Part shown: piece by piece, positions 1 through 64,000 of the stretch | Position numbering within the stretch: position 1 is the first letter of the stretch | Layout of the letters: the number at the start of each line of letters is the position of its first letter | Source of the DNA: Fibrobacter sp. | GTDB taxonomy: Bacteria > Fibrobacterota > Fibrobacteria > Fibrobacterales > Fibrobacteraceae | Length of the DNA: 64,000 nucleotides | Direction: 5' to 3' | Assembly: GCA_024399065.1 (NCBI GenBank) | Contig: JAKSIB010000014.1 | Span: 1 to 64,000, forward strand | Notes under the pieces: model-generated | The model's input: only the letters and a program-made list of their open reading frames with translations | Told to the model about the DNA's origin: nothing | The model's database searches: none | Position numbers and translations under genes: made by a program

Positions 1-233
1 CCGCCGCCGGCTACACCGTATTTGGTGGCGAACACGCTCCCTACATCTGGTGGAAACTGCCCGAAGGCGAAAAGTCCTTCGACTTCTTCGATCGCCTCCT
101 TGGCACTTGCGAAGTTGTGGGTACCCCGGGTAGTGGCTTTGGCCCCTGCGGCGAAGGCTATTTCCGCCTGACCGCTTTTGGCGACCACGAACAGACCAAG
201 GTTGCCCTGAAGCGTATTAAGGAAAAACTTTAA
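1..233 (+). CDS. dapL: LL-diaminopimelate aminotransferase, C-terminal end (partial)
   Basis: Only the last 76 codons are present; the gene enters from the left edge in frame 3 and stops at TAA 231-233. The tail contains [10 protein letters not shown] and, near the end, [21 protein letters not shown]-type sequence, the hallmark C-terminus of the PLP-dependent DapL family, which converts tetrahydrodipicolinate to LL-diaminopimelate in one step for lysine and peptidoglycan synthesis. The active-site lysine region lies outside the window, so the call rests on the C-terminal signature alone. There is no terminator hairpin before the next promoter, eight bases downstream. Confidence 0.85.
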
Positions 234-240
234 AAATAAG

Positions 241-269
241 TTGACTTAGAAAAAAACTTGTTTTACATT
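241..269 (+). promoter_or_regulatory. Putative sigma-70-type promoter of the NifA-like gene
   Basis: TTGACT (241-246), a 17-bp spacer and TACATT (264-269) lie 36 bp before the start codon at 305. This fits a housekeeping promoter. I see no sigma-54 GG-N10-GC element here. Confidence 0.5.
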
Positions 270-304
270 TTATGTAAAGTCAGATTCCGAACCAAGAGAC
301 TCCT

Positions 305-1825
305 ATGAAACAACCAATCGGCCCAGAAATTGCCGTAATCCAAAAGATCAGCGCTGCCATCATTCACGAAAGGAATGTGGAAAAGCTCCTCGACAATGTG
401 CTCTCCATTTTGGATACGGAACTCGGTATGCTCCGCGGCACCTTTACGCTGCGTTTCGGGGATACCCTGAAGATTGAATCCTCCCACGGGTTGGATGATG
501 CCGAAAAGCAGCTGGGCCAGTATCATATTGGTGAAGGTATTACGGGCCATGTGGCAGAAACTCGCCGCAGCCATGTGATTCCGGACCTGCGCAAGGATTC
601 CCGCTTTTTGAACCGCACTGGCTCCCGCAATTACGATAGCCAGGTGGCCTTCATTTGCGTGCCGCTGATTCACGATGAAGACCTCATCGGTACTCTTTCC
701 GTGGACCGCCCGGTGGATGGCGCTACGGACTTGGATCGCGACGTGGCACTGCTTGAAATTATTGCAAACATCACTGGTGATGCTGCCAACGAATGTATTG
801 AAATCCATGCAGAACAGGATGCGCTGCGCGAAGAAAACCGTAAGCTCCGTGACATGCTTTCCAACAATCCCTCCGACCTGGTGGGCAACTGCCGCGAAAT
901 GCAGATTGTCTACGAACAGGTTCGCCAAGTGGCTCCTTCCGATGCCACGGTGCTCATCCGCGGTGGAAGCGGTACGGGTAAGGAAATGATCGCCCGCGCC
1001 ATTGTGAACATGTCGGGTCGTAAGGACAAACCCTTCATTACCTTGAACTGCGCCGCCCTTCCCGAGAACTTGGTGGAAAGCGAACTTTTCGGTCACGAAA
1101 AGGGTGCGTTCACTGGTGCAGTGAACCGCAGAATTGGCCGTGCAGAGGCTGCAAATGGCGGAACCTTGTTCCTGGATGAAATTGGCGATCTCACCATGCA
1201 GACCCAGGTGAAGTTGCTCCGCTTCTTGCAGGAAAAGACTTTCAGCCGCGTGGGCAGTAACGAAGAACTTCATTCCGATGTTCGCTTCCTTGCTGCAACT
1301 AGCCGCAACCTTGAAGAATTGATGGAAAAGAAACTGTTCCGCGAAGACTTGTTCTACCGCCTGAACATTTTCCCGATTTCCATGCCGGACCTGGCAAAGC
1401 GCCAGAGCGACATTATCTTGCTGGCAGAACACTTCATCGAAAAGATGAACTTGCGCTACAACAAGAAGGTGGCTCGTTTGTCTACAACCGCCATCAACTT
1501 GCTCATGAGCTATCATTGGCCGGGTAACGTCCGTGAACTTGAAAACTGCATGGAACGTGCCGTGCTTACGGCAAGCGACGACTGCGTTCACAGCTACAAC
1601 TTGCCGCCTTCGTTACAGACAAGCTTGAGCACCGGTTCTGTGATTTCTGCAGAAATGAAGAGCGCTCCGCTGGACGTGATGATGAACAACTACGAACGTG
1701 AGCTGATCACCGAAGCCATCAAGCGCCACAACGGAAACCTTTCTGCTGCAGGCCGCGAACTTGGTGTCAGCCCCCGCATGATGAACTACCGCATGAACAA
1801 GCTGGGCATCAAGTCCGGAAAGTAA
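305..1825 (+). CDS. NifA-like sigma-54-dependent transcriptional activator (GAF-AAA+-Fis HTH)
   Basis: A 506-residue enhancer-binding protein. Residues ~20-175 form a GAF sensory domain. Residues ~195-430 form the AAA+ domain, with Walker A GGSGTGKE, the sigma-54 contact loop GAFTGA, Walker B GGTLFLDEIGD and the WPGNVREL motif. The C-terminal ~45 residues are a Fis-type helix-turn-helix ending SPRMMNYRMNKLGI, which is closer to NifA (TPRQVAYRI-type) than to NtrC. There is no response-regulator receiver domain. The family hydrolyses ATP to open sigma-54 promoters from upstream sites. No nif gene lies in the window, so the regulon is unknown. The following dyad (1876-1912) with its T-rich run may serve as terminator. 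Confidence 0.9.
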   Translation: MKQPIGPEIAVIQKISAAIIHERNVEKLLDNVLSILDTELGMLRGTFTLRFGDTLKIESSHGLDDAEKQLGQYHIGEGITGHVAETRRSHVIPDLRKDSRFLNRTGSRNYDSQVAFICVPLIHDEDLIGTLSVDRPVDGATDLDRDVALLEIIANITGDAANECIEIHAEQDALREENRKLRDMLSNNPSDLVGNCREMQIVYEQVRQVAPSDATVLIRGGSGTGKEMIARAIVNMSGRKDKPFITLNCAALPENLVESELFGHEKGAFTGAVNRRIGRAEAANGGTLFLDEIGDLTMQTQVKLLRFLQEKTFSRVGSNEELHSDVRFLAATSRNLEELMEKKLFREDLFYRLNIFPISMPDLAKRQSDIILLAEHFIEKMNLRYNKKVARLSTTAINLLMSYHWPGNVRELENCMERAVLTASDDCVHSYNLPPSLQTSLSTGSVISAEMKSAPLDVMMNNYERELITEAIKRHNGNLSAAGRELGVSPRMMNYRMNKLGIKSGK

Positions 1826-1875
1826 ATGCTTCTGAAAGCGGTATCTTGCTTTTGAAAGGTGCTTTTTGAAAATTG

Positions 1876-2103
1876 GGTTACTAAATCGCTAAAATTTGCT
1901 GGTTTAGTAACCTGTTTTTTATACAAATTAAACAGATTTGCTTCAAAACAGGCTGTTGTTTGTTGCAGTCGAAGAAAACAGGGTTACTAAATACTTTTGT
2001 TGAGCAGCTTTAGTAACCTCGAATGTTGTAAATAACATCGGTTTTGTTTGAATAAAGTAAATGTTGGGTTACTAAAGTTTTTGAAAAAACTCGTTTAGTA
2101 ACC
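1876..2103. repeat. Three dyads with identical 10-bp arms and identical 17-nt spacers
   Basis: The arm GGTTACTAAA occurs at 1876-1885, 1982-1991 and 2067-2076, each followed exactly 17 nt later by its perfect inverse complement TTTAGTAACC at 1903-1912, 2009-2018 and 2094-2103. Spacer sequences differ. Copies 1 and 3 are followed by T-rich runs; copy 2 is not. They occupy most of the 413-bp spacer between the NifA-like gene and nadE. I found no other copy in the window. They could be protein-binding sites, RNA hairpins or a small repeat family. Confidence 0.9.
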
Positions 2104-2226
2104 TTTTTTTGCGATTTTTATTTCCGGCTCTATTTCCGACTCTATTTTACGGCCCTCCAATATGGGCTTTGGGTGACTTTTGAGGTTGTAGCTCGTTCCA
2201 GGTAATGGATAATTTCAATTGTTTTT

Positions 2227-2238
2227 TATATTTAAAAC
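2227..2238 (+). promoter_or_regulatory. -10-like element immediately upstream of nadE (possible leaderless start)
   Basis: TATATTTA at 2227-2234 ends four bases before the ATG at 2239, and no Shine-Dalgarno sequence precedes it. If it is the -10 box, transcription starts at or beside the start codon. No good -35 is visible at 17 bp. Confidence 0.35.
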
Positions 2239-4290
2239 ATGTTCGGATTTTATCGATTTGCTTCTGTTTGCCCCAACCTGAAGGTTGCGGATACTGAGTT
2301 TAACACCGCCGAAATTATTCGCTGCGGCAAGATTGCCCAAAATGAGGGCGCCGCTGTGACGGTGTTCCCGGAACTTTGCATTACAGGCTACACCTGTAGC
2401 GACCTGTTCCACCAGGAACTTCTGCTGAAGAACTCCCTGCGTAGTCTGCGTGAAATTGCCGATGCCTTCAAGGATAGCGACATGGTGCTGGCCGTGGGCT
2501 TGCCCCTGCGTTTGCAGAGCCGCCTTTATAACTGCGCAGCTTTTGTGCAAAGCGGTAAACTGATTGCGGTGACTCCGAAAATTCATTTGCCCAACCAGCG
2601 TGAATTCTACGAAAAGAGACATTTCTCCAGCGGTCGCGACTTGTTGAAAGGCGCCGGCGTTTATAGTTCCGCTTGCGCATGTGGCGCCAACTATGGAGCC
2701 GTCCGCGCCGAAATCGATGGCTTTGGCGAAGTGCCAGTGACCAACTTCTTTACTGTTAAGGGCGAGGGCTCCGAGATCCGTTTTGGCGTGGAACTTTGCG
2801 AAGACCTTTGGACTCCTATGCCGCCCAGTGGTGAACTTGCCTTGGCTGGTGCCAACGTTATCTTGAACCTTTCTGCAAGCGATGCCTTGGTGGGGAAGGG
2901 GGATTACCGCCGCAACCTGGTCATGAACCAGTCTGCCCGTTGCATGGCAGCCTACGTCTATGCCTCCGCCGGCGTGCAGGAATCCACCACCGACATGGTG
3001 TTCAGCGGCCACCTGATGATTGCCGAAAACGGAACCATGCTGGCGGAAAACAAGAATTATGGTCGTGAATCCGAAATCATCTACGCCGATGTGGATGTGC
3101 AGCGCTTGAATATGCAGCGCCTTAGCGAAGGCTCTTTCCAGGATTACGATTCTACTGCAGCATTTGCCCGCGCCGCTTCCTTTGAAAACATCAAGGATAT
3201 CGATGTTTTGAAGCACCGCTATGTTTGTGCAACGCCTTTTGTGCCCGGAAACATTGAAACCCGCGATATTAACTGCAAGGAAATTTTCAATATCCAGTGC
3301 GCAGGCCTTGCCAAGCGTATGGAGGCTTCCCGTTCCAAGCGTGCTGTTGTGGGCTTGAGCGGCGGCCTGGATTCCACCCTTGCGCTGTTGGTTATTGCAG
3401 AAACGTTTAAGCTGCTCAAACGACCCGCTTCCGAAATTCTGGTGCTGACTATGCCCGGCTTTGGAACTACCAACCGCACCAAGAACAATGCGGTGGAAAT
3501 GGCAAACCTTTTGGGCGTTGAACTGCGCACCGTGTCCATCAAGGACGCCTGTATGCAGCACTTCAGCGACATCGGTCATGACCCTGCTGTGCTGAACGTA
3601 ACCTACGAAAATGTCCAGGCCCGCGAACGCACCCAGATTCTGATGGATGTGGCCAACAAGGAAGGCGGCATTGTGGTAGGTACCGGCGACCTTTCCGAAA
3701 TCGCTTTGGGCTGGAGCACCTACAATGCGGATCACATGTCCATGTACGCCGTGAACTGCGATATTCCCAAGACCTTGGTCCGTCACGTGGTGGCTTGGTA
3801 CGCTGACCGCGCCCGCAATTTCTTTGCCGCAGATGTAGCCGCTGGCTCCGCCGACGAGGCTGCTGCTTTCAAGTCCGCCGATGCGCTTTCCGCAGTGCTT
3901 CGCGACATCTTGGATACGCCGGTTTCTCCGGAACTTCTGCCTGCCGACGCCAACGGCCAGATTGCCCAGAAAACCGAATCCATCCTTGGCGCCTACGAAA
4001 TTCACGATTTCTATCTGTACCATTTTGCAAAGTACGGCGCAGAACCTGCAAAGATGCTGTTCCTGGCAAAGCACGCCTTCGCCGGTCTTTATCCCGACGA
4101 AGAACTGGAACGCTGCCTTACTTTGTTTGTACGCCGCTTCTTTACCCAGCAATTCAAGCGTAGCTGCATTCCCGATGGCCCCAAGGTGGGTACCATCAGC
4201 TTGTCTCCCCGCGCCGACTGGAGAATGCCTTCGGACGCAAGCTTCGGCGACTGGCTCACCAATTCCCTGAACGCAAGCTTTAGGGAATAG
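2239..4290 (+). CDS. nadE: Glutamine-dependent NAD+ synthetase
   Basis: A 683-residue two-domain enzyme that amidates nicotinic acid adenine dinucleotide to NAD+ using glutamine. The N-terminal nitrilase-type glutaminase (~1-290) shows its triad: Glu in FPELCITGY (residue 45), Lys in PKIHLPNQR and Cys in GVELCEDLW. The C-terminal synthetase domain (~340-683) has the PP-loop VVGLSGGLDSTLAL and later GTGDLSEIALGWSTY. Length matches the long glutamine-dependent form rather than the short ammonia-dependent one. The gene stands alone, with the dyad array upstream. No terminator hairpin is evident after it. Confidence 0.95.
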   Translation: MFGFYRFASVCPNLKVADTEFNTAEIIRCGKIAQNEGAAVTVFPELCITGYTCSDLFHQELLLKNSLRSLREIADAFKDSDMVLAVGLPLRLQSRLYNCAAFVQSGKLIAVTPKIHLPNQREFYEKRHFSSGRDLLKGAGVYSSACACGANYGAVRAEIDGFGEVPVTNFFTVKGEGSEIRFGVELCEDLWTPMPPSGELALAGANVILNLSASDALVGKGDYRRNLVMNQSARCMAAYVYASAGVQESTTDMVFSGHLMIAENGTMLAENKNYGRESEIIYADVDVQRLNMQRLSEGSFQDYDSTAAFARAASFENIKDIDVLKHRYVCATPFVPGNIETRDINCKEIFNIQCAGLAKRMEASRSKRAVVGLSGGLDSTLALLVIAETFKLLKRPASEILVLTMPGFGTTNRTKNNAVEMANLLGVELRTVSIKDACMQHFSDIGHDPAVLNVTYENVQARERTQILMDVANKEGGIVVGTGDLSEIALGWSTYNADHMSMYAVNCDIPKTLVRHVVAWYADRARNFFAADVAAGSADEAAAFKSADALSAVLRDILDTPVSPELLPADANGQIAQKTESILGAYEIHDFYLYHFAKYGAEPAKMLFLAKHAFAGLYPDEELERCLTLFVRRFFTQQFKRSCIPDGPKVGTISLSPRADWRMPSDASFGDWLTNSLNASFRE

Positions 4291-4404
4291 CTTGACAAAC
4301 GTTGTTGGAATTCCAGTCACGGGCAAGAACCTGTAAATTAAGTTATACTTAAAACGTAAATGTATGGTGCGAGTATGTAAATCTGGCCCGAGGAAGTAGA
4401 TTCG

Positions 4405-6429
4405 ATGAATGGAAAAATTTTTGGAAATAGTTTGGTTAAGTTTGGCTTTGTAGCTTTTGCCCTGGCTTTGGGCCTTGTGGCCTGTGGCGACGGAGGCTCT
4501 ACAAACGGACCGTCGAATAATCATGAGGGGGCAAATGTTTCTTCGGTTGAGTCTGAAGAAAATTTGCCCAGCTGTACAGAAAGCAGGGAAGGTTTCGTTA
4601 ACTTTATTAATGGGACAAAGGAAGGTTTTGTTTGCAAGAATCGTAGGTGGGATCATTACGATATGATTGCTGACGTTGAAGAAAATCTGCCTGGCTGTAC
4701 TGGCTCAAGAGAAGGCCTGTCAGCTTACCTTTATGAAGAAGACCGCGAGTTGAATTGCGTGGAAGGCTCCTGGGATGTTGTTGGCGAGGTTGCAAGCTCC
4801 TCTTCCAGTGTCACCCCGGGCACCGACCCGGGATCTAGCAGCTCTGTTGCAAGCAGTTCTTCTATGAAGGCTGTATGGGCCTACTTAAACCCCAAAATTG
4901 ACTACGGTGAGTTTACTGATGAACGCGACGGCCAGGTGTACAAGACAGTCACCATTGGCACCCAGACCTGGATGGCGGAGAATTTGAACTATCGTTACGT
5001 AGGTGTGAAGTACGATTACGATGGTTACACTTCCGACTCCACCAGCTGGTGCTATGATGACAAGGCTTCCAACTGCGACAAGTACGGTCGCCTTTATACC
5101 TGGAGCGCCGTGATGGACAGCGCAGCCCAGTTCAGCGTAAATGCAGGAACCAAATGCGGCTACGGTAAGACCTGTACCCCCAATAGCCCCCACCGCGGCA
5201 TTTGCCCAGAAGGCTGGCATGTGCCCACGAACGAGGGGTACAGCTCTCTGCTCACTTACATTTACATAGATGGATCCAGTTTTCCTGGATCGTTGAGATC
5301 CATGAACGGCTGGGGTGGCAGCGAAAATGGTACCGACATGTATGGGTTCTCGGCGCTCCCCGCCGGTTTCATGTGGAGCAGTGTCTCTTTCGAACTTCGG
5401 GGCGCCGTCACCTCCTTTTGGACAGCCTCTGAGGACTCTAGCTACAGAGCGTGGAGCCTGGGTCTAAATGTACCAAACTTCGATTTAGGCCAATCCGCCA
5501 AGGACTACGGTCGAAGTTTGCGTTGCCTCAAGGACTCAAGTTCCGTAACATCCTCTTCTTCTGTCGTAAGTAGTTCTTCCACCAGTGTTCCTGGCTCATC
5601 TTCCAGTGTCATCCCCGACTCCGATCGGGGATCTAGCAGCTCTTCTGCAAAGAGCAGCAGCTCTGTTGCGTCGTCCAGCTCCGCGAAGTCCTCGTCGTCG
5701 GTTGCAAGTAGTTCCTCCGCAAAGAGTAGCAGCTCTGTTGCAAGCAGTTCTTCTATGAAGGCTGCATGGGCCTACTTGAACCCAAATATTGACTACGGTG
5801 AGTTTACTGATGAACGCGACGGCCAAGTGTATAAAACAGTAAAAATTGGCTACCAAACCTGGATGGCGGAGAACCTGAATTACGCATACACCGGCGTGAA
5901 GTACAATTACGACAGTTACACCTCCGACTCCACCAGCTGGTGCTATGAAAATGAAGCTTCCAACTGCGACAAGTATGGTCGTCTTTACACCTGGAGCGCC
6001 GTGATGGACAGTGCTGCCCAGTTCAGCGTAAACGCAGGAACCAAATGCGGCTACGGTAAGACCTGTACCCCCAATAGCCCCCACCGCGGCATTTGCCCAG
6101 AAGGCTGGCATGTGCCCACGAACGAGGGGTACAGCTCTCTGCTCACTTACATTTACATAGATGGATCCAGTTTTCCTGGATCGTTGAGATCCATGAACGG
6201 CTGGGGTGGCAGCGAAAATGGTACCGACATGTATGGGTTCTCGGCGCTCCCCGCCGGTTTCATGTGGAGCAGTGTCTCTTTCGAACTTCGGGGCGCCGTC
6301 ACCTCCTTTTGGACAGCCTCTGAGGACTCTAGCTACAGAGCGTGGAGCCTGGGTCTAAATGCACCAAACTTTGATTTAGGCCAATCCGCCAAGGACCTCG
6401 GTCGAAGTTTGCGTTGCCTCAAGGACTAA
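4405..6429 (+). CDS. FISUMP-domain lipoprotein with two near-identical domains
   Basis: A 674-residue exported lipoprotein with lipobox LGLVAC near residue 27. Residues ~50-130 hold two short repeats built around NLPxCTxSREG. Ser-rich linkers separate two Fibrobacter succinogenes major paralogous domains (TIGR02145 type) at ~154-377 and ~451-674. Each has WMAENLNY, NCDKYGRLYTW, GICPEGWHVP and a terminal RSLRCLKD. The second Ser linker (~378-450) is built from SSSSVASSSSAK-like units. The function of FISUMP proteins is not established; lipid anchoring and Ser linkers suggest a surface or periplasmic role. GAGGAA precedes the ATG. The two domains share a 328-bp tract with no base difference. 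Confidence 0.9.
   Translation: MNGKIFGNSLVKFGFVAFALALGLVACGDGGSTNGPSNNHEGANVSSVESEENLPSCTESREGFVNFINGTKEGFVCKNRRWDHYDMIADVEENLPGCTGSREGLSAYLYEEDRELNCVEGSWDVVGEVASSSSSVTPGTDPGSSSSVASSSSMKAVWAYLNPKIDYGEFTDERDGQVYKTVTIGTQTWMAENLNYRYVGVKYDYDGYTSDSTSWCYDDKASNCDKYGRLYTWSAVMDSAAQFSVNAGTKCGYGKTCTPNSPHRGICPEGWHVPTNEGYSSLLTYIYIDGSSFPGSLRSMNGWGGSENGTDMYGFSALPAGFMWSSVSFELRGAVTSFWTASEDSSYRAWSLGLNVPNFDLGQSAKDYGRSLRCLKDSSSVTSSSSVVSSSSTSVPGSSSSVIPDSDRGSSSSSAKSSSSVASSSSAKSSSSVASSSSAKSSSSVASSSSMKAAWAYLNPNIDYGEFTDERDGQVYKTVKIGYQTWMAENLNYAYTGVKYNYDSYTSDSTSWCYENEASNCDKYGRLYTWSAVMDSAAQFSVNAGTKCGYGKTCTPNSPHRGICPEGWHVPTNEGYSSLLTYIYIDGSSFPGSLRSMNGWGGSENGTDMYGFSALPAGFMWSSVSFELRGAVTSFWTASEDSSYRAWSLGLNAPNFDLGQSAKDLGRSLRCLKD
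5143..6361 (+). repeat. Internal direct duplication with a 328-bp perfectly identical tract
   Basis: Bases 5143-5470 and 6034-6361 are identical at an offset of 891 bp, bounded by single mismatches at 5142/6033 and 5471/6362. Outside this tract the duplicated domains differ at many synonymous and some non-synonymous sites, for example the YRYVGVKYDYDG versus YAYTGVKYNYDS region. Confidence 0.95.
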
Positions 6430-6493
6430 CGCGATTGTGAGTATAACCCAAAAATCGCTGAAGAAAATCAAAATACATCCAACATGGAATATG

Positions 6494-6522
6494 GAAAAGG
6501 CTCCCAAAGGGGCCTTTCTGTA
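6494..6522 (+). terminator. Terminator-like hairpin after the FISUMP gene
   Basis: AAAGGC(T)CC pairs with GG(GG)CCTTT across a short loop, followed by a modest T-rich stretch. Confidence 0.6.
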
Positions 6523-6603
6523 TTTGTAAAGAATTTTTGAATTGTCCGACTTATTGGCGGATTCATAGAATTCAAAATAGGTTGATTTGAAAAGGAGGTT
6601 GGT

Positions 6604-7857
6604 ATGAAAAAGATTGTTCTACTGTTGACTTTGTTGGTGGTGGCTTCCTTTGCTGATAAATATGATGAAGCCGCATATTTACTGGCGGAGGGGAGTAAGT
6701 TACATGATTCTGGACGCTATGACGAGGCAATTGCCAAATATAAGGAAGCTGATAAGCTAACTCCTAATGACGCGTTTATTTTGTACGAAATTTCATTTAG
6801 CAACTACGCAAAGAAAAACTACAAGGACGCCGCAGAGTACGGAAAGCAGGCCTTGTCAGCAAATAATGATCCCATTTTCGATGGTCAGATTATTGGCATG
6901 CTGGGTTCCATTTACGACTTGATGGGCGACCAGAAAACAGCCCTTAAGTATTTCGATGATGGATACTCTCGTTCTCCTTGGAACTATATGCTGTCTTATA
7001 ACGCAGGTGTTACTTGCAACAGTGTGAAAAATGATAGCCTGGCTCGGGTGTGGTTTCTGAGAAGTGCAGAAAATACTAAAACACATGAGACGACTTACGC
7101 CTCCTTGATGCAGAACAGCGCTAAACTTGGCCTATGGATAGACTTGTTTGCCTACGGTCTTTATACCAAGTTTATTACTCAGAAAACTGAAATTAAGCAG
7201 CAGACTGTAAAGCTTTTGCATCGAATTCCTAAAAATATGGTGTCAATGGACAGTGTAGGAAAAGATGGGAAAAAACACATTTCCATTAATTTGAATCCAT
7301 CTAATGGATCTGATGTCCACATGGCTTTTATGCTGACAATTGCTACTACTATTGCTGCTGATTCTGTGGGAAATCATCGTCTGTACGAACCTGATTCTAA
7401 TGGGGAACAACAGTTCCATTTCATGACCACCACTTCCGCCACTGCCATCAAGATCTTTTCGGAATTCGAACAGAAGGATTACGATAGCCCGTTGCAGTCT
7501 TTCTACAAGGGCTTGGCAAAGGAAAAACTTATTGACGCCTTTGTCAATCTTTGTTTTGCAGATGTGGACCGTCCTAGCTTTGCCCAGTGGCGCCTGAAGA
7601 ACGATGAGGATGCTCAGCGCTTCTTTACTTGGTATAACGAAACCTATTTGCCGGAAGCTAGCAAAAAAAATAAGGAAGCCTATGAAAAAGCTGTGGCTGA
7701 GTCGAAGGCTTTGAAGGACGCAGAAAAAGCAGCGCAAGGAAAGACGGAAAAACCCGTTCCTTTAAAACCTCCTGCAAAAAATACTAATGGGAAGCCTAAG
7801 GGAAAGTATGTTCCTTCCACCAACGCACCTCCCAGAAGTCCTGCTACACGAGGCTAA
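6604..7857 (+). CDS. Exported TPR-repeat protein of unknown function
   Basis: A 417-residue protein with a cleavable signal peptide (MKKIVLLLTLLVVASFA). Residues ~20-175 contain about four tetratricopeptide-like helices, e.g. AYLLAEGSKLHDSGRYDEAI and ALKYFDDGYSRSPWNYML. The rest has no motif I recognise, and the last ~60 residues are Lys/Pro-rich and probably disordered. A strong Shine-Dalgarno, AGGAGG at 6593-6598, fixes the ATG, and TTGTCC/TAGAAT (6542-6571, 18-bp spacer) is a candidate promoter. TPRs suggest a protein-binding role in the periplasm. It is flanked by terminators on both sides, so it is probably monocistronic. Confidence 0.8.
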   Translation: MKKIVLLLTLLVVASFADKYDEAAYLLAEGSKLHDSGRYDEAIAKYKEADKLTPNDAFILYEISFSNYAKKNYKDAAEYGKQALSANNDPIFDGQIIGMLGSIYDLMGDQKTALKYFDDGYSRSPWNYMLSYNAGVTCNSVKNDSLARVWFLRSAENTKTHETTYASLMQNSAKLGLWIDLFAYGLYTKFITQKTEIKQQTVKLLHRIPKNMVSMDSVGKDGKKHISINLNPSNGSDVHMAFMLTIATTIAADSVGNHRLYEPDSNGEQQFHFMTTTSATAIKIFSEFEQKDYDSPLQSFYKGLAKEKLIDAFVNLCFADVDRPSFAQWRLKNDEDAQRFFTWYNETYLPEASKKNKEAYEKAVAESKALKDAEKAAQGKTEKPVPLKPPAKNTNGKPKGKYVPSTNAPPRSPATRG

Positions 7858-7880
7858 ATTACCCGTGGGTAGATAAAAGA

Positions 7881-7918
7881 AAAATCCCGGCGTTCACGCA
7901 GAAACGTCGGGATTTTTT
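7881..7918. terminator. Bidirectional terminator between the TPR gene and parC
   Basis: AATCCCGGCGTT pairs with AACGTCGGGATT, followed by TTTTTT on the plus strand; it sits between convergent genes. Confidence 0.85.
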
Positions 7919-7969
7919 GTTTAAGGGGTATGCTGGGATTGTCGCGGAACTGGTCCGCGACGTTCCTAG

Positions 7970-10507
7970 TTATTTAAACAGGTCGTTGTCGCCGTCATCT
8001 TCAGCGCCATCGTCTTCTACGGAATCGCAGAAGGGATCGGCGGGGGAGATTCGGCTGGTGCGCTTCACCTTCTTGGCGGTGAACTTGCTGCCCAGAGCCT
8101 TATAGCCCTTCACGTCGGCGATTTCGGTCAGGTCCAGTTCTTCCTTCTGGACTTCGCGGCCAACCTGGTATTCCATCAGCTGGCGAGCGTCGTCTGTTGC
8201 GAAGAACTCGATCATCTGGGAATCCTTGTGGTCGGAAATCAGGCTGAATTCAGCGGTCATGGGGCAGCCTTCCAGGTTGAAACGCTTGACCATGTAGTTG
8301 AAGTTTCCGCCTTCGAAGTACAGAACGGTAAAGACCTGTGCGGGGTCGAACTTGTGGATGTACTTGATGCCGGTACCGATCAAGATCGGGTCGGCCATGT
8401 CGTGGACTCGTGCAGTTCCGTTTTCCTTCACGATAAGGATCTTGTCCTTTTCGCCGAATTCACCGATGCGGTCGCCCTTCTTCTGGGTGCTGATGATGCC
8501 ACTGGGGGCGTCGAAGTACAGCACGCGTGCGCCCAAGGTGCTAACGCCCTTCTTGGTGCGCTTGATGCTCTTGATGGGGTACTTGGTGACGATATTGCCG
8601 ATGGCGCCACGGCCCTTCACTTCCACGGTGCTGAAATCCACTTCGAAGTTCAGCTTGGTACGGGGGCGGGGCTTCAGGGTGACTTCCACCACTTCGGCTT
8701 CGCCGTTCAGGTTGCTGGACAGGTAAAGAATCTTGCTGCCCGGCTTGCCCTTGCCCATGAAGTAGTCCTTGTCGCGGGTAACGCCACCCACGTTGAAGCG
8801 CTTGATGTAGGCGGTGCCTTCCTTGCCATCCTGGTGGATGACGTTATAGATATGGCGGTCGTCGTCCTTCTTGAACTTTTCAACCAGGATAATGTCTTTA
8901 CCGACGAAGTCCTTGTCGCTGACCTTGACCACCTTGAAACTGCCATCGGCCTTGAACACGATAAGGTCGTCGTATTCGGACACGTCGAAGAGGTATTCTT
9001 CCTTCTTCATGCCGGTGCCGACGAAGCCTTCCTTGCGGTTCACGTAGAGCTTCTGGTTGGCCAGAGCCACATGGACTGCGCTGACGGTGCCAAATTCGCC
9101 GATTTCGGTCTTGCGGTCGCGACCTTCGCCATACTTCTTGAGGATGTTCTTGAAGTAGTTGACGGCGTAGTCGGTCAAATGTTCCTTGTTGTAGTTGACT
9201 TCGTCAATCTTTGCATCCAGTTCCTTCAGTAATTCGTCGGCCTTCTTGCGGTCGAAACGGCTGATTCTGCGGACGGGGATTTCTGCCAACTTGAGAATTT
9301 CTTCACGGGTCACTTCGCGACGGAGCTTGCGCACATAGGGCTTCAAACCGTCGTCGATCAACTGCACCATTTCTTCGTGGGTCTTGGCCTGCTTGATCAC
9401 TTCATAGACTTCGTGCTCGATGAAGATCTTTTCAAGGCTGGTCATGTGCCACTGGTCCTGCAGGTGCTTGAGCTGGTTGCTCAGTTCCCAGTCCAGCAGG
9501 TGAACGGTGTGGTCCGTAGAAAGCTTCAGAAGTTCGGTAGTGCTACTGAACTTGGGCTTCTTGTCGATAATGACGCAGGAGTTGGCTGCCAAGGTAGTCT
9601 GGCAGTCGGTAAATGCATAGAGGGCATCGATTGCCACCTGGGGGTCGGTACCGGGCTGCAGATGAACCAGGATTTCCACGTTTTCGGTGGTGTGGTCCAC
9701 AATCTGCTTCACCTTGATCTTGCCCTTGTCATTGGCCTTGACGATGGAGTCGATCAGGCTATCCGTAGTGGTTCCGAAGGGAATTTCACGAATGGCGAGA
9801 GTCTTGTTGTCTACCTTTTCGATGCGGGCGCGGACCTTGAGGCGGCCGCCGCGACGACCGTCGTCGTATTCGCTGACGTCGATGATGCCGCCGGTAAAGA
9901 AGTCCGGGAAAAGCTGGAACTTACGGCCGCGCAGGTAGTCGATGCTTGCTTGGCAAAGTTCCTTGAAGTTGTGGGGGAGGATGGTGGTGGAAAGGCCCAC
10001 GGCAATACCATCGACGCCCTGTGCAAGCACAATGGGGAACTTGGCGGGCAAGGAAACCGGTTCCTTGGAACGACCATCGTAGTTGGGGATCCATTCCGTG
10101 GTTTCCGGGTTGAACATCACTTCTACAGCGAAGTCGGAAAGCTTACCTTCGATGTAACGGGGAGCTGCAGCTTCGTTACCGGTGAGAGGGTTACCCCAGT
10201 TACCCTGGGGCTCGATGAGCAGGTTCTTCTGGCCCATGTTCACCAGGGCGCTGTAGATAGAAGCGTCGCCATGGGGGTGGTAATGCATGGTATCACCTAC
10301 GATACCTGCCACCTTGTGGAAACTGCCATCGTGCATTTCGAAAAGGGTGTGCAGAATGCGGCGCTGCACCGGCTTGAGGCCGTCTTCGAAGTAGGGCACG
10401 GCACGGTCAAGGATGGTGTAGCTTGCGTAGTCCAGGAACCAGCCGTTATACAGCTTTTCCAGATGATTTACGTTGGAGAGGCCTAGTGTTTTCTGTTCTT
10501 CATCCAT
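7970..10507 (-). CDS. parC: DNA topoisomerase IV subunit A
   Basis: An 845-residue type IIA topoisomerase subunit that cleaves and rejoins DNA. Winged-helix/tower signatures include DGLKPVQRRIL, HYHPHGDASIY and EAAAPRYIE, whose Tyr118 is the expected DNA-linked catalytic residue. The C-terminal third holds beta-propeller-like repeats but no clear GyrA box, which with the parE partner favours ParC over GyrA. It is transcribed with parE, the two being separated by only 2 nt (10508-10509). At the positions equivalent to E. coli GyrA Ser83 and Asp87 it has Ala and Ser. Gyrase A of a related lineage is the alternative. Confidence 0.88.
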   Translation of the reverse strand: MDEEQKTLGLSNVNHLEKLYNGWFLDYASYTILDRAVPYFEDGLKPVQRRILHTLFEMHDGSFHKVAGIVGDTMHYHPHGDASIYSALVNMGQKNLLIEPQGNWGNPLTGNEAAAPRYIEGKLSDFAVEVMFNPETTEWIPNYDGRSKEPVSLPAKFPIVLAQGVDGIAVGLSTTILPHNFKELCQASIDYLRGRKFQLFPDFFTGGIIDVSEYDDGRRGGRLKVRARIEKVDNKTLAIREIPFGTTTDSLIDSIVKANDKGKIKVKQIVDHTTENVEILVHLQPGTDPQVAIDALYAFTDCQTTLAANSCVIIDKKPKFSSTTELLKLSTDHTVHLLDWELSNQLKHLQDQWHMTSLEKIFIEHEVYEVIKQAKTHEEMVQLIDDGLKPYVRKLRREVTREEILKLAEIPVRRISRFDRKKADELLKELDAKIDEVNYNKEHLTDYAVNYFKNILKKYGEGRDRKTEIGEFGTVSAVHVALANQKLYVNRKEGFVGTGMKKEEYLFDVSEYDDLIVFKADGSFKVVKVSDKDFVGKDIILVEKFKKDDDRHIYNVIHQDGKEGTAYIKRFNVGGVTRDKDYFMGKGKPGSKILYLSSNLNGEAEVVEVTLKPRPRTKLNFEVDFSTVEVKGRGAIGNIVTKYPIKSIKRTKKGVSTLGARVLYFDAPSGIISTQKKGDRIGEFGEKDKILIVKENGTARVHDMADPILIGTGIKYIHKFDPAQVFTVLYFEGGNFNYMVKRFNLEGCPMTAEFSLISDHKDSQMIEFFATDDARQLMEYQVGREVQKEELDLTEIADVKGYKALGSKFTAKKVKRTSRISPADPFCDSVEDDGAEDDGDNDLFK

Positions 10508-10509
10508 GA

Positions 10510-12363
10510 TTACAGCTCCTCAACGGCTTCAGTTCTAAGGTTTTCAACAATAAAGTCCTGACGGCTCTGGGTGTTCTTGCCCATGTAATATTCAAGCATT
10601 TTACCCAGGGAAGCGTCGGTAGGCATGGTCACTGTTTCCAGGTGCATGTTTTCGCCGATCAGAAGCTTAAAGTCTTCGGAGTCCATTTCGCCAAGACCTT
10701 TGAATCGTGTGATTTCCAGGTCCTTCTTGGTGATTTCCTTGGCGGCGCGGTCGCGTTCCTCTTCGTCGTAGCAGTAGAAGGTCTTGGACTTGTCCTTCTT
10801 ATGGCGGACGCGGAACAGGGGAGCCTGCAGAATGTACAGGTGCTTTTCTGCCACCAGTTCCGGGAAGAACTGCAAGAAGAAGGTCATGAGCAACAGGCGG
10901 ATGTGCATACCGTCCACGTCAGCATCGGTTGCGATAATCACCTTGTCGTAACGCAGGTCTTCCAGACCGTTTTCGATGTTCAAGGCTGCCTGCAGCAGGT
11001 TCCATTCTTCGTTTTCGTAAACAATCTTCTTGCTCAGGCCGAAACTGTTCAGCGGCTTACCGCGAAGGCTGAACACTGCCTGGGTCTTGGGGTTACGTGC
11101 CGTAGTGATGGTACCGGATGCAGAGTTACCTTCGGTAATGAAGATCATGGTTTCGTTCTTCAGCGGGTTCTTTGCATCGGTAAGGTGTACGGAACAGTCA
11201 CGAAGCTTCTTGTTGTTAAGATTTGCCTTCTTGGCGCGTTCGTTGGCCAGCTTCTTTACACCAGCCAGGTCCTTGCGGAGCTTTTCGTTCTGGTTGATGC
11301 GGTCCAGCATTGCCTTGGCAACGGCTTCGTTCTTGTGAAGGTAGTTGTCCAGTTCCTTGGCCACGTAGTCCACGATCCAGGAGCGAAGTGCGGGGCCGTT
11401 GGGTGCGGTAGTGGTGCTGCCCAGCTTGGTCTTGGTCTGGGATTCGAAAACCGGTTCCTGGATACGCACGGAAATGGCACCGATAATGCAGTTACGTACG
11501 TCGCTGGCGTCGAATTCCTTCTTGAAATGGTCGCGGATGCCCTTGACCACGCCTTCGCGGAAGGCTGCCTGATGAGTACCACCCTGGGTGGTGTGCTGGC
11601 CGTTCACGAAGCTAAAGTAATGTTCACCTTCCTGGTTGGAATGGGTGATGGCGAACTCGATATCCTTGCTCTTGCAGTGGATGACGTCGTAGCGGATGGT
11701 ATCGTCGGTACGGCTGTGCAAGAGGTCCAAAAGACCGTTGGGGCTTACGTAGGTCTTGTCGTTCATGATGAGGGACAAGCCTGTGTTCAGGTAAGCGTAG
11801 TTCCAGATTTTTTCTTCCATGTAGGCCGGAAGGAACCTGAAGTTCTTGAAAAGGTCGTTGTCGGGCACGAAGTAGATTTCGGTACCGTTCTTTTCGTTGG
11901 TAGCCTCGATCTTGTAGTCCTTGACTAGGATACCCTTGCTGAATTCGGCCTTTTTCACGCGACCGTCGCGAATACTGCGGACAACGAAAGTGGTGGAGAG
12001 GGCGTTTACGGCCTTGGTACCCACACCGTTCATACCCACGGACTTCTGGAAGGCTTCGGAATCGTATTTACCGCCGGTGTTCATCTTGCTTACGCAGTCG
12101 ATGACCTTTTCCAGGGGGATGCCACGGCCATAGTCGCGGACGCGGCAGGCGTGGTCTTCCATGGTGATTTCGATTTTTTTGCCGGCACCCATGGCGAATT
12201 CGTCGATGGAGTTGTCGATCACTTCCTTGGCGAGAACGTAGATACCGTCATCGGGGCTCTGGCCGTCGCCCAGCTTACCGATGTACATACCCGGACGCAT
12301 GCGGATATGTTCGTACCAATCCAATGTCTTAATATTACTTTCGTCGTATTTTACAGTAGCCAT
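10510..12363 (-). CDS. parE: DNA topoisomerase IV subunit B
   Basis: A 617-residue ATPase subunit of type IIA topoisomerase. The GHKL fold shows MRPGMYIG, EVIDNSIDEF, DYGRGIP and GMNGVGTKAVNAL. The transducer domain follows (QTKTKLGS), then the TOPRIM domain with FITEGNSASG, SLRGKPLNSFG and the DADVDGMHIR metal-binding motif, and the C-terminal RFKGLGEMD. Its length fits ParE/GyrB without the E. coli GyrB insertion. It is first in a two-gene operon with parC. The promoter candidate is at 12486-12493 on the same strand. Confidence 0.9.
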   Translation of the reverse strand: MATVKYDESNIKTLDWYEHIRMRPGMYIGKLGDGQSPDDGIYVLAKEVIDNSIDEFAMGAGKKIEITMEDHACRVRDYGRGIPLEKVIDCVSKMNTGGKYDSEAFQKSVGMNGVGTKAVNALSTTFVVRSIRDGRVKKAEFSKGILVKDYKIEATNEKNGTEIYFVPDNDLFKNFRFLPAYMEEKIWNYAYLNTGLSLIMNDKTYVSPNGLLDLLHSRTDDTIRYDVIHCKSKDIEFAITHSNQEGEHYFSFVNGQHTTQGGTHQAAFREGVVKGIRDHFKKEFDASDVRNCIIGAISVRIQEPVFESQTKTKLGSTTTAPNGPALRSWIVDYVAKELDNYLHKNEAVAKAMLDRINQNEKLRKDLAGVKKLANERAKKANLNNKKLRDCSVHLTDAKNPLKNETMIFITEGNSASGTITTARNPKTQAVFSLRGKPLNSFGLSKKIVYENEEWNLLQAALNIENGLEDLRYDKVIIATDADVDGMHIRLLLMTFFLQFFPELVAEKHLYILQAPLFRVRHKKDKSKTFYCYDEEERDRAAKEITKKDLEITRFKGLGEMDSEDFKLLIGENMHLETVTMPTDASLGKMLEYYMGKNTQSRQDFIVENLRTEAVEEL

Positions 12364-12485
12364 ATCAATATCTCAAAGCGCTTTTCTGCGATCCTTTTCT
12401 ATAGGTATTTAAGCGTTTTACTGAATGCTTTCGCTAGTTTTCGGCAATTTTAGGAATTTTTCCGTGTCAAAAACGTGCACATTCA

Positions 12486-12493
12486 CAAATATA
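12486..12493 (-). promoter_or_regulatory. -10 element of parE (TATATTTG)
   Basis: On the minus strand TATATTTG lies 123 bp upstream of the parE start, matching the TAnnTTTG form seen elsewhere in the window. The 313-bp spacer to the esterase gene also holds inverted copies of GTGCAC (12475-12480, 12524-12529) and CACAAAT/ATTTGTG (12484-12490, 12520-12526), and a TATATT at 12529-12534 pointing to the esterase. Confidence 0.5.
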
Positions 12494-12676
12494 ACAAAAA
12501 TTTGCAATAAAAAGTGAAAATTTGTGCACTATATTGGCGTTGATATTTTATCAATAGAACCTTCGGCAGGGGTGGTGATTTTGCTCACGTACCTATTTAC
12601 TTTATAGGGTGCACGGCGGGGTGGTGCCCAATGTGCGGTAAAGATAGGGTGCTTCCTATTGAAAAAGGAGTATGGA

Positions 12677-14227
12677 ATGTTGGGCAAAAAGTTTGCTACG
12701 GGCATAGTGTCCGCACTTTTGGTGGCTGTTTCTGGATGTTTCTCCGTGGCGGCCGCAGATAATCTCACTGTAGATGGTACCACCAGAAATATGCAGGTGT
12801 ACGCTCCGGCTGGTATCGAGAAAAACCGTCCCCTCATTATTCAGATGCATGGCATGAACCAGGATGCCTCCTACCAGAGGAATGCTGCCAAGTGGGAGCC
12901 TATTGCAGATACCGCCCGTTTCGTGGTGGTTTTCCCCAATGGAATTAACAAGGGCTGGGACCTGGGTGGAACCAAGGACCTGAATTTCTTGAAGGCCATC
13001 ATTAACGATATGTATACCCGTTATGGAATCGACAAGAAGCGCGTTTATGTTTCGGGCTTTTCCATGGGTGGCATGATGAGTTACTACGCTGCAACCAAGA
13101 TGGCCGACCAGATTGCAGCCATCGCACCTTGCTCCGGTTATCCCCTGGGCGGAGGAACTCCTTCCGGCAGCCGCCCCATGCCTATTATCCATACCCACGG
13201 TACTACTGACGACGTGGTAAATTATAATGGCGGCGTAAGCAATTTGAAGAACTGGGTGAACTACGAAAAGTGCAACACCAATTCTACCAAGTATTCCCAG
13301 TATCCGGTAGGCAAGGCTTCTTCTGCTGCATCTCTTGAAGTGTGGACGGGTTGCCAGGGCGGTAGCGAAATCCGCCTCATGACCATTGCAGGCAAGGGCC
13401 ACTGGTATTCCATGGACTTGGCCAGCGTCAATACTTCCGATGAAATCTGGAACTTTGTGAAGCGATTCTCCCTGGATGGCGCTACTGGTGAAGGTGCTCC
13501 TGTTACTCCGGCTATTGTTGTGCCGACTAACCGCGATTCCATTTTCAATGGTGGCTTTGATTCTACCGATGTGGCCTGGGACTTGCAGCTGCATAGTGCT
13601 AAGGCCGTGGGCGAAATCAAGAATGGCAAGTATGTAATGGACATTGCCTCTGTTGGTGACCAACCTTATTCTGTGCAGTTAATTCAGCATGACCTGCATC
13701 TTGAAAAGAATCAGTGGTACGAAGTAAGTTTTGAAGCTAGCGCTGATGCTGCCCGCAAGCTTGAAGTCAACGTGGAACAGCATGAATCTCCGTGGGATAG
13801 CTACCTGAAGGAAAAGGGCAACTTCGATATTGGTACTGAAGCTAAGACTTATAAGCTGCAGTTCCAGATGACTGCTGCCACAGATACCAATAGCCGACTG
13901 AGCTTTAACGCCGGTACATCAGAAGGCAGGCTTACCTTGGATAACGTTTCTATCAAAAAGATTGAAGCTCCCGCAGTTCAGGAGCCGGTTTGTGAAAGCG
14001 CAGATTGTGAAGATCCGAAAACGCAGTCTATCGGTGCTCAGTTGAACCTGATGGACGGCGCAATGCGAACTTATGACGTGTTTAGCCTTTCTGGCGCCCG
14101 TTTAGGACAAGTGAAGGCTTCCAATATGTACGGCGTTCGCGCTCAAGTGAAGCTGATTACTCAGAGGGCTGGTGTCTACTTGGTGAAAACCAAGGGGATG
14201 GCTGCCTATAAAATCTCGGTGAAGTAA
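12677..14227 (+). CDS. Secreted carbohydrate esterase, CE1 / PHB-depolymerase-like, with C-terminal binding module
   Basis: A 516-residue exported alpha/beta hydrolase. The ATG at 12677 is chosen over an in-frame TTG at 12659 because AAGGAG (12665-12670) is ideally spaced for it. After the signal peptide (~1-28, which also contains a possible lipobox VSGC) the hydrolase domain has the oxyanion-region HGMNQDAS, nucleophile elbow GFSMGG (Ser129) and a late HGTTDD. Residues ~275-425 look like a galactose-binding-like CBM (FNGGFD start, LDNVSI end). The tail ends GVYLVKTKGMAAYKISVK, resembling a sorting tail. CE1-type enzymes remove feruloyl or acetyl groups from xylan; the exact substrate cannot be read from sequence. 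Confidence 0.82.
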   Translation: MLGKKFATGIVSALLVAVSGCFSVAAADNLTVDGTTRNMQVYAPAGIEKNRPLIIQMHGMNQDASYQRNAAKWEPIADTARFVVVFPNGINKGWDLGGTKDLNFLKAIINDMYTRYGIDKKRVYVSGFSMGGMMSYYAATKMADQIAAIAPCSGYPLGGGTPSGSRPMPIIHTHGTTDDVVNYNGGVSNLKNWVNYEKCNTNSTKYSQYPVGKASSAASLEVWTGCQGGSEIRLMTIAGKGHWYSMDLASVNTSDEIWNFVKRFSLDGATGEGAPVTPAIVVPTNRDSIFNGGFDSTDVAWDLQLHSAKAVGEIKNGKYVMDIASVGDQPYSVQLIQHDLHLEKNQWYEVSFEASADAARKLEVNVEQHESPWDSYLKEKGNFDIGTEAKTYKLQFQMTAATDTNSRLSFNAGTSEGRLTLDNVSIKKIEAPAVQEPVCESADCEDPKTQSIGAQLNLMDGAMRTYDVFSLSGARLGQVKASNMYGVRAQVKLITQRAGVYLVKTKGMAAYKISVK

Positions 14228-14243
14228 TTTCATGAAGTAATTC

Positions 14244-14279
14244 AAAAGTCCGGCCTTTTAAAGGTCGGGCTTTTTTTTT
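14244..14279 (+). terminator. Terminator after the esterase gene
   Basis: AAGTCCGGCCTT pairs, with G-U wobble, with AAGGTCGGGCTT around a TTA-type loop, followed by nine T. Confidence 0.85.
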
Positions 14280-14283
14280 GAAT

Positions 14284-14316
14284 ACTTTGTACAAAAATTT
14301 TATCCTTGTACAAAGT
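14284..14316. promoter_or_regulatory. Perfect 11-bp dyad upstream of the histidine-phosphatase lipoprotein
   Basis: ACTTTGTACAA (14284-14294) and its exact inverse TTGTACAAAGT (14306-14316) flank 11 nt. Each arm contains the self-palindrome TTGTACAA, so two identical sites lie 19 bp apart. A second dyad, ATTTTACA/TGTAAAAT (about 14350-14387), follows before the gene. An operator is plausible; the lack of a T run argues against a terminator. Confidence 0.6.
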
Positions 14317-14402
14317 AATGAGAATTTCTAAATTTCCGCCCGGATTGGAATTTTACATCAATTGTTTTTGGTGTTTTGGTGTAAAATAGGAAAGGGTGTA
14401 AC

Positions 14403-15446
14403 ATGAAAAAATGCGTTCTATGGACCGCGTTGCTTTCGCTTGTGGTTTTGCTTTCCGCCTGTGAAGACGCTACAAGTGCTAGCGAAAATTCATCCCAGAA
14501 TTATGTGAGCCGGGTGGATACCTTGGTTGTCAAGGACACTTTGGTGCTTAAGGATGTCAAGTACGTCTATGACACCTTGGTGAAAATTGATACTATTCAT
14601 GAAGTGAAAACCTTGGTTCAGATGGATACCTTGGTGGTTCTGGATACGTTGATCTTCAAGGATACCCTGGTAACGAAGGATACTGTTTATTCTAAAGATA
14701 CGGTTGTTCAAATTGACACCCTTTATTTGAATAGCTCAGTGTATCAGGGCCCAGCCCATGATGCCGTAGGCTACTTTGTCCGCATCCGTGATGTTTTGTC
14801 TGGCCTGAGGACGAATGAAAAGGTTGTTTTCTTTATCCGCCATTCCGCTCGTACAGATGACACCAGCATCAATGGCGAACTGACGGACAAGGGCAAGAGC
14901 CAAGCTCGAGAACTGGGCCAAGGCTTGAAGGTCTATGGCGATTTTGCCTTTATCAGTTCAAATTTCAAACGAGCTGCGGAAACTTGCCGCTATATCGCGG
15001 AGGGCAAGGAACAGGGAAACTTCTCGCTACAACAGTATGCTAATTTGACGGATTCCTGGTATGTGAAGGATACTGATCTTTTGGCTAAGTACAAGTCCGA
15101 AAACAATAATCAGGGTGGCTGGCCTGTGTTCTCGCGCTGGGCATTTACTTCCAGATATTCTGACGCGTTCAAGGATATTGACGAGGCTAGCCAGGAACTG
15201 ATGGACTCTTATTTGGTCCTGGATTACGAAGATATGCCCAAGTACACCATCGCGGTTTCCCATGACCAGCTGCTGGTTCCTTTTGTCGCCTGGGCAACGA
15301 ATCGTCTGGTGGATTTGCGCTACTATGAAACGAATAAGTGGCTTAATTACATGTCGGGCGTGGCCATGGTCGTGAACGAAACGGGTCATGTCCGCTATAT
15401 CCCGGTTTACCCTGGTGTGACGGATTTGTATTCCGGAACGATGTAA
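14403..15446 (+). CDS. Lipid-anchored histidine-phosphatase-superfamily protein on a hexapeptide-repeat stalk
   Basis: A 347-residue lipoprotein (lipobox LLSAC, Cys20). Residues 39-110 are twelve consecutive six-residue repeats with consensus DTLVxK, encoded by bases 14517-14732. Residues ~125-347 form a histidine phosphatase (phosphoglycerate-mutase-like) domain: FFIRHSAR carries the phospho-acceptor His but Ser replaces Gly of the usual RHG; ISSNFKRAAETC supplies the second conserved Arg; and AVSHDQLL supplies the second His. The family removes phosphate from metabolites or proteins, but substrate cannot be inferred. A related lipoprotein without the stalk lies at 31097-32122. The ATG is in good context after AGGAAAGGG. 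Confidence 0.82.
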   Translation: MKKCVLWTALLSLVVLLSACEDATSASENSSQNYVSRVDTLVVKDTLVLKDVKYVYDTLVKIDTIHEVKTLVQMDTLVVLDTLIFKDTLVTKDTVYSKDTVVQIDTLYLNSSVYQGPAHDAVGYFVRIRDVLSGLRTNEKVVFFIRHSARTDDTSINGELTDKGKSQARELGQGLKVYGDFAFISSNFKRAAETCRYIAEGKEQGNFSLQQYANLTDSWYVKDTDLLAKYKSENNNQGGWPVFSRWAFTSRYSDAFKDIDEASQELMDSYLVLDYEDMPKYTIAVSHDQLLVPFVAWATNRLVDLRYYETNKWLNYMSGVAMVVNETGHVRYIPVYPGVTDLYSGTM

Positions 15447-15482
15447 AAGATCTTTTGGACCCCTTAAAAGGGATCTTTTTTC
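15443..15482 (+). terminator. Terminator after the histidine-phosphatase lipoprotein
   Basis: AAAAGATC and GATCTTTT flank CCCCTT-AAAAGGG, forming a stem followed by six T. Confidence 0.7.
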
Positions 15483-15503
15483 ATTTTACAAAAAAAAGTT
15501 TTT

Positions 15504-15595
15504 AAATGTAGACTTTTTATTTGTAAAAATGTCTACAAAATTACGTTTGTAACGTAAAAATATGTAGCAAATGTAGACTTTTTATTGTATATTTG
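15504..15595 (+). promoter_or_regulatory. Promoter with 18-bp direct repeats before the GH43 operon
   Basis: AAATGTAGACTTTTTATT occurs at 15504-15521 and 15569-15586, 65 bp apart. Between them GTCTACA (15531-15537) is the inverse of TGTAGAC. The second copy occupies the spacer just upstream of TATATTTG (15588-15595), the likely -10. This is the arrangement expected for a regulator controlling the two GH43 genes. Confidence 0.55.
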
Positions 15596-15622
15596 TGGAC
15601 GTAAAGATAAGAGGATGTGATT

Positions 15623-17683
15623 ATGGGTACTGCAACTTTAAAGTCTTTCGCTATGGCTTTCTGTGCATCTTTTGTTGCTCAGGGTGCTTTTGCTGCAGAT
15701 TGGTTCGCCAAGGATAACCTTCAGCCGGGCCACGATCCTAGCATGATTCGTTTTGATGATGGTTATGCTCTCATGACCACCAATAACCAGCTTTCTCTTT
15801 GGACTTCCGAAGATTTGGTTAGTTGGAAGGCTCACGGCAAGACCATGACCTCGTTCCCTCAGTGGATTTATACCTACGCTCCCAAGATGGAAGACGTTTG
15901 GGCTCCCGATTTGTACGTGATGAACAATGAGTTCCGAGCCTACTATTGCGGTTCCGAATTCGGTGTTCGTAATTCTGCCATCGGTTATACCGCTTCCAAG
16001 TCCATTGTGCCGGGTACCGCAGGTTACGGCTGGACTGATCGTGGCCACGTGTTCCATACAAAGCAGGGTGCCGATAGTTATAACGCCATCGACCCCGATG
16101 TCATCAAGACCTCCAAGGGCGAATTCTGGATGGCTTTTGGCTCTTTCGGCATGGGTATTCAGCTGATCAAGTTGGACCCCACCACAGGCCTGCAGGCTAG
16201 CGACGACAAGACTGTGTATAACATCGCCCGCCGTACCAGCAAGGAAAGCGGTGGCGCCGAAGAAGGCCCCAGCCTCATTGAACATAATGGTCAGTTCTTC
16301 CTGTTTACCGCTTGGGACAAGTGCTGCCAGCAGGGTGCAACCATTGAACAGACGACTTATAAGACTGCCTATGGCCGTGCTGATAACATTACGGGCCCCT
16401 ACAAGGACCGCGCTGGTTACAGCATGACTTCTGGCGGCGGCACTATTGTTCTTGAACGTTATGGTCGTTACGTAGGCCCGGGCGGTGGTGAACCTTTCCA
16501 GGATGTGAACCGTGTGCGCTTTGTGCATCACTATTATGACAATGCTGGTGATAAGTACAATCACATCCATATTCGTGATATTGTATTTACCGATGACAAC
16601 TGGGCCGAAATGGGTCAGCCGTTCTTCGGTCGCTATTTGAGTGCCGAAGCTGAACACGGTGTTTTGACTCGTGCTGTTTCTGGTGACTTGGCTGTGACTC
16701 GTGGTAACAAGGCTTCCGGCAGCGAATACCTGGGTTACATCAATACCAAGGGTTCTGTGATCCATCTTCCCATGAACATCATGCAGGCTGGTGAATATAT
16801 CCTCCGTTACCGCTATGCAAATGGTGGTACCGGAACTGCAACTCACAGCGTGACTGTGAATGGCAAGGCTCAGAATGTGAAACTGCCGTCCACGGGCGCT
16901 TGGGGTGAATTCCCGGAAACTTCTGTAGCCATGATTCCTGCAACCCTCAAGCGTGGTGGCAACTTCATTGATGTAAGCCCCGTACCTGATGGCGAAAACT
17001 TTGCAGAACTGGACCGTATCGACTTCCTCCGTGTCATTCGCGATACTATTCCGGGTAACGGCTTTGATAACGGTATCCGTGTCCGCTTAAACGAGGATGA
17101 CGCCCTCGCCATGAAGGATGGCGCTTACGCAATCTTTGAAAACGTGATTACCGACTCCATTGTTTCTAACAAAGTTTCCATTCAGGTGAAGAATGCTTCT
17201 GGTAAACTGAGCCTCCGTTCTGGTTCCAAGTCTGGCACAGTACTTTCTGAATGTGACCTAAGCAAGGCTGAAACGGATGAAAATGGCTGGAGTGTGGTGG
17301 AATGTTCCGAAATGAAGTCCCAGAAGGGCGTTCAGGACTTCTACCTTACTGCAAGTGGTGTCTCTGGCGAAGTGGCTGTGGGCAACATCATGTTTAAGTC
17401 CGCTCCTGTTCCTATGTCCAGTTCCAGTGAAGTCGAGGAATCTTCTAGTTCCCAGCCGTATGCAATTCATTCCTTTGATATTCCGGAAACAGTTCGCTAC
17501 ACGGTGGCTCGCCAAGGTAATGATTTCTTTGTCCGTTTGAACATGATCGGTAAACATCAGGTTGTCTTGATGAACACCATGGGCCAGATTGTTGCAATGA
17601 GGTTCATTGATGCAGATGAATTCGGTGCCGAGGTTCGATTTGAAAATCTGCCCAAGGGTCGTTTTGTGGTGAGAGTAAAATAA
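15623..17683 (+). CDS. Secreted glycoside hydrolase family 43 enzyme with CBM
   Basis: A 686-residue exported protein. ATG 15623 is preferred over GTG 15617 because GAGG (15611-15614) is properly spaced only for the ATG. The signal peptide ends GAFA-ADW. The GH43 five-bladed propeller (~22-345) shows the three acidic residues in PGHDPSMIRFD (base), NAIDPDVIK (pKa modulator) and AEEGPSLIEH (acid). Residues ~346-475 form a CBM6/35-like module (AEAEHGVLTRA... AELDRIDFLRV). A further beta domain, a Ser-rich linker and a sorting-tail-like end (MNTMGQIVA... LPKGRFVVRVK) follow. GH43 enzymes remove arabinose or xylose from arabinan or arabinoxylan. It is the first gene of an operon with the next GH43. 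Confidence 0.85.
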   Translation: MGTATLKSFAMAFCASFVAQGAFAADWFAKDNLQPGHDPSMIRFDDGYALMTTNNQLSLWTSEDLVSWKAHGKTMTSFPQWIYTYAPKMEDVWAPDLYVMNNEFRAYYCGSEFGVRNSAIGYTASKSIVPGTAGYGWTDRGHVFHTKQGADSYNAIDPDVIKTSKGEFWMAFGSFGMGIQLIKLDPTTGLQASDDKTVYNIARRTSKESGGAEEGPSLIEHNGQFFLFTAWDKCCQQGATIEQTTYKTAYGRADNITGPYKDRAGYSMTSGGGTIVLERYGRYVGPGGGEPFQDVNRVRFVHHYYDNAGDKYNHIHIRDIVFTDDNWAEMGQPFFGRYLSAEAEHGVLTRAVSGDLAVTRGNKASGSEYLGYINTKGSVIHLPMNIMQAGEYILRYRYANGGTGTATHSVTVNGKAQNVKLPSTGAWGEFPETSVAMIPATLKRGGNFIDVSPVPDGENFAELDRIDFLRVIRDTIPGNGFDNGIRVRLNEDDALAMKDGAYAIFENVITDSIVSNKVSIQVKNASGKLSLRSGSKSGTVLSECDLSKAETDENGWSVVECSEMKSQKGVQDFYLTASGVSGEVAVGNIMFKSAPVPMSSSSEVEESSSSQPYAIHSFDIPETVRYTVARQGNDFFVRLNMIGKHQVVLMNTMGQIVAMRFIDADEFGAEVRFENLPKGRFVVRVK

Positions 17684-17698
17684 AAGGGGAGTTGAGAG

Positions 17699-19360
17699 AT
17701 GGGGTTGAAAAAGAGTTTGGGGGTTATTGCTGCTGGGCTTGTAGGGCTTTGCTCTACAACCCACGCGGCTAATCCGTTGACTACCAGTTTCTATTCTGCA
17801 GACGCTGCAGCGTTGGTTTATCACGACAGCTTGTTTATTTTTGCGGGTCACGACGAACAGGGCCCTGCAGGTACGAACAACAAGTTCTTCCTGATGAATG
17901 ACTGGCATGTGATGGTTACCGATGACATGGCGAGCTATCATGATTATGGTGCTGTCCTTAACTACAAGACTTTTGCATGGGCCGATGCCAGCGCCTTTGC
18001 TGGTCATTGCGAATACCGTAATGGAAAGTTCTACTGGTACGTGGCCGTTCACCACGGCTCCATCAAGCAGGACGAAGGCTTTGCTATTGGGGTGGCCGTA
18101 GCGGATCATCCGTCTGGCCCGTGGAAAGACGCTCTCGGTCATGCGCTGATTACGGACCTTACCGAAAACGACGTCAAGCTGAATATTGATCCCGTCATCT
18201 TCTATGATGGTGATGACATCTGGATGTATTGGGGCTCCTGGAACGCCGGCCGCCGTGTAAAGCTGAAAGAGAACATGATCGAGCTTGCCAGTAAGCCTGA
18301 AGATATCAAAATCAAGGATTTCTTCGAAGCTCCCTGGATGCATAAGTTCCGTGGTAATTACTACTTCAGCTATGCTTCCGGTTATCCCTCTACAACAAAT
18401 TATTCCATGGCTCCTTCCATCAATGGTCCTTGGACCCAGATGGGGGTGATTAATGCCAAGGAAGACAATTCTGAAACCAATCATCAGGCTATTTTCAAGT
18501 ACATGGGCCATTGGTACTTTATGCATCATGGTGCCAATTCTCCCGGAGGCTGGACTTATCGCCGTTCCGTGAATATTGATTACCTGTACTATGATCGAGA
18601 TGGCAAGATTCAGAAAATCGTTCGTACTGATGGTGTAGATAAAGTAAATAACGCCTTAATCAAGGATGGCGGCTACCGTCTTACGGTAAGTCATAGCAAT
18701 TTGACTTTGCAGGATGATGGTGATATGGTTGTGCAGCAGGTTGCTGACGAAACTGCTGAAAACCAGATGTGGGTTATTGCCCAAGGCAAGAATGCCCGCC
18801 ATTACACATTGCAGAACTTTGCTACCAAGAAGTATTACTGCCCGTCCAATACTTTGTTGGATACCGTTCGTACCAAGGAAACTCCCTGCGAAATTCGTAT
18901 TGAAAATGCTTCTGAAAAGAAGGGCTATTACCTTTTCGCAAATTATGATGACGATTATCTCGGTGACGTGCTGAATATTTCCAAGGAGCCTGGTATGCCG
19001 GTGATTACTTGGGTTCGCTCTGGAACTGATAATCAGAAGGTCCGCTTTGATGCGGTAACATTGCCCGAGCCGCCGGAATCATCCTCCAGCTCTGCTATTA
19101 CCTCTAGCAGTTCGTATGATATCGGCAGCAGTAGTGGTACCGCATCCTTTGTTTCTGCTGAAAAAATAGGTAATCCGCAGTTGGTTTCGTTCTCCCGTAA
19201 TGCTGGAATCCGTTTTTCTGAACCTGTCGACTATATGATGATGGATGTTCAGGGTAACGTTCTCCATAAGGGTTTTGGGGCTGAAATCCCTGCCGCAATA
19301 ATGAAATCCGGAGTGTTCTTGCTGAAATTCGGCGGAAAAATCCAAAGAATCCGCATGTAA
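17699..19360 (+). CDS. Secreted glycoside hydrolase family 43 enzyme with trefoil-like module
   Basis: A 553-residue exported protein starting 15 bp after the preceding GH43 stop, with AGGGGAG before the ATG. Following the signal peptide (to THAANP), the GH43 propeller (~25-315) carries SADAAALVYHD with AGHDE, NIDPVIFYDGD and FFEAPWMHKF, matching the base, modulator and acid positions; the first motif has Ala where ADP is usual. Residues ~325-460 resemble a ricin-type beta-trefoil (LTVSHSNLTLQDDG, ENQMWVI). A Ser-rich linker and a short sorting-like tail (VQGNVLHKGF... GVFLLKFGGK) end the protein. It probably acts with its neighbour on arabinose-substituted hemicellulose. Confidence 0.83.
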   Translation: MGLKKSLGVIAAGLVGLCSTTHAANPLTTSFYSADAAALVYHDSLFIFAGHDEQGPAGTNNKFFLMNDWHVMVTDDMASYHDYGAVLNYKTFAWADASAFAGHCEYRNGKFYWYVAVHHGSIKQDEGFAIGVAVADHPSGPWKDALGHALITDLTENDVKLNIDPVIFYDGDDIWMYWGSWNAGRRVKLKENMIELASKPEDIKIKDFFEAPWMHKFRGNYYFSYASGYPSTTNYSMAPSINGPWTQMGVINAKEDNSETNHQAIFKYMGHWYFMHHGANSPGGWTYRRSVNIDYLYYDRDGKIQKIVRTDGVDKVNNALIKDGGYRLTVSHSNLTLQDDGDMVVQQVADETAENQMWVIAQGKNARHYTLQNFATKKYYCPSNTLLDTVRTKETPCEIRIENASEKKGYYLFANYDDDYLGDVLNISKEPGMPVITWVRSGTDNQKVRFDAVTLPEPPESSSSSAITSSSSYDIGSSSGTASFVSAEKIGNPQLVSFSRNAGIRFSEPVDYMMMDVQGNVLHKGFGAEIPAAIMKSGVFLLKFGGKIQRIRM

Positions 19361-19370
19361 TGAGAAATAG

Positions 19371-19405
19371 GACGCTACGTAGGTTTTTCGTAGCGTTCTT
19401 TTTTT
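19371..19405 (+). terminator. Terminator of the GH43 operon
   Basis: ACGCTACG and CGTAGCGT form a perfect stem around a TAGGTTTTT-containing loop, followed by CTTTTTTTATT. Confidence 0.85.
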
Positions 19406-19450
19406 ATTGAAGTTTTGTATATTAGGAACGTTAAGTAAATGAGGTTTATT

Positions 19451-19897
19451 ATGAAGTTTTCCACAATGTTGACCCGTTCCCTGTTGGCAATGAGCTTTGT
19501 CGCTCTTGTTGGCTGTGGCGAAGAAACTGCAGGCTCCAATGGTGATGACGAAGTCGCCTTCGATTGCACTGTTTCCGATGGGATTAAGGTTGTCTCTCCT
19601 AAGGGTGGCGAAACCTTTAAGGTGGGTGATACCATTGAAGTCGTTTTTGGCGTTGACGTTCTTGATGGCTCCTTTAGAATTGTGTATCAGACCTCGGATG
19701 AAGATAGAGGCTGGGATTTGACTGAAGAGTCTGTTCAGGCAGAAGATCTGAAGATTGACGGAAAGACTTGCAACACCGTTAAGGTTGTGCTGGATGCGGA
19801 ATATGTCGAACCGTCTAATACCGCCCTCATTAGCGTGATTCCTTACGTCCTAGAAAAGAAGTATGGAAATTCCAAAAAGTTTAAGGTCGTAGAATAG
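19451..19897 (+). CDS. Small lipoprotein of unknown function
   Basis: A 148-residue lipoprotein. ATG 19451 is chosen over the in-frame ATG 19439 because GAGG at 19441-19444 overlaps the upstream one and is well placed for 19451. The lipobox is ALVGC. The mature part has an Ig-like beta pattern (IKVVSPKGGETFKVGDTIEV) similar to the Ser-Thr-rich GPI-type or KGG-start domains often found on bacterial surface proteins. TTTTGTATATTAGG just upstream is a likely -10 region. It is followed after 8 bp by the decarboxylase gene and may share its transcript. Confidence 0.7.
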   Translation: MKFSTMLTRSLLAMSFVALVGCGEETAGSNGDDEVAFDCTVSDGIKVVSPKGGETFKVGDTIEVVFGVDVLDGSFRIVYQTSDEDRGWDLTEESVQAEDLKIDGKTCNTVKVVLDAEYVEPSNTALISVIPYVLEKKYGNSKKFKVVE

Positions 19898-19905
19898 TAT
19901 CTGCC

Positions 19906-20973
19906 TTGAATAGTTACTTGAAATTTGAAGATCCTTCTATCACCGTGGCTCTTGTGGGCTGCGGTGGTTTTATTGGTAGCCATCTCTTAAAGGCTATCTT
20001 GGAACGCACCCAGTGGCGTGTATTTGGCGTGGACCTGGATTCCTACAGAATTCAGGAACATTTGTCTAATGATCGCTTCGAATTTTTAAGTGCAGACTTG
20101 AACGAGCGTAGTGTCGTTGATCGGTTGGCTAGGTACCCGATTGTGGTGAACCTGGCTGCCATTTGTACGCCTAGCCGATATATGGCTGAAGCGGCAACAG
20201 TAATCCGCAGTAACTATGATCACCCGGCGCGCTTGGCCGATGCTTGTGCCAAGAGTGGTTCCTGGCTTATCCATTTCTCGACCTCGGAAATTTATGGTAA
20301 GACGGCAGCTGATTCTGGTTTGCTTGATGAGGATCGCTCCGAAATTACCTTTGGTCCGGTAACGGCTAGCCGTTGGAGCTATGCCACGGCAAAACTTTTG
20401 ACGGAACGTTACCTAGTTGGTTTGGAAGGCTTGCGTTGGTCAGTTGTGCGTCCCTTTAATTTTGTTGGCCCCTACATGGATTTCATGCCGGGTGTAGATG
20501 GGGAAGGGATTCCTCGCGTGCTGGCAAATTTCTCCTCGGCACTTGTTCGCGGCGTGGCTTTGAAATTGGTGAATGGCGGTGTCGCGAAGCGTAGCTTTAC
20601 ATCCGTTCATGACGCTGTGGATTTTATGTTTTGCTTGTTTAGGGCGGGCGCTGCTGCTGAAGGTCATGCGTTCAACGTAGGCAATCCTGATAATGAATTG
20701 ACCATTGCGGAACTTGCTTCTCGTATGCGAAAGATTTACGCGAAAATCAAGGGCGTTGATGAGTCGGCTGTACCGCAGCCGGTCGCTATTGATGGTGAAG
20801 AATATTACGGCAAGGGTTATGAAGATTCCTTGCGCCGCATGCCTAGTGTGACAAAGGCTGAAAAGATCCTTGGATTCAGGGCTACGACTCCTTTGGATGT
20901 TGTGCTGGAAGAATCCTTGAGGTGGTTTGTGGACCATTACCAGGTTGTTGTAAACCCGATGGCGGCGGAATAA
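19906..20973 (+). CDS. ArnA-type UDP-glucuronate decarboxylase / NAD-dependent epimerase family
   Basis: A 355-residue extended short-chain dehydrogenase. The NAD-binding motif is GCGGFIGSH and the catalytic pair is the Tyr and Lys of SYATAK. The run STSEIYG, FGPVTASRWSYA, VRPFNFVGP, GGVAKRSFT and FNVGNPDNE follows the C-terminal (decarboxylase) half of E. coli ArnA block by block, while the ArnA formyltransferase half is absent. Such enzymes oxidise and decarboxylate UDP-glucuronate to a 4-keto-pentose or to UDP-xylose. No ATG lies near the beginning; TTG at 19906 (or 19918) is the best start, without a Shine-Dalgarno. Its stop overlaps the next start (TAATG). Confidence 0.8.
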   Translation: MNSYLKFEDPSITVALVGCGGFIGSHLLKAILERTQWRVFGVDLDSYRIQEHLSNDRFEFLSADLNERSVVDRLARYPIVVNLAAICTPSRYMAEAATVIRSNYDHPARLADACAKSGSWLIHFSTSEIYGKTAADSGLLDEDRSEITFGPVTASRWSYATAKLLTERYLVGLEGLRWSVVRPFNFVGPYMDFMPGVDGEGIPRVLANFSSALVRGVALKLVNGGVAKRSFTSVHDAVDFMFCLFRAGAAAEGHAFNVGNPDNELTIAELASRMRKIYAKIKGVDESAVPQPVAIDGEEYYGKGYEDSLRRMPSVTKAEKILGFRATTPLDVVLEESLRWFVDHYQVVVNPMAAE

Positions 20974-20996
20974 TGTCCGCAGGAATAATGTCCGCA
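20967..20996 (+). repeat. Perfect 15-bp tandem duplication across the glycosyltransferase start
   Basis: GGAATAATGTCCGCA occurs at 20967-20981 and again at 20982-20996. Each copy carries a GGA-type Shine-Dalgarno-like triplet and an ATG (20973 and 20988), in the same reading frame. Confidence 0.95.
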
Positions 20997-21737
20997 CCTG
21001 TTTTCGATACCTTTATTTTTGTTCCTGCCTATAATGTGGAAAAGACGTTGGCGGGAGTTCTTGAAAAGATTCCGGAATCTGTCTGGAAACGTTCCAGAAT
21101 TCTTGTGATTAATGATGGTTCCAAGGATGGTACGGGAAATGTTGCCCGCAAATATCCTGTAGAATATTTCGCGTTTGAACAAAATAGTGGTTATGGAGCT
21201 GTTGTAAAAAAAGGAATTGCCGAGGGGCTGGCAAGTGGGGCGAAATACATTGCTTGCTTGCATGGAGATGGCCAATATCCTGCGAATCTGTTGGATGAGT
21301 TTCTTGAACATCTGGAAAATTTCAAGGCTGAGGTCCGTGTTGCTGACGGCTCCGTTGAAAAGCGTAGCTTGGCTCTTTTGCAGGGAAGTCGCCGCGCTGT
21401 TGCAGGGGGAGCCAAGGCGGGGAATATGCCTTTGCACAAACGTATTGGCGGAGCCTTCTTGACGGCGCTTGAAAACGTTGCTTTTAAATACAAGCTAACG
21501 GACCGCCATAGCGGATTTATTCTTTATAATGCAGAATTTCTCCGCCAGGTAGATGTAGATAAATTAAGTCCCAGTTTCGACATTGACTTGGAATTGATTT
21601 CCATTGCAGATGCGAGGTTTGCTTTGGGTGAATTGCCTATTCCCACGGTTTATGCCGATGAAAAATCCAATTTGAATGTGATTAATTACGGCTTACGTTG
21701 CCTTCGGTTGGTTTGGCGACGTTTGTGGATGAATTAA
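20973..21737 (+). CDS. Family 2 glycosyltransferase, DPM1/polyprenyl-phosphate sugar transferase-like
   Basis: A 254-residue soluble GT-A enzyme. It shows VPAYNVEKTL, ILVINDGSKDGT, the donor-binding HGDGQYP and the DPM1-type block LLQGSRR...NMPLHKRIGG followed by LTDRHSGFILY. No transmembrane helix is visible, unlike ArnC or GtrB. The ATG at 20973 overlaps the decarboxylase stop by one base, indicating translational coupling; a duplicated ATG at 20988 would give a protein five residues shorter. With the preceding ArnA-type enzyme it may move a UDP-derived sugar onto a lipid carrier or cell-surface acceptor; that pairing is inference. Confidence 0.82.
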   Translation: MSAGIMSAPVFDTFIFVPAYNVEKTLAGVLEKIPESVWKRSRILVINDGSKDGTGNVARKYPVEYFAFEQNSGYGAVVKKGIAEGLASGAKYIACLHGDGQYPANLLDEFLEHLENFKAEVRVADGSVEKRSLALLQGSRRAVAGGAKAGNMPLHKRIGGAFLTALENVAFKYKLTDRHSGFILYNAEFLRQVDVDKLSPSFDIDLELISIADARFALGELPIPTVYADEKSNLNVINYGLRCLRLVWRRLWMN

Positions 21738-21765
21738 CGGCTGATTTGATTATATATTTAAGGAC

Positions 21766-22677
21766 ATGATCAAGTCCTTAACTTCCGCTTTGAATAACGT
21801 TCTTCTTGGAAAGAACGATACTGTTGAACTTTTACTCATGGCACTTTTGGCCGATGGCCATGTGCTGATTGAAGATGTTCCTGGTACAGGTAAGACCACT
21901 TTGAGCAAGGCTTTGGCTGCTGCGGTGGGTGCCGACTTTGCCCGAATCCAGTTTACTCCGGATTTGCTCCCTGCTGATGTGACTGGCGGTGCCGTATATA
22001 ATGCCAAGACTGGCGAATTCAATATTAAGAAAGGTCCTGTTTTTACTCAGATCCTTTTGGCTGATGAAATCAACCGTGCGTCGCCCCGAACCCAGAGTTC
22101 TTTGCTGGAAGCTATGGAAGAACGCCAGGTTTCCTTGGAAGGTGAACGCCACAAGTTGCCGGAACTCTTTATGGTTCTTGCTACAGAAAACCCTGTGGAA
22201 TTCCACGGGGTGTTCCCGCTGCCGGAAGCTCAGATGGACCGTTTTATGGTGAGAATTTCTGTGGGGTACCCGTCGGAGGAAACGGAACTTGATATTCTGC
22301 GTTCTCATCGCGAAGGCAGGCCCATTGACAAGGTGGTGGCGGTGACGCGCCCCGAGGACATTCTGAAGGCTCGTGCCCAGGTGATGAAGGTTCATGTGGA
22401 CGAGTCCCTGGAGCGTTATGTGGTTTCCTTGGTGCAGGCGACAAGAAACGATGGCGGTGTCCGTTTGGCGGCAAGCCCTCGTGCTGGCCTAAACCTGATT
22501 CGTATGGCTCAGGCCTGCGCCTTTATGAATGGCCGTGACTTTGTGAATCCCGATGATATCCAGAGGGTATTCTTCCCGGTAATGGAACATCGCGTGTTCG
22601 CCAAGGACAGCGCCAATCCTGAAGCTAGCAAGAATATTTTGCAGAGTATACTGAAGAAGGTTGCTATTCCGAAATAG
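21766..22677 (+). CDS. MoxR-family AAA+ ATPase
   Basis: A 303-residue ATPase with Walker A DVPGTGKTT, Walker B LLADEINRASP, MEERQVS and the sensor region PRAGLNLI. MoxR ATPases usually act as chaperones with a neighbouring DUF58 protein, and here DUF58 and a transglutaminase follow in the order typical of that module. TATATTTA at 21753-21760 ends five bases before the ATG; AGGA lies too close to the ATG to be a normal ribosome site, so a leaderless start is possible. It lies 28 bp after the glycosyltransferase. Confidence 0.9.
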   Translation: MIKSLTSALNNVLLGKNDTVELLLMALLADGHVLIEDVPGTGKTTLSKALAAAVGADFARIQFTPDLLPADVTGGAVYNAKTGEFNIKKGPVFTQILLADEINRASPRTQSSLLEAMEERQVSLEGERHKLPELFMVLATENPVEFHGVFPLPEAQMDRFMVRISVGYPSEETELDILRSHREGRPIDKVVAVTRPEDILKARAQVMKVHVDESLERYVVSLVQATRNDGGVRLAASPRAGLNLIRMAQACAFMNGRDFVNPDDIQRVFFPVMEHRVFAKDSANPEASKNILQSILKKVAIPK

Positions 22678-22769
22678 TGAACAGTGAACAATGAAGAATG
22701 TTTGTTTGAAAATTTGTTGCTCACCGATCAAAAACTCATAACTCACCCCTCGAACCTGGAACCTCAAAT
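22677..22769. repeat. Heptanucleotide-phased repeats inside the moxR-DUF58 junction
   Basis: Two GTGAACA units and ATGAAGA run in 7-bp phase from the last base of the moxR stop (22677-22697). A second block of five units in 7-bp phase (22735-22769), consensus CTCRAAC with variants such as CTCATAA and CTGGAAC, runs into the DUF58 start codon. Confidence 0.75.
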
Positions 22770-24045
22770 GTCTTTCGCCAAATGGTTTGTAAATAGCGTC
22801 CCCCGTGCGCCTAAGCGTGCGGGCTTGTTGATGCATGCTTACTACCTGTGGCAAGAATACTTGACTACCGCGGGGCGTGCTGCGTTTGCCTTGTTCCCTC
22901 TTGCGATGGCTTCTGGTATGATTCCCGGATTCTGGGCTGCCTGGATTTTTTGTGGCCTTGATTTCCTGTTGATCCTGGGAACGATTATCTCCCTGTTTGT
23001 ATCCTGCAAACTCAATTATGTGACGGTAGATAACGTGGTGGTGGCGCCTGCCTATGAAGGCGAGGTGGCGACGGTTACCGCGGAAGTTGGCGTTGGATTG
23101 GAAGACTCGGTCAATGCCATAGGCCGTCGTAAAATTCGTGGTAAAGGTCCTTCTCGATTGGATTCCGTTCAGTTAGCTTCCTTCCGAATGGATCCAAGTT
23201 TAAAATGTGAAGGATCTGAATTCGTCCAAATTTCGAAAGCCGATGGGTTGAAAAAATTGGAATGCAAAATTCAGACAAAGGATCGTGGCGCCTATCCTCT
23301 GAAAAAAGTTTCTGCCTGTGTTCTTGAAATCATGGGAATCCTGCAGTGGCCTTATCCGTTCAGAGGTTCTGCTGAGCTTTTGGTCTATCCGCGGCCTGTA
23401 AATGTGGGTGAGTTTCCGTTTTTGACCGCAGGTGCATCCGGTATGGTATTTGCTCCGCTTTTAATGCCAAGCCTTACCCGCGGAATGAATTTTGTCGGTG
23501 TACGTGAATATCGTGAGGGCGACGCTCTTCGCGATTTGCACCATAGGGCTTTTGCCCGATATGGCCGCCCCTTCACCAAGGAATTTGAAACAGAACGAGG
23601 GGCGGGTGCAATTCTCGTTCTTGATACGGCGGCACCGACGTTTGCGGAACGTCAACATCTGGAAGCTGCCATCAGGCTCACTGCAGGCATTGGCCTGTGG
23701 CTTATGGAAAGAAACATCCTGGGCCGTTTCTTTATCGATGACGAAGAAATTTCTCTTGCAGGTTCCGGTGCCGCCGATGGTGAACGCCGCAAGAACTTGC
23801 TTGATGCCCTTGCTCGCATTCCTGCGGCAAGCCTCACCAATGCGAAAAAGCCTACGCCTTGGTCCCCTGCGGCTCGTCCCATGGATCCTGTTTTACGCGT
23901 CGGGCTTTTCTCCAAGGAAGAACCTCTGGTCCACAAGCACATTGTGGTCACCCGCTTCAAGGGCGACGTCCCTGCCAACGGTGAATCCAGTTCAGACAAG
24001 ATCCTTTACGTTGATGCCAAAACCACTGGCGGAGTGTCTCTATGA
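22768..24045 (+). CDS. DUF58-domain membrane-associated protein
   Basis: A 425-residue protein. An open frame extends back to GTG 22684, but that part is translated heptamer repeat; ATG 22768 gives a normal N-terminus. Two hydrophobic helices (~30-85) precede a beta-rich region and the DUF58 core, a vWA-like domain with the signature VGVREYREGDALRDLHHRAFAR and a following ILVLDTA. DUF58 proteins accompany MoxR ATPases and are thought to act in envelope or complex assembly; the biochemical role is not established. Its last four bases overlap the transglutaminase start (ATGA). Confidence 0.85.
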   Translation: MSFAKWFVNSVPRAPKRAGLLMHAYYLWQEYLTTAGRAAFALFPLAMASGMIPGFWAAWIFCGLDFLLILGTIISLFVSCKLNYVTVDNVVVAPAYEGEVATVTAEVGVGLEDSVNAIGRRKIRGKGPSRLDSVQLASFRMDPSLKCEGSEFVQISKADGLKKLECKIQTKDRGAYPLKKVSACVLEIMGILQWPYPFRGSAELLVYPRPVNVGEFPFLTAGASGMVFAPLLMPSLTRGMNFVGVREYREGDALRDLHHRAFARYGRPFTKEFETERGAGAILVLDTAAPTFAERQHLEAAIRLTAGIGLWLMERNILGRFFIDDEEISLAGSGAADGERRKNLLDALARIPAASLTNAKKPTPWSPAARPMDPVLRVGLFSKEEPLVHKHIVVTRFKGDVPANGESSSDKILYVDAKTTGGVSL

Positions 24046-26123
24046 AAAAAGAAATCGTAGACATCCGCTATGTGACCAAGGTACTGTTCCTTGTGTTGAC
24101 CTCCTTCAATCTGGGTCATACCTTTGGAGTGACTTGGCTGGGCCTGATTTTTACAGCCTTCTTTGCCGTCACAGGATTTTTAAACGCCTCAAGCCGACGA
24201 GAATTTTCGAAGCGCCCCAAGTACAACAAGATTCCCGCTTATGGTGCCATTGTTCCGCTGGCGCTTTACTGGGTCATGACTCCGGGGGTTGAAGGCGGGG
24301 TGAATCCGGTAATGGTTTTCTTGCCTGGATTGTATTTGCTGTTCCTCGCCGCCCTCCAGGAACGAAGCCGTGGAAATGGAGGCTTTGAAGCCTTTGTCGC
24401 CTTTGATGGTGTGGCCGCACTTTTGTTTAGTTTCTTCTCGATTCCAAGAGGCTGGGCCCCTGTGGGCTTTGTGGCGCTTCTGCTGGCGGTGTTCTCCTAC
24501 AGCCGTCGTGGCACCGCATGGTACAAGTATGTGCTTTTCTTGCTGATCGTAGCCATGCTCAGCGCTTCATCCTACGGGGGCTGGCGTTACTGGCGGGCTC
24601 ACCGTTACGAAAGAGGTGCTAAGTGGGCCGACGACTATTACCAGCGTGAACGCGTCATGGGCTTTGATCAGGTTGCGGCCCTGGGAAGCTTCGGTAGCAA
24701 CTATAACGGCAAGTACAATGACCAGGTGGTGCTTCGTGTCTGGGATTCTTTGCCGTCCACTTATTTGAAGGCTGCCAGCTATGAAAAGTATGTGGCGGGC
24801 ATTTGGAAACTCCCCACGGAACCGGCCAAAACCTTGACTCCCGCTTATTACCAGGTGGACTACGCGGTTCTTGAAGTTGCCGATTCGTTAACAAAGCCGT
24901 TTGATACAACGGGGGCTCCACGCCCTGTTCGCCAGGTTTGGGTGCAGTCCACCATCAATAATTTTGGATTTGTATTTGCCCCCTATGGAACTGTGGGCTT
25001 TGCTGCCAAGGATGTAGATTCCCTCCAGTATTTTGCCGGCGGTATGGTGAATGGCCTGGGCCAAAATGGAAAACGTTCGGACTGGCATTACTTTGTTTGT
25101 GATGACCGTGCAGGCTCCGTCGGATATGTCGAATCCACTGACTCTGCAAAATTTTCCGATTGCCAAGTTCCGGATTCCCTGCTTGCGTACAGGGCCGGTG
25201 ATTTGCAAATTGGAAAACGATATGAACCTTTGGTTGATTCTGTGGTTCTCGCCATGGGCCTTGTTCGCGGCGATTCCTTGAATGAATCCTTGGAAGGTTC
25301 CGTACCGGTTCGTGATGAAGAAAATCTTCAGCGAATTCTTGCGTACTTCAAAAATAACTTTACTTACTCCTTGCAAGTTCCTGGATTGAACCGTTGGCAA
25401 GGTGGCTCCAATCCAAACAACGATCCTTTGTCTGTTTTCTGGCATGCTAGGCAGGGCTTCTGCGAATACTACGCCACCTTGTCTGTGCTGGCCTTGCGTC
25501 GTGTTGGAATACCTGCCCGCTACGTCACTGGTTTTGCGCACCCGGAAGTGGTGGAGGGACGGCCTTACGCCATCTTCCGTCGAAAGCATTCCCATTCCTG
25601 GGTGGAAGCCTTTGTGGATGGTCACTGGGTGATCTTTGACCCGACTCCTCCAATGATGCTGGCTCCGTTAGGTTCCGAACCCAACTGGTTTGCCGTAAAG
25701 TGGGAAGGCCTGCAAGGTCGTGCAGCTCGCATCATGCATTTCCTCAAGGAAGGGGAATGGCGCCGTACTGTAGACGCTTGGCAGAACTACACACAAAAGA
25801 TTACGGATGGTGTTGCCATTTACGTGGCTCTGGTAATTGCAATCCTCGCCTTTGTGGGTCTTAAGATTCGCAGATACATAAAGGGCCGCCGTCGCAACAT
25901 CATTACCCCGAAGAATGCCGCCGCTATCGAATGGGCCCGTAGGCTGACCAAGGCTGAACTAACCCTAGCGACCCTGGGTTTCCATCGAGAAGATGGAGAA
26001 ACCGTAGGTGCGTTTGTTAAACGATTGCTGAAGGTAAATGTCGTAGACTCTACGTCGAAAGAAAAGTTACAACAGTCCATATCGGTTCTTCAAGACTACG
26101 AAGAACAAAGATGGGTTAAATAG
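24042..26123 (+). CDS. TgpA-like membrane transglutaminase-domain protein
   Basis: A 693-residue protein with about five N-terminal membrane segments (~10-195), a long extracytoplasmic region and one more helix near 590. The transglutaminase-like core (~465-545) has the catalytic triad: Cys in GFCEYYATLSVLALRRVGIPA, His in KHSHSWVEAFV and Asp in VIFDPTPP. The architecture matches TgpA/YebA proteins encoded with MoxR and DUF58, where the periplasmic domain is proposed to cross-link or cleave amide bonds in envelope proteins. It overlaps DUF58 by 4 bp and is the last gene of that module. Confidence 0.87.
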   Translation: MKKEIVDIRYVTKVLFLVLTSFNLGHTFGVTWLGLIFTAFFAVTGFLNASSRREFSKRPKYNKIPAYGAIVPLALYWVMTPGVEGGVNPVMVFLPGLYLLFLAALQERSRGNGGFEAFVAFDGVAALLFSFFSIPRGWAPVGFVALLLAVFSYSRRGTAWYKYVLFLLIVAMLSASSYGGWRYWRAHRYERGAKWADDYYQRERVMGFDQVAALGSFGSNYNGKYNDQVVLRVWDSLPSTYLKAASYEKYVAGIWKLPTEPAKTLTPAYYQVDYAVLEVADSLTKPFDTTGAPRPVRQVWVQSTINNFGFVFAPYGTVGFAAKDVDSLQYFAGGMVNGLGQNGKRSDWHYFVCDDRAGSVGYVESTDSAKFSDCQVPDSLLAYRAGDLQIGKRYEPLVDSVVLAMGLVRGDSLNESLEGSVPVRDEENLQRILAYFKNNFTYSLQVPGLNRWQGGSNPNNDPLSVFWHARQGFCEYYATLSVLALRRVGIPARYVTGFAHPEVVEGRPYAIFRRKHSHSWVEAFVDGHWVIFDPTPPMMLAPLGSEPNWFAVKWEGLQGRAARIMHFLKEGEWRRTVDAWQNYTQKITDGVAIYVALVIAILAFVGLKIRRYIKGRRRNIITPKNAAAIEWARRLTKAELTLATLGFHREDGETVGAFVKRLLKVNVVDSTSKEKLQQSISVLQDYEEQRWVK

Positions 26124-26131
26124 GAGGAATC

Positions 26132-27481
26132 ATGAAATATTTATGGAGTTCAATTGCTGTCGCCGCGGTACTTGTTGCTTGCGGTGATGAGCCTACGAAT
26201 AATGTGTCGAATGCGGAAGATGTAGAATCATCCTCGTCTATATCTAAGGTGGATTCTGTAGAATCTTCTTCATCGGTATCTAAGGCTGATTCTGCAGGTT
26301 CATCTTCTTCAATATCTAAGGTTGATTCTACGGCAAAGTCTTCGTCAAGTAAAGGAACGAAGTATGAAACTGTTGTTTCTTACGGCGAAATGACTGACCC
26401 GCGAGACTCAAAAACATATAAGACCATTACCTTGAAATATTTTGATGGCGAGGATTCTATAACCAGCGATACCTGGATGGCCGAAGACCTTGCGTACAAT
26501 GCAGAATATGCCGATCAAGTCATTGTTGAAAATGGAGTACATCTTTATGCCATGCCTGCGGCAATGGATTCCTTAAAATCGGGTTGCGGTTATTTGGACT
26601 TAGCCGATATTTGGTATTGTATACTTCCCAAAAATTTCCAAGGAATCTGCCCCGATGGTTGGCGAATGCCTTCCTCTAAAGAGGCTAGTCATTTCGCTTC
26701 TATATTGAAAGGTAATAGCGATGCCGAAGCTGCTTTTTACCATTCCTCTAGTGCAAGCGAATGCGAAGATAGTGATTATTTCTGGACAAGCACAGAATTG
26801 GGCTTTGGTCTTTTTTCTGGATCCGGTGTTCGCAAAGAATGTGTGAATTCGTTTGATTACCCTATTGAATCCTTTGCACCGGTTCGTTGTTTGAAGGGCG
26901 AGGGTGTTCATGTGGAACCGGTGATTCCCTGGCCTGAGAAATATAAAGGTAATTTTGGGACTTTGACTGATTCTCGCGATGATAAAACTTACAAGACCGT
27001 GAAAATTGGTGAACAGACCTGGATGGCCGAGAACTTGGACTACTATATGTCCGATTCAACCAGCATTTGCAACGATTTTGACGAGGATTGTTCCAGGTAT
27101 CACAGGTTCTATACTTGGACTGCAGCCATGGAAGCTTGCCCCCAGGGTTGGCATTTGCCGACAGAGGCTGAATTTACAACATTGAAGAACTTTGTATTGA
27201 AGGATTGGCCCGACTATAGAGTGCTGAGCTTGTTGGGTGAACAATATGGCTGGGAAACGGAAACCTATGATGCTTATGGATTTGGTGCCAAGTATGATTT
27301 TTCGCCTTTTGATAATCCTAGAGGCGAATTCACTTACAAAGGTTCTGCCGCGTATTGGTCTTCTTCTGAGGCTTCTGATAGCGCCAGTGCGAAAGCACTT
27401 TGGCTGCAACTTGATTCCCGTCCCGAAAGCGATAGTATGAACAAAAACTATTATGCTGGAGTGCGTTGCTTGAAGGATTAA
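26132..27481 (+). CDS. FISUMP-domain lipoprotein
   Basis: A 449-residue lipoprotein (lipobox VLVAC) with AGGAGG at 26122-26127 four bases before the ATG. Residues ~28-75 are a linker of SSSSISKVDS-like units. Two FISUMP domains follow: a divergent one (~82-268, YGEMTDPRDSKTYKTI, GICPDGWRMP, VRCLKGE) and a more canonical one (~280-449, FGTLTDSRDDKTYKTV, EQTWMAENLDYY, CPQGWHLPTEAEF, GVRCLKD). The function of FISUMP proteins is unknown. It starts 8 bp after the transglutaminase gene, so it may be read from the same transcript. Confidence 0.88.
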   Translation: MKYLWSSIAVAAVLVACGDEPTNNVSNAEDVESSSSISKVDSVESSSSVSKADSAGSSSSISKVDSTAKSSSSKGTKYETVVSYGEMTDPRDSKTYKTITLKYFDGEDSITSDTWMAEDLAYNAEYADQVIVENGVHLYAMPAAMDSLKSGCGYLDLADIWYCILPKNFQGICPDGWRMPSSKEASHFASILKGNSDAEAAFYHSSSASECEDSDYFWTSTELGFGLFSGSGVRKECVNSFDYPIESFAPVRCLKGEGVHVEPVIPWPEKYKGNFGTLTDSRDDKTYKTVKIGEQTWMAENLDYYMSDSTSICNDFDEDCSRYHRFYTWTAAMEACPQGWHLPTEAEFTTLKNFVLKDWPDYRVLSLLGEQYGWETETYDAYGFGAKYDFSPFDNPRGEFTYKGSAAYWSSSEASDSASAKALWLQLDSRPESDSMNKNYYAGVRCLKD

Positions 27482-27509
27482 TAAGTCCTGTTGCAAAAAT
27501 GGTAATAAA

Positions 27510-27541
27510 AGAAACCCGAACCGAGAGGTCCGGGTTTTCTT
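27510..27541 (+). terminator. Terminator after the second FISUMP gene
   Basis: AAACCCGAACC and GGTCCGGGTTT form an 11-bp stem with one mismatch around GAGA, followed by TCTTGTTT. Confidence 0.8.
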
Positions 27542-27557
27542 GTTTAAAATTCTCGTC

Positions 27558-27599
27558 AATTACAAACTATAAATCGTAATTCATAATTCATAATTGCGC
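27558..27599. repeat. A/T-rich heptanucleotide array between FISUMP gene and putP
   Basis: Six consecutive 7-bp units in phase, with ATTCATA twice in succession and variants AATTACA, AACTATA, AATCGTA and ATTGCGC. The array ends 7 bp before the putP stop codon. Confidence 0.7.
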
Positions 27600-27606
27600 G
27601 AAGCGC

Positions 27607-29148
27607 TTACAGCTTCATGTCGGAAAGGCGGGTGTGTTCCACGGCGTCGAATTCGTCCTGGATTTCCTTGGAGGGCTGCTTGGTCAAAAGGCTTACCACG
27701 ATGATGGTAATCATGCTGAAGACAAAGCCCGGAACCAGTTCGTAGATCTGGAAGATTTCTGCGCTAAGGCCAGAGAGGTAGAACTTCCAGACGAAGGTGG
27801 TGATACCGCCGACCAGCATACCGGAAACGGCTGCGGGGAGGGTTGTACGCTTCCAGAAGAGGGCCAACAGAACCAGCGGACCGAAGGTAGCGCCAAAGCC
27901 ACCCCAGGCAAAGCTAACGAGGCTCATGACCACATCAAGGAAGCTCTTGCCCTGCTTGACGCCGTCGGCAGACGGTGCGCCCTGGAGAGCGACGAGAACA
28001 GCGATGATAGCGATGACGGCCACCACAATACGGCTAACCCACATGAGTTCCTTGTTGGATGCGTTCTTGCGGAAGATGTGCTTGTACATGTCGTTACTGA
28101 AAGCGGAAGCAGAAACCAGGAGCTGGGAGTCTGCAGTACTCATGATAGCGGCGAGAATTGCAGCCATGAGGATAGAAGCGATTGCCGGATGGCAGAGGGC
28201 CTGGCAGAGAACCATGAAGATACGTTCCGGGTCCTGGATGGAGAGACCGTTGGCGCTTACATAGTAGTTACCCAGGAGGCCGATCATGATCACTGCACCG
28301 AGGCAGATGATAACCCAGGTCATGGCGATGCGGCGGGAGTGCTTGATTTCCTCGGCGTTCTTGATGGACATGAAACGCACCAGAATGTGGGGCATGCCGA
28401 AGTAGCCAAGACCCCAGGCGAGGCTGGAAATCAAGGAGATGAAACCGATGGCCTTGCCGGTAGAAGCGTTGGTGAAAAGGCTCATGAGGTAGGGGTTCTG
28501 TGCGTTCACTGCATCCATGGTAGCAGCAAAGCCGCCGCCGGTAACGCAGATGATGGTGGGAATCACGAGAACGGCGATGAGCATCATGGAAGCCTGGATG
28601 AAGTCGGTCCAGCAGACTGCGAAGAAGCCGCCCATGAAGGTGTAGCTTACGACCACCACAGCACCGATGATAAGGCCGGTGGTGTAGTCCAGACCGAAGA
28701 TGGTGCCGAAGAGCTTAGCGGAAGCCACGAAGCCGGACACAGTGTAGAAGAGGAAGAAGGCCAGGATGAAGAAGGATGCGATTACGCGGATAACGCCCTT
28801 CTTGTCGCGGAAACGGTTGGAGAGGAAGTCGGGGAGGGTGATGGAGTCGTTGCAGAAGTGGGAGTACTTGCGGAGACGACGGCCCACAATCTTCCAGTTG
28901 AAGTAAGTACCGATTACGAGGCCGATGCCGATCCAAGCTTCGGAGAAACCGCTGACGAAGATGGCGCCCGGGAGACCCATGAGCATCCAGCCACTCATAT
29001 CGGAGGCCTGGGCGGACATTGCCACCACCCACTTGTTCATGCCTCGATCGCCCAGGTAGTAGGCATTCAGGCTGTTGGCTTTCTTTGAGAAGTAGGCACC
29101 GATGCCTAGCATCATCAACAAGTAAAGAATAAAGACTACAACGGTCAT
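27607..29148 (-). CDS. putP: Sodium/proline symporter
   Basis: A 513-residue sodium:solute symporter (SSSF) with about thirteen membrane segments. The early sequence YYLGDRGMNKWVVAMSAQASDMSGWMLMG-type region and LPDFLSNRF are close to PutP, including the Asp of the sodium site and the SGWMLMGLPG loop; the later VWWFGMPHIL-like stretch appears as GLGYFGMPHILVRF. It imports proline with Na+ across the inner membrane. It is a single gene on the minus strand, divergent from trmO, with a 101-bp shared upstream region. Confidence 0.9.
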   Translation of the reverse strand: MTVVVFILYLLMMLGIGAYFSKKANSLNAYYLGDRGMNKWVVAMSAQASDMSGWMLMGLPGAIFVSGFSEAWIGIGLVIGTYFNWKIVGRRLRKYSHFCNDSITLPDFLSNRFRDKKGVIRVIASFFILAFFLFYTVSGFVASAKLFGTIFGLDYTTGLIIGAVVVVSYTFMGGFFAVCWTDFIQASMMLIAVLVIPTIICVTGGGFAATMDAVNAQNPYLMSLFTNASTGKAIGFISLISSLAWGLGYFGMPHILVRFMSIKNAEEIKHSRRIAMTWVIICLGAVIMIGLLGNYYVSANGLSIQDPERIFMVLCQALCHPAIASILMAAILAAIMSTADSQLLVSASAFSNDMYKHIFRKNASNKELMWVSRIVVAVIAIIAVLVALQGAPSADGVKQGKSFLDVVMSLVSFAWGGFGATFGPLVLLALFWKRTTLPAAVSGMLVGGITTFVWKFYLSGLSAEIFQIYELVPGFVFSMITIIVVSLLTKQPSKEIQDEFDAVEHTRLSDMKL

Positions 29149-29249
29149 TTGTTCCTCTTCCGGTTGTGGCGAAACCCATCTCGAGGTTTTCGCCTGTGTT
29201 ATTAATTATTCCAAGTTGGAAGATAGAAATATTTTCTATATAGCACACC

Positions 29250-29960
29250 ATGTCAAATCCCAGCGAGTACAATTTCAAGGTCATTGCAAAAATCAGGAGC
29301 GACTTTCCCGACAAATTCGGAATTCCCCGCCAGAGCGGTCTTCTGAAGAAAATGAAGTCCTCCATCGTCTTTGAACCTGAGTTCCGCATTGCCGACGCCT
29401 TGCGTGGTCTCGAGGGCTTTAGCCATCTTTGGATCCTGTGGATATTTTCAGAAAATGTAAGACTGGACGAAAACGGCGATAACCGCTGGAGCCCCACGGT
29501 ACGTCCCCCGCGTCTAGGCGGGAACAAACGCCTGGGTGTCTTTGCCACACGTAGCAGCTTCCGCCCTAATCCGCTGGCCATGAGCTGCGTGAAGATCGAG
29601 GAAGTCCGCCTGGATGGTCCCAACGGGCCAGAAATTATTGTCAGCGGCGCCGACCTTATGGACGGAACCCCCATTGTGGATGTGAAACCTTACCTGCCTT
29701 ATGCGGATTCCATTCCCGACGCGTTGGGCGGTTTTGCGGAAGCCGTTCGCAAAAGGCATGTGGATGTGGATTTCCCGGAGGCGCTTGCGGTTAAGATTGG
29801 CGATAAGCTTGAAACCCTGACGGAAATCCTTGCTCAGGACCCGCGCCCCGCCTACCAGAACGATCCCGAACGTATTTACGGTTTCAAGTTTGCAGGCTTT
29901 GACGTTAAGTTCAGGGTTCAGGACGACTTATTGACGGTTGTGGATCTCGCCCCGCTTTAA
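29250..29960 (+). CDS. trmO: tRNA (t6A37) N6-methyltransferase TrmO
   Basis: A 236-residue protein of the TsaA/TrmO family, which uses S-adenosylmethionine to methylate t6A37 in tRNA-Thr. Signature blocks are KFGIPRQSGL, FSHLWILWIF, RPPRLGGNKRLGVFATRSSFRPNPL and DLMDGTPIVDVKPYLPYAD. Length matches the family. TATATA at 29237-29242 lies 7 bp before the ATG and no Shine-Dalgarno is present, so the message may be leaderless. It converges with the small gene at 29968. Confidence 0.93.
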   Translation: MSNPSEYNFKVIAKIRSDFPDKFGIPRQSGLLKKMKSSIVFEPEFRIADALRGLEGFSHLWILWIFSENVRLDENGDNRWSPTVRPPRLGGNKRLGVFATRSSFRPNPLAMSCVKIEEVRLDGPNGPEIIVSGADLMDGTPIVDVKPYLPYADSIPDALGGFAEAVRKRHVDVDFPEALAVKIGDKLETLTEILAQDPRPAYQNDPERIYGFKFAGFDVKFRVQDDLLTVVDLAPL

Positions 29961-29967
29961 AGAAACG

Positions 29968-30252
29968 TTATTTATTAACGTGGAGCGGTACGATCTTGTT
30001 TATTCCGGCCACGGAAATTCGCACGATATAACTTCCCGAGGAAAGCTTTTGGGAACAGAGCTTGATTGCTTCTGCATAGCTCATGTTCTTTTCGCTGAAC
30101 TGCACGATTTCCTGTCCCAGTAATGTATAGACGTAGGCCTTGTTTTTACTTGGGGCTTCTCCAGCGATGCTTGCGTGCGATGTTGCTGAAAACAATCCCC
30201 CGAAAAGAGTGAAAAAAGCCAGTGCTTTTCCACAGTACCGAATCCGATCCAT
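29968..30252 (-). CDS. Small exported protein resembling a stand-alone sorting-tail domain
   Basis: A 94-residue protein. The start at 30252 is chosen because GGAGA precedes it by 6 nt; an in-frame ATG at 30264 is the alternative. The signal peptide (~1-32) ends SATSHASIAG. The remaining ~60 residues (AYVYTLLGQEIVQF... LSSGSYIVRISVAG...) match the shape of the C-terminal sorting modules on the enzymes in this window: a V-Y-x-L-x-G strand, then LxSGxYIVR. No catalytic or binding domain precedes it. It could be a degraded remnant of a larger secreted protein or a genuine small surface protein. Confidence 0.6.
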   Translation of the reverse strand: MDRIRYCGKALAFFTLFGGLFSATSHASIAGEAPSKNKAYVYTLLGQEIVQFSEKNMSYAEAIKLCSQKLSSGSYIVRISVAGINKIVPLHVNK

Positions 30253-30468
30253 AATGTTCTCCATAAACAGCGGATCCCCTTTCCGCCTAACACAACCCAA
30301 AGATAGAACCCTAGGTTTTGGGTTCCCACCCCTTGGCGGTATCTTTTGTTGTTGGCATTTACAACAAATGTTGCCAAATATTTGCGTTTTTCGGTAAAAT
30401 AATGTTCATCATGAATCCGCTGTTCAGAACTTTTTCTTATATTCCGTTGTAAATAACGAGGTTTTACA

Positions 30469-30999
30469 ATGAAAAAAGTTTCTATGATGCTTGCTATCGC
30501 CGGTTTGGGCGCTGCAACTTTGATGACTGCTTGCGATTCCGGTTCCACCGAAGCCAAGAAGCCCTCCAAGGCTGAAGAATGTGCTGCTGGCGTTTCCACC
30601 GAATGTATGGTTGGCGAATGGTCCATGAAGGGCTTCGCATCCAAGGATGGTGGTGCTATGCATCCGGGCTATGACTATACTTCCGCTCCGGGTAAGCTTA
30701 CCTTCACGGATGATGGTCAGTTCAAGGTTGATATTCCGACAGGTGCTCCGTCTGAATTTACTTCTGTAGACTGCAACCCCATTTATGGTACTTGGAGTGT
30801 TGACGCAGGCGTTTTGACCATGACCACCAAGATGAGAAACCTCTGCATGGCTACTAAGGTCTTCACCGGTTCCCCGAAGATTACCGTTGGTGCTACTGTC
30901 GACATGGATCTTGGTCAGTTGTTCTTCCTGTACAACGCAACAGACGAAGCTTCCGACCGTGCCGGTTACACAGAAGTGTTCTCCATTAGCGCTCAGTAA
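30469..30999 (+). CDS. Small lipoprotein, lipocalin-like
   Basis: A 176-residue lipoprotein (lipobox LMTAC). The mature part contains MVGEWSMKGF, LTFTDDGQFKV and YGTWSVDAGVLTM, the pattern of lipocalin-like and META-type beta barrels, plus four Cys in two likely disulfides. Its function is unknown. CGAGG sits before the ATG, and TTATATTCC (about 30435) is a candidate -10. It is followed by a strong terminator. No operon partner. Confidence 0.7.
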   Translation: MKKVSMMLAIAGLGAATLMTACDSGSTEAKKPSKAEECAAGVSTECMVGEWSMKGFASKDGGAMHPGYDYTSAPGKLTFTDDGQFKVDIPTGAPSEFTSVDCNPIYGTWSVDAGVLTMTTKMRNLCMATKVFTGSPKITVGATVDMDLGQLFFLYNATDEASDRAGYTEVFSISAQ

Positions 31000-31038
31000 T
31001 CGTTAGCACTCAGCCGTCGTTGACGGAATAAAATTGAA

Positions 31039-31070
31039 GAAGCCCTGGTTCTTGACCAGGGCTTTTTCTT
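31039..31070. terminator. Bidirectional terminator between convergent lipoprotein genes
   Basis: AGCCCTGGT and ACCAGGGCT form a perfect 9-bp stem around TCTTG, followed by TTTTTCTTT. Confidence 0.9.
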
Positions 31071-31096
31071 TACCAAAGGTTTTGTTCGGTGGCAGA

Positions 31097-32122
31097 TTAC
31101 TGCACTCCGGAATCTCCACCCTTAACGGCAACGTAGCGCATTTCGTTCTTGTCGTTAATGATGATGGCGACGCCTGCCAGGTAGTTCAGCCAGTTACGGG
31201 GAGGAGGTTCGTTGATGGCGTGGAGCTTCAAGTCAACCTGCTTGTTGGTTGCCCAGATTACCAGCGGTGCGAGAACCTGGTCGTGGGATGCTGCCAAGGT
31301 GTACTTCGGCATGCTGGCGTAGTCCTTTACGATAAGGCCGATGAGTTCAAGGCTGCGTTCTTCGATGTCGTAGAATGCGTCGGCGTAGGTACCTTCGTAA
31401 GCCCAGGCGGTGTACATGACGTTCACGTTCTTGATGGTGTCGCGTGCAACGTATGCGTCGCGGATGTCCTTGTCCTTGATGTACCAGCCGTCCTTAAGCT
31501 GCTTCAAGGTGTCCGGCGCGAATGCGGGGGAGACGAATGCGAGATGTTTGACGCCGTCTTCGTCTTCGACGGTGGTGGTGTCGTAGACGGCTTCACCGCG
31601 GCCTACAGCAAAGCCTAGGGCTGTCTGGTAGGTACGGGTCATGCCGGAGAAAATGTATTTGAACGGTTCAGTACCGACAATCTTCTTTCCTGCGGCGACA
31701 GCTTCGTCGAAACCGTCTTCCGTGAGGCAGGATTCGTTGCCGATAAAGCGTTCACGTTCGCCATGGCGTACGATGAAGACCACCTTTTCGTTGCACTGGA
31801 TGTTCTTATAGATTTCGCCGATGTCGACAAAGTCGTTCAGCGGGAAGTCTACGGGAGTGGCCACCTGTCCTGCTGCGCAGCCGGCGTCGGTCTGCTGTTC
31901 CGGCGGAAGGACCTGACCTGCAGAACTGCTGGAGCCCGGAATTTCGCTGGTGCCAGCGGAGGAGGAAGATTCTCCTGCGACGGGAACGATGGAAGAGGAA
32001 CTTGCGACCGGGGTGTCGGTAGGTGCGTTACCCGGGTTATTGTCGTCACCGCAGGCGGTGAATGCAAAACCTGCGGCAACTACGGATGCTAAAATTGCGC
32101 TAGAGAAGATTTTGGACTTCAT
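31097..32122 (-). CDS. Lipid-anchored histidine-phosphatase-superfamily protein
   Basis: A 341-residue lipoprotein (lipobox FTAC) with a Ser/Pro/Thr-rich linker (~30-80) and a histidine phosphatase domain (~100-341). It has the canonical FIVRHGERE phospho-histidine motif, the second Arg in FSGMTRTYQTALG and a second His in AASHDQVLAPLVIWATN. The C-terminal half aligns clearly with the protein at 14403-15446 (shared WATNxxVDL and NWLNYLAGVA / KWLNYMSGVA), which has RHS instead of RHG and a hexapeptide stalk instead of a Ser linker. The substrate is unknown. AAGGAT precedes the ATG. Confidence 0.85.
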   Translation of the reverse strand: MKSKIFSSAILASVVAAGFAFTACGDDNNPGNAPTDTPVASSSSIVPVAGESSSSAGTSEIPGSSSSAGQVLPPEQQTDAGCAAGQVATPVDFPLNDFVDIGEIYKNIQCNEKVVFIVRHGERERFIGNESCLTEDGFDEAVAAGKKIVGTEPFKYIFSGMTRTYQTALGFAVGRGEAVYDTTTVEDEDGVKHLAFVSPAFAPDTLKQLKDGWYIKDKDIRDAYVARDTIKNVNVMYTAWAYEGTYADAFYDIEERSLELIGLIVKDYASMPKYTLAASHDQVLAPLVIWATNKQVDLKLHAINEPPPRNWLNYLAGVAIIINDKNEMRYVAVKGGDSGVQ

Positions 32123-32169
32123 AGTTAATCCTTAATTAATACTTCTCTAATATAAATTATTTGGATTGC

Positions 32170-32952
32170 TTACTTTGTAAACTCTTCTTTATTGTTGTAG
32201 TTGCAGGCGTTTCTGCGTTTCAACTCGTTGTTCAGCGGCACGTAGATGAGGCTGAAAAGAACATATCCGGAAAGCAATACCAGCCAATGGTTCCAACCCA
32301 GGCGGGTTTCGATAAAGTGCATTTCCAGGAACATGAAGGGACCTGCAATCAGGAACAGCGGAAGTTGACGGCATTGGTCGCCCAGGGAAAACCTACTTTC
32401 GTAGCTCACGATGGAATTCATCATGGGGAAGCTGGTGCAGAATCCGCCCATAAGCTGCTTGATGAACATGAGCCCGCTGACCACTCCTGCGATGGCGGGA
32501 GCCTTAATATATATAGGTAGGGGAGTCTTGTATCGTACGCCGGACTTGTACTTCTGCTTCTGGAACATGATAAGCCCGACGATGAAGTCGAATGCGCAAA
32601 CGCCGATGAAGAAAGCTTCGCTGCTAGGGATGCGGGGCATGAGGAAGGTACCCATGGCGACAAAGCAGACGAGTCCGATGACGATGGCGGGTACGATAGG
32701 AATCTTTGCCTTGTAGTGCAGCACACGGACAATGTTGGCGTACAGCATGCACATGAATCCGGAAATAGCGTTTGCTGCTCCGATGGGCAGTCCTACGGCG
32801 ATATAGGCGAATCCGAAGGGGATGGGGATGGTGGCCGTGACCGCCTTGAGCTGGGGATCCTTCAGGTAGGCGCTGAGGGTTCCCAGGGCGGTGACCATGA
32901 AGACCAGTAGCCAGTCGTAGAAGGAAAAATGGAAGTTTAGGGACTCAAGCAT
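32170..32952 (-). CDS. Multi-pass membrane protein of unknown function
   Basis: A 260-residue, strongly hydrophobic protein with about seven predicted membrane helices, for example WLLVFMVTALGTLSAYL, IPFGFAYIAVGLPIGAAN and IPIVPAIVIGLVCFVAMG. I do not recognise a transporter signature. The loop between helices ~5 and ~6 is polar (SFPMMNSIVSYESRFSLGDQ). The C-terminus is short and charged. It follows the histidine-phosphatase lipoprotein on the same strand with 48 bp between (this gene is upstream), so the two could be cotranscribed. Confidence 0.7.
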   Translation of the reverse strand: MLESLNFHFSFYDWLLVFMVTALGTLSAYLKDPQLKAVTATIPIPFGFAYIAVGLPIGAANAISGFMCMLYANIVRVLHYKAKIPIVPAIVIGLVCFVAMGTFLMPRIPSSEAFFIGVCAFDFIVGLIMFQKQKYKSGVRYKTPLPIYIKAPAIAGVVSGLMFIKQLMGGFCTSFPMMNSIVSYESRFSLGDQCRQLPLFLIAGPFMFLEMHFIETRLGWNHWLVLLSGYVLFSLIYVPLNNELKRRNACNYNNKEEFTK

Positions 32953-32988
32953 GGTGTTTTTTTTGAAATTCGGGCGTAAAAATAGCTA

Positions 32989-33068
32989 GTGGACAGAGAA
33001 AAGTGAATAGTTGAGGCCTTTTTAGTGCAATTTTTCTTTTAATTCGTAATTCGTAATTAATAATTAAG
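32989..33068. repeat. Two heptanucleotide blocks upstream of rpsO
   Basis: Block A (32989-33016) is four units in 7-bp phase of GTGRAYA type (GTGGACA, GTGAATA). Block B (33041-33068) is AATTCGT twice, then AATTAAT and AATTAAG. Block B runs into the presumed rpsO promoter. Confidence 0.7.
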
Positions 33069-33199
33069 TTATATTTCCACCAACGTCATTTCGCCTTGGT
33101 ATTCCCGTCCAGTTAATTCCACTGGGAGTGAAAGTAGAATACTCGGGTGCAAACGTGTAAAACAGTAAAACAAACAAACCAAAAGGAACAGGTAGTAAA
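33067..33199 (+). promoter_or_regulatory. rpsO promoter and structured leader
   Basis: TATATTTC (about 33069-33076) is a likely -10. The leader can fold with outer stem GTATTC (33099-33104)/GAATAC (33137-33142) enclosing CCAGT (33109-33113)/ACTGG (33121-33125). Many rpsO leaders bind S15 for autoregulation; whether this one does is inference. Confidence 0.4.
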
Positions 33200-33472
33200 A
33201 TGGCTACTATTACTAAAGAAAAGGCTGCAGAAATCACCGCTAAGTTTGGCGCAAACGAAAAGGACACCGGTAACGTCCGCGTTCAGATCGCTCTCTTGAC
33301 CGAAAAGATCAAGAACCTCACTGAACATGCCAAGCAGCACAAGAAGGACCACCACTCTCTGCGTGGTCTGACTGCAATGGTTGCAAAGCGCAAGAACCTC
33401 ATCCGCTACTACAGCGAAAAGGACATCATTGCAGCTCGTGCTCTCATCAAGGAACTTGGTCTCCGCGGTTAA
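33200..33472 (+). CDS. rpsO: 30S ribosomal protein S15
   Basis: A 90-residue protein with the S15 pattern: DTGNVRVQIALLTEKI, LTEHAKQHKKDHHSLRGL, the 16S-binding HHSLRGL segment, and RKNLIRYYSEKD. It binds the central domain of 16S rRNA early in 30S assembly. Length is normal. AGGAACAGGT precedes the ATG. It is followed after 26 bp by pnp, the classical rpsO-pnp arrangement. Leu codons are mostly CTC, as in other highly expressed genes here. Confidence 0.97.
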   Translation: MATITKEKAAEITAKFGANEKDTGNVRVQIALLTEKIKNLTEHAKQHKKDHHSLRGLTAMVAKRKNLIRYYSEKDIIAARALIKELGLRG

Positions 33473-33498
33473 TTCTCTCACTTTGGAGATTATAACTT

Positions 33499-35769
33499 AT
33501 GTCTATTGACGCATACCAAGCCAAGTACGGCAAGATGCTCGATCCGAAGGAAGAGTCCGTTACTCTTCCCGACGGCCGAGTACTCACGTTCGAAACTGGC
33601 CGACTGGCAAAGCAGGCTCGCGGTTCTGCTGTTGCTAAGATGGGTGATGCTTTCCTCCTTTCTACCGTTTGCTACGGTGAAGAAAAGGATGGCGACTTCT
33701 TCCCTCTGACTGTTGAATATCGCGAAAAGTCTTACGCTGCTGGTCGCCTCCCGGGCGGCTACAGCAAGCGCGAACCGGGCCGTCCGTCCGACGAAGAAAT
33801 CCTCTCCGCTCGTATCATCGACCGTCCGATCCGCCCGATGTTCCCGGAAAACTTCACTCGTGAAGTCCAGGTCATCGTTCAGGTTCTCTCCGCTGACAAG
33901 AAGTTCGCACCCGACGTTCTCGGCGTGTCCGCAGCTTCTCTGTCTATCGGCCTCTCCGAACTCCCGTTCGAACAGCAGGTTGCTGCAGTTCGCGTGGCTG
34001 TCGTTGATGGTCAGAACATTGTCATGCCTACTTACGACCAGCTCGCTGTGGCCGATCTTGACCTGGTGGTCGCCGGTACAGAAGACTCTGTCTGCATGGT
34101 CGAAGGTGGTGCTTACGAAGTTTCTGAAGACACCATGATCGGCGCAATCCTCGCTGGCCACGAAGTCATCAAGGAAATGTGCAAGGCTCAGCAGAAGCTC
34201 GTTGAACGTTGCGCTAAGCCGAAGATGGAACTGAAGCCCCAGCATGTGGGTGAAGAACACGACAAGCTCCTCGCTACCGTTAAGGAAGTTGTTTGGGAAG
34301 AACTCAATAAGGACGTTCATTCCAACATGGTGAAGACCGACTTCTATCCGGCAATGGCAGACCTCTGCAAGCGCATGCTTGAAGACGAACGCATTACCGC
34401 TATTACCGGTGCAGGTGACGAAGCCGACGCTAAGCTCGTTGCTGACGCTAAGGCAATCTTCAGCGATTACGAACGCACCGCAATGCGTGAAATGATCTTG
34501 AACGAACATGTTCGTCTTGATGGCCGTACCACCACCGAAGTTCGTCCTATCGAAATCGAAATGGGCGTCCTCCCGCGTGCTCACGGTTCCGCTATCTTCC
34601 AGCGTGGTGAAACCCAGGGTCTCGTTATCTGCACCCTCGGTACCAAGGCTGACGAACAGCGTTACGAAAGCTTGCAGGGCGAAGGCTCCAAGAGCTACAT
34701 GCTTCATTACAACTTCCCGCCGTACTCCGTCGGTGAATGCAAGAAGCTTGGCCTTTCTCGTCGCGAAATCGGCCACGGCCACTTGGCAGAACGCTCTCTC
34801 GCCGCAGTTCTTCCGCTCCCGGAAGACTTCCCGTACACCATCCGCGTTTGCTCTGAAATCGAAGAATCCAACGGTTCTTCTTCCATGGCTTCCGTTTGCG
34901 GTGGCTGCCTTTCCTTGATGGACGCTGGCGTTCCTATCAAGGCTCCGGTTGCTGGTATCGCAATGGGCCTCATCTCCGAAAAGGGTTCCGTGAAGGAAGG
35001 CGGCAAGATTGAAATCTTGTCCGACATTACCGGCACCGAAGACCACCTCGGCGATATGGACTTCAAGGTTACTGGTACCGCTGAAGGTATCACGGCCTTC
35101 CAGATGGATATTAAGATTCGCGGCATCACCCCGGAACTCATGCGTCAGGCTCTCGAACAGGCTAAGCAGGGTCGTCTCCACATCCTGGAAAAGATGACTA
35201 CTCTCGGCCTCCCGGCACCGCGTCCGCAGGTTTCCGAAAAGGCTCCCACCATGATCAAGATGAAGGTCCCGACCAACAAGATTCGTGACGTCATCGGTTC
35301 TGGTGGCTCTGTCATCAAGGGTATGCAGTCTCAGACTGGTTGCACCATCACCATCGACGACAACGGTAACGTTGATATCGCTGCTCCGACTGGTAAGGCT
35401 GCCGCTGTTTGCCGCCGCATGATCGAAGAACTTACTGCTGAACCGGAAGCCGGTCGCAAGTACAAGGGCAAGGTGAAGACGATCCAGCCGTTCGGCGCAT
35501 TCGTCGAAATCCTCCCGGGTCGCGATGGCCTCGTTCACATCTCCGAACTTGCCGACCACCGTGTCGATAAGGTCGAAGACGTTGTTCACGTCGGTGACGA
35601 AGTTGAAGTTCTCTGCCTCGGTGTAGACCCGAAGGGCAAGGTGAAGCTTTCCATGAAGGCTTTGCTCCCGACCAAGGCTGAAGAAGCTGCTCCTGCTGCA
35701 GAAGCCCCGGCTGCTGAAGCACCTGCCGCTGAAGCTCCGGCCGCTCCCGAAGCACCTGCTGAAGCTTAA
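33499..35769 (+). CDS. pnp: Polyribonucleotide nucleotidyltransferase (PNPase)
   Basis: A 756-residue phosphorolytic 3'-5' exoribonuclease, core of bacterial RNA decay. Two RNase PH-like domains (~12-230 and ~330-560) contain FFPLTVEYREKSYAAGRLPGGY, RIIDRPIRPMFP, VRLDGRTTTEVRPI and the catalytic block KEGGKIEILSDITGTEDHLGDMDFKV-type region. A KH domain (~575-635, KIRDVIGSGGSVIK) and an S1 domain (~640-710, VKTIQPFGAFVEILPGRDGLVHISEL) follow. The last ~40 residues are an Ala/Pro/Glu repeat tail (EAPAAEAPAAEAP-like) beyond the usual end. GGAGA lies 9 bp before the ATG. Confidence 0.97.
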   Translation: MSIDAYQAKYGKMLDPKEESVTLPDGRVLTFETGRLAKQARGSAVAKMGDAFLLSTVCYGEEKDGDFFPLTVEYREKSYAAGRLPGGYSKREPGRPSDEEILSARIIDRPIRPMFPENFTREVQVIVQVLSADKKFAPDVLGVSAASLSIGLSELPFEQQVAAVRVAVVDGQNIVMPTYDQLAVADLDLVVAGTEDSVCMVEGGAYEVSEDTMIGAILAGHEVIKEMCKAQQKLVERCAKPKMELKPQHVGEEHDKLLATVKEVVWEELNKDVHSNMVKTDFYPAMADLCKRMLEDERITAITGAGDEADAKLVADAKAIFSDYERTAMREMILNEHVRLDGRTTTEVRPIEIEMGVLPRAHGSAIFQRGETQGLVICTLGTKADEQRYESLQGEGSKSYMLHYNFPPYSVGECKKLGLSRREIGHGHLAERSLAAVLPLPEDFPYTIRVCSEIEESNGSSSMASVCGGCLSLMDAGVPIKAPVAGIAMGLISEKGSVKEGGKIEILSDITGTEDHLGDMDFKVTGTAEGITAFQMDIKIRGITPELMRQALEQAKQGRLHILEKMTTLGLPAPRPQVSEKAPTMIKMKVPTNKIRDVIGSGGSVIKGMQSQTGCTITIDDNGNVDIAAPTGKAAAVCRRMIEELTAEPEAGRKYKGKVKTIQPFGAFVEILPGRDGLVHISELADHRVDKVEDVVHVGDEVEVLCLGVDPKGKVKLSMKALLPTKAEEAAPAAEAPAAEAPAAEAPAAPEAPAEA

Positions 35770-35791
35770 TTCGCGGATTCCGCAGAATTGA

Positions 35792-35830
35792 AAGACGACC
35801 GTCCGGTTTAACCGGCGGCCGTTTTTTTTG
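35792..35830 (+). terminator. Terminator of rpsO-pnp
   Basis: ACGACCGTCCGGTT and AACCGGCGGCCGT form a long G/C-rich stem with a small loop, followed by eight T. Confidence 0.9.
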
Positions 35831-35915
35831 TTTTGGTAAAGTTTACAAAAAGCAAGCTTTTTGTTATATATAAGTCCACGGTTGTAGGAAAGTTGTTCTG
35901 AATGGAGTATGAACG

Positions 35916-37619
35916 ATGATCTTGGGATATTTGTTTGCGATGTGCATCTTGGCTGCGGTCAACGTAGCCCTGTTGTCTCACGCGAACTCCAACTATAATC
36001 AGCGTGGTCCCTACGCCGCCATTTTCTTTGCAGCCTTCTTCTCCTGTGTGGGCTACTTGTTCCTGGGGCTTTCCACCAATATTGACGAAGCCAACATTGC
36101 CAACAAGATTTGCTACCTGGGCGCATCGTTCCTGCCCATGTTCACTTTCCAGGCGATTCTTTTGGTGTGTGATATTAAGGCACCCGATCGGCTGAACGGA
36201 TTCCTTGGAGTATTGTCCTTTGTGGTGTTCGGCCTGGCTGCAACAACAGGCTACAGCGACATTTACTACACCTCTATGAAGTGGGTGGAACTTTATGGTG
36301 TTGGAAACTATGAGGCGACCTTCGGGCCGGGTCACTTGTTGTTCAACTTCATGCTGGTGTTTTACCTTGTTGCGAATGTCAGCCTTCTGACCTACTCCTT
36401 CATCAAGAAGAAAAACGTTTCCTTCAAGAACCTGATTGCCTTGACCTTGGTAGAAATTGCAAGTATCGTGTCCTTCCTGGTGGCACGAATCATCGGCACC
36501 GATACCTTGGTGATGCCTGCGGTCTATGTGTTTGACCAACTGGCCTTGTTGTACATTTGCTTCCGTGTTCGTTATTACGATATTAACCAGAGTGCCATGA
36601 ATGCCTTGGAAGAAGGCAATACCGATGGCTTTATTTCCGTGTTCTTTGACCATACTTTCCTTGGTTGCAACAAGATTGCGTACAAATTCTTTGAACCTCT
36701 TAAGGAAAGTCGCGTGGACAAGCCCCTGGCGGGAGATTCTGAAATCGTCAAGTTCCTGAAGAGCTGGGTGGATGAATGCCAAAGTGGCAATGTTGAACCT
36801 GTCAAGGAATTCCAGTTTGGAGTCCGTCATTACAAGTTTTCCGTGAAAGTCCTGAGGGTAACCCAGAGAAGGGCGGTTTATCTCTTCAAGGCTGAAGACG
36901 ACTCGGATGTTCACAATTACGTGCAGATGCTGGGCTCCAGCAACTTGCGCCTCAAGAGCAAAATCAAGAATAGCGCCCATCAGATTAACGCCATTCAGGA
37001 ACAGATGATCGTGGGCATGGCTAACATGGTTGAAAACCGCGATAGCAATACCGGTGGCCATATCAAGCGTACAAGCCAGGTGGTTGCCATTCTGGTTAAT
37101 GAACTTCGCAAGGAAGGCTTTGCCGGCTGTGACGAAGATTTCTACACGGCCCTGGTCAAGAGCGCTCCTATGCATGACCTCGGCAAGATTGCCGTGGATG
37201 ACGCCATTTTGCGTAAGCCTGGCAGGTTCACTCCCGAAGAATACGAGGTGATGAAAACTCATCCGGCGAAGGGAGCCGCCATTGTGGAAAACCTCCTGGT
37301 GTCCCTGGAATCTCCGGAGTTCGTGCAGATTGCAAAGAACGTGGCCTTGTCCCATCATGAACGTTTTGATGGCAAGGGCTATCCCAATGGCCTGAGCGGA
37401 ACTGATATTCCTGTGGAAGCGCGAATCATGGCTGTGGCTGATGTTTATGACGCCTTGGTCAGTAAGCGCTGCTACAAGGAAAAATTCTCCTTTGAAACGG
37501 CCTACGGAATCATTATCGACGGTATGGGGACTCAGTTCGATCCCAGCCTGAGAACCTGCTTTGAAAATTCCCGCCAACAGCTGGAAGATTACTACAGCAG
37601 CCTTGTGGACGCGGAATAG
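35916..37619 (+). CDS. Membrane HD-GYP domain protein (putative cyclic-di-GMP phosphodiesterase)
   Basis: A 567-residue protein. Residues ~1-220 hold seven hydrophobic helices resembling the 7TM sensor of some histidine kinases. Residues ~230-340 are a PAS-like linker and coiled coil. The C-terminal HD-GYP domain (~355-555) has VENRDSNTGGHIKRT, the HD motif HDLGKIAVDD, HPAKGA, SHHERFDGKGYPNGLSG and MAVADVYDAL, so all metal ligands and the GYP loop are present. HD-GYP enzymes degrade c-di-GMP to GMP; activity is predicted from intact motifs. The promoter region is around TTATATATAAG (about 35863). It is monocistronic, with a terminator after it. Confidence 0.9.
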   Translation: MILGYLFAMCILAAVNVALLSHANSNYNQRGPYAAIFFAAFFSCVGYLFLGLSTNIDEANIANKICYLGASFLPMFTFQAILLVCDIKAPDRLNGFLGVLSFVVFGLAATTGYSDIYYTSMKWVELYGVGNYEATFGPGHLLFNFMLVFYLVANVSLLTYSFIKKKNVSFKNLIALTLVEIASIVSFLVARIIGTDTLVMPAVYVFDQLALLYICFRVRYYDINQSAMNALEEGNTDGFISVFFDHTFLGCNKIAYKFFEPLKESRVDKPLAGDSEIVKFLKSWVDECQSGNVEPVKEFQFGVRHYKFSVKVLRVTQRRAVYLFKAEDDSDVHNYVQMLGSSNLRLKSKIKNSAHQINAIQEQMIVGMANMVENRDSNTGGHIKRTSQVVAILVNELRKEGFAGCDEDFYTALVKSAPMHDLGKIAVDDAILRKPGRFTPEEYEVMKTHPAKGAAIVENLLVSLESPEFVQIAKNVALSHHERFDGKGYPNGLSGTDIPVEARIMAVADVYDALVSKRCYKEKFSFETAYGIIIDGMGTQFDPSLRTCFENSRQQLEDYYSSLVDAE

Positions 37620-37648
37620 TTGGATCCGGGAAACGACTTTGGATAGGA

Positions 37649-37675
37649 AGGGCCTGCGACCGCAGGCTCTTTTGC
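37649..37675 (+). terminator. Terminator after the HD-GYP gene
   Basis: AGGGCCTGCG and CGCAGGCTCT pair around AC, followed by TTTTG. Confidence 0.75.
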
Positions 37676-37688
37676 TATTTTTGACCGC

Positions 37689-38411
37689 ATGGATGAACGC
37701 TTGAGTCGCATGGAATTGCTGATCGGGGCAAAGGCCCTGGAACGCCTGGCAGGCCTTCGTGTGGCCGTCTTTGGTATTGGCGGGGTAGGCAGTGTTTGCG
37801 CTGAATCCCTGGTGCGCTCCGGCGTTAAGAACATTACCTTGGTCGACAGCGACTGTGTTGCGGAAAGTAACATCAATCGTCAGCTGCCGGCTTTCGTTTC
37901 TACCGTAGGGTACCCTAAGGTCTTTGTCATGGCAGAACGCCTGGGCGACATCGCGCCCGACGCTACCATCACTCCGGTGCAGTCCCTCTATTCCATGGGG
38001 AACAAGGAGGGCTTTGACTTCAAGAGTTTTGACGTGGTGGTGGATGCCATTGATAGTCTTGCCCATAAGATCGACTTGCTGGCTACCGCTAGCGAAGCTG
38101 GCTGCAAGGTGTTCTGCAGTCTGGGTGCCGCAGGCAAGCTGGACCCCACCAAGGTTCGTTCCGCGAGCATCTGGAACACTACGGGCTGCCCTCTTGGTAA
38201 ACTTGTTCGTAATGGTCTTCGCAAGCGTGGCTTTGCCGGCGACTTTATGGCGGTGTACAGCGAAGAAAAATCGGTGGCCTTTGCGGTGGATCCCGAAACG
38301 GCGGAATCCCATGGCGACAGTACCAGGGCCTCCATTCTTGGCAGTGCCATGCCTGTGACTGGCGCCTTTGGCCTTGCCCTGAGCAGCCTCGTCATCCGTT
38401 CTGTTCTTTAA
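37689..38411 (+). CDS. tcdA: tRNA threonylcarbamoyladenosine dehydratase (TcdA/CsdL)
   Basis: A 240-residue E1-like (ThiF/MoeB superfamily) enzyme that cyclises t6A37 to ct6A37 in tRNA using ATP. The Rossmann ATP site is VFGIGGVGS with the following LVDSDCVAESNINRQLPA (Arg contacting the phosphate). VVDAIDSLAHK matches TcdA, and the C-terminal LGSAMPVTGAFGLALSS block is typical. It lacks the C-terminal Rhodanese or ThiS partner domains. TATTTTTG at 37676-37683 fits the local -10 form and lies 5 bp before ATG with no Shine-Dalgarno, so a leaderless message is likely. It is followed after 43 bp by ispG. Confidence 0.92.
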   Translation: MDERLSRMELLIGAKALERLAGLRVAVFGIGGVGSVCAESLVRSGVKNITLVDSDCVAESNINRQLPAFVSTVGYPKVFVMAERLGDIAPDATITPVQSLYSMGNKEGFDFKSFDVVVDAIDSLAHKIDLLATASEAGCKVFCSLGAAGKLDPTKVRSASIWNTTGCPLGKLVRNGLRKRGFAGDFMAVYSEEKSVAFAVDPETAESHGDSTRASILGSAMPVTGAFGLALSSLVIRSVL

Positions 38412-38454
38412 AAGCCGTTTGCCGTGGCTCTCGACTTTTTCTAATTTTTAGACC

Positions 38455-40206
38455 ATGACAAAGTTTTCTGAATTCCCGTATGTTGCCGACCGCTTCAACG
38501 CAGTCCGCAGGGAAACTGTACAGGTTCGCGTTGGCGATGCCTTGATCGGGGGCGGTGCTCCTATTCTAGTTCAATCTATGACCACCACCAAGCCCAAGGA
38601 CGTCGAAAAGACCGTCCAGGAAACCTTGGATTTGGCAAAGGCTGGTTGCGGCCTCGTCCGTATTACCACTCCGACCTATGCCGACGCTGCTGGTCTTGAA
38701 GAAGTCATGAAGCGTATTCGCGCTGCAGGTTGCAAGGTGCCGGTTTCCGCCGACATCCACTTCCAGCCGAAGGCCGCTTTCGAAGCTCTTAAGTGGGTTG
38801 AAAAAGTTCGTATCAATCCGGGTAACTTCGTAGATACCGGCATCCTCACTCTGGAAAACCAGACTGACGCCATGTTCGAAGAAGGTAAGGAAAAGGTTGC
38901 CGAACAGTTCACCCCGTTCGTTCAGGAAGCTAAGCGCCTTGGCCGCGCCATCCGTATCGGCGTGAACCACGGTTCTCTTTCTGCCCGTATGATTTACCGC
39001 TATGGCGACACCGTGGAAGGCATGGTGGAAAGTGCCATCGAATACTTGGCTGTTTGCGAAGCTGAACATTTTGACCAGGTTGTCCTCAGCCTCAAGTCCA
39101 GCAATCCTCGTGTGGCAATCGCCGCCTACCGTATGCTGGCTGCCCGCATTAAGCAGGAAGGCTTCAAGCCTTATCCGTTCCACGTTGGCGTTACCGAAGC
39201 TGGCGCTGGTGCCGATGGCCGTATGAAGTCTGCTGCTGGTATCGGTGCTCTCCTCCTGGATGGCCTTGCCGATACAATCCGCGTTTCTCTGACCGAAGAT
39301 CCTGTGGCCGAAGTCCCTGTGGCTCACGACCTGATCAAGGCCTGTGCATTGCCTGCTGAAAAGGGTGTAGCTCCTGTCAGCTATGCGGTTCCTGTTTTTG
39401 AAAAGGATCCGTACCACTACGAACGTCGCGAAACTACACCGGTTGTCTTGAACGGTGTTGAAATCGGCGGAACTCGTCCGGTGATGGTTGGCGTCAAGTC
39501 TGACGCGGCAAGCCTCACCGGTGAACGTCGTTCTCCGGAATTCGCTCTTGCTAGCCTGGATGAAAAGCCGCTGGTGACCTTCAAGGACGAAATGGATATT
39601 GCAGGCTTTGCTGCAAATCCCGCTTCCGTTCCGGCCGGCTCCATCTTCTGCTACACTGGCAAGGAAATGGTGATGGGCGTCCGCGCCATGGCTTCTGCTC
39701 TTGCAGCCGCCGGCCGCAAGGACCCGATCCTTCTCTATGCAAATATTTCTGATTCCGACAACGATATGCTCCGCGTATCCGCTGACATCGGAAGCCTCGT
39801 TACCGATGGTCTCGGTGACGCTGTCGTCATCGAAGGTTACAAGAGCGCCAAGGACTCTGTGCTCCTCGCTTTCGATATTCTGCAGGCTGCCTACTGCCGT
39901 CGCAGTAAGACCAACTTTATCAGCTGCCCCAGCTGCGGCCGTACCCTCTACAACATCCAGGAAGTCATGGGCAAGATCAAGGCCCGCTTCGGTCACCTGT
40001 CCGATATTTCCATCGGCATTATGGGCTGCATCGTGAACGGCCCTGGTGAAATGGCTGACGCAGACTTCGGTTACGTTGGTGGTGGTCCGGGTCGTATTAC
40101 CTTGTTCGAAGGCAAGACTGCTGTGAAGAAGAATATTCCGGAAGCAGACGCCATCGAAGAATTGGTGGCCCTCATCAAGGAACGTGGCCGTTGGGTAGAA
40201 CCGTAG
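38455..40206 (+). CDS. ispG: 4-hydroxy-3-methylbut-2-enyl-diphosphate synthase (long form)
   Basis: A 583-residue [4Fe-4S] enzyme of the methylerythritol phosphate pathway, converting MEcPP to HMBPP. The N-terminal TIM barrel (~1-290) has MTTTKPKDVEKTV, VPVSADIHF and KVRINPGNFVD. A central insert (~300-460) makes this the long form seen in plants, Chlamydiae and Bacteroidetes. The C-terminal cluster domain has Cys ligands in SCPSCGRTLYNIQEV and IGIMGCIVNGPGEMAD. TTGCCG (38419-38424), 17 bp, TAATTT (38442-38447) is a good promoter whose start would coincide with the ATG at 38455. The heptamer array begins right after the stop. Confidence 0.95.
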   Translation: MTKFSEFPYVADRFNAVRRETVQVRVGDALIGGGAPILVQSMTTTKPKDVEKTVQETLDLAKAGCGLVRITTPTYADAAGLEEVMKRIRAAGCKVPVSADIHFQPKAAFEALKWVEKVRINPGNFVDTGILTLENQTDAMFEEGKEKVAEQFTPFVQEAKRLGRAIRIGVNHGSLSARMIYRYGDTVEGMVESAIEYLAVCEAEHFDQVVLSLKSSNPRVAIAAYRMLAARIKQEGFKPYPFHVGVTEAGAGADGRMKSAAGIGALLLDGLADTIRVSLTEDPVAEVPVAHDLIKACALPAEKGVAPVSYAVPVFEKDPYHYERRETTPVVLNGVEIGGTRPVMVGVKSDAASLTGERRSPEFALASLDEKPLVTFKDEMDIAGFAANPASVPAGSIFCYTGKEMVMGVRAMASALAAAGRKDPILLYANISDSDNDMLRVSADIGSLVTDGLGDAVVIEGYKSAKDSVLLAFDILQAAYCRRSKTNFISCPSCGRTLYNIQEVMGKIKARFGHLSDISIGIMGCIVNGPGEMADADFGYVGGGPGRITLFEGKTAVKKNIPEADAIEELVALIKERGRWVEP

Positions 40207-40276
40207 GAGGCACGAGGTTTGAGGTGCGAGGCTCGATAAAATTGGAGCCTGAAGCCTAGAACCTGGAGCCTAAAAC
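40207..40276. repeat. Ten in-phase heptanucleotide units between ispG and serA
   Basis: Starting with the first base after the ispG stop, ten 7-bp units run without a phase break. The first four have form GAGGNNN; after two A/T-rich units the last four have form CTRRARC (CTGAAGC, CTAGAAC, CTGGAGC, CTAAAAC). The two halves are roughly inverse complements of each other. Confidence 0.85.
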
Positions 40277-40318
40277 AAAAGTTTTAAAAACAAAAAACAA
40301 AACAAAGGACTAAAAATC

Positions 40319-41485
40319 ATGGCAACTATTAAGACTATGAACAACATCTCCAAGAAGGGCCTTAGCCTCTTTGGAGCATACTATCAGGTTTCTGATACCG
40401 TCGAAAATCCGGATGCAATCCTCGTGCGCTCCGCTCAGGTTGATACCGACAATTTCGATGGCCTCCTTGCTGTCGCTCGTGCAGGTGCTGGTGTTAACAA
40501 CATCACCATCGACAAGGCTTCCGCTAAGGGTGTTTGCGTGTTCAACACTCCGGGTGCAAACGCAAACGCTGTTGCAGAACTGGTGATGACCGTTCTCGGT
40601 ATGGCTGTTCGTAACGTTGCTCAGGCTGCTAACTGGGTAAAGAACCTCGACCTCAATGACCCGGATATGGCTAAGACCGTTGAAAGCGGTAAGAAGAAGT
40701 TTGCTGGTTCTGAACTTGCTGGCAAGACTCTCGGTGTTATCGGCCTCGGCAAGATCGGCGTTCTCGTTGCTAACTATGCTCGTTGGAAGAACATGCGCGT
40801 TATCGCATACGAACCGTATCCCAACGCACTCAACATGCACGAACTTTCCAACAAGGTTGAAATTGCTGATCTCGACACCGTGATTGCAAATTCTGACTTC
40901 CTCACCGTTCACGTTCCGTTCATCAAGGGCGTTACCGAAAACCTCCTCAACCGCAAGAACCTCGCAAACTTCAAGGGTACTCATATCTTGAACTTTGCTC
41001 GTAACGGCCTCGTGGAAATGGATCCGGTTTACGACATGCTCGCTAACGGCACCCTCCAGGGCTACCTCAGCGACTTCCCGGATGCAAAGCAGATCCAGAA
41101 CGACAAGATCATGTGCTTCCCGCACCTCGGCGCTTCCACTGAAGAAGCTGAAGAAAACTGCGCAGTCATGGCTGTTGAAGAATTGAAGGACTACCTGGAA
41201 TACGGTTGCGTTCGTAATTCCGTGAACTTCCCGGCCCTCATGGACAAACCCCACATGGGCATCAAGAGCCGCGTTGTCGTGATTAACGAAGACGTTCCCA
41301 ACATGATTGCTGAAATCACCAAGGTGATCGGCGCTGCTGGCATTAACATCGCTTCCTTCTCCAACAAGAGCAACGGCAAAATCGGTTACAACCTGATCGA
41401 CTCCGAAGCAACCATCGGTGACGATATCATCGACGTTCTTTCCAAGTTGGAAAAGGTCATCAAGGTCCGCGTAATTCACTTCTAA
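40319..41485 (+). CDS. serA: D-3-phosphoglycerate dehydrogenase
   Basis: A 388-residue NAD-dependent dehydrogenase catalysing the first step of serine synthesis. The NAD site is GVIGLGKIGVLVANY; the catalytic residues are the Arg in LNFARNGLVE, a Glu in the following segment and the His in CFPHLGASTEEAEENCA. The C-terminal ~75 residues form an ACT domain (NEDVPNMIAEITKVIGAAGINIASF), suggesting feedback control by serine. AAAGGA precedes the ATG. Codon choice is strongly biased to CTC/CTT, consistent with high expression. Heptamer arrays flank the gene on both sides. Confidence 0.93.
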   Translation: MATIKTMNNISKKGLSLFGAYYQVSDTVENPDAILVRSAQVDTDNFDGLLAVARAGAGVNNITIDKASAKGVCVFNTPGANANAVAELVMTVLGMAVRNVAQAANWVKNLDLNDPDMAKTVESGKKKFAGSELAGKTLGVIGLGKIGVLVANYARWKNMRVIAYEPYPNALNMHELSNKVEIADLDTVIANSDFLTVHVPFIKGVTENLLNRKNLANFKGTHILNFARNGLVEMDPVYDMLANGTLQGYLSDFPDAKQIQNDKIMCFPHLGASTEEAEENCAVMAVEELKDYLEYGCVRNSVNFPALMDKPHMGIKSRVVVINEDVPNMIAEITKVIGAAGINIASFSNKSNGKIGYNLIDSEATIGDDIIDVLSKLEKVIKVRVIHF

Positions 41486-41517
41486 GAGAAGTGAGCGACC
41501 TTCGGCTCAAATGAAAA

Positions 41518-41552
41518 AATCCGACGAGTTCAACTCGCCGGATTTTTTTTTG
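41518..41552. terminator. Terminator between serA and the acyl-CoA synthetase
   Basis: AATCCGACGAGTT and AACTCGCCGGATT form a 13-bp stem with one mismatch and a minimal loop, followed by nine T. Confidence 0.9.
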
Positions 41553-41563
41553 CCTTACGAAAT

Positions 41564-41674
41564 CTCGTACTTAATACCTCGTGCCTCGCCCCTGGAGCCT
41601 CGAACCTCGTACTTCGTGCTTCGTAATTCGTAACTGCGCGCCGCGACTCGTTCCTCGTGCCTCGAACCTCGCGC
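41564..41674. repeat. Long degenerate heptanucleotide array ending at the fadD-type stop codon
   Basis: About fifteen 7-bp units with consensus CTCGNNC and a TTCGTAA sub-block (twice in succession). The phase is kept for twelve units, slips by one base near 41653, and continues for three more. The array ends exactly where the stop codon of the minus-strand gene (41675-41677) begins. Confidence 0.88.
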
Positions 41675-43450
41675 CTACTTGTACATTTCTTCGATTTCTT
41701 CGGCGTAGCGTTCTTCTGCAGCCTTGCGACGAATCTTGAGGGTGGGAGTGAGCAAGCCTGATTCAACGGTGAGGTTGTCGCCAATGAGAGTCCACTTGCG
41801 GATCTGTTCCCAATGGTTCAGCTTCTTGTTGATGCGGGTGATGTGACGCTGCAAGGCTTCGTTGATGCGGGTGGATTCCATTGCCTTGTTGATGTCAAAA
41901 TCGTACTTGTCGCGCTGCAGGAAGCGGCGTGCGTTCACCGGGTTCAAGAAAATGAGCACGGAAGCGAACTTGCGGTCGTTTGCAATCACCAGAGCCTGTT
42001 CCACCAGCGGATGGCGGCTGATTTCAAGTTCGATGGGATTGGGGCTCACGTACTTGCCTGTGCTGGTCTTCAGCAATTCCTTAATGCGGCCGGTAAGGTA
42101 CAAGTAACCGTCTTCGTCGAAACGGCCCTGGTCGCCTGTTCTGAAGAAACCATCTTCTGTGAAAATTTCCTTGTTCAGTTCGGGCATGTTGTGGTAGCCC
42201 TTGAACACGCTGTCTCCCTTCACCAGGACTTCGCTGTTTTCGCCGATCTTCACTTCAAGATGGGAAAGGGGTGTGCCTACGCTTCCCGGGCGGACTTCGC
42301 CGTTCTTGGTGACGCTGACCACGGGGGAGCATTCGGTGAGGCCGTAGCCTTCCAGCACGTTGACGCCCACGTTCAAGAGAAAACGGCAGATGGACTTGTT
42401 CAATGCGCCGCCGCCAGAAACGATAATGCGGTAGCGGCCGCCGATAGCGTCGCGCATCTTGCTGTAGACCAGCTTGTCGTAAATAATCTTGCCCAGGCTG
42501 AAACCCTTCTTGGTGGGGTCTGCAATCTTGGCGAACTTGATGGCGCGATTCAAAAGCCAGCGCTTCGGGCCGTGTAGCTTGTCTGCTGCGCCGGTCATGC
42601 TTTCGTACACGCGTTCCAAAATGCGGGGCACCACCATCATCACGGTGGGACGAACCTCTGCCATCAACTTGGAAGTGTTCTTCGGAGTGTCGCCGAAATA
42701 GACCTTGGTTCCGTTGATGATGTAGAAGTAAATGGTCATGCGCTCCAGAACGTGGGCTACCGGCAAGATGACGAGGGCCACGTCGGTTTTGCGGTCGAGA
42801 TGGATGTACTCCCGCTTGATGACCTGGATCTGGCTCAGCATGTTTCTGTGGGTCAGTTCCACACCCTTGGGACGGCCGGTAGAACCGCTGGTGTAGATGA
42901 TGCTGAATGGCATGTCGGAATGGATTTTTTCAACCTGGCGGACCAGCCAAAGGGTGGACTGCTCGTCCTTGGAAAGTTCTTCGCCTTCCTTCAGAAGGGC
43001 GTTCCAATAAACGCCATTTTCCGGAAGCTCGGAGGTGGGGTCGATGCAGATGACAGCCTTGAATCTGCCCAGACATTCCTGAAGGGGCTTATCCAGTTCC
43101 TTTACGTTGTTCAAAAGGAGAATCTGGACGTCTGAATCGTCGCACTGAAAATTGAAATTCTCCGAGGAGATGTTGGGGAACAGGGGAACGACTTTCGCGT
43201 GGTTGATTTGGGAGGCGATGTCGGTCATGACCCATTCGGGGCAGCTGTTGGCTACAATGCCGATGCTCTGGCCCGGATTGATGCCGTGCTTCTTAAAGGC
43301 CAATGCCAAGAAACGGGTGTGATCGCGGAGATCCTGCCTGGAAAAATGCACCCACTGTTCGTTTTTGCGGTGGTACCATCCGGCGAAATCCTCTCGTTCG
43401 CAGTTGGTGAAGAAGAGGTGGACGAGGGAAGGAGTCTGTAGCGGTTCCAT
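41675..43450 (-). CDS. Long-chain acyl-CoA synthetase (AMP-forming ligase)
   Basis: A 591-residue adenylate-forming enzyme that activates fatty acids with ATP and coenzyme A. The P-loop-like A3 motif is IIYTSGSTGRPKGVELTH, A5 is GYGLTECSPVVS, A7 FFRTGDQGRFDEDGYLYLTGRIKE (split around Asp and Arg), and A10 is present in the C-terminal domain region KLLKTSTGKYVSPNPIE as the family equivalent. It fits the FAA1/FadD15 branch of membrane-associated ligases. The ATG lies at 43448-43450. Its upstream region is shared with the divergent pectate lyase. Confidence 0.88.
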   Translation of the reverse strand: MEPLQTPSLVHLFFTNCEREDFAGWYHRKNEQWVHFSRQDLRDHTRFLALAFKKHGINPGQSIGIVANSCPEWVMTDIASQINHAKVVPLFPNISSENFNFQCDDSDVQILLLNNVKELDKPLQECLGRFKAVICIDPTSELPENGVYWNALLKEGEELSKDEQSTLWLVRQVEKIHSDMPFSIIYTSGSTGRPKGVELTHRNMLSQIQVIKREYIHLDRKTDVALVILPVAHVLERMTIYFYIINGTKVYFGDTPKNTSKLMAEVRPTVMMVVPRILERVYESMTGAADKLHGPKRWLLNRAIKFAKIADPTKKGFSLGKIIYDKLVYSKMRDAIGGRYRIIVSGGGALNKSICRFLLNVGVNVLEGYGLTECSPVVSVTKNGEVRPGSVGTPLSHLEVKIGENSEVLVKGDSVFKGYHNMPELNKEIFTEDGFFRTGDQGRFDEDGYLYLTGRIKELLKTSTGKYVSPNPIELEISRHPLVEQALVIANDRKFASVLIFLNPVNARRFLQRDKYDFDINKAMESTRINEALQRHITRINKKLNHWEQIRKWTLIGDNLTVESGLLTPTLKIRRKAAEERYAEEIEEMYK

Positions 43451-43614
43451 TAAAATCTCCGGGAGTTCGGGCTATAAACTTGTTTTGGTACAAGATACAT
43501 TAAAAATGGGCAAAAAAGGGGATTTTTCGGCAGTGTGTGTTATTTAACACGTTTTTGTACAAAATAACTAGGGTCGAGAAAAGGTCGTTTTTGAATGAAA
43601 TTGCATATTTAACG

Positions 43615-43746
43615 AAAATTTTGAGAACTTTTTAAAAATTTTGAGAACATTTTGTTTTGTAAATTTGTGGAATTGTTTAAAAATAAAGAAAATTTCTATT
43701 GACTTTTGATAAAAATTGCTTTATATTTGAGAAAGAAAATGAGAAC
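43615..43746 (+). promoter_or_regulatory. Direct repeats upstream of the pectate lyase promoter
   Basis: AAAATTTTGAGAAC occurs at 43615-43628 and 43635-43648, 20 bp apart (two helical turns), and a shorter relative AAAATGAGAAC lies at 43736-43746 just past the -10. These sit in the 363-bp spacer shared with the acyl-CoA synthetase gene, which also has a TTGTACAA palindrome near 43555-43562. Confidence 0.55.
43699..43729 (+). promoter_or_regulatory. Promoter of the pectate lyase gene
   Basis: TTGACT (43699-43704), a 17-bp spacer and TATATTTG (43722-43729), followed by an ~80-nt leader. It satisfies both the sigma-70 consensus and the Bacteroidetes-type TAnnTTTG. Confidence 0.65.
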
Positions 43747-43813
43747 AATGTGACTACGCACTAAAAATAGCCGTCATAAAGTTCTCGGGTGTGTATTTAA
43801 CAGGGATGTTACT

Positions 43814-46303
43814 ATGAATCTTTTCAAAACCGCTTTCGCTGCCGCAACCGCTCTTGGTTTCGCTTCCGCAGCTTCTGCCGCTATTACCGTGAATTCCGCC
43901 GAAGGCTGGCTTGAATCCGCTTTCGTGGAATGGGCTCCTGTCAGTGGCGCCTCCAGCTATACCGTTCTTGCCGACGGCAAGGCTATCGACAACCAGTTGA
44001 TCCGTAACTACGGCTCCTATATGCGTGCCGATGTCCTTGGTCTCAAGGCTGGTTCCCATACCCTTCAGGTGAAGTCCGATAATGGTGAAGCTTCTGCAGA
44101 AAAGACTGTGACCGTCAAGGCTCACGATCGCTCCGGTTTTGGTTTCAGCAATGGCCGCGTTCCTGGCGCCTACAATACCGATGGTACTTTGAAGAGTGGT
44201 GCTGTGGTTGTTTATGTCACCGAAAATACCAAGAATAAGGTGACTATGGACGTGACCATGGATTCCAAGGGTACAAAGAAAACCTGCCTTAGCTTCCAGG
44301 GTATTTTGAACTGCATGAAGAAGGGTTACGAAACCCGTCCGGTGGACTTCCGCTTTATCGGTACCGTGACCGACTCTGATTCTCTCGTGGCTGGCGACAT
44401 GGTCATTGAAACTGGTAGCTCCGAAAACTCCTACGTCACTGTGGAAGGCGTGGGTAACGACGCTACGGCCAATGGCTGGGGCATCCGTCTCAAGAGCGCC
44501 CAGAACGTGGAAGTCCGTAACATGGGCATTATGAACGTGAACAGCTCCGAAGGCGACAACATCGGCCTTCAGCAGAACAACCAGTACGTTTGGGTTCACA
44601 ACAACGACATGTTCTACGGCGATGCCGGTTCCGACAAGGACCAGGTTAAGGGCGATGGTGCCTTGGACTGCAAGAAGTCTACTTACATTACTTTCAGCTA
44701 CAACCATTTCTGGGATAACGGCAAGTCCAATTTGCTGGGTCTTTCCGAAGGTACCACCGAAGGCTTGTACATCACTTATCATCACAACTGGTATGACCAT
44801 TCCGATAGCCGTCATCCTCGCGTCCGCTTCTACAGCGCCCACGTTTACAACAACTACTACGATGGCAACGCCAAGTACGGTATCGGCTCCACCTTGGGCT
44901 CCTCTGTGTTCGCAGAAGCAAACTATTTCCGTAACTGCAAGTACCCCATGATGACCTCCATGCAGGGCTCCGATGTTTACGCCGGAACTGAAAAGCGTGA
45001 TCCCACCAACTACGCAACTTTCAGTAAGGAAAACGGTGGTTCCATCAAGGCATTCAACAACTACATCGAGGGCGGAACCTTCATTCCTTATGGCGCAAGC
45101 AAGTACACCTTGAAGGGTTCTGAAGTATCTGTTGGCTCCATCAATACCAAGCAGGATTTTGACGCCTACGTCATTACCAGCCGCAATCAGGAAATGCCTT
45201 CTACCGTAACGTCCTATGCTGGCGGAAACAAGCACAACAACTTTGACTTGAGCGGCTCCATGTACAAATACACTGCAGACGCTCCGGCCGATGCCAAGGC
45301 TAACGTTACCAAGTATGCGGGCCGCGTCCAGGGTGGCGATTTCAAGTGGACCTTTACTGCTGCCGACGATGAACTCTACGAAGTCAATCAGCCACTGAAG
45401 AACGCCTTGGTTGCCTACAAGACTTCCTTGAAGGCTGTGCAGGGCGAAGGCAGCATGGCTCCCATTGAAACTCCGGTAACTTCCAGTAGCTCTGTGGTTC
45501 CTGCAAGCTCCTCCAGCTCCGTGAACAACTCCTCCAGCTCCGTGAACAGTTCCTCCAGTGTTAAGCCTGCAAGCTCCAGTTCCGTTGGCGGCTCCGAAGG
45601 TGCAACCGGTTCCATCAAGGGCGACATCGTTCATAACTTCACCGAAGACGCTCTCTCCAGCGACGTATTTGACTTCATGGGAACTCTCTCCACCAGCAAG
45701 GGAACCGTGGACTACGCTGGCGAAACCCTTTCCCGCTGCCTCAAGATGGAATCCGCTACCAGCATCGATTTCACTCTGGAATCCGCTGGCAAGATGACCT
45801 TGGTATTCAACGATGGATTTACCGGTGCTGTGAAGATTGACGGCAACAAGGTTTCTGCAAGCAACGGCGTTGTTGAAGTGGAACTTGCCAAGGGTGCTCA
45901 CTCCATTACCAAGGGCGATGTAGCGAACCTCTACCTGATCGTAATCAAGCTGGATGGAGCTGTGATTGAATCTTCCAGCAGCGAAGGTGGTGAAGGCGAA
46001 ACCGAAGGCTCCGGTGAAGGCGAAACCGAAGGCTCCGGTGAAGGCGAAACCGAATCCTTTACCGCAACAGTTGCTGCCAATGCAAATCCGCTCTTCTACA
46101 ATTCCCGCGAATGCCGCTTGGAAGTAAGTGGTGAAGTTCGTCGCCTCGACATCCTCCGCATGGATGGCCGCAAGGTCCGTGCTTTGCCTGCCCAGGGGGC
46201 TAATGGAATGACCTTTGACTTGAACGATGTTCAGCCGGGTGTCTATCTGGTGCGTGCCTTGGTAGGAAGCCAATTGCTGGTGCAGAAAATCGTGAAGAAG
46301 TAA
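43814..46303 (+). CDS. Secreted pectate lyase, polysaccharide lyase family 1
   Basis: An 829-residue exported enzyme cleaving polygalacturonate by beta-elimination. After the signal peptide (to AASAAIT), a fibronectin-III-like domain spans ~24-95. The PL1 right-handed beta-helix (~105-420) has NVEVRNMGIMNV, YVWVHNNDMF, a Ca2+-binding Asp cluster in DKDQVKGDGALDC, and the catalytic DSRHPRVRFYSAHVYNNYY. A Ser linker (~555-595), a beta module (~605-720, LSSDVFDFMGTL... ANLYLIVIKLDG), a Gly/Glu linker from 24-bp DNA repeats and a sorting-like tail (ILRMDGRKVR... VQPGVYLVRALVG) follow. It is probably monocistronic with its own promoter and terminator. Confidence 0.92.
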   Translation: MNLFKTAFAAATALGFASAASAAITVNSAEGWLESAFVEWAPVSGASSYTVLADGKAIDNQLIRNYGSYMRADVLGLKAGSHTLQVKSDNGEASAEKTVTVKAHDRSGFGFSNGRVPGAYNTDGTLKSGAVVVYVTENTKNKVTMDVTMDSKGTKKTCLSFQGILNCMKKGYETRPVDFRFIGTVTDSDSLVAGDMVIETGSSENSYVTVEGVGNDATANGWGIRLKSAQNVEVRNMGIMNVNSSEGDNIGLQQNNQYVWVHNNDMFYGDAGSDKDQVKGDGALDCKKSTYITFSYNHFWDNGKSNLLGLSEGTTEGLYITYHHNWYDHSDSRHPRVRFYSAHVYNNYYDGNAKYGIGSTLGSSVFAEANYFRNCKYPMMTSMQGSDVYAGTEKRDPTNYATFSKENGGSIKAFNNYIEGGTFIPYGASKYTLKGSEVSVGSINTKQDFDAYVITSRNQEMPSTVTSYAGGNKHNNFDLSGSMYKYTADAPADAKANVTKYAGRVQGGDFKWTFTAADDELYEVNQPLKNALVAYKTSLKAVQGEGSMAPIETPVTSSSSVVPASSSSSVNNSSSSVNSSSSVKPASSSSVGGSEGATGSIKGDIVHNFTEDALSSDVFDFMGTLSTSKGTVDYAGETLSRCLKMESATSIDFTLESAGKMTLVFNDGFTGAVKIDGNKVSASNGVVEVELAKGAHSITKGDVANLYLIVIKLDGAVIESSSSEGGEGETEGSGEGETEGSGEGETESFTATVAANANPLFYNSRECRLEVSGEVRRLDILRMDGRKVRALPAQGANGMTFDLNDVQPGVYLVRALVGSQLLVQKIVKK
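45989..46054 (+). repeat. 24-bp tandem repeat encoding a Gly/Glu linker
   Basis: Two perfect 24-bp units (45989-46012, 46013-46036) and an 18-bp partial third (46037-46054), each encoding GEGETEGS, lie in frame inside the pectate lyase gene. Confidence 0.9.
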
Positions 46304-46324
46304 TTCTTGTATACAGAACTTTTC

Positions 46325-46360
46325 AAAGAGATTTCCGAACGTCGGAAGTCTCTTTTTTTT
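46325..46360 (+). terminator. Terminator of the pectate lyase gene
   Basis: AAAGAGATTTCCGA and TCGGAAGTCTCTTT pair around ACG, followed by T-rich sequence. Confidence 0.85.
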
Positions 46361-46517
46361 ACGTGTAAAACTCTATTTTCAAAATGGCGAAATTTTTTCA
46401 AAAAAACAAGTTTTCCAAATAATTACACTCCGTATAAGAAAGCAATTCTATTTTTGCGCTGGGTATTTTGGGAATAATTCCACTGGGATTGGAATAAACC
46501 TATAATGAGGATGTAAA

Positions 46518-49208
46518 ATGAAGAAAATTGTCGCTGCCGCTCTTCTCGCCGCTGCAACATCTGCAATGGCATTGAGTGCAAGCCGTGTTGGTCCTGTGAG
46601 CACCTATGGTCCGCTCAAGGCTAACGGTGGTAAACTGTCTGGCACTTGCCCCCAGTATGCAAATTCTGCTGTTCAGGTGAAGGGTATGAGCCTTTTCTGG
46701 AGTTCTGCAGCAGATAGCTCTACGAACTTCTACACTGAAAAGGCCTTGAACCGCATGGTTTCTGAAATGGGTATCGAAGTGGTCCGTTTCGCTATGGGTG
46801 TCAAGAGTGATTTCGATAAGGGTCGTGGCTATATCACTGGCGGTGAAGATCTTCAGAAGGCATACTTGAAGAACATGGTTTCCGCAGCAGTGGACAACGA
46901 TATTTATATCATCATTGACTGGCATATTGAAAGCGGTACCGGTTATACCAGCGACGCAGTCAAGTTCTTTGAATATGCAGCTCAGCAGTATGGTAAGTAT
47001 CACAACGTGATTTTCGAAGTATGGAACGAACCTGTCGGTGCCGATATGGGTACTGTCGCTTCTCACGCAAACTCCGTAATCTCTGCAATCCGTAAGTATT
47101 CCGACAACCTGGTCCTTATCGGTAGCCCGGAATGGTCCAGCCATCCGGAACAGTGCGCAACAGCAAGCATTTCTGACCCCAAGAGGAACTACGCTTGTAC
47201 CTTGCATTTCTATGCAGCAACTCATGGCGTTGGCAATGGTGGCTACAACAGCCGTGCCGAAGAAGCTATGAGCAAGGGCGTTCCCGTTTTCGCTTCCGAA
47301 TGGGGAACCGTTTCTGCTGATGGTAACGGCGGTGCAAACCAGTCTGCAAGCGATGCTTGGAACTCCTGGATGAACACCAACAAGGTTTCCTGGGCTAACT
47401 GGTCTGCTTCTGCAATGAACGAAGGTTCTGCTGCTTTCAAGAACCTCGCTTTTGATAACGGTTTGACTTTTACAACCTCTGGTAACATCGTTAAGGGTTA
47501 CTTGTCTGGTTCCCACAACTATTCTGATTGCGGCCTCGGCAATGGTGGCTCTTCCGGTGGTAACGGCGGCTTCTCTACTGGTGTCGCTAATGGTGCTGCC
47601 ACTGACATCATCGATGACTTGGAAGACGGTGACCGTTTTGCATATACCGGTGGTTGGTGGTCTGCATTTGCTGACTCCGATGACAATACCGACGGTCTCG
47701 GCAAGACTTCCATTTCCAACGGTAAGTTTACCAATGATTTCGGTAAGGATGTCTACGACGTTCTCTTGCCCACAAAGAGCGGTGACAAGAATACTTCCAA
47801 GTACATGGCCGGTATCGAAGGCATCAAGCTTTCTCAGGGTGCTTACCAGTACGCTCCGTATGTCGCTATCGGCTTGAACCTGAAGCGTGACACCACTATT
47901 ATTGATTTGAGCAAGTGCAATGCCATTAGCTATAAGTTCAAGGGCGCAGCTCATAACTTCCGCGTTGAAACTTCTCTCGTGACCAACTGGAACTTCCATC
48001 ACGTTGCCAAGGATGGCTCTGCTGAATGGAAGGAAGTGGAACTTACTTGGGACCAGTTCAACCAGGAAGACTGGGGCGATAAGGCTAACCACTTTAACCT
48101 CAAGAGCGGTATGAACAAGGTTCAGCGCTTTGCTTGGGAAGTTAAGGGAGCTCTTGATGTTCCCGATAACATGAACCAGCCGAAGTACAACTACCTCTAT
48201 GTGGACGATGTCCGTTGCGACGGTGTTACCGTTTCTGCTATTGCAGGTGGTTCTTCTACTCCGGTTGCTAAGTCCAGCTCTTCTATCGCAGCTCCGAAGT
48301 CCTCCTCTTCTATGCAGGTTGCTGTGACTTCTTCTTCTTCTGTTCAGCAGGTTCTCGGCCCCGCCGTTCTTATTGATGACGTGGAAGATGGTGACGAAGT
48401 TTTGAAGACCGGCGGTACCTGGTATGCTTATAATGATAAGGAAAATGGTGGTTTGTCCTCCATTACCAATACCTACGATGCAACTCTTCCGGGCTATGTG
48501 GTGAACTTCCTTGGTTCTAAGGACCCGACCAATGGTACTCAGGGCTTTGTTGGTATCGAAGGCATTGTCTGGAATCAGGGTACCTATAAGGAAGCTCCCT
48601 TTGTTGCTCTTGGCCTTAACACCATGGCTGACACTACCAAGGGTCTTGACTTGAGCACTTGCTCCGGTATTTCTTACCGCTATAAGGGTAACGCTCACAT
48701 CTTCAAGATTCAGGATGGTCAGGTTAAGGACTATGCTTACCATCAGGCCAAGCAGGTTACTGAATCTGGCTGGACTACAGTTGAACTTACCTGGGATGAA
48801 ATCTATCAGCCTGCTTGGGGTGAAGAAGTTGAATTGAACAAGGCTGGCATCAAGAAGATGTCTTGGGAAGTCGTTGGTTACAAGGGCTTTGACTATCAGC
48901 CGGATCTTCCGTACCTCTATGTTGACGACGTGACTTGCTTCGTTCAGTCCGCTGGCATCAAGACTGTTGCTGCAAAGAGCTCCATCAAGCTCAGTGTCCA
49001 GAACGGCATGCTGAATGTTGTCGTTGCAAAGTCTGGCAAGGCTCGCGTCCAAGTCTTCGACATGATGGGTCACGTTGTGGCTAATGTCTCCGAAAACTTG
49101 AATGCTGGTGCAAACCAGATTGCTCTGCCGGCTCTCTCCAGTGGCAACTACATGGTTCGCGTCATGAGCGGTAGCGAAGCTAAGACTGCTCGCATCACCC
49201 TCCGCTAA
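46518..49208 (+). CDS. Secreted GH5 endoglucanase with two C-terminal binding modules
   Basis: An 896-residue exported cellulase. After the signal peptide (to SAMA), the GH5 barrel (~25-325) has VVRFAMGV, IIIDWHIESG, the acid/base Glu in FEVWNEPVG and the nucleophile Glu in VFASEWGTVS. Two related ~200-residue modules follow, at ~355-580 and ~610-815, each with the pattern DDxEDGDxxxxTGGxWxxxxD, GIEGI, AISYKFKG and YLYVDDV; they look like CBM11-type beta-sandwiches. A Ser linker separates them and a sorting-like tail (VQVFDMMGHVVA... LSSGNYMVRVMSG) ends the chain. GH5 enzymes cut internal beta-1,4-glucan bonds. GAGG precedes the ATG. Confidence 0.9.
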   Translation: MKKIVAAALLAAATSAMALSASRVGPVSTYGPLKANGGKLSGTCPQYANSAVQVKGMSLFWSSAADSSTNFYTEKALNRMVSEMGIEVVRFAMGVKSDFDKGRGYITGGEDLQKAYLKNMVSAAVDNDIYIIIDWHIESGTGYTSDAVKFFEYAAQQYGKYHNVIFEVWNEPVGADMGTVASHANSVISAIRKYSDNLVLIGSPEWSSHPEQCATASISDPKRNYACTLHFYAATHGVGNGGYNSRAEEAMSKGVPVFASEWGTVSADGNGGANQSASDAWNSWMNTNKVSWANWSASAMNEGSAAFKNLAFDNGLTFTTSGNIVKGYLSGSHNYSDCGLGNGGSSGGNGGFSTGVANGAATDIIDDLEDGDRFAYTGGWWSAFADSDDNTDGLGKTSISNGKFTNDFGKDVYDVLLPTKSGDKNTSKYMAGIEGIKLSQGAYQYAPYVAIGLNLKRDTTIIDLSKCNAISYKFKGAAHNFRVETSLVTNWNFHHVAKDGSAEWKEVELTWDQFNQEDWGDKANHFNLKSGMNKVQRFAWEVKGALDVPDNMNQPKYNYLYVDDVRCDGVTVSAIAGGSSTPVAKSSSSIAAPKSSSSMQVAVTSSSSVQQVLGPAVLIDDVEDGDEVLKTGGTWYAYNDKENGGLSSITNTYDATLPGYVVNFLGSKDPTNGTQGFVGIEGIVWNQGTYKEAPFVALGLNTMADTTKGLDLSTCSGISYRYKGNAHIFKIQDGQVKDYAYHQAKQVTESGWTTVELTWDEIYQPAWGEEVELNKAGIKKMSWEVVGYKGFDYQPDLPYLYVDDVTCFVQSAGIKTVAAKSSIKLSVQNGMLNVVVAKSGKARVQVFDMMGHVVANVSENLNAGANQIALPALSSGNYMVRVMSGSEAKTARITLR

Positions 49209-49233
49209 TTCACGGAAAATAGCACAAAAGTGT

Positions 49234-49268
49234 TGAAAGGGCCTCCGGTTTCCGGAGGTTCTTTTTTT
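49234..49268 (+). terminator. Terminator of the GH5 gene
   Basis: AAGGGCCTCCGG and CCGGAGGTTCTTT pair around TTT, followed by a T run. Confidence 0.85.
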
Positions 49269-49295
49269 GCGAAAAAGGCGCGAATTGCGTTAAAA

Positions 49296-49328
49296 AAAAG
49301 CCCCGCGATTATCGCGGGACTTTTTCTT
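49296..49328. terminator. Second hairpin between GH5 and tgt
   Basis: AAGCCCCGCGAT and ATCGCGGGACTT form a near-perfect stem with T-rich sequence on the plus side and AAAAAAA on the other, so it can act for the convergent tgt gene as well. Confidence 0.8.
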
Positions 49329-49353
49329 AATGGTTTATCGCGGGGCGCTGCGC

Positions 49354-50573
<1,220 letters not shown>

Positions 50574-50706
50574 CTTTGTAAACTTTTGGCCGTTGTCAAT
50601 TTGTCCATAGAGATTGAATTTGTATGTGTTCTTTCATATTGGAATATGGGTAATTTATAGGTGGGATGGTCTGCGTGGTGCAGCTTTCCCGTGTATGGAG
50701 TGATGC

Positions 50707-52995
50707 ATGAAAAACATGTTCAAGCGCTGTCTTGGGTTGACAGCAGCATTTGGTCTTGGCGTAAGTGCCCTGGCATATAACCCGATTTCTACCTATCATT
50801 ACCTGGCTGACCCTGGTGCAGCCGCCGATGATGAATACTTTTACATCATTACGGACTCCGATGACCCGGCTCCGTACAATTCTAACGGTTATAAGATTTA
50901 TGCCCTTTACGGCTTCCGCAGTAAGGACATGCAGAACTGGACTGACTTCGGTATCATCTATGATGCCCGTCAGATCAGCGGTATTAACGATATTTGGGCA
51001 TCCGGCATTGCCGCAGATCCCAAGACTGGTAAGCTCTACATCGTGTTCCCCGATGGCGGTGGCGGCGGTATTGGTTACATCAAGGCCGATAGCATTGCCG
51101 GCCCGTGGTCCAACGCTGTAGGCCAGGGTAAGGATAAACTTGTTGGTGGTCGTGGCATTATCGGTTGCGATGGCGTTTCCTGGTGCTTTGACCCGGGTAT
51201 CTTCATCGATGACGATGGTACTACCTATGTGACATGGGGTGGTGGCGAAAGCACTAGCCGCCCCAATACAGATAACTTTGACGTTGTGAAGCTGAATGAT
51301 GCCAAGGACGCTCCGGTTGGTACAGGTTCTCATGTGAAGGTGAACGGCCTTTCTACTCGTAAGATGTTGGAAGCTTCCTACATCCATAAGCACAAGGGTA
51401 CCTACTATTTCTCCTACAGTACCGGTTGGCAGCAGGGCGCACCTACCATTGACTATGGTATGGGTTCTAGCCCTATGGGCCCCTTTACTTGGAAGGGCAC
51501 CATCCTTGGTGACCCCAGCATGAATGGCAGAAGCATTAACGGTAACAACAACCATCACGGTATTGCCGAATTTAAGGGCCATTCCTACGTTGTTTATCAT
51601 GACCGTCGTATTGCCAAGGGCCACGATGGCTTGGAAATCATCCCGGCTGATGACGGCATGGCAAAGCCGAACGAAGGTTACCATCGTAGCGTTTCCGTGG
51701 ACGAAATGTTCTACAATGCCGATGGTACCATCAAGCAGGTGGTTTGCACCAACGAAGGTCCGGAACAGATCGAAAACTTCGACCCGTACGATTGGTATCC
51801 GGCTCTTACCAGTTCTAAGCAGAGAGGCGTTCGTAGCCGTTCTCTCTGGTCTCCTGGTAAGGTTTCTGGTAGCCTCTTGCTGCCTCTTTCCACCAAGGAA
51901 TCCTGGATCCGCGTTTCTGGCGTAGATTTCGGTACTGGTGCAACTGGTTTTGTTGTAGAAGCTGGTAGTGCTGCCAATGGCAACAAGATTGAAATCCGCA
52001 AGGGTTCTGCAACCGGTACCTTGGCTGGTACTTGCGAACTTAAGAATACTGGTTCTAAGACCTCCTATGCAGAAAACAAGTGCGAAGTCACAGGTCTTTC
52101 TGGCATTGTTGATCAGTTGTTCATGGTGTTCAAGGGTTCTCAGGACTCTACCATGGCCATCAAGGCATGGGGCTTCGAAGGCAGTGGTACCACTCCTCCG
52201 GAACCGCAGAAGCCGTTTGGTGGCAAGGCATGGGCTATTCCGGGTAAGATCGAAATGGAAAACTTCGATGTTCCGGGTGTAGGCCGTGGCGGCGATCTGA
52301 AGTCTTTCGAAGATAACGATGCTGAAAACCATGGTGATAGCGATTATCGTAAGGATGACGCTCCGTCTGTTGATCTTTACAAGAAGTCCAACAACCGCGT
52401 TGTCGTAGGCTACATCCAGAAGGATGAATGGCTGGAATACACCGTGAACGTAGCAAAGTCTGGCGACTACACCATGTTTGCTGCTGTAGCTTCCGATGGT
52501 GGCTCCTCCTTCAAGCTTTCTATGGATGGCAAGGACATCACCGAAGACGTGAAGGTTCCTGCAGCAAAGAAGGCTGAAGGCGAAGAACAGAACTTTGATG
52601 ACTACAACAAGGTTCAGGCCAATGTGAAGCTGGAAGCTGGTGAACATATCCTCCGCTTCACCGCAACTGCTGACTGGTTCGATATCGACTACATCAACTT
52701 CGTTTCCGGTTCTGGTGCTGATGATGATCAGCCGCTTCCGGGTGATTCCACCGTGGTTCCGGGCGATACTACCGCTCCGGCAGACACTTCCCAGGCTATT
52801 GCGGGCTCTCTCCGCCTGGATATGAGCTCTGCAGCCATGTACGACGTGTTCGGCCTCAATGGTCAGAAGTTGGCTTCCTTCCGTGCAAACAGCTTTGCTG
52901 AAGCTCGTGACATGTGGAAGTCCTCTTCCAAGGGCGCTCAGGGCGTTAGCCTGATCCGCAACCGCAGCACCGGCGTTATCAAGAAAATCCACTAA
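50707..52995 (+). CDS. Secreted GH43 enzyme with two CBM6-type modules
   Basis: A 762-residue exported enzyme. GGAG lies 6 nt before the ATG. After the signal peptide (to ALA-YNP), the GH43 propeller (~25-355) has STYHYLADPGAAAD (base), WCFDPGIFIDDDG (modulator) and KMLEASYIHKHKGTYYF (acid). A first CBM6-like module (~375-495, ESWIRVSGVDFG... VDQLFMVFKG) and a canonical CBM6 (~510-665, IEMENFDVPGVG... WFDIDYINFV) follow. An acidic/Thr linker and a tail (MYDVFGLNGQKLASF...) end it. This layout is typical of Fibrobacter arabinoxylan-active arabinofuranosidases or xylosidases. It is paralogous to the gene immediately downstream. Confidence 0.9.
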   Translation: MKNMFKRCLGLTAAFGLGVSALAYNPISTYHYLADPGAAADDEYFYIITDSDDPAPYNSNGYKIYALYGFRSKDMQNWTDFGIIYDARQISGINDIWASGIAADPKTGKLYIVFPDGGGGGIGYIKADSIAGPWSNAVGQGKDKLVGGRGIIGCDGVSWCFDPGIFIDDDGTTYVTWGGGESTSRPNTDNFDVVKLNDAKDAPVGTGSHVKVNGLSTRKMLEASYIHKHKGTYYFSYSTGWQQGAPTIDYGMGSSPMGPFTWKGTILGDPSMNGRSINGNNNHHGIAEFKGHSYVVYHDRRIAKGHDGLEIIPADDGMAKPNEGYHRSVSVDEMFYNADGTIKQVVCTNEGPEQIENFDPYDWYPALTSSKQRGVRSRSLWSPGKVSGSLLLPLSTKESWIRVSGVDFGTGATGFVVEAGSAANGNKIEIRKGSATGTLAGTCELKNTGSKTSYAENKCEVTGLSGIVDQLFMVFKGSQDSTMAIKAWGFEGSGTTPPEPQKPFGGKAWAIPGKIEMENFDVPGVGRGGDLKSFEDNDAENHGDSDYRKDDAPSVDLYKKSNNRVVVGYIQKDEWLEYTVNVAKSGDYTMFAAVASDGGSSFKLSMDGKDITEDVKVPAAKKAEGEEQNFDDYNKVQANVKLEAGEHILRFTATADWFDIDYINFVSGSGADDDQPLPGDSTVVPGDTTAPADTSQAIAGSLRLDMSSAAMYDVFGLNGQKLASFRANSFAEARDMWKSSSKGAQGVSLIRNRSTGVIKKIH

Positions 52996-53060
52996 AAATC
53001 GTTAAAAACGGCGATTTTAGCCAAATTTTGGCTCCTGGGCCCATGCGACTCGGGAGCATT
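52995..53060 (+). terminator. Stacked hairpins between the tandem GH43 genes
   Basis: AAAATCG (52995-53001)/CGATTTT (53012-53018), AGCCAAA/TTTGGCT (53019-53033) and GCTCC/GGAGC (about 53031-53058) follow one another. None has a long T run, so termination may be partial. Confidence 0.5.
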
Positions 53061-53191
53061 TCGTGCTTCCTATGGATAAAATGTCCATAAATGGTTGTTT
53101 GCTTAGTTCACTTTGGAATAATTATGGATTTAATTTAAAGATTAAGGGATTGGGTGGGGGATATTTTATATCCAAAAACTTCGGAGTGTGT

Positions 53192-55438
53192 ATGAATATG
53201 AATTTTAAGAAAGCTCTACCGCGTGCTGTAGGTGCAACTCTCGTCGCTGGCCTCGCTACTTTTGGCCTTGCTGACAATCCGCTTTCCACTTATCACTATC
53301 TGGCAGACCCTTCTGCAGCTTCTGATGGTGATACCTTCTACGTCTTGACCGACGTGGATGATCATTCTCCCCAGGAAAACTATAACTACGACATCGTCGG
53401 TCTGAATGCATTCTCTTCTGAAGACATGAAGAACTGGACCGACCATGGTATGATTTTCCGTTCCAAGCGTGAATTCGGTGACTATCCGAATAACACCTGG
53501 GCTTCCGGCATTGCTGTCCACAAGGGCCGTATCTACATCGTTTATCCTAACGGTGCTAGTGGCGTGGGTATGATTACTGCCGACAATATTGCAGGTCCTT
53601 ATCGTGATCCGGTTAAGGAAACTCATGGCGTGAACTACATCGCTGCCCACTATGGCTCCAGCGTGATTGGTGGCTGCGATAACATCGCTCACTGCTTTGA
53701 CCCGGGTATCTTTATCGAAGAAGATGGTACCGGCTATGTGGTTTTCGGTGGCGGCGAAAATAATCAGCGTCCCTATGGTAACAACCTGGATATCATCAAG
53801 TTTACCGATAACAACGGCAAGATTACCGTCGACAAGAATTCTCTTACCAGAATCAATGCACCGGGTTCCTTCGAAGCTCCCTACATCCACAAAAAGGATA
53901 ATACTTATTACTTGAGCTTCAATACCCTGCCGCAGGTGATTGACTATAGTATGTCCAGCAAAATTATGGGTCCCTACAACTTTGTGGGTACTGTAATTCC
54001 GGGCATTTCCGCTGTACCTGATGCTCACAACGAAGGTGGTAACAACCATCAGGGCTTTGCTGAATTCAAGGGCAAGTGGTACGCTGTTTATCATGACCGT
54101 CGCTTGGTCACTGCTGACGAACATCCGGGTTCCTGTACCCAGGCAGGCGTCTGCACCAACAGCCCCAACAAGGAAAACCATCGTAGCGTTTCTATCGATG
54201 AACTCACTTGGAACGGCGACAAGATGAACAAGCTTTCCTTCACCCGTGAAGGTCCTAAGCAGATCAAGAACTTTGACCCGTACAGAACTTACAAGGCTTT
54301 GACCAGCTCCAAGCAGCGCAACGTTCGTAGCCGTACCGACTGGACCAAGGGTCAGGCTGTTAAGCATGTGCTTACTCCGCTTGGCACCAAGGAATCCTGG
54401 ATTCGCGTGACTGGCGTTGACTTCGGCAATGGTGCAGAAAATGTTCGTATCAAGGCTGCTAACGTTGGCGATGGCAACAAGATTGAAATCCGTAAGGGTA
54501 GCGTTACCGGTACTTTGGCTGGTACTTGCGAACTTGCAAAGACCAGCGGTTGGCAGGCCTATACTGACAACGATTGCGAATTGAAGGGCTTGTCCGGTGT
54601 TGTTGACCAGTTGTTCTTCGTGTTCAAGGGCTCCAAGGACTCCACCATGGGTATTCTCGAATGGGAATTCCAGGGCACCAAGCGTGAACCGGAACCTCAG
54701 ACTCCGTTTGGCGGCAAGGCAACTCCGATTCCGGGTAAGCTGGAAATGGAAAACTTTGACGAACCGGGCTACGGCGCAGGTAACGATTCCTACTACGAAA
54801 ACGATGAAGAAGACCATGGCGAAACCGAATACCGTAAGGGTACAGGCGTAGATATCTACAAGAAGGCTACCGGTTACATCGTTGGCTACAACCAGAAGGG
54901 TGAATGGCTTGAATACACAGTGAATGTTGCCAAGGATGGCGACTACACTATGTACGCCGCAGTTGCTTCTGCAAACGAAACTTCCGGCTTCCAGCTCTCC
55001 GTTGACGGCAAGGCTCTTACCGATACCATCATGGTTCCGAAGGCTGCATCTGGTGAAGAAAACTACGATGACTATAACAAGGTCAAGAGAAACATTTCTC
55101 TCACTGCTGGCTCTCATATCATCCGCTTCACCGTAACTGGCGACTGGATGGACATTGACTACATCAACTTCCTCGAAGGCAAGGACGCTCCGGATACCGA
55201 ACCTATTCCTGGCAAGGAAGAAGAAAATCCTGACATGGCTATCGGATCTGTGCAGTTCAATGTGACTTCTGCTGCAGAATACAATGTCTTCGATCTCCAG
55301 GGCCACCTGAAGGGCACTGTAAGCCTCACCGGCAAGAATGCGGTTCAGGTTCTGAATGCAGCTGGCTTTGCCAAGGGCGTGTACATGCTCAAGCAGGTTA
55401 GCGGCTCCAAGAAGATGCTGGTGAACTCTGCCAAGTAA
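53192..55438 (+). CDS. Secreted GH43 enzyme with two CBM6-type modules (paralogue)
   Basis: A 748-residue exported enzyme. An open frame extends to 53063, but GGAG (53183-53186) places the start at ATG 53192. After the signal peptide (to GLADNP), the GH43 propeller has STYHYLADPSAASDG, HCFDPGIFIEEDG and FEAPYIHKKDNTYYLSF. A CBM6-like module (ESWIRVTGVDFG... VDQLFFVFKG) and a canonical CBM6 (LEMENFDEPGYG... WMDIDYINFL) match the upstream gene domain for domain. The sorting-like tail is YNVFDLQGHLKGT... FAKGVYMLKQVSG. It probably acts on arabinoxylan with its paralogue; the 197-bp spacer has weak hairpins, so cotranscription is possible. Confidence 0.9.
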   Translation: MNMNFKKALPRAVGATLVAGLATFGLADNPLSTYHYLADPSAASDGDTFYVLTDVDDHSPQENYNYDIVGLNAFSSEDMKNWTDHGMIFRSKREFGDYPNNTWASGIAVHKGRIYIVYPNGASGVGMITADNIAGPYRDPVKETHGVNYIAAHYGSSVIGGCDNIAHCFDPGIFIEEDGTGYVVFGGGENNQRPYGNNLDIIKFTDNNGKITVDKNSLTRINAPGSFEAPYIHKKDNTYYLSFNTLPQVIDYSMSSKIMGPYNFVGTVIPGISAVPDAHNEGGNNHQGFAEFKGKWYAVYHDRRLVTADEHPGSCTQAGVCTNSPNKENHRSVSIDELTWNGDKMNKLSFTREGPKQIKNFDPYRTYKALTSSKQRNVRSRTDWTKGQAVKHVLTPLGTKESWIRVTGVDFGNGAENVRIKAANVGDGNKIEIRKGSVTGTLAGTCELAKTSGWQAYTDNDCELKGLSGVVDQLFFVFKGSKDSTMGILEWEFQGTKREPEPQTPFGGKATPIPGKLEMENFDEPGYGAGNDSYYENDEEDHGETEYRKGTGVDIYKKATGYIVGYNQKGEWLEYTVNVAKDGDYTMYAAVASANETSGFQLSVDGKALTDTIMVPKAASGEENYDDYNKVKRNISLTAGSHIIRFTVTGDWMDIDYINFLEGKDAPDTEPIPGKEEENPDMAIGSVQFNVTSAAEYNVFDLQGHLKGTVSLTGKNAVQVLNAAGFAKGVYMLKQVSGSKKMLVNSAK

Positions 55439-55510
55439 TCTTGTTGGATGGTCGCCCGCGCGGCGATAATACATTCGCCTGGTCGGGACCTTCTAGCTAA
55501 CGAAAATTAA

Positions 55511-55540
55511 AAGACCTCCCGATGTTCGGGAGGTTCTTTT
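55511..55540 (+). terminator. Terminator of the tandem GH43 genes
   Basis: AAGACCTCCCG and CGGGAGGTTCTT pair around ATGTT, followed by TTTG. Confidence 0.85.
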
Positions 55541-55552
55541 GTGCTTTCTAAA

Positions 55553-55587
55553 TCGTCATCCTGGAGCCTCGTTGAGGCGGTAGGATC
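55553..55587. repeat. REP-like imperfect palindrome
   Basis: ATCCT...GCCTC, GTT, GAGGC...AGGAT forms an imperfect stem. Similar GTCATCC-starting palindromes lie at about 56073-56097 and 57463-57492. Whether they form one genomic family cannot be decided from one window. Confidence 0.45.
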
Positions 55588-55589
55588 AA

Positions 55590-55625
55590 AAAAGAAAAAC
55601 TCAGCATTTCTGCTGAGTTTTTCTT
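55590..55625 (-). terminator. Terminator of tRNA-Leu copy 1
   Basis: On the minus strand AAAACTCAGCA-GAAA-TGCTGAGTTTT follows the tRNA and is followed by T-rich sequence. An identical hairpin follows copy 2 at 55869-55904. Confidence 0.85.
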
Positions 55626-55626
55626 C

Positions 55627-55710
55627 TGCGGTCGGACAGACTTGAACTGTCATGGGATCGCTCCCACTAGCACCTCAAGCTAGCGTGTCTACCAATTCCA
55701 CCACGACCGC
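55627..55710 (-). tRNA. tRNA-Leu (anticodon GAG), copy 1
   Basis: An 84-nt class II tRNA. The acceptor stem GCGGTCG/CGACCGC is perfect, the discriminator is A, and the anticodon stem CTAGC/GCTAG encloses TTGAGGT with anticodon GAG. The long variable arm is TGGGA-GCGA-TCCCA and the T arm GACAG/CTGTC encloses TTCAAGT. CCA is not encoded. It reads CTC and CTT codons. Confidence 0.97.
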
Positions 55711-55731
55711 GAGGTCCTTAACGGAACGGCA

Positions 55732-55762
55732 CAAAGATAACAACATTTTGATTTTTTGTAAA
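55732..55762 (-). promoter_or_regulatory. Promoter of tRNA-Leu copy 1
   Basis: On the minus strand TTTACA, 17 bp and TATCTT(TG) lie about 22 bp upstream of the tRNA. Confidence 0.65.
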
Positions 55763-55905
55763 TGTGAAGGGGAGAATCTTTCTGAAAAAATCTTTGGTAA
55801 AAGTCCGCAAAATGAAACTGTGGGAAAGCATAGTCGTGAAATTTTTGCAGAAAACAAAGTTTGCATTAAAAAGAAAAACTCAGCATTTCTGCTGAGTTTT
55901 TCTTC

Positions 55906-55989
55906 TGCGGTCGGACAGACTTGAACTGTCATGGGATCGCTCCCACTAGCACCTCAAGCTAGCGTGTCTACCAATTCCACCACGACCGC
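55906..55989 (-). tRNA. tRNA-Leu (anticodon GAG), copy 2
   Basis: The 84-nt sequence is identical to copy 1, with the same terminator downstream and the same leader upstream; both lie in one tandem duplication. Confidence 0.97.
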
Positions 55990-56010
55990 GAGGTCCTTAA
56001 CGGAACGGCT

Positions 56011-56041
56011 CAAAGATAACTAATAACTGAAATCTTGTAAA
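56011..56041 (-). promoter_or_regulatory. Promoter of tRNA-Leu copy 2
   Basis: On the minus strand TTTACA, 17 bp and TATCTT(TG), as for copy 1, although the spacer sequence differs. Confidence 0.65.
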
Positions 56042-56097
56042 GGGTTTTTGCTCAAAAAATATGACTTTTTTTTTGTCATCCCGACCCGGGATTTCCT

Positions 56098-57444
56098 TTA
56101 CTTAACTTCAGCTACCAACTTGTCGAAGACCTGTCCACGAACCTTGTAGTTCTTGAAAAGGCCGAAGCTTGCACAGGCGGGGCTCATGATGACGGTGCCG
56201 CCTTCGCCGATGTTAAGGCTGTCTGCGAAAGCTTCTTCGAGAGTGGGGAAGATTGCCGTCTGGATGCCTGCTGCGTCCACACCAGCCTTCTTCAGGTCGT
56301 CAAGCATACGTTCGGCGGTTGCGCCAATCAAAGCCACACGCTTCAGGTTGGGGCGATCCTTCACCAGGATTTCGCTGAGTTCTGTAAAGTCTGCGTTCTT
56401 TTCGGAACCGCCCAGAATCAGTGCGAAGGGACGCTTCATGCTGCCAGTTGCTGCGATGGTTGCGTCGGGGCGTGTGGCGTAGCTGTCGTTGTAGAATTCG
56501 ATGCCATTCTTTTCTCCCTTGAATTCCATACGGAAGGGGAGGGTTTCATAGCTCTTCAATGCTTCGAAGGCGTCTGCAACCTTGATGCCCAGGGCGGTAC
56601 ATGCCAAAGTAGCTGCTGCCATGTTTTCCAGCTGGTAGATGCCGCGGACCTTGCAGTCGCTCAAGTACAGCTTGTCGCTACCGATGGTCAGAACGGAACC
56701 GTCAATATTTGCATCGCCGTCGCCGAAGCTTACTGCCAGCTTATTGCGGGCCGGGCTTTCACTTGCAATCTTTGCGGTAGGTGCGGCGTCCTTCAGGTAC
56801 ACGCAGGTGCCGTTAGCCTTCTGCCAACGCACCAGGTTGGCCTTGGCGTCGCGGTATTCTTCAACAGTCTTGTGCCAGTCCAAGTGCTCGGTGGAGACAC
56901 GCAACACCACGCCCACATCCGGAGAAAGAGACAAAGTCATCAACTGGAAGCTGGACAATTCCAGAATGCTGATGCGGTCTGCAGAATCGTCTTCCAGCAA
57001 ATCAAGAGCGGGCACGCCAAAGTTGCCGCCGATGATGTTTGCCTTGCCGCACTTATCAAGAATGTGGCTGATCATGCTGACGGTGCTGCCTTTGCCCAAG
57101 GTTCCGGTAACGCCGACCACCTTGTTGGACTTAGTTTGTTCCAAGAACAACTGGATCTGGCTAGTCATCATGCCACCGTTCATCTGGAACTTGAACAGTT
57201 CCTGACTCATGGGGTACACGCCTGCGGAACGTACCACGGTAACGCAATCCTTAAGACCGTCCATGTATTTTTCGCCGCTGCAAACCTTTACGTTCACGCC
57301 GGCAGGAACTTCCGGCAAGTTCACCGGGTTCTTGTCCATCACGACAATGTCCTTGACGCCTTCACGGAACAGGTAACGCAAAGTGCTCTGGCCTTCAACG
57401 CCAAAGCCGAGAATACCAACAGGAGAAACCAAATTGTTGTTCAT
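56098..57444 (-). CDS. murD: UDP-N-acetylmuramoylalanine-D-glutamate ligase
   Basis: A 448-residue Mur ligase adding D-glutamate to UDP-MurNAc-L-Ala in peptidoglycan synthesis. The N-terminal Rossmann domain starts VGILGFGVEGQSTLRYL. The central ATPase domain has the P-loop VTGTLGKGSTVS, then ILELSSFQL and HLDWHKTVEEY, both diagnostic of MurD. The C-terminal ligand-binding domain has FYNDSYATRPDATIAA and ILGGSEKNADF. The P-loop differs from the usual MurD GTNGKSTT and resembles the GTNGKGS of folylpolyglutamate synthases. There is no neighbouring mur gene, so it lies outside a dcw cluster. Confidence 0.87.
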   Translation of the reverse strand: MNNNLVSPVGILGFGVEGQSTLRYLFREGVKDIVVMDKNPVNLPEVPAGVNVKVCSGEKYMDGLKDCVTVVRSAGVYPMSQELFKFQMNGGMMTSQIQLFLEQTKSNKVVGVTGTLGKGSTVSMISHILDKCGKANIIGGNFGVPALDLLEDDSADRISILELSSFQLMTLSLSPDVGVVLRVSTEHLDWHKTVEEYRDAKANLVRWQKANGTCVYLKDAAPTAKIASESPARNKLAVSFGDGDANIDGSVLTIGSDKLYLSDCKVRGIYQLENMAAATLACTALGIKVADAFEALKSYETLPFRMEFKGEKNGIEFYNDSYATRPDATIAATGSMKRPFALILGGSEKNADFTELSEILVKDRPNLKRVALIGATAERMLDDLKKAGVDAAGIQTAIFPTLEEAFADSLNIGEGGTVIMSPACASFGLFKNYKVRGQVFDKLVAEVK

Positions 57445-57464
57445 ATCAAACCTTTATCTTCAAA

Positions 57465-57492
57465 TGTCATCCCGGCCTCAGAGCCGGGATCT
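57465..57492. repeat. Palindrome upstream of murD
   Basis: ATCCCGGC-CTCAGA-GCCGGGAT is a perfect 8-bp stem. It may terminate the upstream minus-strand gene or belong to a REP-like family with 56073-56097 (GTCATCCCGACCCGGGAT). Confidence 0.55.
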
Positions 57493-57522
57493 CCTTTTCA
57501 ACAATGAAAATTTAGCAATCAA

Positions 57523-58779
57523 TTACCAGAAGTGTGCACCGATGCCTAAACCGAAGTTGCTGTAGAAACCATTTCCGGGGAGCCATTCGATGGAGAATCG
57601 TGCCTTTAAAGAAAGATATGCCATGACTCCAAATTCACCCGGACTAGATTCCATGAGAAATCTGAAATCAAGCTGGGAACCCAACATAACGGGACCTTCA
57701 AATGCCCCACCGATAAATGGCTGGAACTTCAGTCGCTTGCTGTCGTAAAGGTCTAATCCTAAGGTCATCCCTACATTCTCCCATTTGGGATATAGTTTCT
57801 TGTTGTCATCATTTTTTTTGTTGTCGTCAGAATGTTGGCGCTCGCTGGTTTCGCAGCCTCCGAAGAACGGGGTGAAAATTAATATGTCTTTCTGAATGGG
57901 AACAGCGATAAAGAACTCCCCTGCATCGTGAAGAATAACCCTTGAGACAAAAACCTCAACGCCAATGCCTCCGGTGTAGGGCTTGCCGTACACGGTTTTT
58001 TCGTTTTCGTCAAGGCGATTGTACTCGCTCTGCAATTTCCCGAGTATGTTGGAGACGTGTTTTGTTGATGGCGAATTGGGGTATGTTGTCGTGAACGCTT
58101 TTACCGTATTGATGATTTGTAGCAACGTCTCTTTTTTGGGAAGGTAAATGATGGGGTAGCCCAGTACGGATATATGGGCGTCTTCGTGATGACCTGGGCT
58201 GAAGATTGTTTTCTGGTATCTAGTTCTTGCCTTGGCGAATTGCGCGAGTGAAATTAATACTTTCGCTAAGTCCTTCGTCTCTTGAGAAACCTCGGCTTTT
58301 CTAACCTTTTTCAATATTCTGACTGTTGAGGCGGAATCGTTAAAGTCCAGGAACTCGTTTAAAAAATCAGACAAGTCGTCGACGGCGCACAAACTGCTGT
58401 GCATGCACTTTGTGTACAAAATGTTCTTGGAGACGTTTTCGGGGCGATTGGGGTGGATTGTAACATCTCTTTCTAGGGAAAGAGCGTTTGCCCATAAAGC
58501 TAAAGCCTCTTCGTAGCGGCCAATGTATAGCGCTAACTGGATGTATTCGATGCTTGTTAAAAGTATCGATTTTTTGCTGGCTGGATGTTCATCCAGAAAT
58601 TGTTCGGCGATCTGAAAATCCTTGGCCTTAAGCGCTTCCATTACTTGATCGCGGCTTGCGGCCATTGCGCGTTCTGTTGGTATGCTAGGGGGTGGGGCGG
58701 AACCCGGCTCATCTATGGCGAAGCAAACGCTTGTCAAACAAAATAAAATCAGAAATAATATGGATCGAATCTTGCGCAT
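57523..58779 (-). CDS. Exported, probable outer-membrane protein of unknown function
   Basis: A 418-residue protein with a signal peptide (to SVCFA-IDEP) and a Pro-rich segment. Residues ~40-260 are helical with TPR-like pairs (YIQLALYIGRYEEALALWANAL). Residues ~265-418 alternate as beta strands (GGIGVEVFVSRVIL, FEGPVMLGSQLDFRF, MAYLSLKARFSIEWL) and end with an aromatic residue (GAHFW), the usual mark of an outer-membrane barrel. A Lys/Asp/Asn-rich loop (~330-345) includes DDNKKNDDNKK. I do not recognise a family. The 119-bp upstream spacer contains the tRNA copy 3 terminator. Confidence 0.7.
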   Translation of the reverse strand: MRKIRSILFLILFCLTSVCFAIDEPGSAPPPSIPTERAMAASRDQVMEALKAKDFQIAEQFLDEHPASKKSILLTSIEYIQLALYIGRYEEALALWANALSLERDVTIHPNRPENVSKNILYTKCMHSSLCAVDDLSDFLNEFLDFNDSASTVRILKKVRKAEVSQETKDLAKVLISLAQFAKARTRYQKTIFSPGHHEDAHISVLGYPIIYLPKKETLLQIINTVKAFTTTYPNSPSTKHVSNILGKLQSEYNRLDENEKTVYGKPYTGGIGVEVFVSRVILHDAGEFFIAVPIQKDILIFTPFFGGCETSERQHSDDNKKNDDNKKLYPKWENVGMTLGLDLYDSKRLKFQPFIGGAFEGPVMLGSQLDFRFLMESSPGEFGVMAYLSLKARFSIEWLPGNGFYSNFGLGIGAHFW

Positions 58780-58863
58780 AGCTAACTCCCAAAATCAATA
58801 AATCCTAAACCAATCTTCTTTAAAACTACAAAATGCCCGTGTGCGAAATGCTGATTATGCACA

Positions 58864-58896
58864 AAAAAGAAGCCCAGTCTTTCGACTGGACTTCTT
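58864..58896 (-). terminator. Terminator of the tpiA-secG-tRNA-Leu unit
   Basis: On the minus strand GAAGTCCAGTC-GAAA-GACTGGGCTTC is followed by six T. Confidence 0.9.
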
Positions 58897-58898
58897 AC

Positions 58899-58982
58899 TG
58901 CGGTCGGACAGACTTGAACTGTCATGGGATCGCTCCCACTAGCACCTCAAGCTAGCGTGTCTACCAATTCCACCACGACCGC
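58899..58982 (-). tRNA. tRNA-Leu (anticodon GAG), copy 3
   Basis: An 84-nt tRNA identical to copies 1 and 2, but with different flanks. It lies 64 bp downstream of secG on the same strand without an evident separate promoter, so it is likely processed from the tpiA-secG transcript. E. coli also has a tRNA-Leu(GAG) gene (leuU) directly after secG. Confidence 0.97.
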
Positions 58983-59046
58983 GTGGTTGCTGCCCGCGTG
59001 CTTTTGCACTATCGTTCAGCAACTATAAAGCTTCTGAGAAACTTTA

Positions 59047-59448
59047 TTACTCAGCTGCGGGAGCCGGAGCTTCTGCGGCCGGAGCAACTTCAACAGCCGG
59101 AGCTGCTGCAGGTGCGCCGAAGTCAGCGGGGAGAGCCGGAACTTCCGGAGCCTGCTGAGCTGCGTTTTCGCGGGTTGCCTTCTGCATTGCGGATTCTTCC
59201 ACAGTCTGATCCTGCTTAGCAACGATGAGACCGAGGCCGATAACCACGATGAAGAAAATGACTGCAACGACGCGGGTCAACTTCTGGATGAAGGTTGCTG
59301 CACCAGCGGTGGAGAAAGCAGACTGAGAAGTCATGCCACCGAGACCTGCAAGGCCGCCCATCTTGTCGTTCTGAACGAGAACGAGGAGCATGAGGAACAA
59401 GCAGAGGAATACGTGGAGGACGATACCAATCCAAAAGAGAGTTGTCAT
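59047..59448 (-). CDS. secG: Protein-export membrane protein SecG
   Basis: A 133-residue SecYEG accessory subunit. Two membrane helices (~4-23, IGIVLHVFLCLFLMLLVLVQ; ~58-78, VVAVIFFIVVIGLGLIVA) flank the conserved QNDKMGGLAGLGG...ATFIQKLTR loop. The C-terminal ~50 residues are an Ala/Pro/Glu-rich tail (PAAEAPAPAAE) longer than in E. coli SecG. It is located between tpiA and tRNA-Leu(GAG) on the minus strand. Confidence 0.93.
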   Translation of the reverse strand: MTTLFWIGIVLHVFLCLFLMLLVLVQNDKMGGLAGLGGMTSQSAFSTAGAATFIQKLTRVVAVIFFIVVIGLGLIVAKQDQTVEESAMQKATRENAAQQAPEVPALPADFGAPAAAPAVEVAPAAEAPAPAAE

Positions 59449-59492
59449 AACGTTTATACCTTGAGTAGTTTAAAGTTTCGTTTCGAAGGAAA

Positions 59493-60254
59493 TTACTTAG
59501 CTTCTGCAGCTGCGATGATTTCCATGAAGGTAGCAGCCTTGAGGCCTGCACCACCAATCAAACCACCGTCGATGTCCTTCTGAGCGAGGAGGCCAGCAGC
59601 GTTAGCACCCTTCATGGAGCCACCGTACTGGATGCGCATGCCTTCAGCAATTGCTTCGCCGTAGATTTCCTTAACAACGGAACGTACGAAAGCCTGGGTA
59701 TCCTGAGCCTGTTCGTCGGTAGCGGTAACGCCTGTACCGATTGCCCAAACCGGTTCGTAAGCGAGAACGCACTTAGCAGCGTCTTCAGCGGAAACGCCTT
59801 CGAAAGCGCCCTTAACCTGAGTGGAAAGAACAGCTTCGAGCTTGCCGCCGTTACGTTCGTCGAGGGTTTCGCCAATGCAGATGATCGGCTTCATGCCAGC
59901 TTCGAGAGTCTTCTTGACCTTGAGGTTGACGGTTTCTTCGGTTTCGTGGAAGTACTGACGCTGTTCGGAGTGACCGATGATGATGTATTCTGCGCCGATT
60001 TCCTTAACCATGTCAACGGAAACCTTACCAGTGTATGCGCCCTGGTCCTTCCAGTGGATGTCCTGGATAGCGAGCTTAACGTTGGTGCCCTTAACAACGT
60101 CTGCAACCTTAGCAGCAGCGAGGTAGGTCGGAGCGATGACGACTTCAGTCTTCTTCACGTCCTTGACGGCTTCAACGATGTCCTTAGCGAGCTGAACGGA
60201 TTCGCTAACGGTCTTGTTCATCTTCCAGTTACCAGCAATGATATACTGACGCAT
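59493..60254 (-). CDS. tpiA: Triosephosphate isomerase
   Basis: A 253-residue glycolytic enzyme interconverting dihydroxyacetone phosphate and glyceraldehyde 3-phosphate. Active-site residues are Lys in AGNWKMNK, His in IIIGHSEQR and Glu in [13 protein letters not shown], with the phosphate loop at YGGSMKGAN and GGLIGGAGL. Length is canonical. AGGAG precedes the ATG. It heads a tpiA-secG-tRNA unit. Leu codons are mainly CTC. Confidence 0.97.
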
Positions 60255-60299
60255 AATTAACTCCTTGGTGGGTTTAAAATTTAACGAGCGATAATTTAG

Positions 60300-60342
60300 T
60301 AAAAAAAAGACCGCCAGGGGAGGTCCGGGCGGCTTTTTGTAT
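60300..60342 (-). terminator. Terminator after the BamE-like lipoprotein gene
   Basis: On the minus strand AAAAAGCCGCC and GGCGGTCTTTTT pair around a CGGACCTCCCCT loop, followed by T. Confidence 0.85.
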
Positions 60343-60347
60343 AGAAA

Positions 60348-60782
60348 TTAGTAGTTAGAGCTATACTTGGAAGTGGGAGCGGGGGATCCACCGTAGCGGT
60401 CGCCTTCGATCTTTTCCAAGATAAGTTCGTCTTCGTAACCCTTCAGGCGTGCCTGGTCGGGGTGCTTCCAGATCAAACGGGTGATGAGCTTGCCGTCGCG
60501 GGTGTAGTATTCCCAGATCTTGCCTTCACCGGTTTCGAGATCGGGAGGTCCCCAAAGGAGGTTCACCATGTCATTGGTCATACCTTCTTCGATGTAGCCC
60601 TGCTTGAAAACGTCCTTCAAGCGCTTGTCGATGCCCATACTTTCCTTAATGGCAAAGTATTCGCGTTCGTATTCGTTCTGGCCAACGCCACGTTCGATCA
60701 AGATCGGGGAAGAGTAACGGCTGTTACATCCCCAGAACATGAGGGCGCTGATACCGAGCACGCACAGATGAGAAAGCTTCAT
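60348..60782 (-). CDS. Small lipoprotein, BamE/SmpA-like
   Basis: A 144-residue lipoprotein (lipobox MFWGC). The start at 60782 is preferred over an upstream in-frame ATG at 60812 because AAAGGAA precedes it with correct spacing. The mature part contains EEGMTNDMVNLLWGPPDLET followed by a WEYY strand, the GMTxxxVxxLWGPP pattern of SmpA/OmlA (BamE-like) folds. BamE aids outer-membrane protein assembly, but many unrelated lipoproteins share the fold, so the function stays open. The Ser-rich tail ends SKYSSNY. Confidence 0.7.
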   Translation of the reverse strand: MKLSHLCVLGISALMFWGCNSRYSSPILIERGVGQNEYEREYFAIKESMGIDKRLKDVFKQGYIEEGMTNDMVNLLWGPPDLETGEGKIWEYYTRDGKLITRLIWKHPDQARLKGYEDELILEKIEGDRYGGSPAPTSKYSSNY

Positions 60783-60864
60783 AATAGTTCCTTTAAACTT
60801 TGTTGACCACAAAATAAGAATTATATCGCCGAATGGAAGAAAAAATTTTTAATTTTACATTGAA

Positions 60865-61845
60865 ATGACGGACTTTAAGAGCATTTTCAAGAAATTTTTG
60901 CTTTCTACGGCGCTGCTGACTGCCAGTGCCGGTGCAGATGGCTTTGATGTTGACGCCCAAAAAGTCCTTCGATATGGCCCGAACCTGTCTGTGAACTTAA
61001 CTGGAAATACCCCCTTCGTGTGGGGCCAGTGGCTACCTCAGGCTTTGGGTGAAGTCCATTATTCCTGGCTCGAACCCATGGATGAACTTTCCTATGGTGA
61101 CAAGCCTGATCAGGCTGCATCCTATTGGCGTGTAGATGCCGCGGCGGAATTAAGCCCATTTTTCGGCGGCTACAAGCTTGGTCTCGGATTCCGCCCCTTC
61201 AGAAGCCGTTGGCTGTTTGAATTGAATGCGACCTACGAAAGCTACCTGTATTTCCGCTCCAACGTGGAGATGGTGACTGCTGAAGTTGCCGGTAGCGGCG
61301 AAATTGCCCGCACGTGGAATGCGGACCACATTACCGATAACGTGTGGAAGGATGACTCCAAGTGGGATTATGCCCAGCAGATCGACTTTAGCATCAGTTT
61401 CGGCTACATGTTTTCCAAGGGTTCCGTCCTTGGCATGAACCTGCATTACCTCTTGACCGACATCAGTACCGATTTCAACGGCAAGAGCTATGACTTTGAA
61501 TTGAACATGCCTGTGTTCAGCCGTGATTTCATTATTGTCATGGAATGTTTCGGCCGAGTTCCTGTATCTGAACACTTGGCTTTTGTCTTTGAATCCAACT
61601 ACTACAGAACGGGTTACCTGCGTAGCAAAAATACTGTTGAAAAGGAATCCCTTGGTTACGGAAAGGCCATGGTCGGTCCCCATGTTTCCTGGGATAACGG
61701 CTTACAGAGTGTTACCTTGCAAATCGGCGGTTGGCGACGTGTGGGTAAGACCTTCTATAACGGATCACTCTCGCAGAAGTTCCTGGTTCAGTTTGAGTAT
61801 CAGTGGAATTTTTCTTTCCCCTCTCACAGGGATCTTTCTGAATAA
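60865..61845 (+). CDS. Predicted outer-membrane beta-barrel protein
   Basis: A 326-residue protein with a signal peptide (~1-23, LLSTALLTASAGADG). The rest alternates short amphipathic strands with turns (LGLGFRPF, LFELNATYESYLYF, IDFSISFGYMF, LGMNLHYLLT), and the final strand is FLVQFEYQWNFSF, typical of a barrel C-terminus, followed by eight extra residues. Family unknown. There is no Shine-Dalgarno, and A/T-rich -10-like sequence abuts the ATG. Its last 81 bases overlap the convergent gene at 61765. Confidence 0.7.
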   Translation: MTDFKSIFKKFLLSTALLTASAGADGFDVDAQKVLRYGPNLSVNLTGNTPFVWGQWLPQALGEVHYSWLEPMDELSYGDKPDQAASYWRVDAAAELSPFFGGYKLGLGFRPFRSRWLFELNATYESYLYFRSNVEMVTAEVAGSGEIARTWNADHITDNVWKDDSKWDYAQQIDFSISFGYMFSKGSVLGMNLHYLLTDISTDFNGKSYDFELNMPVFSRDFIIVMECFGRVPVSEHLAFVFESNYYRTGYLRSKNTVEKESLGYGKAMVGPHVSWDNGLQSVTLQIGGWRRVGKTFYNGSLSQKFLVQFEYQWNFSFPSHRDLSE

Positions 61846-62535
61846 ATCAGGCTCCTCGAACTTGGGGCGCTTTTCCACATTCTTCTTGAGAGGATCTGAT
61901 TCCAAGGCCTGGATAGGGTAGGCGGAACGGATCCAAAGTTCACCACTATATTGTTCGCTTTCCAACTTGACAAGTGTTGGCAGTGCTTCGCCGGAATAGA
62001 TTTTCCATTGACGGATGGTGAATGTTCGGGCTTCCTTGCGGGCTCCCTTCATCGTTACGCGGGAAGGCTGCGGCAGGGAGTCGGCCACCAGACTCCACCA
62101 CATGTTGGAAAATGCGGTAGAAAGGATGTTGGGCTTTTGTTCCGACGGATCCTTGCACAGGAACTGTCCATTTGCCAGAAGTTCCATGTCGTCCAGCTTC
62201 AGCGGAGTTTCGCCGATAGTTTCCTTCAGATGGTGCAGTCCTAGCTGGCGCTTGATTTTTGCGTCGGGGAACACCAGGTAACGGTGTGCTCCTGCAGTCA
62301 CGAAATTGAACTGTGGACGATTGGGGAGATGCACAAAGAAAGTGTCCAAACTTTCGGGGTGATGACGCCATTCTGCGTAAAGGTTGGAACGGGAGTTCTT
62401 TGCGTTTACGAAATGGCCTTCGATGTTGACCACCATGGCGGATTCCAGCAGAAAATGGGGACAGGAATTCTGACCCATGGCTGCGGTAGCGACGAATGCG
62501 CTGAATATGGCGGAAACTGTTAAACCCCTAAGCAT
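61765..62535 (-). CDS. Exported protein of unknown function
   Basis: A 256-residue protein. The ATG at 62535 is chosen over 62601, which would lie inside a strong hairpin and add a non-signal N-terminus. The signal peptide ends ATAAMGQNSC. The mature part is beta-rich with repeated KxxLPxLVKLESEQYSGELWIRSAYP-type strands, loosely recalling LolA/LolB-like or DUF4292-type lipid-binding folds, but I cannot assign a family. The C-terminal region is basic (ERKIPLILKLNQ). It overlaps the barrel gene's 3' end by 81 bp on the opposite strand. Confidence 0.6.
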   Translation of the reverse strand: MLRGLTVSAIFSAFVATAAMGQNSCPHFLLESAMVVNIEGHFVNAKNSRSNLYAEWRHHPESLDTFFVHLPNRPQFNFVTAGAHRYLVFPDAKIKRQLGLHHLKETIGETPLKLDDMELLANGQFLCKDPSEQKPNILSTAFSNMWWSLVADSLPQPSRVTMKGARKEARTFTIRQWKIYSGEALPTLVKLESEQYSGELWIRSAYPIQALESDPLKKNVEKRPKFEEPDLFRKIPVRGERKIPLILKLNQELLRE

Positions 62536-62581
62536 GCCGAATAAAATAGTAAAAAATGAAAAAGCTATGACGCGCAAACGG

Positions 62582-62635
62582 AAAACCCCGGCGGAATCCA
62601 ATGGCTAAAAGATTCAACCGGGGTTTTGTTTTTTC
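62582..62635. terminator. Long-loop hairpin at the 5' side of the exported protein gene
   Basis: AAAACCCCGG (62582-62591) and CCGGGGTTTT (62619-62628) flank 27 nt, followed by GTTTTTTC on the plus strand. It may terminate minus-strand transcription arriving from recA or plus-strand read-through. Confidence 0.6.
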
Positions 62636-62659
62636 AGGAAGAAAATTTTTTCACTGCGT

Positions 62660-63014
62660 AAGGCAGTTCTAAAGAACCTCGAGAAGATTTCGTCTTGCGG
62701 GGAGGAGGCCCAGCTCGGAGTTGCGAAGGCCGCAGGGCCTCACTCCCCAGCACCCCTCCTCCACCTGGCACAAGTGCCAACTTCTCGGCTCGGCAATATC
62801 TATGCAAGCATGGATGCTGCACTCGCCTTACTAAGTTGTGGCCGTCGCGCAAGCGGGAAAAGGACGTTATCGTGGGTGAGTCCTGCTTTTTCTCTACTCG
62901 AAATGAAAAATCATTTGTAAGGCAAGGCAGTTCTAAAGAACCTCGGGAAGATTTCGTCTTGCGGGGGAGGGCAAAGAGCTTCGCAAGGAATTCGTCTTTG
63001 TGGTTCTTTAGAAC
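62660..63014. repeat. Repeat-rich spacer with an inverted-repeat-bounded 85-bp element next to recA
   Basis: A 43-bp sequence occurs at 62660-62702 and 62924-62966 with one mismatch. Both contain GTTCTAAAGAACC, and its inverse GGTTCTTTAGAAC lies at 63002-63014, so the second copy opens an 85-bp unit (62930-63014) with 13-bp perfect terminal inverted repeats. Between the copies are small palindromes, including TGGCAC-AA-GTGCCA near 62775 and GGAGGAGG/CCTCCTCC. No convincing gene is present; the open frames across it are low-complexity. Confidence 0.75.
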
Positions 63015-63026
63015 GAGACTTTAGAA

Positions 63027-64000
63027 CTATGCTTCGTCGGCGGAAAGCTCGATACCGTCGTCGGCAGAAAGTGCGTCACCTTCGTTAAGCTTGAAGAGCT
63101 CGACGTCCTTCATGCTTTCGCGAATCTTGGTTTCGATTTCGTCGCAGAGTTCAGCATTGTCCTTCAAGAAGAGACGAGCATTTTCGCGACCCTGACCGAT
63201 GCGTTCGTTGTTGTAGCTGAACCAGGAACCGCTCTTCTGGATGATGTCCATTTCGGTGGCGAGATCCAGGATGGAAGCTTCGCGGGAAATGCCGCAACCA
63301 TAGAGGATGTCGAATTCGCACTGGGTGAACGGGGCTGCAACCTTGTTCTTTACGATCTTGACGCGGGTACGGTTACCGATAACATCTTCGCCGTCCTTGA
63401 TGGCGGCGATGCGACGGATGTCGATACGCTGGGTGGCGTAGAACTTAAGGGCATTACCACCGGTGGTGGTTTCGGGGTTGCCGAACATGACGCCGATCTT
63501 CATGCGCAGCTGGTTGATGAACAGCATGCAGGTGTTGGACTTGGAGAGAATGCCGGTGAGCTTACGCAGAGCCTGGGACATGAGGCGAGCCTGGAGGCCC
63601 ACGTGGTTGTCGCCCATTTCGCCGTTGATTTCAGCCTGGGGAACAAGTGCTGCCACAGAGTCAATCACGATAATGTCGATGGCGCCGGAGCGAACGAGAG
63701 TTTCGGCGATATCAAGGGCCTGTTCACCAGTATCCGGCTGGGAAACCAGGAGGGATTCGATATCGACACCCAACTTGCGTGCGTAGACTGCGTCGAAAGC
63801 GTGTTCTGCATCGATGAATGCTGCAACGCCGCCCAGTTTCTGGGCTTCTGCAATGGCGTGGAGGGTAAGAGTGGTCTTACCGGAGGATTCGGGGCCGTAA
63901 ATTTCAATGATACGGCCGCGGGGGAAACCGCCTACGCCGAGGGCCATGTCCAACTGGATACAACCGGACGGAATGACCGGGATATCTTCAATGGGCTGCT
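63027..64000 (-). CDS. recA: Recombinase A (5' end beyond the window)
   Basis: The last ~324 codons of RecA, running off the right edge. Visible are [20 protein letters not shown], Walker [20 protein letters not shown]-like [19 protein letters not shown], Walker [13 protein letters not shown], the L1/L2 DNA-binding loops ([40 protein letters not shown], interrupted here) and an acidic C-terminus. RecA forms filaments on single-stranded DNA for recombination and SOS induction. The N-terminus and promoter (with any LexA box) lie outside. The 3' flank is the repeat-rich spacer. Confidence 0.96.

Follow-up and report, generated by a model that had tools for sequence, protein, structure and literature searches.

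The array beside the fadD-type gene

The window is the whole stretch of 64,000 nucleotides analysed here, from a Fibrobacter sp. genome (G000) that is available as a 118-contig draft. The gene names ispG, serA, fadD and topB are our own reading of the proteins. The window holds the following features:

38455 to 40206, plus strand: ispG-type gene, beside the spacer that is swapped between species
40204 to 40272, plus strand: second heptamer element, an inverted-pair hairpin reading TAG-GAGGCAC-GAGGTTT-GAGGTGC-GAGGCTCGA...GGAGCCTGAAGCCTAGAACCTGGAGCCTA, which starts with the ispG stop codon
40319 to 41485, plus strand: serA-type gene (D-3-phosphoglycerate dehydrogenase family)
41520 to 41551, plus strand: intrinsic-terminator-like hairpin with a T run, 3' of serA
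41564 to 41674, no strand assigned: degenerate 7-bp-phased array of about 16 steps, with the pyrimidine-rich strand on plus and the purine-rich strand (GAG-N4) on minus
41675 to 41677, minus strand: stop codon TAG that closes the fadD-type gene, within the first heptamer TAGGCGC
41675 to 43450, minus strand: fadD-type gene (long-chain acyl-CoA synthetase family), whose 3' end bears the array
22673 to 22700, no strand assigned: weaker lag-7 array (AGTGAACAGTGAACAATGAAGAATG) with no counterpart in the sister species G025
27558 to 27595, no strand assigned: lag-7 array of the ATTCATA type
33040 to 33067, no strand assigned: lag-7 array of the TAATTCG type, equal in length in G025

The array at 41564–41674 consists of 16 heptamer steps. 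A first-pass annotation had described about fifteen heptamers in a 7-bp register with CTCG or TTCG fixed; the register holds, but [CT]TCG occurs in only about 12 of the 16 units and is absent from TTAATAC, CTGGAGC, CTGCGCG, and CCGCGA. The 1-bp slip placed near 41653 is also real, but it lies at about 41634–41647, where a double step measures 13 bp instead of 14 bp. Lag-7 identity of the array was 0.644, far above the 0.276 ± 0.045 of dinucleotide shuffles, none of which (0/5000) reached the observed value. The higher multiples followed with identities of 0.557, 0.489, and 0.422 at lags 14, 21, and 28, respectively, and the remaining lags gave 0.17–0.32. This is the strongest lag-7 tract of the window.

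The annotation had also stated that the array ends exactly at the fadD-type stop codon, which is correct, and the stop codon itself (CTA on the plus strand, 41675–41677) belongs to the register and opens the first heptamer. Outward from this stop, the purine-rich minus strand runs TAGGCGC GAGGTTC GAGGCAC GAGGAAC. An 84-aa ORF crosses the array on the minus strand; a coding array was considered and rejected, and we take the ORF to result incidentally from heptamers that lack stop codons. The array showed no fold above background (MFE z 0.3–1.1). The terminator-like hairpin behind serA is retained in G009 and G011 beside other heptamers.

Three other repeats were observed in the window. Several inverted repeats, GGTTACTAAA...TTTAGTAACC, lie at 1827–2135 in DNA that is absent from G025, and they resemble a repeated operator or another palindrome family. 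A 36-bp coding tandem repeat at 26221–26348 differs from G025 by two units (72 bp). Two 20-bp copies (AAAATTTTGAGAACATTTTA) stand at 43614–43654, upstream of a gene that we read as pectate-lyase-like.

Abundance and placement of heptamer arrays

Further copies are numerous, both in the same genome and in other Fibrobacter species. Of the two outcomes named in the annotation as refuting the array, a lag-7 signal at the level of shuffled DNA and a lack of copies beyond the window, neither was observed. Over 464 kb of G000, scanned at lags 2–30 with one threshold, intergenic tracts numbered 23 at lag 7, 10 at lag 14, and 4 at lag 21, with 0–3 at nearly all other lags. Coding tracts, with crude ORF calls, tracked multiples of three besides 16 tracts at lag 7. 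The CTCG-type pattern TCGNNNYTCGNNNYTCGNNNYTCG gave 51 matches across the genome, compared with 2 for the reversed control, and it was matched in nearly every other Fibrobacter species examined. Intergenic array density in G000 was about 56 per Mb, against one array in 263 kb of other bacteria; about 0.54 Mb of the 3.8 Mb was directly catalogued, and the density may be somewhat high because part of this sample was picked for holding pattern matches. From this density, roughly 200 arrays are estimated for the genome.

An assembly artefact or chance periodicity would be conceivable in a 118-contig draft, but this explanation is already refuted and keeps practically no probability: the same array stands in the independent genome of the sister species, and arrays were found in many genomes in scans controlled by the reversed pattern.

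The arrays of G000 do not share one heptamer. CTCGAAC/CTCGAGC/CTCGTAC, CTCGTCT (B-type), TTCATAA, TAATTCG, TAGTGGT, CTTTATC, TTGTTCA, and others were found, and GAGGTTC and TAGGAAG were seen as well. TAGTGRT arrays are abundant in some Fibrobacter species and missing from many. A four-unit TAATTCG pattern was matched in G036 only, so this type is mostly degenerate. Sister Fibrobacterota gave few CTCG-pattern matches or none, except G052 and G053; 40 kb of G052 contained no lag-7 arrays. Long perfect heptamer arrays with the units TCGCTTC and TCGGTCT were observed in G053, another Fibrobacterota genome (contigs C33, C49, and C59; L051).

The arrays keep a strict orientation towards genes. With gene ends taken from simple ORF calls and starts therefore approximate, the purine-rich strand runs outward from the nearest gene end in 59 of 68 arrays (31/36 at stop codons and 28/32 at gene starts). 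Array density is 0.72 per kb in divergent gaps, 1.62 in convergent gaps, and 1.36 in tandem gaps. Arrays abut a facing stop codon in 26% of cases, versus 11% under random placement, and a TAG stop often serves as the first unit.

Such geometry could reflect functional arrays, in which a protein reads (T/G)AG or a similar motif every 7 nt of RNA or DNA, or in which the hairpins described below are selected as 3'-end terminators or mRNA stabilisers. The strand rule, the depletion between divergent genes, the abutment to stop codons, and the stability of the hairpins favour this explanation. However, palindrome geometry alone also yields the strand rule, the hairpins examined lack a U-run, unit sequence can be wholly different between sister species, and about one quarter of the species have no element between ispG and serA. 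We regard functional arrays as very improbable. TRAP-like (G/U)AG RNA binding and integron attC sites were considered and dropped for want of support.

Unit turnover, hairpins, and replacement of spacers

The arrays gain and lose entire 7-bp units, and therefore keep their phase while point mutations alter the units; the annotation had observed this retention of phase despite sequence drift. The genomes represent one per species and many are MAGs, so array comparisons are between species. In relatives with good flanks, and after flank filtering, gaps of at least 5 nt within arrays measured 7 nt (17 cases), 14 nt (3), 21 nt (1), and 10 nt (1), so that 21 of 22 are multiples of 7. The array at 27558 differs between G000 and G025 by exactly one unit (42 bp and 35 bp, respectively), and at ispG-serA one unit per arm separates G018 and G019 from G031. 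The variation in unit number that had been proposed as a check is thus present between species. The unit changes probably arise by replication slippage or strand misalignment, assisted by hairpins, and they agree with the slippage proposal of Mrazek et al. 2007 for heptamers, as quoted in PMC4679880.

The simplest account would be plain heptanucleotide microsatellites (the same proposal), with independent 7-nt slippage at each site and no mobility. It fits the whole-unit gaps, the unchanged length of the window array in G025, and the finding that, among long repeats, heptamers form the most frequent class in many bacteria (PMC4679880). It does not fit the recurrence of the same heptamer types at dozens of sites, the presence of unrelated heptamers at one site within near-identical flanks, a core common to arms of different heptamers, or B-type arrays of about four units in frame in topB of several species. 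The ispG-serA and topB data set out below suggest instead a movement of array types from one locus or genome to another, and we consider microsatellites alone unlikely.

Many arrays form the two arms of a palindromic insert, in which a purine-rich arm is followed by a short loop or core hairpin and a pyrimidine-rich arm. These inserts follow a stop codon immediately or precede a start. The core GGCNGCNNNGCNGCGATTATTC occurred 29 times in the genus, against 0 in controls, and is flanked by arms of many different heptamers. Among 37 elements selected by their core, own arms had a median complementarity score of 13, compared with 7 for the arms of other elements. Two-armed ispG-serA spacers folded with MFE z of −2.6 to −6.8 in 10 of 11 cases, the exception being G010 (−1.5); for the whole spacer around the hairpin at 40204–40272 the value was −6.8.

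Single arms are common in G000. The excess of inverted partners reaching the cut-off in this genome is small (13% versus 8%), and many arrays, including the window array, are therefore not hairpins. In the window array only the pyrimidine arm is present, on the fadD side; the place expected for the opposite, purine arm is occupied by the terminator-like hairpin of serA.

Outside Fibrobacter, the listed matches to the core pattern, by eye mostly coding, contained no heptamer elements except L226. This contig, binned as Bacteroidales from horse faeces, carries the Fibrobacter core with a heptamer arm at 6712–6780, by misbinning or transfer. Rfam gave no match above threshold; STnc240 scored 26 bits against a gathering score of 55.

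Comparison of orthologous gene boundaries showed that whole inserts are swapped from species to species, regardless of how similar the genes on either side are. The ispG-serA boundary lies 1.3 kb from the window array. In 31 species it holds element-free short spacers (31–56 nt), at least eight heptamer types, or other palindromes. Flank identity and spacer identity were uncorrelated there (rho 0.066 over 465 species pairs, which are not independent, as some species are closely related). In the pairs G000/G025 and G018/G008 the flanks are 99.1% identical and the spacers unrelated, and in G030/G006 the flanks are 87% and the spacers 97.6% identical. In most species beyond the closest clade, the serA leader AAGTTTTAAC...AAAGGA is retained while the spacer changes jointly with the stop codon. 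Other dispersed palindromes (GTCATCCTGAGC...GGATCT; CCGGGTCAAGCCCGG) were seen at this boundary in G023, G012, G026, G027, and G033 (L140, L143, L144, L153, and L145).

Other sites behave alike. G025, with about 88–93% nucleotide identity to G000 in the compared contigs, bears other heptamer types where G000 has CTCG types, between genes that are 87–100% identical. At serA-fadD, other heptamers stand beside the same stop codon in G009, G011, G019, G021, and G007. Window positions 32189–41485 are largely 97–99% identical to G025, between blocks of about 85–88%, and the ispG-serA spacer in this segment differs; the identity suggests recent gene exchange.

Similar inserts also occur in frame in topB. 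B-type arrays stand in frame in its linker in G000, G013, and G015; G009, G024, and G036 have other palindromes there, and in G018 (L312) a palindrome is nested inside a heptamer array. The linker (L047/L300, G000 contig C9 at about 11384–11415; L304, L305, L308, L310, and L312) is a hot spot of in-frame palindromic or heptamer inserts.

Alternatively, a transposase may move these inserts, which would then be genuine miniature mobile elements (MITE, REP, or RPE-like palindromes), their heptamer arms acting as terminal inverted repeats. In support, palindromes are bounded by TAG...CTA and are interchangeable with other palindromes at ispG-serA and topB, one insert is nested in the topB array of G018, and an 85-bp hairpin present in G025 is missing from G000 with a clean TA-to-TA junction. 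Against this, arm sequence is not fixed and leaves nothing constant for a transposase to recognise, and single arms are common. MITE-like terminal inverted repeats are found in the inverted-pair elements, not in single arrays. No consistent target duplication could be established, and the ispG-serA junctions were ambiguous in this respect. Of 37 genomes, 11 have a RAYT-type Y1 transposase (Y1_Tnp), and G025 is not among them despite its many arrays, so a RAYT/IS200 link was rejected. Transposase-moved elements are a tentative option to which we give some weight, while still thinking them unlikely.

The reading we prefer, and hold to be reasonably probable, is that the non-coding heptamer arrays, estimated at about 200 in G000, are shaped by slippage and used as the arms of palindromic spacer inserts that can be exchanged. 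With the hairpin assisting, slippage or misaligned strands during replication would add or remove 7-bp units; point mutations alter single units, and whole-unit steps preserve the phase. The palindromic insert, next to a stop or a start, may be tolerated because it lies just outside the reading frame or adds an in-frame linker. Spacers may spread by short-tract recombination or a putative mobilising activity, and any putative role at transcript 3' ends would be secondary. A broader proposal is a genus-wide modular spacer class in which the 7-bp phase, the purine-out geometry, and sometimes the core hairpin are constant and the heptamers free, and in which a dedicated activity, recognising structure or phase instead of sequence, would pass whole spacers between species; we find this distinctly doubtful.

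The inverted-pair arms, the in-register TAG, the multiplicity of heptamer sequences, and the interchangeable inserts at gene boundaries had all been missed in the first-pass annotation. Fibrobacter lends itself to a clean test of the reason for the prevalence of 7-nt repeats between the genes of unrelated bacteria: some species share 99% identity in the flanking genes and yet have heptamer spacers of unrelated sequence, some orthologous sites are empty, and matched arms differ by units. In this cellulose-degrading genus, intergenic spacers turn over by replacement, which bears on how promoters and terminators are predicted, strains typed, and MAGs assembled.

Comparison with known repeat systems

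STRR heptamers are reportedly a feature of heterocystous cyanobacteria (Mazel 1990; Vioque 1997). The likeness to STRR proposed at first stands for dispersed, degenerate, species-variable intergenic heptamers, but not for a single CTCG family. The strict 7-bp phase, degenerate tandem units, many dispersed and mainly intergenic copies, and unit-number variation between species are shared with STRR, and the heptamer class TTRGTCA occurs in Fibrobacter and Nostoc genomes alike. As a positive control, heterocystous cyanobacteria gave dense lag-7 arrays and up to hundreds of TTRGTCA-class matches, with few reversed-control matches in most of these genomes. The differences are the phylum, the main heptamers of Fibrobacter (CTCGNNC, CTCGTCT, and TAGTGGT), and the purine-outward rule, which was seen in Fibrobacter and not in a small cyanobacterial sample. 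The evidence supports an array that works like STRR, but we do not file it there because its host is Fibrobacter, outside the heterocystous and filamentous cyanobacteria. In the literature searched, we found no paper on such repeats in Fibrobacter, and the main text of the F. succinogenes S85 genome paper does not mention heptamer repeats.

Rickettsia palindromic elements (RPE) are palindromic inserts of conserved sequence that occur between genes and in frame within genes. The Fibrobacter inserts share both locations, with B-type arrays and other palindromes in the topB linker of G000, G013, G015, and others. Their arms are 7-phased and variable, unlike the conserved RPE sequence, and the likeness is one of architecture.

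REP/BIME elements with RAYT (Nunvar 2010, PMC2817692; GTAG/CGTC REPs, PMC3733652) resemble the inserts as extragenic palindromes after stop codons, with TAG at one end of many copies. The Fibrobacter elements differ by having no RAYT link, arms of tandem heptamers, and a variable base in front of TAG.

Among published repeats, the nearest in kind are the heptamers found between genes in Xanthomonas, Nostoc, and Beggiatoaceae. Rehm et al. 2015 (PMC4692102) described GGGAATC and GGGGA(C/T)T heptamer repeats in Xanthomonas and Nostoc with the same strand rule and the same overlap with stop codons, and the strand and position bias at stops and starts in Fibrobacter (59/68 outward; 26% versus 11%) is alike. 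G-quadruplex capacity was found in 0 of 76 Fibrobacter arrays and in 5 of 36 cyanobacterial arrays, and a G-quadruplex reading was dropped on the Fibrobacter count. Besides lacking G4, a Fibrobacter genome differs from Xanthomonas and Nostoc in containing many heptamers unrelated to one another, hairpins built of inverted pairs around a conserved core, exchanged spacers, and in-frame copies in topB. The TAACTGA direct repeats of Beggiatoaceae, Cyanobacteria, and Bacteroidetes (MacGregor 2015, PMC4679880) are one exact heptamer, whereas Fibrobacter has many degenerate ones; both are intergenic heptamer direct repeats of scattered phylogeny, partly near start codons.
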